Virus record (IMG/VR): IMGVR_UViG_3300027752_000057
Span: 1-34,314 of that record
DNA length: 34,314 nt
DNA from: a virus
Reading direction: 5' to 3' (one strand)
The notes under the pieces: generated by a model
What the model saw: only the letters and a program-made list of their open reading frames with translations
Database searches by the model: none
Told to the model about the DNA's origin: nothing
Shown here: piece by piece, positions 1-34,314 of the stretch
Numbering within the stretch: the stretch's first letter is position 1
Layout of the letters: the number at the start of each line of letters is the position of its first letter
Made by a program: the position numbers and the translations under genes

Positions 1-51
1 GTTGAAGAGGTTATGTTAAAAAGAACAGAAGTTTATGAAGAAAACATTTAA
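1..51 (+). CDS. C-terminal end of an upstream gene (partial)
   Basis: Frame 1 is open from the first base of the window and stops at TAA 49-51, giving a 16-residue tail ending in VYEENI. It overlaps the start of the next gene by 17 bases, as neighbouring genes in this operon also do. That overlap is the main reason to read it as the 3' end of a real co-directional gene. The fragment is too short to show a function, and a chance open frame cannot be excluded. Confidence 0.4.
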   Translation, partial: VEEVMLKRTEVYEENI

Positions 52-487
52 AAGAAAAAAAGGTCCTGTACAGTCGAAGAAGATATCATATGATGGTATC
101 AACTTCGCCTCTGGGCTTGAGCGTTATATGTATATGGCTTTGAGAAAAGCTAAGATAACGTCTTTATATGAAGGTCAAACTTTTGAGTTGTCAGAAGCTT
201 TTGAATTTCCTTTTGAATCATACGAAAGATGTGGTAACGGTAAAGGAGAATACAAAAACAGAGGCAATAAAAAAATACTTAATATAAAATATACACCAGA
301 CTTTGTAGGTAAGGGTTTTATAATTGAAACTAAAGGTAGAGCTAATGAATCATTTCCTCTTAGATGGAAGTTGTTTAAAAAGCTTATAACAGAAAGACGA
401 TTAGGACCACTTACATTATATAAACCACAAAATCATAAAGAATGCGACGAGACAGTAAGGTTAATCCTGGCCAAGCTAAAAGAGTAG
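35..487 (+). CDS. T7 endonuclease I-like PD-(D/E)XK nuclease
   Basis: This 150-aa protein has the layout of phage T7 endonuclease I (gp3), a Holliday-junction and branched-DNA resolvase. A FASGLER block (E29) matches the T7 FRSGLED block. It is followed by YTPDF (D89) and IIETKG (E98, K100), which gives the PD-(D/E)XK set E-D-ExK. In T7 the enzyme resolves branches and helps degrade host DNA into nucleotides; pairing with ribonucleotide reductase downstream fits the second role. A basic N-terminus (KKTFKRKKG) may contact DNA. The alternative is a DUF1064-type nuclease, which shares the same fold and core motifs. The start is the first ATG and overlaps the upstream gene end; there is no Shine-Dalgarno. 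Fold and motif assignment are solid; the exact substrate is inferred. Confidence 0.8.
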   Translation: MKKTFKRKKGPVQSKKISYDGINFASGLERYMYMALRKAKITSLYEGQTFELSEAFEFPFESYERCGNGKGEYKNRGNKKILNIKYTPDFVGKGFIIETKGRANESFPLRWKLFKKLITERRLGPLTLYKPQNHKECDETVRLILAKLKE

Positions 488-624
488 CTAGGCAGATGTA
501 CGGTGAGCGTCAAATTGATAAATGGTGCAAGTGGAGTTGGGATATACGAGGTAAAATTAAATATAAAGAATTAGTAGAACAGCAAAATAAATATAAAATA
601 AAAATATATGGAGGAGAAAACTAA
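442..624 (+). CDS. Small hypothetical protein, 60 aa
   Basis: A 60-residue, lysine/arginine-rich protein with a WCKWSWDIR tryptophan cluster in the middle. It has no membrane segment or signal and I do not recognise a family. It begins inside the end of the endonuclease gene (46-base overlap) and its end overlaps the next small gene by 17 bases, so it fills what would otherwise be a gap in the operon. An in-frame ATG at 496 would remove the overlap and give a protein of about 42 residues. A role in nucleic-acid binding would be a guess from its charge only. Confidence 0.55.
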   Translation: MRRDSKVNPGQAKRVARQMYGERQIDKWCKWSWDIRGKIKYKELVEQQNKYKIKIYGGEN

Positions 625-754
625 AAACTGGAGCCTTAGCGTAGGTACTTATCCAGGTATATTACTAGGTGCTAGAACCTATGATGAATTAGAACAAGTG
701 ACGCATGTTTTTTACCTGCCTTTTATTGATATAGCATTAGAAATTTATAAGTAA
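608..754 (+). CDS. Small conserved-type phage protein, 48 aa
   Basis: An ATG at 608 opens a 48-codon frame ending in TAA at 752-754. The protein contains SVGTYPGILLGARTYDE and then HVFYLPFIDIALEIYK. This hydrophobic/aromatic pattern resembles tiny hypothetical proteins that I recall from other marine phage genomes, but no function is known to me. The stop overlaps the nrdB start by one base (TAATG), so translation of nrdB is probably coupled to it. The leader is A/T-rich with no Shine-Dalgarno; the GGAGGAG just after the ATG is inside the coding sequence. Real-gene status rests on the junctions on both sides. Confidence 0.65.
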   Translation: MEEKTKNWSLSVGTYPGILLGARTYDELEQVTHVFYLPFIDIALEIYK

Positions 755-1722
755 TGGGATTATTTGATGAGCGCATAGCGTACAAACCGTTTGAGTACCC
801 TGAATACTACACAGAAGGTTGGTTAAAACAAGCACAGGCATTTTGGTTGCACACAGAAATATCAATGCAAAGTGATATTAAAAACTGGAATGAAGAGTTA
901 AATGAAAAAGAAAAAAACTTAGTAGGTAATATATTACTAGGTTTTGCACAAACAGAGTGCGCAGTAAGTGATTACTGGACACAAAAAGTTGTTGGCTGGT
1001 TTCCTAAACATGAGATACAGCAAATGGCCATGATGTTTGGATCACAAGAAACAATACACGCTGTAGCGTACAGCTATTTAAACGAAACTTTAAAACTAGA
1101 AGATTATGAAGCTTTTTTACATGAACCCGCTACTGCTCAGCGGTTTGATAATTTGGTTGCTTACAATGGTAAGTCTACTATTGGCATTGCGAAGTCTTTG
1201 GCGGTATTTAGCGCGTTCGCAGAAGGTGTTAGTTTATATTCTGCTTTCGCTGTACTTTATTCTTTTCAGTTACGTAATTTACTTAAAGGTATAGGGCAAC
1301 AAATGAAATGGTCAGTAAGAGATGAGTCTCTTCACAGTAAAATGGGTTGTCAATTATTTAGACACATGTGTGAAGAAGATAAAACTCTATTGTCTCAATG
1401 TAGAGAAGATATAATCAAAGCAGCTGAAACAATGGTTGAACTTGAAGAAAAGTATATTGACAAAATGTTTGAGATGGGTGATATTGAAGGTATCAAAGCT
1501 AATGATTTAAAGCAATTTATAAAAAAGAGAACTAATGAAAAACTTGTGGAACTCGGTTATGTTGACCTGGGATCGTATTTTGCGTATGACACTAAAGCAG
1601 CAGCTAATCTTGATTGGTTCTATCATCTTACCGGCGGGGTCACTCATACTGATTTTTTCGCAACTAGACCGACTGATTATTCGAAAGCAGGCGAAGGAGA
1701 AGACTTTGAAGACATATGGTAA
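754..1722 (+). CDS. nrdB: Ribonucleotide reductase class I small subunit
   Basis: The 322-aa beta subunit makes and stores the radical used by NrdA to reduce ribonucleotides to deoxyribonucleotides for phage DNA synthesis. The full di-metal ligand set is visible: E68 (in QTEC, where E. coli has Asp), E99 and H102 (QETIH), E157 (FAEG), E191 and H194 (RDESLH). Y106, seven residues after E99, is in the tyrosyl-radical position (E. coli Y122), so this looks like a tyrosyl-radical enzyme rather than a Tyr-less class Ic type. The acidic/aromatic C-terminus (EDFEDIW) fits the tail that docks into the large subunit. It starts at the TAATG junction and overlaps the next gene by 7 bases. It is separated from nrdA by three small genes. 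Confidence 0.96.
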   Translation: MGLFDERIAYKPFEYPEYYTEGWLKQAQAFWLHTEISMQSDIKNWNEELNEKEKNLVGNILLGFAQTECAVSDYWTQKVVGWFPKHEIQQMAMMFGSQETIHAVAYSYLNETLKLEDYEAFLHEPATAQRFDNLVAYNGKSTIGIAKSLAVFSAFAEGVSLYSAFAVLYSFQLRNLLKGIGQQMKWSVRDESLHSKMGCQLFRHMCEEDKTLLSQCREDIIKAAETMVELEEKYIDKMFEMGDIEGIKANDLKQFIKKRTNEKLVELGYVDLGSYFAYDTKAAANLDWFYHLTGGVTHTDFFATRPTDYSKAGEGEDFEDIW

Positions 1723-1973
1723 CAAAGAATAAATTACTTAAGCTATTAGCTTATACGAATAAATTAACATCGTATCAAAAGTTTGCATCGCGTATTGGTT
1801 ACTTCGGTGCAGGTTTTTTGATAGCAGGACAATGGACGTTAGAGCCTAAATTATTTATAATAGGTTTTATGTGTGTAATAGTTCAAACGTCCTCAAGAAA
1901 ACAATGGAATCTTGTAGCTTTAAATCTTAACGGTTTAGTTGCTTGGTTAACACATTTAACAAAAATAATATAA
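1716..1973 (+). CDS. Small membrane protein, 85 aa
   Basis: An 85-residue protein with two to three hydrophobic stretches: about residues 26-40 (IGYFGAGFLIAG), 45-58 (KLFIIGFMCVIVQ) and 65-80 (LVALNLNGLVAWL). The N-terminus is basic. The short loop SSRKQWN between hydrophobic stretches suggests a small polytopic inner-membrane protein. It overlaps the end of nrdB by 7 bases and is followed four bases later by the lipoprotein gene. It sits in the metabolism operon rather than beside the endolysin, so a holin role is less likely. Function unknown. Confidence 0.75.
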   Translation: MVTKNKLLKLLAYTNKLTSYQKFASRIGYFGAGFLIAGQWTLEPKLFIIGFMCVIVQTSSRKQWNLVALNLNGLVAWLTHLTKII

Positions 1974-1977
1974 AAAT

Positions 1978-2388
1978 ATGAAAAAACTAATAATCATTGC
2001 ATTAACATTAATGTTTGCATCTTGTAGTAGCACGTATGATATTTCAACAGACTATAGGATTAAGAGTATATTAACAATAACAGAGGCTGGAGATACTCTT
2101 GCTGTACCAGTTAGAGATTTTAAGTTTAGAATACTTGATAGAAGAATACAAGAGATAATAGATCGTGATCCGTTTAGATATCAATATAGAAGAAACTGGC
2201 AAAACTGGAACTATAACTCGTATCCTATACCAAGTTACAATCAAGGATACAACTACAATAGACCTAAACCTAATGTAAAACCAAACATTAAACCGTTTAA
2301 TCCACCAGCAATTATTAAACCATTAAACATACCAAGCATTAAACCTATTGTGAAACCAACTCAAAACAAAAAAAATGAAAGGAAATAA
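1978..2388 (+). CDS. Phage-encoded lipoprotein with Pro/Lys-rich tail
   Basis: This 136-aa protein opens with a lipoprotein signal: basic MKK, a hydrophobic core (LIIIALTLMF) and the lipobox ASC with C16 as the predicted lipidated residue. After processing, a short polar region leads to a Tyr/Asn/Trp-rich stretch (RRNWQNWNYNSYP, about 73-85) and then a C-terminal stretch of repeated KP/IKP units from about residue 96 to the end, reminiscent of extended periplasmic spans. Residue +2 after the Cys is Ser, which by enterobacterial rules would favour the outer membrane; whether that holds in the inferred host is unknown. Possible roles include superinfection exclusion or envelope modification. 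It lies between nrdB and nrdA, 4 bases after the membrane-protein gene, and overlaps the next gene by 14 bases. Confidence 0.8.
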   Translation: MKKLIIIALTLMFASCSSTYDISTDYRIKSILTITEAGDTLAVPVRDFKFRILDRRIQEIIDRDPFRYQYRRNWQNWNYNSYPIPSYNQGYNYNRPKPNVKPNIKPFNPPAIIKPLNIPSIKPIVKPTQNKKNERK

Positions 2389-2620
2389 GCAAAGTACTAC
2401 AGATTTATTAAAGAAAAAAGTTAAAGCACTAACAAATGTTGTACAGCAATTAATTAAAGAAGTTCAAATGAATGCTAGTTTAGCTCAAGGAGTTTTAACA
2501 GCTTTTCAATTACATATTGGAGAAGAAGAATGGGATAAAATTGTAAGCGAGTTAAAAAAAGTAGAAGAAAGAAAACACGCAGCTGCTGCTGGTATAAACG
2601 AAAAAAAACTAGAACTATAA
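2375..2620 (+). CDS. Small helical/coiled-coil protein, 81 aa
   Basis: The protein is mostly helix-forming and charged: a basic start, heptad-like stretches (LLKKKVKALTNVVQQLIKEV, about 11-30), and a second amphipathic helix (WDKIVSELKKVEERK, about 53-67). There is no signal or membrane segment, so it is probably cytoplasmic and may oligomerise. It overlaps the lipoprotein gene by 14 bases, and its TAA directly abuts the nrdA ATG (TAAATG), which suggests translational coupling with nrdA. Function not recognised. Because it is co-translated with nrdA, a regulatory or accessory role in nucleotide reduction is possible, but this is inference. Confidence 0.7.
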   Translation: MKGNKQSTTDLLKKKVKALTNVVQQLIKEVQMNASLAQGVLTAFQLHIGEEEWDKIVSELKKVEERKHAAAAGINEKKLEL

Positions 2621-4339
2621 ATGTGGAATAATGAATGGAAAAAAGGTGAAGACTATCCAAAATGGGGAGACACAGAGGTATACAAAAAAACTATCTCTGG
2701 GGGATATTTATTTAACGGCGAGTCTCCTAAGGAAGCATATCAAAGAGTCGCCAAAACAGTTGCAAGAAGGTTATATAAACCTGAAATGGCAGAAACTTTT
2801 TTTGAGTATATTTGGAACGGCTGGCTTTGTCTCGCTAGCCCTGTACTTTCCAATACTGGTACCGATCGCGGTCTTCCTATTAGTTGTTTTGGCATTGATG
2901 TAGCTGATAGCATACAAGATATAGGAGGTAAAAATTTAGAGATGATGCTACTCGCTAAGCACGGCGGTGGAGTTGGTATCGGTATAAATCAAATAAGACC
3001 CGCTGGCGCTAGAATAACAGGAAATGGAACATCAGATGGAGTCGTCCCTTTTTGCAAAATATACGATTCAACAATTCTTGCCACTAATCAAGGATCAGTT
3101 AGACGAGGAGCTGCTTCAGTTAATATTAACATTGAGCACGACGATTTCGAAGAGTGGCTTGAAATCAGAGAACCTAAAGGAGATGTTAACAGACAGTCGC
3201 TTAACCTACATCAGTGCGCAGTTGTTGGTGATAAATTTATGCGTAGGCTTGAACAAGGAGATCCAAAAGCTAGAAATAGATGGAGTAAATTACTTAGAAA
3301 GCGAAAAGCAACTGGAGAGCCGTATATTATGTTTAAAGGCAACGTTAACAAGAAGAATCCTAAAGCTTATAAAGAAAATGGATTAAAGGTACATATGACT
3401 AACATATGCAGCGAAATAACATTACATACTGATGAAAACCATAGTTTTGTTTGTTGTTTATCATCGTTAAATTTAGCAAAATATGAAGAATGGAAAGGTA
3501 CTAATCTTATTTACGACAGTATATGGTTCCTTGATGGAGTCATGGAAGAGTTTATACAAAGAGCTAAAGGCTTACGAGGATTTGAAAACGCGGTTAGGTC
3601 GGCTACGAAAGGAAGAGCTCTTGGCTTGGGAGTTTTGGGCTGGCACACATACCTACAGGAAAAAGGTATCTCGTTCGAAGGTCTACTTGCTCAGTTTGAA
3701 ACTAGGAAAATATTTAGTCAAATTAAAATTGAAAGCGAAAGGGCTAGTATGGCACTTGCAGAAACTTATGGAGAACCTTTATGGTGTTCTGGAACTGGCA
3801 TGCGTAATACTCATCTTCGCGCTGTTGCTCCCACTGTTAGCAATAGTAAGCTCAGTGGCAATGTCTCGGCGGGCATAGAACCTTGGGCAGCAAATGTATT
3901 TACAGAGCAATCAGCTAAAGGTACTTTTATACGTAAAAATCCTACATTAGTAAAATTATTAAGAAAGCACAAACTAAATAATGAAGAAATATGGAATAAA
4001 ATCTTGGTTGACGGTGGTAGCGTCCAAGACATTGATGAGCTTAATGATGTTATTATGGCCCATGAAACACCCGCAAAGGAGGTATTTAAAACTTTTAAGG
4101 AGATTAATCAGCTAGAGTTAGTTAATCAAGCTGGATTAAGACAACAATATGTAGATCAGTCAGTAAGTTTAAATTTAGCTTTCCCTAGTGTTGCTACACC
4201 AAAATGGCTTAATAAAGTGCATTTTGAAGCTTGGAAAAAAGGAGTTAAGACTTTATACTATACAAGAACAGAAAGCGTCTTACGGGGCGATATTGCAGCC
4301 ACAGCAATGAATGAAGATTGCTTGGCGTGTGATGGTTAA
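2621..4339 (+). CDS. nrdA: Ribonucleotide reductase class I large subunit
   Basis: The 572-aa alpha subunit holds the active site for ribonucleotide reduction. The redox cysteine pair is C89 (ISCFG) with C278 or C279 (FVCCLSSLNL). The thiyl-radical loop TNICSEI carries N261, C263 and E265. The family signature APTVSNSKLSGNVSAGIEP covers about 403-420. Y546 and Y547 (LYYTRTES) form the end of the radical-transfer path, and C567/C570 (CLAC) are the C-terminal shuttle cysteines. At 572 aa it is much shorter than the E. coli enzyme (761 aa). The N-terminal ATP-cone that senses dATP is absent, as in several phage reductases, which would free the enzyme from host feedback inhibition. It is the last gene of the plus-strand operon, before a strong terminator. 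Confidence 0.96.
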   Translation: MWNNEWKKGEDYPKWGDTEVYKKTISGGYLFNGESPKEAYQRVAKTVARRLYKPEMAETFFEYIWNGWLCLASPVLSNTGTDRGLPISCFGIDVADSIQDIGGKNLEMMLLAKHGGGVGIGINQIRPAGARITGNGTSDGVVPFCKIYDSTILATNQGSVRRGAASVNINIEHDDFEEWLEIREPKGDVNRQSLNLHQCAVVGDKFMRRLEQGDPKARNRWSKLLRKRKATGEPYIMFKGNVNKKNPKAYKENGLKVHMTNICSEITLHTDENHSFVCCLSSLNLAKYEEWKGTNLIYDSIWFLDGVMEEFIQRAKGLRGFENAVRSATKGRALGLGVLGWHTYLQEKGISFEGLLAQFETRKIFSQIKIESERASMALAETYGEPLWCSGTGMRNTHLRAVAPTVSNSKLSGNVSAGIEPWAANVFTEQSAKGTFIRKNPTLVKLLRKHKLNNEEIWNKILVDGGSVQDIDELNDVIMAHETPAKEVFKTFKEINQLELVNQAGLRQQYVDQSVSLNLAFPSVATPKWLNKVHFEAWKKGVKTLYYTRTESVLRGDIAATAMNEDCLACDG

Positions 4340-4344
4340 AATCA

Positions 4345-4375
4345 AAAAAGGGCTCTCGTTATGAGGGCCCTTTTT
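4345..4375. terminator. Bidirectional Rho-independent terminator
   Basis: A perfect inverted repeat: AAAAAGGGCTCTC, loop GTTAT, then GAGGGCCCTTTTT, a 13-bp stem with one G-T wobble. It begins five bases after the nrdA stop. Read on the plus strand it ends in five Ts; read on the minus strand it ends in six Ts (opposite A4344-A4349). It therefore serves both convergent operons and marks the boundary between the metabolism unit and the late unit. Confidence 0.93.
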
Positions 4376-4382
4376 CGGTTAC

Positions 4383-4421
4383 AGGAACTTTAGGTATGGT
4401 ACGCCTATTTATCTTGTTCCT
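4383..4421. repeat. Nested inverted repeat at the end of the late operon
   Basis: AGGAAC (4383-4388) pairs with GTTCCT (4416-4421), and inside it TAGG (4391-4394) pairs with CCTA (4404-4407). On the minus strand this folds right after the stop codon of the last late gene and before the bidirectional terminator. It has no T-run and is not a terminator on its own. It could protect the 3' end of the transcript or be a processing site. The stems are short, so function is uncertain. Confidence 0.4.
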
Positions 4422-5008
4422 TATTTTTTAGGATTATAAAACTTTCTACCAACTGCTGGTCTTAATGTATCTCTAACTGTTTCTCTACCATCAATACTAA
4501 TATTTGAGTTTGGTCCGCTTTGAATAGCTTCGTCATCACCTAATGAAACCATAAACTGACCGTCTTCGTCTTCTTGAATTTCGCTAATATCTTGTACATC
4601 ATACGTGTTTGGAAAAGGCCCAACCTTTCCAAAATTAGTGCTTTTGTAAATACTTTCATCGTTAACGGTTTCGTCTATTAAATCTCCAGTTTTAGCATCT
4701 TCGTATGCGCCTCTGTTTCCTAATTGTCTTTGATCTAAAGGAGATTCTTTTTCTGAATATATTTGGCTTTTAAAATCAGGATGCTTAGGGTTTCTCATGT
4801 TTGTTAATACTCCATCTTCTGGATCAACAGATACATCAAATTCTTTACTATAAAATCCTTTATCGTTTTTCATAGCTACTCCATGTAAGCTGTCTCTTTG
4901 TCTTTCGGTTAATTCGTCTGATTTAGGGTTGTATACAAATCTTTCTATTGCTTTTTTTTGTGCTAAAGGAGATTTATCGCTAAATTTTTGTTTAAATGGT
5001 GAATTCAT
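4421..5008 (-). CDS. Hypothetical late protein with SP motifs, 195 aa
   Basis: The last gene of the late operon encodes a hydrophilic 195-aa protein with no signal or membrane segment. It carries SPF at residues 3-5, SPLAQK near 13 and SPLDQRQL near 89. The same short SP-hydrophobic/basic pattern is found in the two other small proteins nearby (5053-5412 and 6156-6839). Its centre contains an EDGV/NPKHPDF block and its C-terminus is basic (GRKFYNPKK). The leader is about 44 bases of A/T-rich sequence with an ACAAAATG start and no Shine-Dalgarno. Its position after the lysis genes does not fix a function; a minor virion component is possible. I do not recognise the family. Confidence 0.75.
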   Translation of the reverse strand: MNSPFKQKFSDKSPLAQKKAIERFVYNPKSDELTERQRDSLHGVAMKNDKGFYSKEFDVSVDPEDGVLTNMRNPKHPDFKSQIYSEKESPLDQRQLGNRGAYEDAKTGDLIDETVNDESIYKSTNFGKVGPFPNTYDVQDISEIQEDEDGQFMVSLGDDEAIQSGPNSNISIDGRETVRDTLRPAVGRKFYNPKK

Positions 5009-5052
5009 TTTGTTTTTTTTAGTTGTTATAATTTTTTATTTATATTTTGTTC

Positions 5053-5412
5053 TTAACATTTCCATCGTGCTCTAGCAGCTTTACCTCTTTCGCCTGTCCA
5101 ACCTTTAGATCTAGCACAAAATGACTTTCTTCTACCTGCTGCTTTACTACCAGGTTTTACATCTCCTGTTACTGCAGTTTGTAATTTACTACCTGGATTC
5201 TCTTTTTTATAATCTTTTACACCTTTCTCAGTCATACCAGCACCTTCTTCTTCTGTTCTAAAAGTTCTGCCTTCTCCTTTGGTAGTTTTTCTCATTTTAG
5301 CTGGGCTTTCCATGTCTTCAATATGCTTTTGAATCTTTTCAGATTGCTTTAAGTGCATTTTAGAAGCCCCTTGTAGTTCTTTAACTATTTTTGCTAATCC
5401 TCCTTTTTCCAT
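5053..5412 (-). CDS. Small basic protein with GRRKSFCARS motif, 119 aa
   Basis: A strongly basic 119-aa protein. The N-terminal third is a likely amphipathic helix (residues 5-33), then ESPAKMRK (35-42). Residues 49-119 form a conserved-looking block: GAGMTEKGVKDYKKENPGS, LQTAVTGDVKPGS, then GRRKSFCARSKGWTGERGK and a final RWKC. The block resembles a small domain of unknown function that I recall from marine phage proteins, with the RRKSFCAR core as the hallmark (recollection only). The charge suggests DNA or RNA binding, perhaps with packaged DNA. It lies 10 bases after the amidase gene, which suggests one transcript. Two cysteines (C99, C119) could form a metal or disulfide site. Confidence 0.8.
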   Translation of the reverse strand: MEKGGLAKIVKELQGASKMHLKQSEKIQKHIEDMESPAKMRKTTKGEGRTFRTEEEGAGMTEKGVKDYKKENPGSKLQTAVTGDVKPGSKAAGRRKSFCARSKGWTGERGKAARARWKC

Positions 5413-5422
5413 TGTTTTTTAT

Positions 5423-5848
5423 TTATATATTGCAATATTCTTTATAAGCATCAAAGCACGGACAAGATTTTGCTGCAAACTCATTATGGCCATGTATTGT
5501 AGCATCTGTATGCATTTTTTTTAATGTTTTTAACAACAGTAGCAAGCTTTCTTTTTGTTCTGATGTTCTAGTATCTTTAGCTATCCATTTACCATTAGAA
5601 CCACGTTCTGATTCAACGCCCCCAATATAACAAATTCCTATAGAACCTTTATTGTGGTTTTTAACATGAGCTCCTTGCTTATATATGCTACGACCGTATT
5701 CTATAGTACCATCCAATAAAACTACATAGTGATAACCTATACCGTTCCAGCCTCTTTTTAAATGCCACCGATTTATTTCTGCAGCATCTAAATCTCTACC
5801 TTCTTGTGTAGCGGAACAATGAACTATTATTTTATTTATTTTTCGCAT
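5423..5848 (-). CDS. Endolysin: T7 lysozyme-like N-acetylmuramoyl-L-alanine amidase
   Basis: A 141-aa Amidase_2 enzyme that cuts the bond between N-acetylmuramic acid and L-alanine in peptidoglycan, releasing progeny. Zinc ligands match T7 lysozyme: H10 (IIVHCSAT), H121 (HGHNEF) and C129 (KSCPCFD). The catalytic Y39 (IGYHY) and K127 are also present, and HVKNHNKGSIGICYIGG matches the T7 core. Relative to T7, the N-terminus is about seven residues shorter. That is the region T7 lysozyme uses together with other surfaces to bind and inhibit its RNA polymerase, so a polymerase-inhibitor role is less likely. There is no signal peptide, so it needs a holin; the holin-like gene lies immediately upstream and overlaps by 17 bases. 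Confidence 0.95.
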   Translation of the reverse strand: MRKINKIIVHCSATQEGRDLDAAEINRWHLKRGWNGIGYHYVVLLDGTIEYGRSIYKQGAHVKNHNKGSIGICYIGGVESERGSNGKWIAKDTRTSEQKESLLLLLKTLKKMHTDATIHGHNEFAAKSCPCFDAYKEYCNI

Positions 5849-5996
5849 TTTCTTTTTTAAGATTCACCCATTTTGTTATGGTATATCCTATAGTTACAGC
5901 TAATAAAAATATTTTTAAACCCATCTCTAAAGTAGTAAAAGTTGTAACTCCTAAAGTAGAGGCATTTATAACGTATAATTTTAATTGCTCTGTCAT
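5832..5996 (-). CDS. Holin-like small membrane protein, 54 aa
   Basis: An ATG at 5996-5994 opens a 54-codon frame that ends at 5832, overlapping the amidase start by 17 bases. The protein starts MTEQLKLYVINAS, has a hydrophobic segment at about residues 26-41 (GLKIFLLAVTIGYTIT) and a basic C-terminus (KWVNLKKENAKNK). Small size, one clear membrane segment, a charged basic tail and direct overlap with the endolysin fit a pinholin- or T7 gp17.5-like holin. A short amphipathic stretch before it (VINASTLGVTTFTTLEM) could be a second weak segment. It is linked to the upstream 46-aa gene by a one-base TAATG overlap. Function is inferred from context and topology. Confidence 0.75.
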   Translation of the reverse strand: MTEQLKLYVINASTLGVTTFTTLEMGLKIFLLAVTIGYTITKWVNLKKENAKNK

Positions 5997-6136
5997 TATT
6001 TTTTACATTTACATAATTTGTATGGACACGATTCCACATCAAACATTAATTTTGATACTAACATATTCCAATAGCATTGAAATAAACACCACCAAGCTTG
6101 TATCTTTAATCCTAATTTTACTAAAAATTTTCCCAT
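5996..6136 (-). CDS. Small Cys/Trp-rich protein, 46 aa
   Basis: An ATG at 6136-6134 starts a 46-codon frame ending TAA at 5998-5996, sharing one base with the holin-like start (TAATG). The protein has a basic amphipathic start (GKFLVKLGLKI), an aromatic/Cys stretch (AWWCLFQCYWNMLV) and a C-terminal cysteine cluster (CPYKLCKCKK). The three closely spaced C-terminal cysteines (C37, C42, C44) could bind metal or form disulfides. It may be a membrane-associated accessory lysis protein because of its place in the cassette, but no family function is known to me. It fills exactly the space between the 227-aa gene and the holin-like gene. Confidence 0.65.
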   Translation of the reverse strand: MGKFLVKLGLKIQAWWCLFQCYWNMLVSKLMFDVESCPYKLCKCKK

Positions 6137-6155
6137 AATTATTTTTTTTGTTTTA

Positions 6156-6839
6156 TTATTCTTTTACGCAATCATTAACAGTTTCTCCAGTTCCGCTGGG
6201 TGATTTTTTAGTACCTACTTTTTTATAGCCATCCCAACATTTTGAGTTTTTAGAATTAGCTCCTTTAAAATTTAATGGACTTTTGTTTACACCCCTGATT
6301 GAGTCTGTGCTTTTCACTCGCTGCAAATTAGCTTTATCGTAAGCGCTCATTTTCATTTTAGAATCACCACTTAAAGAGTCTATCAAAGCATTATTTCTTC
6401 TAATTGTTGAGTTAGCTAACATAGCTTTTTTCTGAGCTTCACTATTAACTCTACTTATAACATCTCTTTGTGATTCTCCATCACTATTGCTAGCGCTTGG
6501 ATGATCGTCTACCTCTGTACCTTCCGCGGCTACTTGATTAGCTGGTGAACCACCACCAAGTATATCGTATTTCATCTTGTAAGGTGAGCCACATTTCAAC
6601 TTATCTAAAGGACTTCCATCGTCAGGTGTTGAAACTATTTTTTTACCTTTTTCAGATATAACATCACCTTTTACGTAATAACCGTTTTCTCTTCTTCTAG
6701 ATTCCTCGTCCATGATATCATCTAACTTAGGTATGTTAAGATTTTTTGTACCAACCAAGCTATCAACAAATTTCTTTGCTTCACGTCCTTCGGATCTAGC
6801 GAAGTCTTGGTATTTTTCCATTGCGGTTTCTTTACTCAT
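6156..6839 (-). CDS. Hypothetical late protein with SP and CWDGYK motifs, 227 aa
   Basis: I choose the ATG at 6839 (MSKETAMEKY), which overlaps the giant gene's stop by 8 bases. An upstream in-frame ATG at 6866 would add nine residues and enlarge the overlap to 35. The protein is hydrophilic. It carries GSPLDKLKCGSPYKMKYD and GGSPANQ in the middle and KSPLNFKG near the C-terminus. It ends with CWDGYKKVGTKKSP...NDCVKE, a Cys-flanked block of a type I recall at the ends of other marine phage proteins. It shares the SP motif with the two small late genes downstream. There is no signal or membrane segment. Function unknown; virion or assembly factor is a guess from position. Confidence 0.75.
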   Translation of the reverse strand: MSKETAMEKYQDFARSEGREAKKFVDSLVGTKNLNIPKLDDIMDEESRRRENGYYVKGDVISEKGKKIVSTPDDGSPLDKLKCGSPYKMKYDILGGGSPANQVAAEGTEVDDHPSASNSDGESQRDVISRVNSEAQKKAMLANSTIRRNNALIDSLSGDSKMKMSAYDKANLQRVKSTDSIRGVNKSPLNFKGANSKNSKCWDGYKKVGTKKSPSGTGETVNDCVKE

Positions 6840-9800
6840 CTTGTTTCTTTTTGTTTTGTAATTCAATTATTTTTTTAACTCTATTTTCTTCAATTCTTAA
6901 GGTTTTTATTTGTTTTTTTGTTAACCCTAAATCTAATAACATTATAGTTTGCTCTTTAGTAGTAGTTTGACTTTTCATATCGTCTATTTCAGCTCTAACT
7001 TTCATTTCAGGTGTTTCAATAACTTTGTCATCAACACCGTAATAAGGTAAACCTACATCCCAAGTTGACCAACCTAATGCCACGGCAACTTTTTGCCATT
7101 TTTCAGATGAATCACTATATATAGTTCTTAATGCGTTTATTTTAATAACAGCTTCATCTACTGGTATATTACTTAAAGCTGCTATTGTTTGAGCGGTTGC
7201 AAGATAAGCTGGATTGTTTAAATTAAAACCTGCATCTTCCATTTCTTTTTTGTTCCATGAAAAAGTATTAGCTGCACTTTTTAGTTTTCTTAACTTAGCT
7301 TGTAAAGGAGGTGATATAGAAAATAAATCATCAATAGCTTCTGCGTAATCAGGACTTTTATTGTCCATTTCTTCTGCTATAGTCATTAATGTGTTTTTAA
7401 GAGTAACTGCTAAAGCTCCTTGGATTCCTAAACCTCTAATTTGAGAATCAAATGCGCCGTTTAAAGTTCTTGCTACTCTTCGTTCTCTATCAGCTTGACT
7501 TCCTGGAAGTACATTACCATCTTCGTCTTCATCGTTAAACAATAAAAACTGCATACCTTGAGTTAAACCGTTAAACAAGAGATTTTGAACAGTAGAATAA
7601 TATATTAACTTAGATATGTTTTCTTTATCATTTCCTCTTCTAGCTATTAAATCTTCTATAGCTCTTTTCTGTATTCTAGCGTACTGCATTTGAGTGTTAC
7701 CAAATGAAAGTATTAATCTACCAGCAGCAGATCTTTGTTGATCACTTATCTTAGCTGGATTACTAGATTGCTGCGCTGTTTCTGATATAGCGTAAAAATC
7801 TTCAAAAGCTTTTTGCTCTGCCAATTTAGGATCCATGCCAGTAGCTAATAAAGCTTTTAATCTATTTCTATAATAAGTAGCTCCACCAGTTGCTATTGCA
7901 AAACTGTCAGCATACCTTGTAAACACAAAACCTTTATTCAAAGCTAATGCTATAAAGTCTTTGGTTTTATTACCGCTGCTTGCTGCTAAATCTGCTATTT
8001 CTGATTCACTAATATTTATTTTTAAACCATCTCTTCTTTCTACTAAATACGGAGAGTTAAACAAGAACATTACATCTTTCCAATATTGAGGTTGATTAGC
8101 AAAAGCTTGCGCAGCCTTTAAAGGGTTATTATCACTCCAGTTTATAAAGTTTACATTAGATATCATTTGCATCAATGCTGATCTAGTGTTTAAAAACATC
8201 ACAACACCTACTGAGTTGTTAATCCAATCGTACCACCTTGTTGTTATTGAATCACTACCAGTACTTCTGTTGCTACCACTTTTTTGAGATTTTATTGAAT
8301 TTTTAAGGGCATTGACATAAGCTGTTCCAAAAGCAGCTTCTAACTTATTTAATACAGTTGGTGAAAATATAATATCTATATTCTCCTGCCATTCTTGTAA
8401 ATACTCAGCTCTATTAACTTTGTTTATACCGTTTATAACATCACTTGTTATAGTTCCAGTTGTCCAGTTTTTGCCTGGTTTAGGATATGGTTTACCTTTT
8501 TGTATAACTATTAATTCATCACTAAAAACTTTTAAATCTGGATCATTTTTAATAAAATCAACTAAATTTTTTACGTCTTTTTGAGACAAACCAGGTATTG
8601 TCATACCTTGAGAATTCCATACATAAGCTCTAATAGCGTGCTCATAAGTAAATCTACCTATTCCAGTTTGTTTTAGTAAACTCTTAGGTAAGTTAGGAAA
8701 TTTCTTTTTTAAAGTTGTAAAATCAGCACCAGCAGAAACCTTAGCTTTTGATATTTCTATCTCAGCTTTATTATATGGGTCAAGTAAGTTATCTTTAAAG
8801 AAAGCCATTTGAGCATCTCCTACAGCTCCTTTTCCTAATAACTTATATAGTAACCCTGTAAAATCCTCGGCCGATGGAGGTATGTAGAAATTAAATTTAC
8901 CTTTACTAGCTCCTATTGTTTGAGCTTTAGCCGCGGAATATTGTTTATAAGCTTCAATGCCAGTTTTTTGTTCTATAATGTCGTTTATTATAGAGGTGAA
9001 AACAATTGACTTGCTTTGCTTAGCTACTTGAACTTCAGACTTTATATCTAATACATCTAAAACAGCTTTAACCGCTTGTGCGTTTTTAATAGCGTCATCA
9101 GCAAAATAAAAATCATTATAACCTTCAGCTGCTTTACCAACTATCCAATTAGCTTTGGCTTGTGGAGCTCCATTCGCCAAACCTACTATGTTTCCTTCTA
9201 TTAAAGTTACGCCTTCTGATTTTAACCAAGCGTATATTGCTGGCGCAGCTTCAGCAGGTCTAGCTGTTAATATGAATACATTTTTATTTCCATATTTTTC
9301 TACAGCTCTTTTTAACTTACCAAATAATGGTCCTCGTTTTCCTCCTATAACTTTGTTAAATTCTGAAAAATCAAACGTAGCACCTATGTCTTCTAAATTA
9401 GTATGTTCTAAAGCAAACTCAGTAGCGTCTATCTTTTTAAAAGTTCCATCAGGCATTGTAACACCTATCTTACTATTTGTTATACCTACAGTGTCATCAA
9501 AATCTAATACAGATATACCCATAACCGGAGGATTTATTCTCCTAGACATTTGTAAAGCTGTATCATAGTTATTTAATATTTCTATTTGACCTGATATGCT
9601 TTGACTTAGTTTATTTGATGCTTTAGAACCAAAATTAACGCTATTGCTGTTAAAAGAAGCTACTTTATCTTTTAATAATCTTTGATAAACTTTAAACTCT
9701 GCTTTAGCAGCTTGCACTGTCATGTCACCTGTAAGAACTCTAGTTATTAAACCATTAGCTTTCATGCCTGCCATGTCAATTCCAACTTGGAAATCAGCTC

Positions 9801-12800
9801 CTTTCAACCCATCTAATCCTGTTAGTTTACCAACAAATAACTCACCTATCGTTATATTAGGCTTAATAAGATTATATTCAAAAGGATTAGCTACATTGTT
9901 TTCACTGTATCTTATCCAAGACGCCATACCAGCAGGTAAAAAATCTAATTTTCCAGCTTCTAAAAGCGGAAGAACTAAATCATAATAACTTTTAGGTAAT
10001 TTATCTAATAGCCCAAATTGCTTTAATGCCAAATCGTTTGCTAATTTAAGAGCTCCTTGGCCATAAGATTTAGATATTATATTATCAAACTCGCTTTCAA
10101 CTTTACCTTTTATGGCTGCGTCTAATAGTGATTTTCCAGCTTGAACATTAGGCATCATGTGCTCCTCTGTTACTTCAGAATACAAATCTACTCTTCCTGT
10201 ATAAGGATCTATAGCATAAAACACAGTTGGCGCTAAAAACCTTATTGCGTGACTTTGATCTTTGCTAGATTCACTTTGCCATAGCGAAAAAGTTGAAGCA
10301 GATTCTTTATTATTTTTAATATAATCCTGTATGTTTAAAAACAATTTTTTTAACAGGTCTTGTTTCTTTTTTATTAAACCAGGGTTTTCTATTAACTTTG
10401 TTATTGCTGCTTTATTTAATTTTCTTCCTTTTCGAGTATACTTATTTCTAATTAAAGGACCTGTAGTGTCATACCCAGGAAATATTTTATCAAAAGTATC
10501 TGTATCTGTGAATGTAAAACCAAACCCACCTGTCATACCTGATCTAAATAAATAAGCTTGCTTAGGGTGTAGTTTAAAGAAACCTTCTAAATCATTTATT
10601 ATTTTTATACCAGCTGGAGTTGTTAAGTCTACTGTCCTAGCGTTAACTGTTTCTCCTTTACTGTTTACTCTTTGAGTTACAATTGTTGTTAGATCAGGAA
10701 GAGGAACTACAAATACTCCTTTCTTAAAGTCTCTTTCTACTTTTATGCCTTCAGATCTTTTTACTTGAGCTTTTTGCTTAGCACCTTCTGATTCAGTTGT
10801 TGAACCCTCTTGCACCTTAGCATCTATAGCTAGTTCTATTGCGCTTAAAGTTTGTAGTCTAGCTATTAGTTCTAAAAGACCTTTAGATGCATTAGCTGAT
10901 GTTCCTCTAGAATCTTTAATATTACCTTTAGGATCTAAACCAAAAACAGAATAAAAATAAGTTAAGTTTAATTTACTAGGATCTAGCTTGTATTGGAAAT
11001 TATTATTTATTTTAGGTCCTTGAATAAAAAATGCATCAATAATTGTTTGAGCTAGTCTTCTACCTTCACCACCTATTTTTTTAGGTTTGAACTTTCCTTC
11101 AACAGTTTGTAACGGCGCGTTTCCTTTTATTTGCTTTAATAAAGCTAATAAAGTTGGTCCATTAGACTTTATCCACATTTGAACAGGTGTAACTTCACCT
11201 TTTCTTAAATTGTCGTTTGGTTCTAATATACGTGAAACTGGTATACCTAATTGATCTGCTAATTGTTGAGCTGCGATTTTAGAAAAAGGCTTTAAATCTT
11301 TTAAAGTCATTTTATCTAAATCTATCTTACCTGATTCAATTTGTTCTTTAACAAAATCAATTATAGGGTTTGCGTTAGCAAGCTTTGTTACTTTAAAAGG
11401 ATCTATAGTAACTTGTTCAGAGGCTTCTACATTTACTGGATCTGTCATTTCAACTGTTCCAGCTGATGAATCATTTAATTCATTAGTGTTAAATATAATG
11501 TTACCAAGCGCTTTAGCTCTTTCATATATTTTATCTTTTCTATCACCTAGTCTTCGTATGTAAGTTGTTACAGCGAAATCAGTATTATAACCTTCCCCTT
11601 CTTCAAATAACGGCGTGGTTTTACCACTCCACTTAGCAACTTCTCCACCAATAATAAGTTCTATTATAGCTTTTTTTACATCGTTTTCATCTATGCCTTT
11701 TTCACCTCTTCTTTGGTAACCTATTATTGGTTTTATAACTCCAAAATTTGCTTCAACAAAAGCTTCAGCCGCTGGGTATTTATCTTTTGCAGCTCCTTGT
11801 CTAATCATTAACACTAGATCTTTATTGGTGAACAAACCTTTTCTCCACTCAGATAAAAAATTAGCTCCTTCAGGTGATATTGATTCTGATTTTTTAGAAC
11901 TTGTAAGTAAAACCTCATCTAAGCCTACGCTACCGTCATCCAATTGACCTTCAATATCTCCTTGCCAAACATCACTATTTATTATATCAGTTATAGACTG
12001 CTCTGTTAAAGTTTGATTTTTATATCCTTCAGCTACTTGTCTCAATAACTCTACTACACCTTTAGCTCCTTTAAAGTCATAATCAAAATCTTTACCAACA
12101 GCTTCAGATGTTGCTTTATTAAATCCAATACCTAAAGTTGACCAAAAACCTTGCTCTTTACCTTTTTCAAAATTAATTCTATCTAATTCTTCTAAGAAAA
12201 CAGTTAACACTTCGTCAAAACCTTGGCCCTCGGTTTTACGTGCTATTCTAATATATGCATCATAATCAAACTCAGCAAGATAAGTTAATATGGTCCCAGC
12301 TAAAGATTTAAAAGCCTCTGGATTAGTACCTAAAGCTTCTGTAAAAATAACATGACCCGTTATTTCATGTAAACCTACTCCACCATTATTATTTAATATA
12401 GCGTTTTCAATAGTAACTACAGAGTCGTAAACTGGTTTACCTGTTTTTACATTAATAGATATAAAATTAATACCATTTACAGTACCATCTTTTAATCCGG
12501 CTTTAAAATCTTCTATTGCTTTTCTACCTGCTTCTTCTTTACTTATAGGATCTATTTTAGAACCTCTAAACTGTATATTTGGATCTGCTATTCTAGCATT
12601 AACCATGTCTGTGAAAGCTGCTAAAGCATCTGCATTAGTATCTAAGATGCTATAATTTACATCTATTCCTTTTCCACGTAAAAGAGATATCATTGCAAAA
12701 TCATTTTCTGCATTGCCTCTTATAGTATCTTCAGTGTATAGCTGTTCAGCTATATTAAGTAGTTGAGCATCAGAAGGACTGTTATTACCTTTTGATTTTA

Positions 12801-15666
12801 GTTTTGCTTTAGCTCTATCTTTTAAATCGTTTTGAACAGAAACAGAAAGCAACCCAAACTTTTTAGTGAAAGCTACTAAGTAAGCATCTAGGTTTGATTT
12901 AGTTATAGAAAACTCAAGTTCTAGCGCCGCTATTTGTTTTGATACATCAATCGCTATTCCAGGTTTTTTAGCTTCTGCTCTAAGTGATATAGCTTGTTCT
13001 TTAAGATAAGTAAGTCTGTTTATAGAGTTGACATAAAGCTTCCAACCAGTGGCGTCTAGGTTTAAATCTATTAATTCACTTCTTTCTTTTAGTATAGCAT
13101 CGTTTCTTTTTAATTTATCATCTATAAGACCTTTGTAGTAAATTTTTGTATTAATATCAAGATCTGGTCCACCTTCGTTCTTAGCTATGATTTCTTGATA
13201 TTCAGCTATGTCTCTAACGTTTTGATCAAACTCCGCGTTTGTAGTAGGATCAGTTAAAGCTCTCATTGAAGCTCCTGCTATTATTGGAACTCCTGTAAAA
13301 CTTGTTGAGAATATTAAAGACGTAAAACCAGCTTCACCAAAACCTTCGTACATAGGTCTTCCGGATATAACATTTTGCCACAATTGAGTAATTAAAACTT
13401 CACCACCAACATCTGCTGCGGTTAATTTTAAGAAATCTGGAGTTGCTTTTCTTACATCTCTAAAAAAAGCTTGTACTCCTGATTCAAGAGTTTGCTTGTC
13501 AAGTTTTAAGTTTTGAATATACTTGAATTGCATTTTCATAGGCAAAGCACTACCTAAACCTTCAACTAACGCAAAGCCAAAAGCTTTTGCTAAAGTGCTT
13601 TCTCTATCAAACTCAATACCTTGAGCTTTTGCTCTATTAAATTCATCAACATAATAATCACCACCAGCAGACAACGCAGCTAAATAAAGGCCAATATGTG
13701 GTATAGCAACAGTAGCAAAAAACGGTAGTTGTTCTATAGCTGTTTGACTAAGAAAATATAAAAAATTAGGAAATGAGTAAAAAGATCCATTTGGTCCTTT
13801 ACCAAACTCAACATCTTTTACATAGTCAAGTTTTCTTAATTCAATTAAATCTTTAAAACCTGCTTGAGCTTCTAAAAAATCATCGCCTAATGCTTGAGCA
13901 ATTATTTTAGACATAAACAAACCTGGCGCAAAAATTCCTGCATTAGCTATAGCTTTATCAGGAACATCCGCCATGCTTTGCAATATTATTTGCATCCAAC
14001 TCATACTGGTATTGGAAAATCCCATACCAAGCTCACTGTTTGTAAAAAACCCTACGGCATTAGGAAGTGTAACAGGCGCCAACCCACCACCGCCAAATGA
14101 AATTCCAGTCATAGATGGTTTTCCAAAGTATTTTTCTGATAGACTATAACTTCTTCTTAAGTAATCTAAGTTTTCTTCAGCAGTGTCTTTAACTTCGTTA
14201 GTAGCAATAAACTCTGCGTAATCATAATTAATTAAGTCAAATTGCTGTTGTATTGTTTTTCTTTCAGTGCTTAATATATTAGACCTTTTATTGAAACTAG
14301 CCGCTAAAGCATTGTATGTATTTTGATCCTCTAAAGAATTAATACCAATTTTTTGTTTTGCTTTTATTCCTGCACTTAAAGTATTTATTTCTCCATAAAC
14401 CCTTTCTAACTCAACGCTCATCAAGTTTACAGTTTTAACTATATCACTATTTTTTAAAGATTCATATTCTTCTACTAGTCTAATAGACTCAATTTCTGGA
14501 TTAAAAGTACTTTCAATACCAAGAGCGTAATCATGGTTTTGTTTTCTTTCTTCGTCACTTATATCACTTAAGTAATCTCTATTTTTTTGATCTTTTAAAG
14601 CTGTGTATTTATTTCTTGCAATTTGAAGTTTTGTTACACCTCTTATTTCAGCTTCAGTTATAGGCTCCTCACTAGATGTTTCTTCTCTTTGGCTTTGTAA
14701 AAATGAAATAGCCATATTTCTTTCTTCTTCGTAAGGAACCGTAGTGATGGTTACATTTTCAGTTGTACCCTCTGATCGATAAGACATCTTCAAGTCCATT
14801 CCGCTAAGGCCAGCGTTTGGAATAGCTCTTACTGTTTCTGTTACCTGAGTGTCTAAGTTAATTAAACCTACTTCATTTTGAATAGCTAAATACTCTTTAA
14901 GAGTAACGTCACTTGCTTCTTGATATTTTTCGTACTGTAATCTTATTTTTTTCTCTACATCTGTTTCATCTTTTTTAAACGCGTAAACAGTTACCTCGTC
15001 TAAATCTCCAACATTACCAGTACCATCATCCATAACAAAACCATCCTCAAGTTTGTCAAGTTCACTTTGTGGTTTTTGTTCTTGTATTTTTTTTTCAGCT
15101 TCTATATAAACATCAATATCAAAATCATCAATAAAACCTAGTCTTGATGCAACTAACCTGGTAGCTAAACCGTCTCCAGTGGTATCAATCCAATCATCCG
15201 AACCTAACGCTTTAGCGTAAAAAATTGGTTGTGAAGTTATTGGATCTACTGTGTATTTATAAGCACCGTCACCATAGTCAAAAACTTCACCAGGTGGAGC
15301 TGTGTATGTTTGGTTAAATTCAAAAGGCGCAGCGTCTTCATTTGCAAAAGGGAATATTGGTTCCGGTGGAATAGGATCAATAGGTAATCCCGATAAAGCA
15401 ACTTCCGAGCTGGATCCCGTATCTTTTTCTGTCTCCACAGTTGGATCCGCACTTGTAGAGACATTTGTCTTTGCTGGTTTAACAGGGTCTATATCTTTAT
15501 TAATTTCTTCAGATATTTCAGTTTCAACTTTTAAGTCTATTGGTTTTTCCTCTTTAACATCTAAAGGTTTGTTGGATATTTTCCACTCTTTTATTCTCTC
15601 TATTCTTTGTTCTTTAGTTAAACCTAAGTCTTTAAGAGAAGCTGTGAATGATTCTAATTCTGTCAT
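6832..15666 (-). CDS. Giant internal virion protein with metallopeptidase-like and HAD domains
   Basis: At 2944 aa this is the largest protein in the window. Order: acidic Pro/Glu-rich N-terminus (about 30-130); helical region (about 230-510); Gly-rich and hydrophobic stretches (about 515-560, 645-670, 780-800) that may insert into membranes; a metallopeptidase-like HEITGH (H1100, E1101, H1105) with a candidate third ligand E1152. A HAD phosphatase domain covers about 2050-2220, with D2055/D2057 (DFDDT), T2134 (TAR), K2171 and D2190/D2191 (FADDA). A conserved phage block follows at about 2480-2720 (FLNTRSALMQMISNVNF, INWSDNNPL), resembling large polyvalent protein-associated regions. Position after the 220-aa internal protein fits a protein ejected with DNA. 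The roles of the domains are inferred. Confidence 0.85.
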   Translation of the reverse strand: MTELESFTASLKDLGLTKEQRIERIKEWKISNKPLDVKEEKPIDLKVETEISEEINKDIDPVKPAKTNVSTSADPTVETEKDTGSSSEVALSGLPIDPIPPEPIFPFANEDAAPFEFNQTYTAPPGEVFDYGDGAYKYTVDPITSQPIFYAKALGSDDWIDTTGDGLATRLVASRLGFIDDFDIDVYIEAEKKIQEQKPQSELDKLEDGFVMDDGTGNVGDLDEVTVYAFKKDETDVEKKIRLQYEKYQEASDVTLKEYLAIQNEVGLINLDTQVTETVRAIPNAGLSGMDLKMSYRSEGTTENVTITTVPYEEERNMAISFLQSQREETSSEEPITEAEIRGVTKLQIARNKYTALKDQKNRDYLSDISDEERKQNHDYALGIESTFNPEIESIRLVEEYESLKNSDIVKTVNLMSVELERVYGEINTLSAGIKAKQKIGINSLEDQNTYNALAASFNKRSNILSTERKTIQQQFDLINYDYAEFIATNEVKDTAEENLDYLRRSYSLSEKYFGKPSMTGISFGGGGLAPVTLPNAVGFFTNSELGMGFSNTSMSWMQIILQSMADVPDKAIANAGIFAPGLFMSKIIAQALGDDFLEAQAGFKDLIELRKLDYVKDVEFGKGPNGSFYSFPNFLYFLSQTAIEQLPFFATVAIPHIGLYLAALSAGGDYYVDEFNRAKAQGIEFDRESTLAKAFGFALVEGLGSALPMKMQFKYIQNLKLDKQTLESGVQAFFRDVRKATPDFLKLTAADVGGEVLITQLWQNVISGRPMYEGFGEAGFTSLIFSTSFTGVPIIAGASMRALTDPTTNAEFDQNVRDIAEYQEIIAKNEGGPDLDINTKIYYKGLIDDKLKRNDAILKERSELIDLNLDATGWKLYVNSINRLTYLKEQAISLRAEAKKPGIAIDVSKQIAALELEFSITKSNLDAYLVAFTKKFGLLSVSVQNDLKDRAKAKLKSKGNNSPSDAQLLNIAEQLYTEDTIRGNAENDFAMISLLRGKGIDVNYSILDTNADALAAFTDMVNARIADPNIQFRGSKIDPISKEEAGRKAIEDFKAGLKDGTVNGINFISINVKTGKPVYDSVVTIENAILNNNGGVGLHEITGHVIFTEALGTNPEAFKSLAGTILTYLAEFDYDAYIRIARKTEGQGFDEVLTVFLEELDRINFEKGKEQGFWSTLGIGFNKATSEAVGKDFDYDFKGAKGVVELLRQVAEGYKNQTLTEQSITDIINSDVWQGDIEGQLDDGSVGLDEVLLTSSKKSESISPEGANFLSEWRKGLFTNKDLVLMIRQGAAKDKYPAAEAFVEANFGVIKPIIGYQRRGEKGIDENDVKKAIIELIIGGEVAKWSGKTTPLFEEGEGYNTDFAVTTYIRRLGDRKDKIYERAKALGNIIFNTNELNDSSAGTVEMTDPVNVEASEQVTIDPFKVTKLANANPIIDFVKEQIESGKIDLDKMTLKDLKPFSKIAAQQLADQLGIPVSRILEPNDNLRKGEVTPVQMWIKSNGPTLLALLKQIKGNAPLQTVEGKFKPKKIGGEGRRLAQTIIDAFFIQGPKINNNFQYKLDPSKLNLTYFYSVFGLDPKGNIKDSRGTSANASKGLLELIARLQTLSAIELAIDAKVQEGSTTESEGAKQKAQVKRSEGIKVERDFKKGVFVVPLPDLTTIVTQRVNSKGETVNARTVDLTTPAGIKIINDLEGFFKLHPKQAYLFRSGMTGGFGFTFTDTDTFDKIFPGYDTTGPLIRNKYTRKGRKLNKAAITKLIENPGLIKKKQDLLKKLFLNIQDYIKNNKESASTFSLWQSESSKDQSHAIRFLAPTVFYAIDPYTGRVDLYSEVTEEHMMPNVQAGKSLLDAAIKGKVESEFDNIISKSYGQGALKLANDLALKQFGLLDKLPKSYYDLVLPLLEAGKLDFLPAGMASWIRYSENNVANPFEYNLIKPNITIGELFVGKLTGLDGLKGADFQVGIDMAGMKANGLITRVLTGDMTVQAAKAEFKVYQRLLKDKVASFNSNSVNFGSKASNKLSQSISGQIEILNNYDTALQMSRRINPPVMGISVLDFDDTVGITNSKIGVTMPDGTFKKIDATEFALEHTNLEDIGATFDFSEFNKVIGGKRGPLFGKLKRAVEKYGNKNVFILTARPAEAAPAIYAWLKSEGVTLIEGNIVGLANGAPQAKANWIVGKAAEGYNDFYFADDAIKNAQAVKAVLDVLDIKSEVQVAKQSKSIVFTSIINDIIEQKTGIEAYKQYSAAKAQTIGASKGKFNFYIPPSAEDFTGLLYKLLGKGAVGDAQMAFFKDNLLDPYNKAEIEISKAKVSAGADFTTLKKKFPNLPKSLLKQTGIGRFTYEHAIRAYVWNSQGMTIPGLSQKDVKNLVDFIKNDPDLKVFSDELIVIQKGKPYPKPGKNWTTGTITSDVINGINKVNRAEYLQEWQENIDIIFSPTVLNKLEAAFGTAYVNALKNSIKSQKSGSNRSTGSDSITTRWYDWINNSVGVVMFLNTRSALMQMISNVNFINWSDNNPLKAAQAFANQPQYWKDVMFLFNSPYLVERRDGLKINISESEIADLAASSGNKTKDFIALALNKGFVFTRYADSFAIATGGATYYRNRLKALLATGMDPKLAEQKAFEDFYAISETAQQSSNPAKISDQQRSAAGRLILSFGNTQMQYARIQKRAIEDLIARRGNDKENISKLIYYSTVQNLLFNGLTQGMQFLLFNDEDEDGNVLPGSQADRERRVARTLNGAFDSQIRGLGIQGALAVTLKNTLMTIAEEMDNKSPDYAEAIDDLFSISPPLQAKLRKLKSAANTFSWNKKEMEDAGFNLNNPAYLATAQTIAALSNIPVDEAVIKINALRTIYSDSSEKWQKVAVALGWSTWDVGLPYYGVDDKVIETPEMKVRAEIDDMKSQTTTKEQTIMLLDLGLTKKQIKTLRIEENRVKKIIELQNKKKQDE

Positions 15667-15671
15667 TTAAT

Positions 15672-16772
15672 TTAATTTAAGTCGTTATCAGCTAAAAATT
15701 TCTGAGCTTCTTGTTTTTTTGATTCTTCAAGATCAAACACAGCGGCGTCTGCCTGTACCGATGGTAGTTGGTTAGTTGTAAATTGTTTTAAATAGTTTTT
15801 CATAAAATACTCTTTATATTTTTTTGTAAATAAAACTTTGTTACTTTGTAATAATGGTAGATCTTTTTCATATGACCAACTACTGTGCCCAGCGTTTGCG
15901 TTTTGAGCCATTTGATCGTCTTCTTCTTGACTAGTTCCTTGAGCTATATAAACATTCCAAGCCGCTACTGCATTTTGTTCAGAGCTTAATAAACCTGCAA
16001 CCTCTGCGTTTATAAAAGGTGATGTCTTTTTATCAATTTTATCCATGTCATATTGCAATACATTTCTACCTTTGTTGTCTCCTAAATCTATTACTTCATA
16101 TATAGGATTTCCTTCTGCATCTGTTAAAACAAATTCTTCGCTTATCTTGGCTGTAGGTAATAAATTACCATCTTCATCAATCATGTCTTCGCTAAATATT
16201 TTTACATCTTTTAATAACTCTAACATGTTTTTACCTATATCTGGAGTAGATGTAACTAAAGAAGTTCCTGACTCCAATAGCGATGTTAAAGCAGTACTGT
16301 TTAAAATAAATTCACCTGGAATACCTGGTCCACTAAAAACTAATTGCTGAGAACCATCGTGTAGTAAATGTAAACTAGCATTATATCCATCTGTTTTACT
16401 AAAACCAGGTTTTGAACTTAATAAGGAATATATTACAGTATATACAAAATTATTATTAGGATCATAGTTAGGTTCATCTACAGCGGATACTTGAGATATT
16501 AGGTCTGATAAAAAATCTAATGACTTTTGAGGCGCTGCTTCAAGTTCAAGAAGCTTTTTAGTTTCTAATTCACAATTTTCACTAACACACGTGTTATTTT
16601 GTATGGAAAGCTTCATTTTAGCATATATCTTACCAGTAAATTCGTAAGCCTTATTTAATAAATTAAAGTCATTATTAGTTGGACTTGCTAAATAATCTAA
16701 ATTATAAGCTATAGCATCACTTTGATTAAGTTGCTTTATTAAAAGATTATTTGTAATATTAGTATTTTCCAT
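15672..16772 (-). CDS. Hypothetical virion-region protein, 366 aa
   Basis: A 366-aa hydrophilic protein with no recognised domain, no signal and no membrane segment. It has an Asn-rich N-terminus, a Cys pair (CVSENC, about residues 62-67) and a lysine/glutamate-rich helical C-terminus (KYKEYFMKNYLKQF, then EESKKQEAQKFLAD). It lies between the 220-aa internal-virion-like gene and the giant gene and ends six bases before the giant gene's ATG. The order small-medium-giant recalls the T7 internal core set gp14-gp15-gp16, so it may be the gp15-position protein. That comparison is from gene order only. Confidence 0.8.
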   Translation of the reverse strand: MENTNITNNLLIKQLNQSDAIAYNLDYLASPTNNDFNLLNKAYEFTGKIYAKMKLSIQNNTCVSENCELETKKLLELEAAPQKSLDFLSDLISQVSAVDEPNYDPNNNFVYTVIYSLLSSKPGFSKTDGYNASLHLLHDGSQQLVFSGPGIPGEFILNSTALTSLLESGTSLVTSTPDIGKNMLELLKDVKIFSEDMIDEDGNLLPTAKISEEFVLTDAEGNPIYEVIDLGDNKGRNVLQYDMDKIDKKTSPFINAEVAGLLSSEQNAVAAWNVYIAQGTSQEEDDQMAQNANAGHSSWSYEKDLPLLQSNKVLFTKKYKEYFMKNYLKQFTTNQLPSVQADAAVFDLEESKKQEAQKFLADNDLN

Positions 16773-16785
16773 TTTTTATATTTTA

Positions 16786-17448
16786 TTAAGCTCCCATGCT
16801 TATTTGCTCTCCAGCTATCCCTGCCAAAGATCCAAACATACCTGTTACGGCAGAAGTTTCATCTCTAAAGGCTTCGTTTTCTCTATTTTGAGCTCCAGAT
16901 AATAAATCAGCAGTTCTATCAAGTTCTTGCAGTTGTCTTGTTTCTCTCGTTCCAAACATAAATTTTTCTCCCATAACATCAGCTTGTTGTATTCTTTGAG
17001 CTTCTGACATTTGTTGAGCTTGAAGTCTTTGTTCTCCTTGAGCTCTTAATTTATCGTTTTGAGCTTCTTGTTGTTCTATACTAGCTGAAACACCTTTTTT
17101 AGATCTTAAAGCAGCTTGAGCTAAAGCGGTTGCTCCACCAGCACTTGCTCCAGTTGCTCTCATTGTATCTAAAGTATTAGCTAAAGATATATCAGCTTCT
17201 TCTATTTGCATTTCTGCGGCTTGAGTTGCCACTGATAAAGTATCCATAGGATTACTTAATAAACTACTTAAGCTAGTAATACCAGCATAAGGATTTATTA
17301 TTTCTTGTCTATTGTTTTCCAAGTCTGCTAACTTAGCTTCAAGCTTTTTTCTTTGATCTCTTGCTGCGGTAGCTGCTTTTTTTGCTGACGCTGCACCCAT
17401 GATTCCGCCTGCTATTGAAAAAGCGCCTCCTATTATTGCTGGTAACAT
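16786..17448 (-). CDS. Internal virion protein, T7 gp14-like position and composition
   Basis: A 220-aa protein with a Gly/Ala-rich hydrophobic N-terminus (PAIIGGAFSIAGGIMGAASA), a following basic helix (AATAARDQRKKLEAKLADL) and a long Ala/Gln-rich helical region (residues about 85-170). It ends in another hydrophobic Gly-rich stretch (TGMFGSLAGIAGE). This pattern of a hydrophobic glycine-zipper start plus Ala/Gln-rich helices is typical of the small internal virion proteins of podoviruses, such as T7 gp14, which are ejected and form a pore in the outer membrane. It is followed by the 366-aa and 2944-aa genes, matching the internal-core order. Assignment is by composition and context, not clear sequence identity. 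Confidence 0.75.
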   Translation of the reverse strand: MLPAIIGGAFSIAGGIMGAASAKKAATAARDQRKKLEAKLADLENNRQEIINPYAGITSLSSLLSNPMDTLSVATQAAEMQIEEADISLANTLDTMRATGASAGGATALAQAALRSKKGVSASIEQQEAQNDKLRAQGEQRLQAQQMSEAQRIQQADVMGEKFMFGTRETRQLQELDRTADLLSGAQNRENEAFRDETSAVTGMFGSLAGIAGEQISMGA

Positions 17449-17460
17449 ATTTTTATATTT

Positions 17461-19368
17461 TTAATATCCATTATTTATTATGTAAGAACTTTCTACTGAA
17501 AACAATTGTTTATTTCCACCTGGATCTGTTGTTGTATCTGTAGAAAATTGTGCTATAGAATAGAAACCTTTTACGCCACTTATTGATTCACCCCAAATAA
17601 CCTCACTATCGTTTGCTGTACTAAAGTTTCTTAAGTTTCCAACGTATTTATTTTCTTTTCTATTAAAACCAGCGTGACTCACTGGGTATGGTGGATTACC
17701 TGTTCCAAATACGGTTTCGTAATCAACTCTATTTACAATGCTAACAAATGTTAAAATAGAATTAATAACAAAATTAGCTGAAGCACTAACGGTTAATATT
17801 CCTATATTTACAAAATTAACAAAAGAAGATTGATTAATAGCTAAAGTATTACTAGCGACTAAAACTCCTGTTCCAGAATCATAAGATACGACCGTGGTTC
17901 CAGCAACGATGCCATCACCTGATATTGTAGTTCCCACAGGAATATCTACACTAACACCTGTCAATGTAACTGAAGTACCAGCACTGTCTGAAGAAGCTTG
18001 ACCTTGTATTCCAGCGTAAGAAACAACTGTAACACCCAAACCAACACCAATTCCAGATACTATAGCTCCATCTATAACAGGTATGGTGTTTGCTATAACA
18101 ACGCTTGTTCCAACCACTGTCTGTGTAACTGTTCCTGTTGAGCTAGTTTCTATATACTCACCTTCGTAATAACTATAAAGAGAAGGATAAGTGGTACTAG
18201 GCGTTACCTGCATAGTGCTATCTTCACTTGACGCCCAATTAACTTTTGGTTGAGTATCTAAACCAGTGGGATCAGATACTAAAGACGTTAAAGACCAACC
18301 GTTGTTTCCTTCGTAACTAACAGTGTTAAATGTTTTTGAATTAGCAGGAGCTGCATTGAAAACCACTGTTACACTACTAGGTCTATCAACGCTATAAAAA
18401 TTACCTCTTTTAGCTGATGGAAAATTTATAGTTTCAGCATAGTGCTCCCAAACACCACCGTCTTTTATAGTATAAAAATTATTTTTAAGACTAAATATTT
18501 GTTCTGGATTAAAAGTAAAAAAACTTACCCAACCTCTTGCTTGCTCGTCAAAAGATAAAGTACCAGGTACTTCTGTTGAAGTTGTGCTGCGAATTGGGTT
18601 TAATTGAGATGAAACAACATATTGATTATTATGTAAGTCATAACCACCTAAAATAATACCTTCACCTTGAACAGTGTCTATATCATTTATTCTATCTCTA
18701 AAGTAATCTCTCATGCCATATCTTGATATTTCTTCAATACCATTTTGACTTAACCTTAGTATAGCGTTATTATTTTTATCAGAAAAATATTTACTATATC
18801 CATATATAGCAAAACTTTCAGGGTTTTTACTTATACCATATTCACCAGAATAAGGTTGTATAACACCTATGACTAAATTACTAGAAGTTACGGATCCACC
18901 ACCTTCGGCTGAGTATATAGCGTCTTTATCTATTAATGCTCTAGATACTTTATTTTCTTGAAAAATAATTAAATTAGTATCTTCAGCGTATAGTTTTTGT
19001 ATAGAAGCATTTGCTGGATCTGCTGTTTTAGTTATGTCTTCTCCAACTGAAAAAACGTTTGTTTGATTTATACCTGTTCTAGAATTAAATATTCCAGAAT
19101 ATATAAGAGAACTTTTTCTATAAGAACCAAGTCTTTCATCTTCTACTATATAAGCTTTAACACCAAAATCAACAGTAGTATTATTATACCCTCCTCTTAT
19201 TCTAGACTCTTCTATAGCCCAATTATAAGGAGAACTAGACACTACTCTAGAGTAACCACCTAGTTCAGATGGTATACCATAAGACCCGTTCCATACTGGT
19301 ACGTTATCTTCTGTTGTCTTTTTTAATATAAAAGTGTTAAAATATTTAACCTCTACTACTGCTCCCAT
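17461..19368 (-). CDS. Tail protein, 635 aa, stabilisation/adhesin-like
   Basis: This 635-aa beta-rich protein shows no signal or membrane segment. Its first 320 residues read like a propeller or P22 gp10-type packaged-DNA stabilisation fold: LIIFQENKVSRALIDKDAIY, then FAIYGYSKYFSDKNNNA and LRLSQNGIEEISRYGM. Residues about 418-518 hold two copies of a short beta module (VSG.G...G.TVVSY) also present in the 1761-aa protein upstream. The C-terminal part (about 540-635) is beta-rich with SAEVIWGES-like strands. It follows the larger tail gene and precedes the internal virion genes. Likely role: part of the tail hub or a receptor-binding component. I recognise the general type but not a specific named family. 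Confidence 0.75.
   Translation of the reverse strand: MGAVVEVKYFNTFILKKTTEDNVPVWNGSYGIPSELGGYSRVVSSSPYNWAIEESRIRGGYNNTTVDFGVKAYIVEDERLGSYRKSSLIYSGIFNSRTGINQTNVFSVGEDITKTADPANASIQKLYAEDTNLIIFQENKVSRALIDKDAIYSAEGGGSVTSSNLVIGVIQPYSGEYGISKNPESFAIYGYSKYFSDKNNNAILRLSQNGIEEISRYGMRDYFRDRINDIDTVQGEGIILGGYDLHNNQYVVSSQLNPIRSTTSTEVPGTLSFDEQARGWVSFFTFNPEQIFSLKNNFYTIKDGGVWEHYAETINFPSAKRGNFYSVDRPSSVTVVFNAAPANSKTFNTVSYEGNNGWSLTSLVSDPTGLDTQPKVNWASSEDSTMQVTPSTTYPSLYSYYEGEYIETSSTGTVTQTVVGTSVVIANTIPVIDGAIVSGIGVGLGVTVVSYAGIQGQASSDSAGTSVTLTGVSVDIPVGTTISGDGIVAGTTVVSYDSGTGVLVASNTLAINQSSFVNFVNIGILTVSASANFVINSILTFVSIVNRVDYETVFGTGNPPYPVSHAGFNRKENKYVGNLRNFSTANDSEVIWGESISGVKGFYSIAQFSTDTTTDPGGNKQLFSVESSYIINNGY
17810..18115 (-). 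repeat. Two tandem beta modules inside the 635-aa tail gene
   Basis: Residues about 418-518 contain two consecutive copies of a short unit. The first reads IVSGIGVGLGVTVVSYAG and the second ISGDGIVAGTTVVSYDSG, each preceded by a strand of the form GTSV-V-x(5)-I/V. Similar units are found in the neighbouring 1761-aa protein, which suggests duplication or exchange between tail genes. The copies are diverged at DNA level, so the relation is read from protein. Confidence 0.6.
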
Positions 19369-19405
19369 AATTAATTATTACTTATTTTTATGTTAAATTA
19401 CTTTA

Positions 19406-22400
19406 TTACGTAGGTTCGTTTATTGAAAAAACGTAATTAGAAGGCGCAGGATTTATAGGAGTTGCTGTTCCGCTTCCTGCTGTTTGAGTCCAACTCCATG
19501 CTGAAGCACCACTATACACTAAGCAATTACCTATGCAATCTCCAGTAGCTAGCCCTGTTAATAGTCCTGGTAAAACAAACGTGTTGCCTATAGTTCCAAT
19601 AGCTACATCTTGAATATTTGTAAAAGGACCTGACCAAGCGCCTGTACAATATTGATCATAAGCATTACCACTTAGACCTAGTAACTGAGACCTACTTTGT
19701 CCCTGAGCGTTAAGACCATTTGTAGGTACAATGCTTATATTAGAACCTCCACCTTGTGAAGCTAGCATATTATCCCAGTTAGGAAAATCTCCAGAATTTT
19801 GTGATCCACCTTGCCACACGTACCATCCAGTTTGACCATTGCCAAAAGGATACGCATAACCGTTTTCAGGACATAAAAACACTAAAGTGAATTTAGCCTC
19901 AAAAGGATCTATAGGTATGTTAGCGTTGCAGCTTCTAGTAAACCCTGTTAACTTCCACTGTTGTATTAAACAAACTTTAGCTCCAGTGTTTATTATAGCA
20001 GAACAAGAAACAGAAGCACCTGGATCTCCTAAAGTCATGTTTACAGTGTATATATCAGAAGGCATACTAGAATCTTCATAACCTTTGTTTAATAATGTTA
20101 TTTCTCCTTTAGCAGCAAGTCCAGTACCGTTTTTAGTAGCAACACCGCTGTTTCCAAACTCAAAATAATCAACTAATTCATTTTGAGAATTAAATTGATC
20201 ACCCATCGTAAAGGTTAAATCTTTCCAAGCATTTGCATTACCTTGAGGCGCTAAGTCTGTAATATCAAATCCAGCTCCGTTAACTCCGTATATAGTAGCT
20301 ATTATTTCAGTGGTTGTATTACCTGGATAATATGGACCCATAGGGCAATTATCCCAAACCGGATCTTCGTATACAGATATACTGTCTCCATCGCTAACAG
20401 CTACTTGTTGATTAACCTCTAACGTTGGAGTTGGTCTCCATTGTATTTTAGCATTTGCAGGTAACGTAACCGCTTGACTAACTACGATACTTCCAGGAGT
20501 ACCACTGCTTATAGATACTATATAAGTGCCTTCCGGAACAGTTCCAACAGAGTCTACATCACGTATTAAATAACCTACAGTACTACCTAGCGGGGTAAAG
20601 GTTAAAGGAATTGTTGTTGCGTTGCTTACGCCGGTTGTTTGTGGTTGTATAAACTCAGGTGCCCAAGGTACATCATTAGGTGTATAACCATTTCCGCTTA
20701 CAACTAAGTTAGCTGGATATCCAGGCCCATCAACATTGTCTCCAATATCTATATCATCTACGTTACCTACAACGTTATAAACGTTTATAATATTAGAAGG
20801 TGTAGGAAATCCTAAGGCATTCATTGTTACTGGTTGATAATAATAAAAATGAGGAGAAACGTTTTCTAAGTTTAGTTCTTTTTCAAAAGAAGACGTTAAA
20901 CCATTTACAGTAGCTGAAAACAAGCATGTGAAACTAAATCTTTCTGGTTCAGTTCCAAACCATATATGATTAACAAAACCAGTACTTATTTTTAAATTAT
21001 ATAAATTACTACCAGATCCTGTTTCTTCAAAGCTAAATACTGGTTGAATTACATTGTTGTCATCTGTATAAGCGGTTTGTACATTTGTTCCAAAACCATC
21101 TGTTATTGAATCTAAAGTTAACGGCGAAGCTATAACAGTACCAAAGTTAGTTACTAGTCCAAAAGGAGTAGTTGTTATGTTTGGCCATTCACTAGTCACA
21201 GGGTCTTGTCTTAAGCTTTCTAAAAAATTATTTAAATTAAAAGGAGAAACTCCTCCAGCTGCTTCGCCACCGGTGTTTTCGTTTAGTATAATATTATTTA
21301 CGTCTTCTATAACACCTGTTGTAGATGATTCCCAAAATATATCTAATAAACTGTTTACTGGTTCTGTTTCATAAACCGCTAGATATTGTATACCTGGCTT
21401 TGTTTCGCTTGTTATATCTATTCTATCACCTGCGTTTACGGCTACTTGTTCATTTATAATTAAAGTACCAGGTGTTGTAAAGTCAATAGATTCACCAGAA
21501 GAAACTGGAGATATATTATTAAGTATAACGTTTGGTTCGCCTGCTACTGAAGGATTAATTATTTCTAAAACAACAGTACCTTCTGGTACACCTGCTCCAG
21601 AAACTATTTGGCCAACAGACATCAAGCCGGTTCCAGCAAAAAACAAACCAGCTACATTACTAGATTCTGATGTGTTTACTGTTACCGCAAGAGTTGGCGG
21701 ATTATAACCAGCTCCTGAAACAACAACTGTGTCTGGAAAATTTGGACCAGTAACTGTCATGCCTACTTCAATGGAACCAACAGCACCTACTTCACCGTAT
21801 AACTGTAAAGTATTAGTAGTGTTGCTTACTGCTATAAAAGCGCTAACAGACGTATAATTAATATTAGCTAATTGACCTATTTTTGAAGCTGTGCTAATTC
21901 TAGCTACATAAGGATTTGATTCTAGCGTATAAAATTGCGGAAAAAGATTTGGCTCAGGTGGAGTTAATGGATCGTAATCAAACAAATCATTTACCGTAGA
22001 AATAGTTATAGCTATATCGTTTGATCTACCAGGATAATATTGTAAATTACTTTGACCCACGTTATCATTCGCTGTTGTTATAGATATAACAGAGTTTTCA
22101 ACCCTACCGTATAATTTTACGGAACTTCTAAACTGATTTTGTGTTGGACCCACTTCAGTTAAATCTCTAGGTACTTTATTAATGTTATCACTTATTAATA
22201 CTATATGAGAAGTAACTCCAACCTCTAAGGTTATGTCATTAGGATAAGAAGCCATTATACCAGGCAGGTAGACATTATAGTACTCTTGCTCTGTTTGTTT
22301 TACTACAATTTTGTAAGAATACCAACCTAAAGGATTATAAGATAAACTCGTAGCGTCACCATTATAAACACCAGGTTCGAAAGTTTCAAAATTTCTAACA

Positions 22401-24691
22401 GTAGCTATTTCATTGTTAAAAATTAATTTTATAGAATCTCCAGGCCAAGTGTCTGGATCAACATTAATGTCATTGTATGGTGAATATATAGTAGAACCTT
22501 TAAAAGTGTTACTACCTATTGTTATTAACTCCTTATTATTTGAAAGTATAACACCAGATTGTCTTCCGTACCTATCCGAAAGCACAACACCAACTTGGTA
22601 ATTTCTGTTTGTTTTTACGCTTGAGTTTGGGTATTCTATTTTGCTAGTACTGTTTTGAGTATCACCTCCTGGTTCTAAAATAACTAATTGTAAGTTTACT
22701 AGTATTCCTATAGTAGGAGTGTCTAATGTTATAGTGTTTCCATTTATGTTAGTTATTAAAGTACCAATAGCTACTCCATCAGAAACAACCACCATGCCTA
22801 CAAAAATATCTCCTTTTGGGTTAGTTATATTTATAACTGTAGATCCAATTGGAAAACTACCACTTACCGCAGCTGTTCCTCCGTTTAAATCAAAGTCTGA
22901 CTTAGGTGATATAGCTACGTTATAGTCTATGTATTCAGGTGCAGTATGTTTGTTTTGATAGTTTCCATATATAACTCTATTACCTGAAATTTCTTGAGCT
23001 AGAGCTCTAACAGGTGTTTTGTCGTAAACTCTTATTAAATCTTTTTCCGGTAAAGTTTTAAACGGTTTTTTAGATTGGTAATTGTAAACGTGGTAATTAG
23101 GTTCCCCTATTGTTAGTTTAACGCCAGCTATTAAAGTTTGTACCGAGCTAAGTTCAATCCTACCTGAAGTGCTAGGTAAGACACTTGGATTGTCTGGCGT
23201 GTAACTTACCACTGTCACGTTTGTTGTAATTCCAAAACCAGTCACATAACTACCAACTTGTATTCCACCCAGTATGCCATCAACATTTACGTTAACACTC
23301 GCGCTTGTTGTTGTTTTTACATTTGCTATACCAGAAGAATTATATAGAGTTGTAGAATCTACAGTGTCCACAACCTTAATAGGTAGTTGATCTGATTCTT
23401 TGTAAAGTATATCTATAGCAGTAACCTTTAAAGAGTTTAGCATGCTATAATTAGCGTATGGAAGTGGTATTCTTAACTTGATGTCGTCTACTTTGTTCTC
23501 AACAAAACTAACTATAGTACTTCTTAATGTCTCAGATTCATTGTTTACTTCTTTTAAATTAGGAGTATTAACGTACATAAAATAACCATCTTGCTTAGGT
23601 ATAAAAGCAGCTTGAGTAAAGGTAGAAAATAAAGAATATTGACTGTCTTCAAATTTAAATCTATATCCAAATCTAACAAACTTATCATCTAAATAAGTTG
23701 GATCACCTGCAAATTCAGGATTATAATAAGGATTCACATTAAGTATTATAACAGTATTGCTAGGTAAGTTTTCGGTAAACGTTAGACCACTAGCAAAAGT
23801 TAACTCCCAAGTAGGTGTAGCTCCTGTATCATCATATGTTGCTGTTTCTACCAATAGACTAGGTATAGTTTGAACTACACCAAGAGCATCAACGTATGAA
23901 ACACTAGAGCCAGTGTTATACGGATTTTGTATGTTTCCGTCTAAAAGTATGTCTCCAATAAAGTTTTTTACAAATATACTTGTGGCGCCAGTTGTTACAG
24001 ACGCGTTCAAAGATCCATTACCACCGTTGGGTAAATTTTTACTTGTAACATCCTTCATGGTTGTTTCGTATTGAGGAGTTGCTGAAGTTGTTAATTTGCT
24101 TTCAGCATAAAGCTCTATACATTTGTAGGGATTATATTTTGCAACAGATATTTGATCTTCGTTAGTGTAATGCGTAGGTGTTGCGAGTCTATTTGGATTT
24201 GCTAAACTAATATTTATGCACCTAGGTTGGTTTCTATTATCTGTCCAAAACAATAAGTTTTCAACTATGCTTAAACCATGCACTGGACGTGTTTGAGAAA
24301 AATTAAGAAAACCACCTTGAACCAATATAGTCAATGGATTTCCGGTTGTGTCTTGTGAATTAAAAGCAAGTATATAGTTTTTAGCCGAAGGACTGTAGCT
24401 GTTAGGTTTTTGACCTTGAACATCACTCCAGTTTGTAAAAAACAAATAAGCAATACCAGAAGCTTCATCTTCAATAGAACCAATACAATAAAGATTAGCG
24501 GATCCAGTTAAAACTTGAGCATCTGCAACCTTAGAATTTCCTAAAACATTTTCTAAAGAACCAACATTAGCTCCTTCTGATTTGTTTACCTGCACGTTTA
24601 TAGCATCCCTGTATTCGTTATTAGGAAGTATGCGAGCGTCCAAGTCTTTATTCATCTTGGACTTTAAGAAAGTATTTTTAGACTTGTTCAT
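19406..24691 (-). CDS. Large tail stabilisation/adhesin protein, 1761 aa
   Basis: The N-terminus (about 8-50) reads LKSKMNKDLDARILPNNEY, then AINVQVNKSEGANVGSLENV. This opening resembles the stabilisation/tail-hub proteins of crAss-like and related podoviruses that I recall, usually a beta-propeller fold (WTDNRNQPRCINI, about 149-161, fits a blade). The rest is beta-rich with repeated modules at about 464-535, 609-675, 954-1094 and 1297-1442. The last two are copies of one unit. The C-terminal part (about 1440-1761) has Cys/Trp/Gly-rich stretches, likely exposed and host-contacting. There is no signal or membrane segment. It starts six bases after the 411-aa gene stop. Likely role: tail knob and receptor binding. 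Confidence 0.8.
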   Translation of the reverse strand: MNKSKNTFLKSKMNKDLDARILPNNEYRDAINVQVNKSEGANVGSLENVLGNSKVADAQVLTGSANLYCIGSIEDEASGIAYLFFTNWSDVQGQKPNSYSPSAKNYILAFNSQDTTGNPLTILVQGGFLNFSQTRPVHGLSIVENLLFWTDNRNQPRCINISLANPNRLATPTHYTNEDQISVAKYNPYKCIELYAESKLTTSATPQYETTMKDVTSKNLPNGGNGSLNASVTTGATSIFVKNFIGDILLDGNIQNPYNTGSSVSYVDALGVVQTIPSLLVETATYDDTGATPTWELTFASGLTFTENLPSNTVIILNVNPYYNPEFAGDPTYLDDKFVRFGYRFKFEDSQYSLFSTFTQAAFIPKQDGYFMYVNTPNLKEVNNESETLRSTIVSFVENKVDDIKLRIPLPYANYSMLNSLKVTAIDILYKESDQLPIKVVDTVDSTTLYNSSGIANVKTTTSASVNVNVDGILGGIQVGSYVTGFGITTNVTVVSYTPDNPSVLPSTSGRIELSSVQTLIAGVKLTIGEPNYHVYNYQSKKPFKTLPEKDLIRVYDKTPVRALAQEISGNRVIYGNYQNKHTAPEYIDYNVAISPKSDFDLNGGTAAVSGSFPIGSTVINITNPKGDIFVGMVVVSDGVAIGTLITNINGNTITLDTPTIGILVNLQLVILEPGGDTQNSTSKIEYPNSSVKTNRNYQVGVVLSDRYGRQSGVILSNNKELITIGSNTFKGSTIYSPYNDINVDPDTWPGDSIKLIFNNEIATVRNFETFEPGVYNGDATSLSYNPLGWYSYKIVVKQTEQEYYNVYLPGIMASYPNDITLEVGVTSHIVLISDNINKVPRDLTEVGPTQNQFRSSVKLYGRVENSVISITTANDNVGQSNLQYYPGRSNDIAITISTVNDLFDYDPLTPPEPNLFPQFYTLESNPYVARISTASKIGQLANINYTSVSAFIAVSNTTNTLQLYGEVGAVGSIEVGMTVTGPNFPDTVVVSGAGYNPPTLAVTVNTSESSNVAGLFFAGTGLMSVGQIVSGAGVPEGTVVLEIINPSVAGEPNVILNNISPVSSGESIDFTTPGTLIINEQVAVNAGDRIDITSETKPGIQYLAVYETEPVNSLLDIFWESSTTGVIEDVNNIILNENTGGEAAGGVSPFNLNNFLESLRQDPVTSEWPNITTTPFGLVTNFGTVIASPLTLDSITDGFGTNVQTAYTDDNNVIQPVFSFEETGSGSNLYNLKISTGFVNHIWFGTEPERFSFTCLFSATVNGLTSSFEKELNLENVSPHFYYYQPVTMNALGFPTPSNIINVYNVVGNVDDIDIGDNVDGPGYPANLVVSGNGYTPNDVPWAPEFIQPQTTGVSNATTIPLTFTPLGSTVGYLIRDVDSVGTVPEGTYIVSISSGTPGSIVVSQAVTLPANAKIQWRPTPTLEVNQQVAVSDGDSISVYEDPVWDNCPMGPYYPGNTTTEIIATIYGVNGAGFDITDLAPQGNANAWKDLTFTMGDQFNSQNELVDYFEFGNSGVATKNGTGLAAKGEITLLNKGYEDSSMPSDIYTVNMTLGDPGASVSCSAIINTGAKVCLIQQWKLTGFTRSCNANIPIDPFEAKFTLVFLCPENGYAYPFGNGQTGWYVWQGGSQNSGDFPNWDNMLASQGGGSNISIVPTNGLNAQGQSRSQLLGLSGNAYDQYCTGAWSGPFTNIQDVAIGTIGNTFVLPGLLTGLATGDCIGNCLVYSGASAWSWTQTAGSGTATPINPAPSNYVFSINEPT
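20365..20800 (-). repeat. Duplicated tail module, copy B
   Basis: Residues about 1297-1442 of the 1761-aa protein. The sequence contains NVYNVVGNVDDIDIGD, GPGYPANLVVSGNGYTP, then VPEGTYIVSI and TLEVNQQVAVSDGDSI. The same ordered motifs occur in copy A (21410-21830). Divergence is substantial at both DNA and protein level, with length differences in the linkers, so the duplication is old or has been under fast selection. Confidence 0.7.
21410..21830 (-). repeat. Duplicated tail module, copy A
   Basis: Residues about 954-1094 of the 1761-aa protein. The sequence contains LQLYGEVGAVGSIEVGM, GPNFPDTVVVSGAGYNP, then VPEGTVVLEI and TLIINEQVAVNAGDRI. Each motif has its counterpart in the same order in copy B about 1 kb downstream. 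Confidence 0.7.
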
Positions 24692-24697
24692 TTGATT

Positions 24698-25933
24698 TTA
24701 GTGTTTTATCCATTTAGATTTACCTCTCATAACTTGAGTGATCTCTTCTATTTTTATATTAGATAATCTTATTTTAGCATTTCTTAAAGCAGCGTATCTT
24801 TCTTTTTTAAATCTCTGAACTACGTACTCTTGTTGTCCAGCTCTGTTAGCTATTAAATTGTAAGATATGCTTTTGTACATAGCATCTTCTGCTAACTTAG
24901 GAACTTTAGTATCTAAATCATACGCTAATCCGTCTGAAATATATTCTAAAACTATTAGTCTACCTATTAAGTTACTAGAAAAAGTAAATTTACCTTCTCT
25001 TTCATCTATGCCAAACCAACCATTTGATTGAGAATATTGTGGATCAAGACCATATTGTCTTCCCCAACCAAGAGCACCGCTAGCGTTTCCAAAATATCCA
25101 TCTCCATTAATAAAACCATCATTAAAAAACTGACCATTTATTAATCTATCGTTAGCTTGTCCCCATCTTTCTTCTGTAATAGACGTGCCTTCTAAGTTTT
25201 CAGCCAAACTGTCTTGCACAGGTGAACCTACTTTATCTTGTAAAAAAGTATTGTAAGGGTTTATAGTTAAATTATTTGCTGGGTATATAATTCTTTTAAC
25301 ACCTAGCTGATCTATATAAGACATTCTAACATAGTTAACGTAATCTTGAGGCATTGCCAAAGACAGTGATTCAGGTATTGTTAATTCACTAGAGTGTATA
25401 CTTTTTAAAGTATCATAGCTAAATTCTTGCAATGATCTTTTAGCAAAGAATAACACGTCGGATTTTTTAGCTGTTTGAATTATTTTACCATCACCAACGT
25501 AACCAACCATGTAATTGTCTATAACATCACCTAGTCTTATGTAAGAGTATTCGCCGTAGTTATTTTCAACAACTTGTCCAAATGCTTTTTCTATATCTGT
25601 GCTACCATACTGACCACCGGTAAGTGACTTTAGTTGCACAACAACATAAACACTAGCTCCTGGAGCAGCCACAAGCTCTATAGTATTACCAACAACTTTC
25701 ATATCAGTAATCCACTCACTCCATGTTCCAGCTAGTCCACTAGCGCTAATATATAATTTAAAATTATTTGTTACATAATTTACATCTGAAGGATCCCAAC
25801 TATTGATTGATCCTAGTATTAAGTCCGTATCAAAAGTTGTTATAAAAGTTTGATTAGGATCATTTGCTACATTGCCTCTAAAATTTTGAGAACCTGCGTA
25901 ATATTGTTGATTTGTTTCTGTTATTAATCCCAT
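24698..25933 (-). CDS. Neck/ring-like structural protein, 411 aa
   Basis: The first ~120 residues are beta-rich and pattern as a small domain (FDTDLILGSINSWDP, then NNFKLYISASGLAGTW). The second half has YIRLGDVIDNYMVGYVGDG, FFAKRSLQEFSYDTLKSIHS and LSLAMPQDYVNYVRMSYID, followed by RIIYPANN. This second block resembles a head-tail connector/ring protein type that I recall from marine phage genomes. The C-terminus is basic and helical (RFKKERYAALRNAKIRLSN). It lies between the 257-aa connector-like gene and the large tail protein, as expected for a tail adaptor ring. It starts three bases after the upstream stop. Structural role is likely; exact position in the virion is inferred. Confidence 0.75.
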   Translation of the reverse strand: MGLITETNQQYYAGSQNFRGNVANDPNQTFITTFDTDLILGSINSWDPSDVNYVTNNFKLYISASGLAGTWSEWITDMKVVGNTIELVAAPGASVYVVVQLKSLTGGQYGSTDIEKAFGQVVENNYGEYSYIRLGDVIDNYMVGYVGDGKIIQTAKKSDVLFFAKRSLQEFSYDTLKSIHSSELTIPESLSLAMPQDYVNYVRMSYIDQLGVKRIIYPANNLTINPYNTFLQDKVGSPVQDSLAENLEGTSITEERWGQANDRLINGQFFNDGFINGDGYFGNASGALGWGRQYGLDPQYSQSNGWFGIDEREGKFTFSSNLIGRLIVLEYISDGLAYDLDTKVPKLAEDAMYKSISYNLIANRAGQQEYVVQRFKKERYAALRNAKIRLSNIKIEEITQVMRGKSKWIKH

Positions 25934-25936
25934 TTT

Positions 25937-26710
25937 TTAAGCTTTTTCATTATTTGAAGCTTTTTGAGCTTCTTGTTCAGCAACTTGAATTATAGTGGGA
26001 TCGTTTATTATTATACCACAATATTTTAAAATATTTATTACTAAATTATTTTTCTCTGATACATCTAATTCAAAATCTACACTAGTAGAAGCTGTTCCTC
26101 CAACTGGATTAAATAAGTATTGACCAAGATTACCAATAGTAAAATCCCATCTTGGAGTAGAGGGTTTAAATAAACAATTTATTGTTAATACGTTTGGAGT
26201 AGGAGATACTTTTACTAACAACTGACTAGTTACGCTTGGAGATATTACAGCGTTTGTTGTGAAGCAAATTGGATAACGATTAGTGGGAGTGGTTAGTTTA
26301 GATCTAGTTATTTCTGAATAATCACTTTTACTGGCTAATTCTGTTATAGAATTGTATATTGGATTAGTAGTGCTATAAGTAGATATTATTTGACCTAGTT
26401 TAAACACTTCACCAGGACCTGTGTACACAAATCCATCATTAGTAGTGTCGTAAGAAAACACTGCGTCTTTTTCAAAAGGATATAACTTATAAGCAATGTC
26501 TTTAAACATGTTAAAGAACTCTGTATCGTTTTGAGTATTTCTTTGATTTTGACGGTTTACTTGATTTCCGTCTGGAAAATAAGATATAAATATTTCATCT
26601 TGAACTTGAGTTGCTAAGCTAGCAAATTCTGATGGAGTTACGTAACCTCTTTGTTCTTTGTTTATTATATACAAGACTGTTTGATATACTGTATTTACAC
26701 TTACTGCCAT
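25937..26710 (-). CDS. Head-tail connector/ring-like protein, 257 aa
   Basis: The N-terminal helix region contains VNTVYQTVLYIINKEQRGYV followed by TPSEFASLATQVQDEIFISYF. This pattern matches a conserved structural protein of marine Bacteroidota and related phages in my memory. The centre is beta-rich and the C-terminus is helical with AEQEAQKASNNEKA. Gene order (capsid, 273-aa, this, 411-aa, tail) fits a connector ring. A terminator-like hairpin lies just upstream, so this gene may be the first of a partly separate tail transcript. The ATG follows a long A/T leader (AAAAATAAAAAAAAATG on the minus strand), with no Shine-Dalgarno. Confidence 0.75.
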   Translation of the reverse strand: MAVSVNTVYQTVLYIINKEQRGYVTPSEFASLATQVQDEIFISYFPDGNQVNRQNQRNTQNDTEFFNMFKDIAYKLYPFEKDAVFSYDTTNDGFVYTGPGEVFKLGQIISTYSTTNPIYNSITELASKSDYSEITRSKLTTPTNRYPICFTTNAVISPSVTSQLLVKVSPTPNVLTINCLFKPSTPRWDFTIGNLGQYLFNPVGGTASTSVDFELDVSEKNNLVINILKYCGIIINDPTIIQVAEQEAQKASNNEKA

Positions 26711-26732
26711 TTTTTTTTATTTTTAATATACT

Positions 26733-26753
26733 AAAAAGGCGGCCGTAACCGCC
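26733..26753 (-). terminator. Terminator or attenuator between capsid and tail genes
   Basis: On the minus strand GGCGG (26753-26749), loop TTACGG, CCGCC (26742-26738), then TTTTT (26737-26733). The GC-rich stem stands out in this AT-rich region. Outer bases ACTAA/TTAGT can extend the stem across a small internal loop. It sits 22 bases after the 273-aa gene stop and 23 bases before the next start. It would stop or reduce transcription from the capsid genes into the tail genes. Confidence 0.8.
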
Positions 26754-26774
26754 CTATATTAGTATCACTTGTTT

Positions 26775-27596
26775 TTATAGTTTTTTATCTATAGATCTAT
26801 AAACTTCTACTCCTTCATCGGTTTTCAACCAAGCAGCAAATGCTGAATAAGGATTTTCATCAAAAGGAACATTCATTAATTTTCTACCGTTTGATCCCCA
26901 TGTAAAAGATCTTTGATCAGAAGATAATTTTATTATTCCTAATTCACTAGCTCTAATTCCAACATTTCTAAGTTGTACGTTTTCATCATTAGCTAAAGAT
27001 AAAAATAAACTAGGATTATTTCTAGCAAATAATAGTAAATCTCTTCTAAGTTCTTTAGAACTCATTTCATTTACTTTTGATCCTAATTCTACTCTTAAAA
27101 TTGCTTCGGCGTGATCTACTTCCATACTAATAGCAGCATTTAACGCTGTAACCTGATGAGTTAAAATATCTAATTGATCAACAGCTTCTTCAACAGCGCT
27201 GTATTCTTGATATGCTTTATCTTTTAAAGGGTGGTATAAAGATAATAATTTTTGTAAATTTTGCTGAGATTTATCTACCTCAAGCATTCCTTTATCAAAT
27301 CTGATATGACCCATAGTACATTCACCTTTTTGTTCATCTACAAGAGGCGAATCTTGATTTGTTGCATATCTTATTTCTCTCTGCTTACCAGACTCTTCGT
27401 CAAAATAAAGTAAAGCATGTTTTCTAGTATGCTTTCCTGGAATTGTATACGTCAAAGGTGTTTTAGTTCCTTTTAAATAATAAGTTCTATTTTTTATTTC
27501 CCAACTAGGTTTTGTTGGTTCTTTTGGTGCAGCTACTTTTGTAACTACTTCTTGAGTTGCAACCTCAACAGTTTCTGCTTTAGCTTGTTTAGCCAT
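26775..27596 (-). CDS. Virion-region protein of unknown function, 273 aa
   Basis: A 273-aa mostly soluble protein. The N-terminus (about 1-30) is Ala/Lys/Glu/Val-rich and likely disordered. Residues about 37-105 form a beta-rich part (TYYLKGTKTPLTYTIP, HALLYFDEESGKQREIRY), followed by helices (LSLYHPLKDKAYQEYS, then LRRDLLLFARNNPSLFLSL). The gene stands alone between two hairpins, directly after the major capsid gene, so it may be produced at a level different from both neighbours. A head-completion, cement or accessory capsid role is possible from position. I do not recognise a family. Confidence 0.75.
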   Translation of the reverse strand: MAKQAKAETVEVATQEVVTKVAAPKEPTKPSWEIKNRTYYLKGTKTPLTYTIPGKHTRKHALLYFDEESGKQREIRYATNQDSPLVDEQKGECTMGHIRFDKGMLEVDKSQQNLQKLLSLYHPLKDKAYQEYSAVEEAVDQLDILTHQVTALNAAISMEVDHAEAILRVELGSKVNEMSSKELRRDLLLFARNNPSLFLSLANDENVQLRNVGIRASELGIIKLSSDQRSFTWGSNGRKLMNVPFDENPYSAFAAWLKTDEGVEVYRSIDKKL

Positions 27597-27615
27597 AATA
27601 TAATATAATTAAATA
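27594..27615 (-). promoter_or_regulatory. AT-rich initiation element, copy 1 (shared with 30374-30395)
   Basis: The 22 bases ending in the ATG of the 273-aa gene are identical to those ending in the ATG of the scaffold-like gene. On the minus strand the common part reads TTAATTATATTATATTATG. Perfect conservation of non-coding sequence between two starts suggests a functional translation-initiation or late-promoter element rather than chance, though base composition makes short matches common. Confidence 0.5.
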
Positions 27616-27632
27616 GTTTATAAAAGTAATAA

Positions 27633-27659
27633 TTACCCCCGTAAATACAACGAGGGTAA
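27633..27659 (-). terminator. Hairpin after the major capsid gene
   Basis: On the minus strand TTACCCTCGT, loop TGTATTT, ACGGGGGTAA forms a 10-bp stem with one G-T wobble, starting 22 bases after the capsid stop. What follows is T-rich but not a pure T-run (TTATTACTTTT). It may be a weak terminator or a 3' end that stabilises the abundant capsid mRNA. Confidence 0.55.
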
Positions 27660-27680
27660 GAATTACATTATTGTTGATTA

Positions 27681-29165
27681 TTAGATTCCTCTGAATATAA
27701 CAAAGTTATTAGCAGCTTGAGTTACTAAACATCTTTCAGATAGGAAGTTTACTTCCATAGCATCAAGAGTTGAAGTAAATGCTCCACCTGCAGAACCAGT
27801 TAACCAAGACTTCATACGTCTGTCATCAGCTTGTGAAGCTCTATAACGTACGTGTAAGAAAGGTCTACGGATATTAGTTCCTAAGATTTGATCATAAACT
27901 GTAGAAGTTCCAGCTGGAATTAATACACCTTCAACTGAGTTAATACCATTGATTCCTCCACGAGTAGAAGCGTCATTTAAGTATTTCCAATCAGTTTTAT
28001 AGAAGTCATAAGAACCTCTTCTAAATCCTGAAAATCCAAGATTTAAAGCCATTTCTTCTGAGTTTTCAAATAAACCAAAAGCAGTACCACCAGCAAATCC
28101 GCCAGAGATAGAAGCTAACATATCGTCAAAATCAAGAGATGTTTGTCTCTGTAAGAATAGCATGTTTTCTTCAATTGCTCCTTGTGTATCTAAATTCTTA
28201 AGGATAGCATCAAATTCATCAAGACCTGCAGCAGCAGTAAATCCTGTTTGTACATTACCTCTAGACTGGATAGCAGCGAATAAACCTTCTGATCCTGGAC
28301 TAGCAGCAATACCTGCAGCAACCTGATTAAACTCAGCTTCAATCATACTCATTTCTAAGTAATCTTCGAAACGTAATCTAGTTTCAGATTCAGCTTTCAA
28401 GTACCATAAGTACCCAGAAGTTCCATCTTCAGTTGCAACTTCAACCCAACCGATTTGTGCCATATCAGAACCATTAACTACGTATTGAGTTCTTAATATG
28501 ATTGGTGAGTTAGAGTATTGAGTTAATACTGGATCAACAGATAGTCTTGGTGCATTTTGAGCAGGTGCAACACCTCCTACAAACGCTCCAGCCATATCTT
28601 GTCCTTTTTGATAATCAGAGCCGTATACAAATACTTTAACACCTGCGGCAGCAGCTGCTACTGGGAAAGCTACGTTATCAAAAGCAGTGAATACAACATC
28701 ACCTGGATTTAATCCAGATCCAGCGTAAGCTCCAGAATCACTAACAATACCTTTTGTTTCTGCGCCTGTAACAGGGTTTAAAACAACTATAGTATCATTA
28801 ATAGATATTAAATTCTGCACTACTGGTGCAACAGCTGAAATATTCTGAATAGTTAAAAGCGTGTCGTTTCCAGCACCTGGACCAGCAGCTATAACAACTC
28901 CAGAATAAGAGATGTGTAATCTATTTTGTTCAGACCAAATTACTTGATCAGACGTCATTGGCATTTCAGCGCCAACCATTCTTAAGAATCCAGATAGAGT
29001 ACGGTTTCCGTATCTTTCTACTTCTTGTTCGTAAATTTCAGGTAAATATTGTTGTGCAAAATCATTTACACCTGCACCACCCGTGTTAAATTGTAGGTAG
29101 TTACTGTTCAATATCTCCTGAGTTCCTGAAGGGACTAACCCTCCAAACTGTGGATTTAAAGCCAT
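27681..29165 (-). CDS. Major capsid protein
   Basis: A 494-aa protein directly after the scaffold-like gene and two genes after the portal. It begins MALNPQFGGLVPSGTQEIL. The N-terminal region carries FAQQYLPEIYEQEVERYG, then GFLRMVGAEMPMTSDQVIWSEQN, followed by beta-rich and helical parts typical of HK97-fold capsid proteins of marine and crAss-like-related phages. The C-terminal part includes FLHVRYRASQADDRRMKS. The length is typical of HK97-fold capsids without a protease domain. The base composition is less extreme than its neighbours and codons look more uniform, as expected for a highly expressed gene. No Shine-Dalgarno; the start context is ACAAAACAAAATG. Assignment is by gene order plus resemblance. 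Confidence 0.88.
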   Translation of the reverse strand: MALNPQFGGLVPSGTQEILNSNYLQFNTGGAGVNDFAQQYLPEIYEQEVERYGNRTLSGFLRMVGAEMPMTSDQVIWSEQNRLHISYSGVVIAAGPGAGNDTLLTIQNISAVAPVVQNLISINDTIVVLNPVTGAETKGIVSDSGAYAGSGLNPGDVVFTAFDNVAFPVAAAAAGVKVFVYGSDYQKGQDMAGAFVGGVAPAQNAPRLSVDPVLTQYSNSPIILRTQYVVNGSDMAQIGWVEVATEDGTSGYLWYLKAESETRLRFEDYLEMSMIEAEFNQVAAGIAASPGSEGLFAAIQSRGNVQTGFTAAAGLDEFDAILKNLDTQGAIEENMLFLQRQTSLDFDDMLASISGGFAGGTAFGLFENSEEMALNLGFSGFRRGSYDFYKTDWKYLNDASTRGGINGINSVEGVLIPAGTSTVYDQILGTNIRRPFLHVRYRASQADDRRMKSWLTGSAGGAFTSTLDAMEVNFLSERCLVTQAANNFVIFRGI

Positions 29166-29179
29166 TTTGTTTTGTTTTT

Positions 29180-30376
29180 TTAGTTAAACTTTTTTGTTTT
29201 AATTCTTAATTTTGTAGAATCGGTGCCACTAATTGCTTTCACTTTAAAACCATTAACAAAAACATCACCTTGAGATTTTCTAGCTAGAGAATCACTTGGG
29301 TTTTTTGATTTGTTAACAACGTCTTTAATAGCGTCAGCTTTACCTTGTTCATAGAAATGAGAGGCAATCCTATCTACATTGTCAGCAGCGTACATAGCTT
29401 TGTGATAACCTTTCGAGTCACTAACATTACCATCTGCGTCTAGGAACTTCCCGACAAGGTTGTTAATACTTGATTGGCTTTCTGCAACTTTTTCACGGTT
29501 TTGAATATTGTACTTATAATTTTTTTCACCAACTTTAATATCGAAACCTTCGAAACTGTCATTGAAAAGTTCTTTAGTACTTTCTTTAAACTGTGCGTGT
29601 TGTTGCTCTGCTCTTTCTTGCTGCTTATTGTATCGATTGAAAAAATCTGTAGCTTTTTTTTGGTCCTGTGTTACGCCGGGTCTCAACTTGATTTCGTCGT
29701 AATATTTCTTTTTCGTTTCCTCTAAAAAGCCTTTAGCTTTTGCAATCTCTTCTTTTTTAGCGAGTTTCTTTTTACGGACTTCTCGTTCTTCGTCTAAGTC
29801 TACATCAAATGAAAAATTATCTTCCATGATAAAACTTATTTCTTCCTCATCTAAATGAGGTTTAGCTTTTTTATAATATTCTTTTAATAACGTATTTTCA
29901 TCTACTGATGAATAATCCGCGTTTAATCTTGTGTAGTCTTCAATAGTTCCTCCAGTGTCTTCCATGAAAGAAACTAGTTTCTCTATATTTTCAGGTAAAG
30001 CTTTACCAAGAATTTTTTCATCTTGAATTGCTTTTACAACCTCATCTTCTACTTTTTTAACTTCAGATTCTGTTACTTCTTTGATTGGATAAAACCCTTC
30101 AACATCCTTGTTGGACTCTTGTAAAGGTTCTCCCATCGCTGGGCTATCTCCGGTTTGTTCGCCCACAACCACTTCTTTTGTTTCTCCGATTTGAATGGCA
30201 TCTTCTTTAGGTATTGACACTTTAGTAACTTCTGGTGGTAGTTCAATCAAAGGTTCTTTAATATTCACCTTGGTTGGTTCGTTACTTTGTGGGGTTAATA
30301 ATTTTTTAGGAGTTTTCTTTTTAAGTTTAAACTCACCTTCCTGTTTAACAGGTTCATTTGTTTTTTGTTCTGACAT
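29180..30376 (-). CDS. Scaffold-like protein, 398 aa
   Basis: A very charged protein (Lys and Glu throughout) between portal and capsid genes, the usual place of the scaffolding protein that directs capsid assembly and then leaves. The first ~110 residues are Pro/Glu/Lys-rich and disordered-looking. Residues about 175-260 are strongly helical (LDEEREVRKKKLAKKEEIAK, then FLEETKKKYYDEIKLR), likely coiled coil. The C-terminus is basic (STKLRIKTKKFN), as in other scaffolds that contact capsid protein through a basic helix. No protease motif is visible. Its start lies behind the AT-rich element shared with the 273-aa gene. Confidence 0.75.
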   Translation of the reverse strand: MSEQKTNEPVKQEGEFKLKKKTPKKLLTPQSNEPTKVNIKEPLIELPPEVTKVSIPKEDAIQIGETKEVVVGEQTGDSPAMGEPLQESNKDVEGFYPIKEVTESEVKKVEDEVVKAIQDEKILGKALPENIEKLVSFMEDTGGTIEDYTRLNADYSSVDENTLLKEYYKKAKPHLDEEEISFIMEDNFSFDVDLDEEREVRKKKLAKKEEIAKAKGFLEETKKKYYDEIKLRPGVTQDQKKATDFFNRYNKQQERAEQQHAQFKESTKELFNDSFEGFDIKVGEKNYKYNIQNREKVAESQSSINNLVGKFLDADGNVSDSKGYHKAMYAADNVDRIASHFYEQGKADAIKDVVNKSKNPSDSLARKSQGDVFVNGFKVKAISGTDSTKLRIKTKKFN

Positions 30377-30395
30377 AATATAATATAATTAAATA
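30374..30395 (-). promoter_or_regulatory. AT-rich initiation element, copy 2 (shared with 27594-27615)
   Basis: The 22 bases up to and including the scaffold-gene ATG match the 273-aa gene leader base for base. Upstream of the identical part the two leaders diverge (AATTATT versus AAACTAT on the minus strand). Confidence 0.5.
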
Positions 30396-30407
30396 ATTAA
30401 TAAACAG

Positions 30408-32798
30408 TTATAATACTGTTGGAAACTGCTGAGCAGCGTTTTGATTTTCAAAATCTATAGGAGCTGTTTCGTTTTTCCTTTGACTTATCATTTCACTTTG
30501 TTGAGTTGCTTGGATCTTTGTTCTTTGATCTTTGCGGTTTTCAATTTTATCTTCTTTTTGTTGCATCTGTTGCACGTCCATCTGCTTGAGTTCCATGTTG
30601 TATTGATGCTGTATCTGCATTTCTTGTTGCTTTATTTGAGCAGCTGCTTGCATTCTTTGCATCTCAAATTGAGACTTGGCTTGTTCGTATTGCACATTAG
30701 AACCTGATATAGCTTCTTGCTTTTGAACTTCAGCCATTGCTGTTTTTTCTGCAGTCTCTGCTTGAGCATCAGCTTGGGCTTTTATATTAGCTTGTTGATT
30801 AGCTTGTTCTTGTTTACCTTTTTGCTTACGTTTTATTTTAAGCATTTGATTCGCTAACTTAAGATTTTTAATCTGCCTTAAGTCTATAGCATCTTCAAGA
30901 TCAATACCTCCTTGTTGTAAAGCAACTTGTATGTTTTCTTCTAGTTTAGCTTGCTCTTCTTCGTCTGGTTCTAGTTCTAAGAATATACCAAAGTCGTGAA
31001 GATTTAAATCAGCAATTCCTTCTAATGTTTTTACGCTATATGTAGATATAGAGTTTTGCAAAGCGTTTTTAGTTAACGGAAACTCTAATGCGTCCGCTAG
31101 TTTTAACGCTATGTTTTCAGCTATTCTAAGGGTTAAATACAAACTTGATTGCTTTATATGTCTAGTAGCTACGTTAGATGCGTTAGCTGCCATCTTCTGT
31201 AGTCCTACTAAAGTACCTTTATCTGGCGTAGTGCCATCTCTAGCTTCGTTAAGTCCTGTTACATCACGTATCATTTGTAGATAATATTGATACGTTTGTA
31301 TAAGAGCTGCGATCTTAGCTTGGCCACTAGAGCTATTAAGTTCTTGTATTGGAACTTTACCTTGATTTAGATCACCTTCTTGTGTCAAAGATCTACCAAC
31401 TATAGAACCTGTTTGGAAATACATGTTTAGTGCTTCTGCTGGGTTATAGTTTGTACCATTGCCTAAATCAACTTCTGCTAAACCGTCCATGTCTAAATAG
31501 ACGCCATCTGGAACCATCCTAGAAAGTACTTGTTGTAATTTTAAATGTGTAAGCTGTATCATATCAGCAAAACCAATACACTTGCTTACAAGAGATTCTA
31601 TTCTACCTTTATATATTCTTGGCGCACATAAAGCATAATTCATTTCCACCTTAGTAGTGTCAGCATAAGGTCTTGTCATGTTTTCTGCTAACCTCCAGTC
31701 GAGCATTGTATCAGTTCCTAAAACCTTAGCTCCTGTATATAAAACCTCTATAGATCTTGATACTCTTTCAAAGTTATCACTTTCTGGTGGATTAAATGTA
31801 TCAGGTTTCTCTAAAGCTTTCATTAAACCTTGATCTGTTTGTTTTATTTTAAAAACTTGATTGTGATATGTTTTGTATTCAAAATACAACACTTGAACAG
31901 TGTTTTCGTCATAATCACCCCAACCAGTTACATATGATCTATTACCTGGCATTTTTTGAATTCTATCTAATTCTTCTTTTGAAATATTAGGAAACTCTTT
32001 TTTAAGCTCGGGTATTGTTATAGATTTTAATTCACCTACGTAATATATATCTTCAAAATTAGGATCTTCAGTATACGAATAAACCATATAAGCAGGATCT
32101 ACATAATCAACTGTAACTCCTTCGGCTAGATTAAAATTTGTTTTAGTTGCTCCAATACCTATTGTAGTCAAGTCCATGTTTATCCTACGTCTTATTAAGT
32201 CGTATTTATTCTGGGCCAACACAGTTGATATAGCTTCTTCTTCTGCTATTTCTATGGATTGCTTATAACTAAGTTGCATGTGCAATTCTAGTTCCTCTGG
32301 ACTTTCAGGTATTGTTTCTGGATTTGGACTTTGATATAGATTTATACCTAAAGTAGATTTTAATGATTCTAAATACTCTTTAGCAACCATGTCCTCTTGT
32401 AGTTTAGAGGCATATTCTGTTCTTTTCTTTACAGAAGAAGGATCTTGAGCATAAGCTTTTATGTCGTAACTTTTACTAGATATACCATTAACAACTATAT
32501 CTACAAACTTAGATAATATTGGTACTGGTTTCCAGTCTAAATTAAGATAAGACAAATCGCCATTAATAGACAATTCATCTTTGTATTTTTGTATGCTTTG
32601 TTCTCCACGAGCGTATAGTCGTAAGTCGTGAAAATTATTCCAATTAGTTAAGTATCTATTACCAGCAGTTCTTCCTGAACGAAACCATTCGTATTCAATA
32701 GCCATTGCTACTTGACTACCGTATTCAATACTTGCTTTTTCTGCATCACTCACTACTTGACTAGGGAAAGCGCTATTGGTGTTAGTATATATATTCAT
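30408..32798 (-). CDS. Portal protein
   Basis: A 796-aa protein immediately after the large terminase, in the expected portal position. The portal forms the dodecameric DNA entry channel. The N-terminal part has YLTNWNNFHDLRLYARGEQS, then LDWKPVPILSKFVDIVVNGI, which is typical of large portals of crAss-like and related phages as I recall them. Residues about 420-560 form the core (MIRDVTGLNEARDGTTPDKG, about 530). The last ~125 residues are Gln/Lys-rich helix (QEMQIQHQYNMELKQMDVQQ), likely the long C-terminal barrel that projects into the capsid. The start overlaps the terminase stop by one base (TAATG), so the two are translationally coupled. Confidence 0.9.
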   Translation of the reverse strand: MNIYTNTNSAFPSQVVSDAEKASIEYGSQVAMAIEYEWFRSGRTAGNRYLTNWNNFHDLRLYARGEQSIQKYKDELSINGDLSYLNLDWKPVPILSKFVDIVVNGISSKSYDIKAYAQDPSSVKKRTEYASKLQEDMVAKEYLESLKSTLGINLYQSPNPETIPESPEELELHMQLSYKQSIEIAEEEAISTVLAQNKYDLIRRRINMDLTTIGIGATKTNFNLAEGVTVDYVDPAYMVYSYTEDPNFEDIYYVGELKSITIPELKKEFPNISKEELDRIQKMPGNRSYVTGWGDYDENTVQVLYFEYKTYHNQVFKIKQTDQGLMKALEKPDTFNPPESDNFERVSRSIEVLYTGAKVLGTDTMLDWRLAENMTRPYADTTKVEMNYALCAPRIYKGRIESLVSKCIGFADMIQLTHLKLQQVLSRMVPDGVYLDMDGLAEVDLGNGTNYNPAEALNMYFQTGSIVGRSLTQEGDLNQGKVPIQELNSSSGQAKIAALIQTYQYYLQMIRDVTGLNEARDGTTPDKGTLVGLQKMAANASNVATRHIKQSSLYLTLRIAENIALKLADALEFPLTKNALQNSISTYSVKTLEGIADLNLHDFGIFLELEPDEEEQAKLEENIQVALQQGGIDLEDAIDLRQIKNLKLANQMLKIKRKQKGKQEQANQQANIKAQADAQAETAEKTAMAEVQKQEAISGSNVQYEQAKSQFEMQRMQAAAQIKQQEMQIQHQYNMELKQMDVQQMQQKEDKIENRKDQRTKIQATQQSEMISQRKNETAPIDFENQNAAQQFPTVL

Positions 32799-34314
32799 TA
32801 ACTTATAATTTTTGATGTAGTTCCTTTGTTATCATATTTCTTTATACCAAGATCAATCGCCGGTAATTCTATCTTATTTACTGGAGAGTATATGTGTTTG
32901 TTACAAGCCATTAAAGCTAGACCTGAACTAATAGAAGCATCATGCGTTGTTCTATTATTTATATTAAAATGTGCCCAGTCTTCTAACGTTCTTTGAAAGT
33001 AAACATCTCCATAACCATTTTCTTTTAATCCAACAAAGTGTTCTATATATGTTTCTATAGCAGAAGCGTGTGATTGTTTTATATCTTCACTAGAGTTAGG
33101 TATTCCACCTATTTCTCTTTCTGTAATTGATAATTTATTTCTTTTTTTATCTGGTCTGTTCATTGCAAACCCTCTATAACCTCTACGTTTAAAATGATAC
33201 AAGAGTCTAGGTTTATTATTTTCTGCTAATATTGGCATGCCGTAAAATACACAGGCCATTAATACATCTTCAAAAAAGATCTCAGCAGTTTGAGGTCTAG
33301 CTATGTATTCTAAAAAGAAATGATTAGGTGGAACTTCTTCCATACTAAACTTAGTTAAACCATGTAAAGATCCATTAGAACCTTTACCATCTACTGTTCC
33401 TGATATATCATATGGATCACAACCAAAAGCACCGCAATGCTCATTGCCTGGATAGTTAACACCATTTTTTATAAACCTTTTGTTTTGTAAATTAAAAGGC
33501 GGTACCCAAGTTACTAAAAATCTACCATTTTTATTTGGCATAAATATAACTTTAGAATCTTTTTTATTGTTCTCCCATTGAAAACTTCCTTTAGTTACAT
33601 TTAAGCTGTTTCTTTCATCTTCGTTATAATCTATTTGTTGGTATATTTTAGTAAGATTAAATAAAGACATTTTAGACTCGTCTCTAAATGCGTGTTTTGT
33701 AGTACGCGGAAACTGTCTGTAAAATTCATTTAAACCATCTTGATCATCTTTAAGGCCATCTACTTCATTATTCCAATATTCAATAACACCTATGCCTATG
33801 CGTAAGCCATCGGGTCCTACTGTTTCTTTAGATGGTTTTTCGAATACAGGAAAGCCATAAGAATCAATGTATCCTTCGTAGTTCCATTCCATAGGTATGA
33901 ACAGAGAATATAATCCTGAGCGAGTCTGTCCATTGGCGTTTCTTTTTGTAACGTCTGAATCATCGTATAGTTTCTTAAAATTTCTACCTCCTTTATCTAA
34001 AGCATTTGATGTTGATCCCATCATACACTTTCCAATAACTCTACTACCTAATCTAAGGGTTGTTTTTGTAACGCGCCAGTTGTTAAGAATGTTATTTGGC
34101 CTTTCCCATTTACCTGATTCATCATGAACAAGGAGCCTAAGCTTTTCTCCATCGTAAGCATTATCACCGGTGTTCTTCCAGTCAATAGTGGTATCCAAAC
34201 CGGTAATCTCTTTGATGGCTTGATTTGCATCAAGTTTTCTACGGGTAAATTTAGAGGCAGGTACTCTATAAGCAAGTTCGGTTTTTGGTCTGTCCATACC
34301 GTCTTGAATTGGTT
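32798..34314 (-). CDS. terL: Terminase large subunit, 5' end cut off by the window
   Basis: The frame is open to the end of the window (a PIQDG stretch precedes the first internal Met at 34297), so the true start and the Walker A motif lie outside. Counting from that Met, Walker B is LRLLVHDE (D59, E60), followed by the coupling motif MGSTSN (about 93-98). The RNase H-like nuclease set is D294 (FGCDPYD), E359 (ILAENN) and D453 (TTHDASISSG). The protein packages the genome by ATP-driven translocation and cuts the concatemer. It is the first late gene seen and is joined to the portal gene by TAATG. A small terminase would be expected beyond the window. Confidence 0.92.
   Translation of the reverse strand, partial: PIQDGMDRPKTELAYRVPASKFTRRKLDANQAIKEITGLDTTIDWKNTGDNAYDGEKLRLLVHDESGKWERPNNILNNWRVTKTTLRLGSRVIGKCMMGSTSNALDKGGRNFKKLYDDSDVTKRNANGQTRSGLYSLFIPMEWNYEGYIDSYGFPVFEKPSKETVGPDGLRIGIGVIEYWNNEVDGLKDDQDGLNEFYRQFPRTTKHAFRDESKMSLFNLTKIYQQIDYNEDERNSLNVTKGSFQWENNKKDSKVIFMPNKNGRFLVTWVPPFNLQNKRFIKNGVNYPGNEHCGAFGCDPYDISGTVDGKGSNGSLHGLTKFSMEEVPPNHFFLEYIARPQTAEIFFEDVLMACVFYGMPILAENNKPRLLYHFKRRGYRGFAMNRPDKKRNKLSITEREIGGIPNSSEDIKQSHASAIETYIEHFVGLKENGYGDVYFQRTLEDWAHFNINNRTTHDASISSGLALMACNKHIYSPVNKIELPAIDLGIKKYDNKGTTSKIIS

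Follow-up and report, generated by a model that had tools for sequence, protein, structure and literature searches.

The giant gene and its late cluster

What kind of protein does a phage encode in a single 8.8-kb late gene, and at which point of infection would that protein act? The question is raised by a virus contig of 34,314 bases, which was analyzed over its full length (the window). On the minus strand, one uninterrupted reading frame of 2944 codons runs from an ATG at 15666 to a stop codon ending at 6832 (P0001, 2944 aa, 6832..15666). The first-pass annotation had described this gene without its strand, and every feature that it named was found in P0001. The gene is real and has copies in independent IMG/VR contigs: the giant of one relative (L002) was 100% identical to P0001 across residues 1-2944, and that of another (L001) was 87% identical across residues 1-2539. 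No domain was matched by Pfam in the whole of P0001, PADLOC gave nothing useful for the whole protein, and PHROG yielded weak matches only, including a weak polynucleotide kinase match. When two giants were compared by tblastn with 50,697 phage records, no match was obtained. The profile searches below demonstrate that the 2944-residue protein is a member of a large, previously unrecognised family.

The giant gene is the final member of a late cluster that holds the portal, capsid, muzzle, g220 and g366 genes. Directly upstream and adjoining it lies g366 (15672..16772, minus strand), found beside 38 of 87 giants, followed by g220 (16786..17448, minus strand), found beside 78 of 87. A crAss-type muzzle was located near the giant in 74 of the 87; in the window and in several relatives it is split into two genes, and in the named relatives it is one gene. 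The second half is annotated as a muzzle or virion structural protein (17461..19368, minus strand; phrog_14478, profile 923-1228) and the first half matched Pfam crAss_MUZ (19406..24691, minus strand; 5.7e-13), with phrog_14478 matching both halves. In nearly all relatives the giant was the final gene behind the muzzle-g220-g366 cassette. The portal protein (30408..32798, minus strand; phrog_6547, E 2e-146) served as the marker of the phage clade, and its family was present in all 10 contigs checked.

The closest records to the portal were a podovirus (51% identity), the Flavobacterium elemo phages (41%) and Cellulophaga phi38:1 (37%), followed by Cellulophaga phi18:3 (27%) and Tenacibaculum Gundel_1 (26%). 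Since the named phages closest by portal are elemo, phi38:1, phi18:3 and Gundel_1, the sequence points to an uncultured marine phage whose host is probably a member of the Bacteroidota. Family giants L094-L111 were also seen in MAG bins labelled Woesearchaeota, Aliivibrio, Maricaulis and others; these taxa are inconsistent and the contigs are probably mis-binned viruses, so the bins name no host. Elsewhere in the window, an Amidase_2 endolysin-like gene lies downstream of the giant (5423-5848, minus strand), and the small and large subunits of ribonucleotide reductase are encoded on the opposite, plus strand (754-1722 and 2621-4339), the large subunit being short at 572 aa.

A constant C-terminus behind exchanged N-termini

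A profile built from residues 2028-2937 of P0001 matched at least 547 viral stretches in IMG/VR, some of which resembled P0001 in this region only, at about 40% identity. The conserved C-terminal phage block noticed earlier is thus real and spans about 900 aa. Among the best 80 of the at least 547 relatives, the full-length giants measured 2326-3532 aa and all ended in the same block. The first ~2000 residues fell into 63 clusters among 78 giants, and 13 of 60 pairs with C-termini at least 80% identical had less than 30% of the N-terminus in common, counting any blastp match; L036 and L037, with C-termini 90% identical, had 14% of the N-terminus in common. Single modules recurred in different company. 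Residues 236-1260 of P0001 were common to L034, and overlapping parts of this stretch to L080, L084 and L047; swappable middle modules (aa 1253-1640; 10747..11910, minus strand) were common to only some relatives, with residues 1420-1610 recurring in L068 and others; and residues ~1760-2073 were common to L019, L020, L022 and L027. The family therefore consists of large multidomain proteins with a mosaic architecture, as is also true of polyvalent proteins.

The last part of the block (aa 2230-2937; 6856..8979, minus strand), constant across the family, was all-helical in the predicted model. When this C-terminal model was searched against BFVD, homologues from uncultured viruses ranked first (27-40% identity), and the next tier was composed of giants annotated as large polyvalent protein or ART-PolyVal (10-15% identity over ~900 columns, E ~1e-7 to 1e-5); the Gundel_1 structural protein was matched as well. 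The predicted C-terminal structure thus ties P0001 to polyvalent proteins independently of the peptidase domain described below. A sequence profile of the C-terminus found nothing in the PDB. The giants of L003, L004, L005 and L006 end in Cys/His-rich tails (repeated C ... GKRC ... C-x-x-H) that resemble small zinc-binding units, and P0001 is without them.

A zincin-like peptidase domain downstream of hydrophobic helices

The HExxGH motif reported in the first-pass annotation is present as HEITGH at residues 1100-1105 (12352..12369, minus strand), an HEXXXH form, and a third ligand, E1152, is encoded at 12211-12213 on the same strand. H1100, E1101, H1105 and E1152 were invariant in a 58-member alignment. 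In P0001 and L001 the motif is one residue longer than the HExxH of nearly all relatives. In shuffled P0001 the expected number of HExxH or HExxxH motifs is 0.002, and HExx(G)H occurred in 74 of 78 full-length relatives, compared with 0.6% of shuffles. An iterated profile recovered the domain in 77 of 79 full-length giants. In the AlphaFold2 model (pLDDT mostly 80-97 at ~940-1160), strands and helices followed the order of a zincin core; the motif was placed on one helix and the glutamate on a later one. Lack of a folded domain at 1000-1200 had been proposed as grounds for rejecting the earlier assignment; the prediction was folded at ~1000-1190. With the HEXXH/HEXXXH motif and downstream Glu that define the class, residues 1000-1230 (11977..12669, minus strand) are predicted to form a zincin-like metallopeptidase domain.

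Pfam matches of single members were weak but fell in several zincin families: M78 (6 members, best E 0.0013), SprT, Reprolysin and DUF3267. Foldseek and VIA-align searches with a 701-residue zincin model matched long helices alone, which swamped the search. Influenza HA2 and Tse5, matched by the profile of the zincin-plus-helical region against the PDB (E at least 0.003), were rejected as hydrophobic or coiled segments reflecting composition, not homology. In four relatives (L036, L072, L079 and L083) the motif reads EE in place of HE, the first His being replaced by Glu; their zincin may be inactive, and protease activity would thus not be universal in the family.

Upstream of the zincin lies a helical region with hydrophobic segments (aa 560-800; 13267..13989, minus strand; pLDDT mostly 40-60). 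The earlier description of hydrophobic Gly-rich stretches was borne out for hydrophobicity, with three stretches at ~572-590, 647-665 and 779-799, and less so for glycine, which was only mildly raised at 500-830 (9.7% vs 7.2%). The 'membrane-active' label was derived from nothing but these hydrophobic, low-confidence helices and was not retained. In the relatives, hydrophobic segments were concentrated 300-500 aa upstream of HExxH.

A predicted Pnk-type phosphatase, with a kinase nested within it in six relatives

Residues 2047-2204 (9055..9528, minus strand) contain the HAD catalytic set of DxDxT, (S/T)xR, K and DD. The full motif set claimed previously is complete, and D2055, D2057, T2059, T2134, R2136, K2171, D2190 and D2191 were invariant in alignments of 55 and 46 members. 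The model also predicted a fold at ~2047-2204, where an unfolded 2050-2220 had been named as an argument against the domain. Against the PDB, Foldseek found nothing with E below 0.4 for the C-terminal model; from the same candidates, VIA-align picked out chain 5uj0_B, the T4 Pnkp 3'-phosphatase, as the best (Z 11.3, 120 residues, 2.5 A), and Nir2 followed with Z 9.0 and acid phosphatases with 8.6 or less. At the sequence level, of the 46 HAD segments compared, 40 were matched by phrog_415 (polynucleotide kinase; best E 6e-9) and 2 by Pfam PNK3P; a sequence profile of the HAD domain found nothing in the PDB, and single-sequence hhalign with T4 Pnkp aligned motif I alone. Identified by motifs, profiles and predicted fold, the domain is modelled as Pnk-type and nearest in fold to the T4 Pnkp 3'-phosphatase, although the substrate is not readable from the sequence.

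Six relatives from six metagenomes carried a complete T4-Pnk-like P-loop kinase inside the HAD domain, between motifs I and II, beginning 37 residues past DFDDT and ending before TAR (at residue ~1642 of the giant in L019, ~1531 in L020, ~1631 in L022, ~2062 in L024, ~1605 in L027 and ~1782 in L038). The nested kinase matched AAA_33 (4e-16) and phrog_505, a polynucleotide kinase family (2e-12), and aligned with the T4 Pnk kinase domain in 138 of 149 columns; its best PDB matches were weak and fell in the 4gp7/4jst/4mde group (E 0.003), which we take to be the kinase domain of CthPnkp. Kinase and 3'-phosphatase together make up the T4 Pnk set in these six relatives, in nested order. P0001 itself has no P-loop kinase and corresponds to the phosphatase alone, not to the whole bifunctional T4 Pnkp. 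RNA ligase was not found in 15 contigs, mostly fragments, by two models, one of them without a positive control; sealing would therefore fall to the host.

A HAD enzyme carried into the cell could also take a nucleotide or another small molecule as its substrate, for instance as a nucleotide or cofactor phosphatase for the phage nucleotide pool, instead of nucleic-acid ends. Such substrates are frequent among HAD enzymes, acid phosphatases and NagD-type HADs were among the next fold matches (Z 8-8.6), Pfam DUF2608 matched 28 of the 46 segments, and a ribonucleotide reductase is encoded in the window. The T4 Pnkp phosphatase, however, topped the fold matches by more than 2 Z units, phrog_415 matched the large majority of segments, and six relatives carry a polynucleotide-kinase-like domain within the HAD; we consider a small-molecule substrate unlikely, and of the alternatives weighed here it is the one to be taken most seriously.

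In most giants an E-H-x-x-P ... R module of no recognisable family stands ~160-270 aa upstream of the HAD domain; in P0001 it occupies aa 1760-2030 (9577..10389, minus strand), with E1835, H1836, P1839 and R1919 invariant in 38 members. A search for a nuclease relationship gave no meaningful family or structure match. A second DxDNT motif (RYDIDNTLAKEY or RYDIDNTIAKEY) was observed in the variable part of three giants, at residue ~2004 of L003, ~1969 of L004 and ~1944 of L005, and possibly marks another HAD domain.

Proposed presence in the particle and delivery into the cell

The first-pass annotation had placed the gene at an ejection-protein locus and had given its product peptidase-like and phosphatase regions. 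Locus and domains were both recovered, and presence in the virion was supported through relatives alone (phi18:3, elemo and Gundel_1). For gp123, the giant at the counterpart locus of phi18:3, the record gives a structural role on the basis of experimental MS/MS. The phi18:3 and phi38:1 giants showed no HExxH, no HAD and no detectable homology to P0001, so the mass spectrometry evidence is positional only. Two other giants annotated as structural are homologous to P0001 in part: that of elemo in the zincin (E 2.8e-6), and gp074 of Gundel_1 at the C-terminus (E 1e-10). P0001 may instead be a late cytoplasmic protein that never enters the virion, such as a maturation protease with an accessory enzyme, and zincins could process virion proteins before packaging, as was suggested for P1 DdrB (PMC5512222). 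The detection by MS of the phi18:3 protein from the same locus in the virion, together with a C-terminal fold common to polyvalent proteins, makes this very improbable.

Should the protein be packaged, it might serve mainly as a trans-envelope conduit or structural ejection protein of the T7 gp15/gp16 or crAss001 gp45 type, with enzymes that are minor or degenerate. In crAss001 the cargo proteins lie within the capsid and the tail, and it was proposed that they leave the particle in a partly unfolded state and that two of them, gp45 and gp46, form a channel through the membrane (PMC10172136). The position behind the muzzle, the hydrophobic helical regions kept upstream of the zincin, and the elemo, phi38:1 and phi18:3 giants without HAD are all in keeping with a conduit. 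Catalytic residues of zincin and HAD that are invariant in dozens of divergent members would be unneeded in a structural role, and a mainly structural function is judged unlikely, slightly more so than a small-molecule substrate.

The reading that we favour, by a modest preference, is that P0001 is ejected cargo of the polyvalent type, in which the zincin processes the protein and the Pnk-type phosphatase heals nucleic-acid ends at entry. The giant would be made late, packed in a short-tailed particle with a crAss-like muzzle, and reach the cell together with the DNA or before it. Because it is constant and its locus syntenic, the helical C-terminus of ~700 aa would be the packaging and ejection module. 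The zincin would cut its own polypeptide, or a host protein, and thereby release or activate the variable N-terminal modules, a step that we infer from the literature on the polyvalent class, for which cleavage of the chain by the zincin was proposed as the way in which modules are released or activated (Iyer et al., 2017; PMC5512222). Fold and nested kinase suggest that the HAD domain is a T4-Pnk-type 3'-phosphatase, removing a 3'-phosphate or 2',3'-cyclic phosphate from DNA or tRNA broken by host defences, and the nested kinase of some relatives would phosphorylate the 5' end too. In its broadest form, put forward only tentatively, the proposal is that a marine phage clade of wide distribution injects an end-healing 3'-phosphatase, to which some members add a nested 5'-kinase, within a self-processing protease giant, and that repair of tRNA or DNA ends damaged by host defences precedes phage gene expression.

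T4 uses Pnk together with RNA ligase to mend tRNAs that anticodon nucleases of the host have cut, as stated in the RnlA note of the T4 record and in PMC2610378. If the proposal is true, a particle-borne Pnk-type enzyme shifts end repair to the moment of entry, and nucleic-acid end healing joins the known repertoire of polyvalent proteins. Naming a family that has at least 547 viral stretches and no match in the 50,697 phage records would annotate much marine viral dark matter, and the exchange of N-termini ahead of an unchanging C-terminus supplies a ready-made set of candidate effectors for injection in the early phase.

Comparison with known systems

T7 gp16 is a large late protein that is ejected with the DNA. 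Lysozyme or transglycosylase families of the T7 gp16 type had no Pfam or PHROG match in P0001, which agrees with the earlier statement that its set of activities is distinct from the gp16 transglycosylase. As the comparison for P0001, T7 gp16 gives way to the polyvalent proteins, which fit instead (Iyer et al., 2017; PMC5512222).

The N4 virion RNA polymerase gp50 is likewise a giant protein of the late locus with a zincin (HEXXH), and in a profile alignment its zincin region coincided with that of the P0001 family at HExxH (pairwise E 5.6e-4, probability 30%). A virion RNA polymerase of the N4 or crAss type was rejected for P0001, as DxDGD was absent from P0001 and from nearly all relatives and P0001 matched no RNA polymerase family. 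The same plan is found in crAss001, where a crAss-type muzzle lies beside virion cargo genes (gp45-gp50); that cargo includes RNA polymerase subunits, and the known likeness to P0001 is the phage plan. The elemo, phi18:3/phi38:1 and Gundel_1 phages have related virion genes and a giant annotated as structural. The elemo giant has the zincin in common with P0001 and the Gundel_1 giant has the C-terminal block, its gene sitting upstream of the terminase, whereas all of the elemo, phi18:3, phi38:1 and Gundel_1 giants are without HAD.

T4 Pnkp (PseT) has the same HAD fold, judged by the model's match to 5uj0, and the DxDxT motif, and six relatives add a 5'-kinase to it. In T4 PseT the kinase is N-terminal to the phosphatase, whereas in the relatives it sits within the HAD domain of a giant late protein, an arrangement unlike that of T4 Pnk. 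We know of no report of T4 PseT as a virion protein.

Polyvalent proteins and the P0001 family are both very large, mosaic and phage-borne, with a zincin hub that includes the HEXXXH form; zincin peptidases are the commonest (hub) domain of polyvalent proteins, and the HEXXXH form was described among them (Iyer et al., 2017; PMC5512222). The Pfam LPD families had no match in P0001, and LPD14 matched one relative (E 0.0024). The family differs from the polyvalent proteins of that study in its constant Pnk-type HAD phosphatase, the words 'phosphatase' and 'haloacid' being absent from the text of the paper. Giant ejected zincin proteins are already known, and what appears new against that account is a Pnk-type HAD domain found throughout the family.
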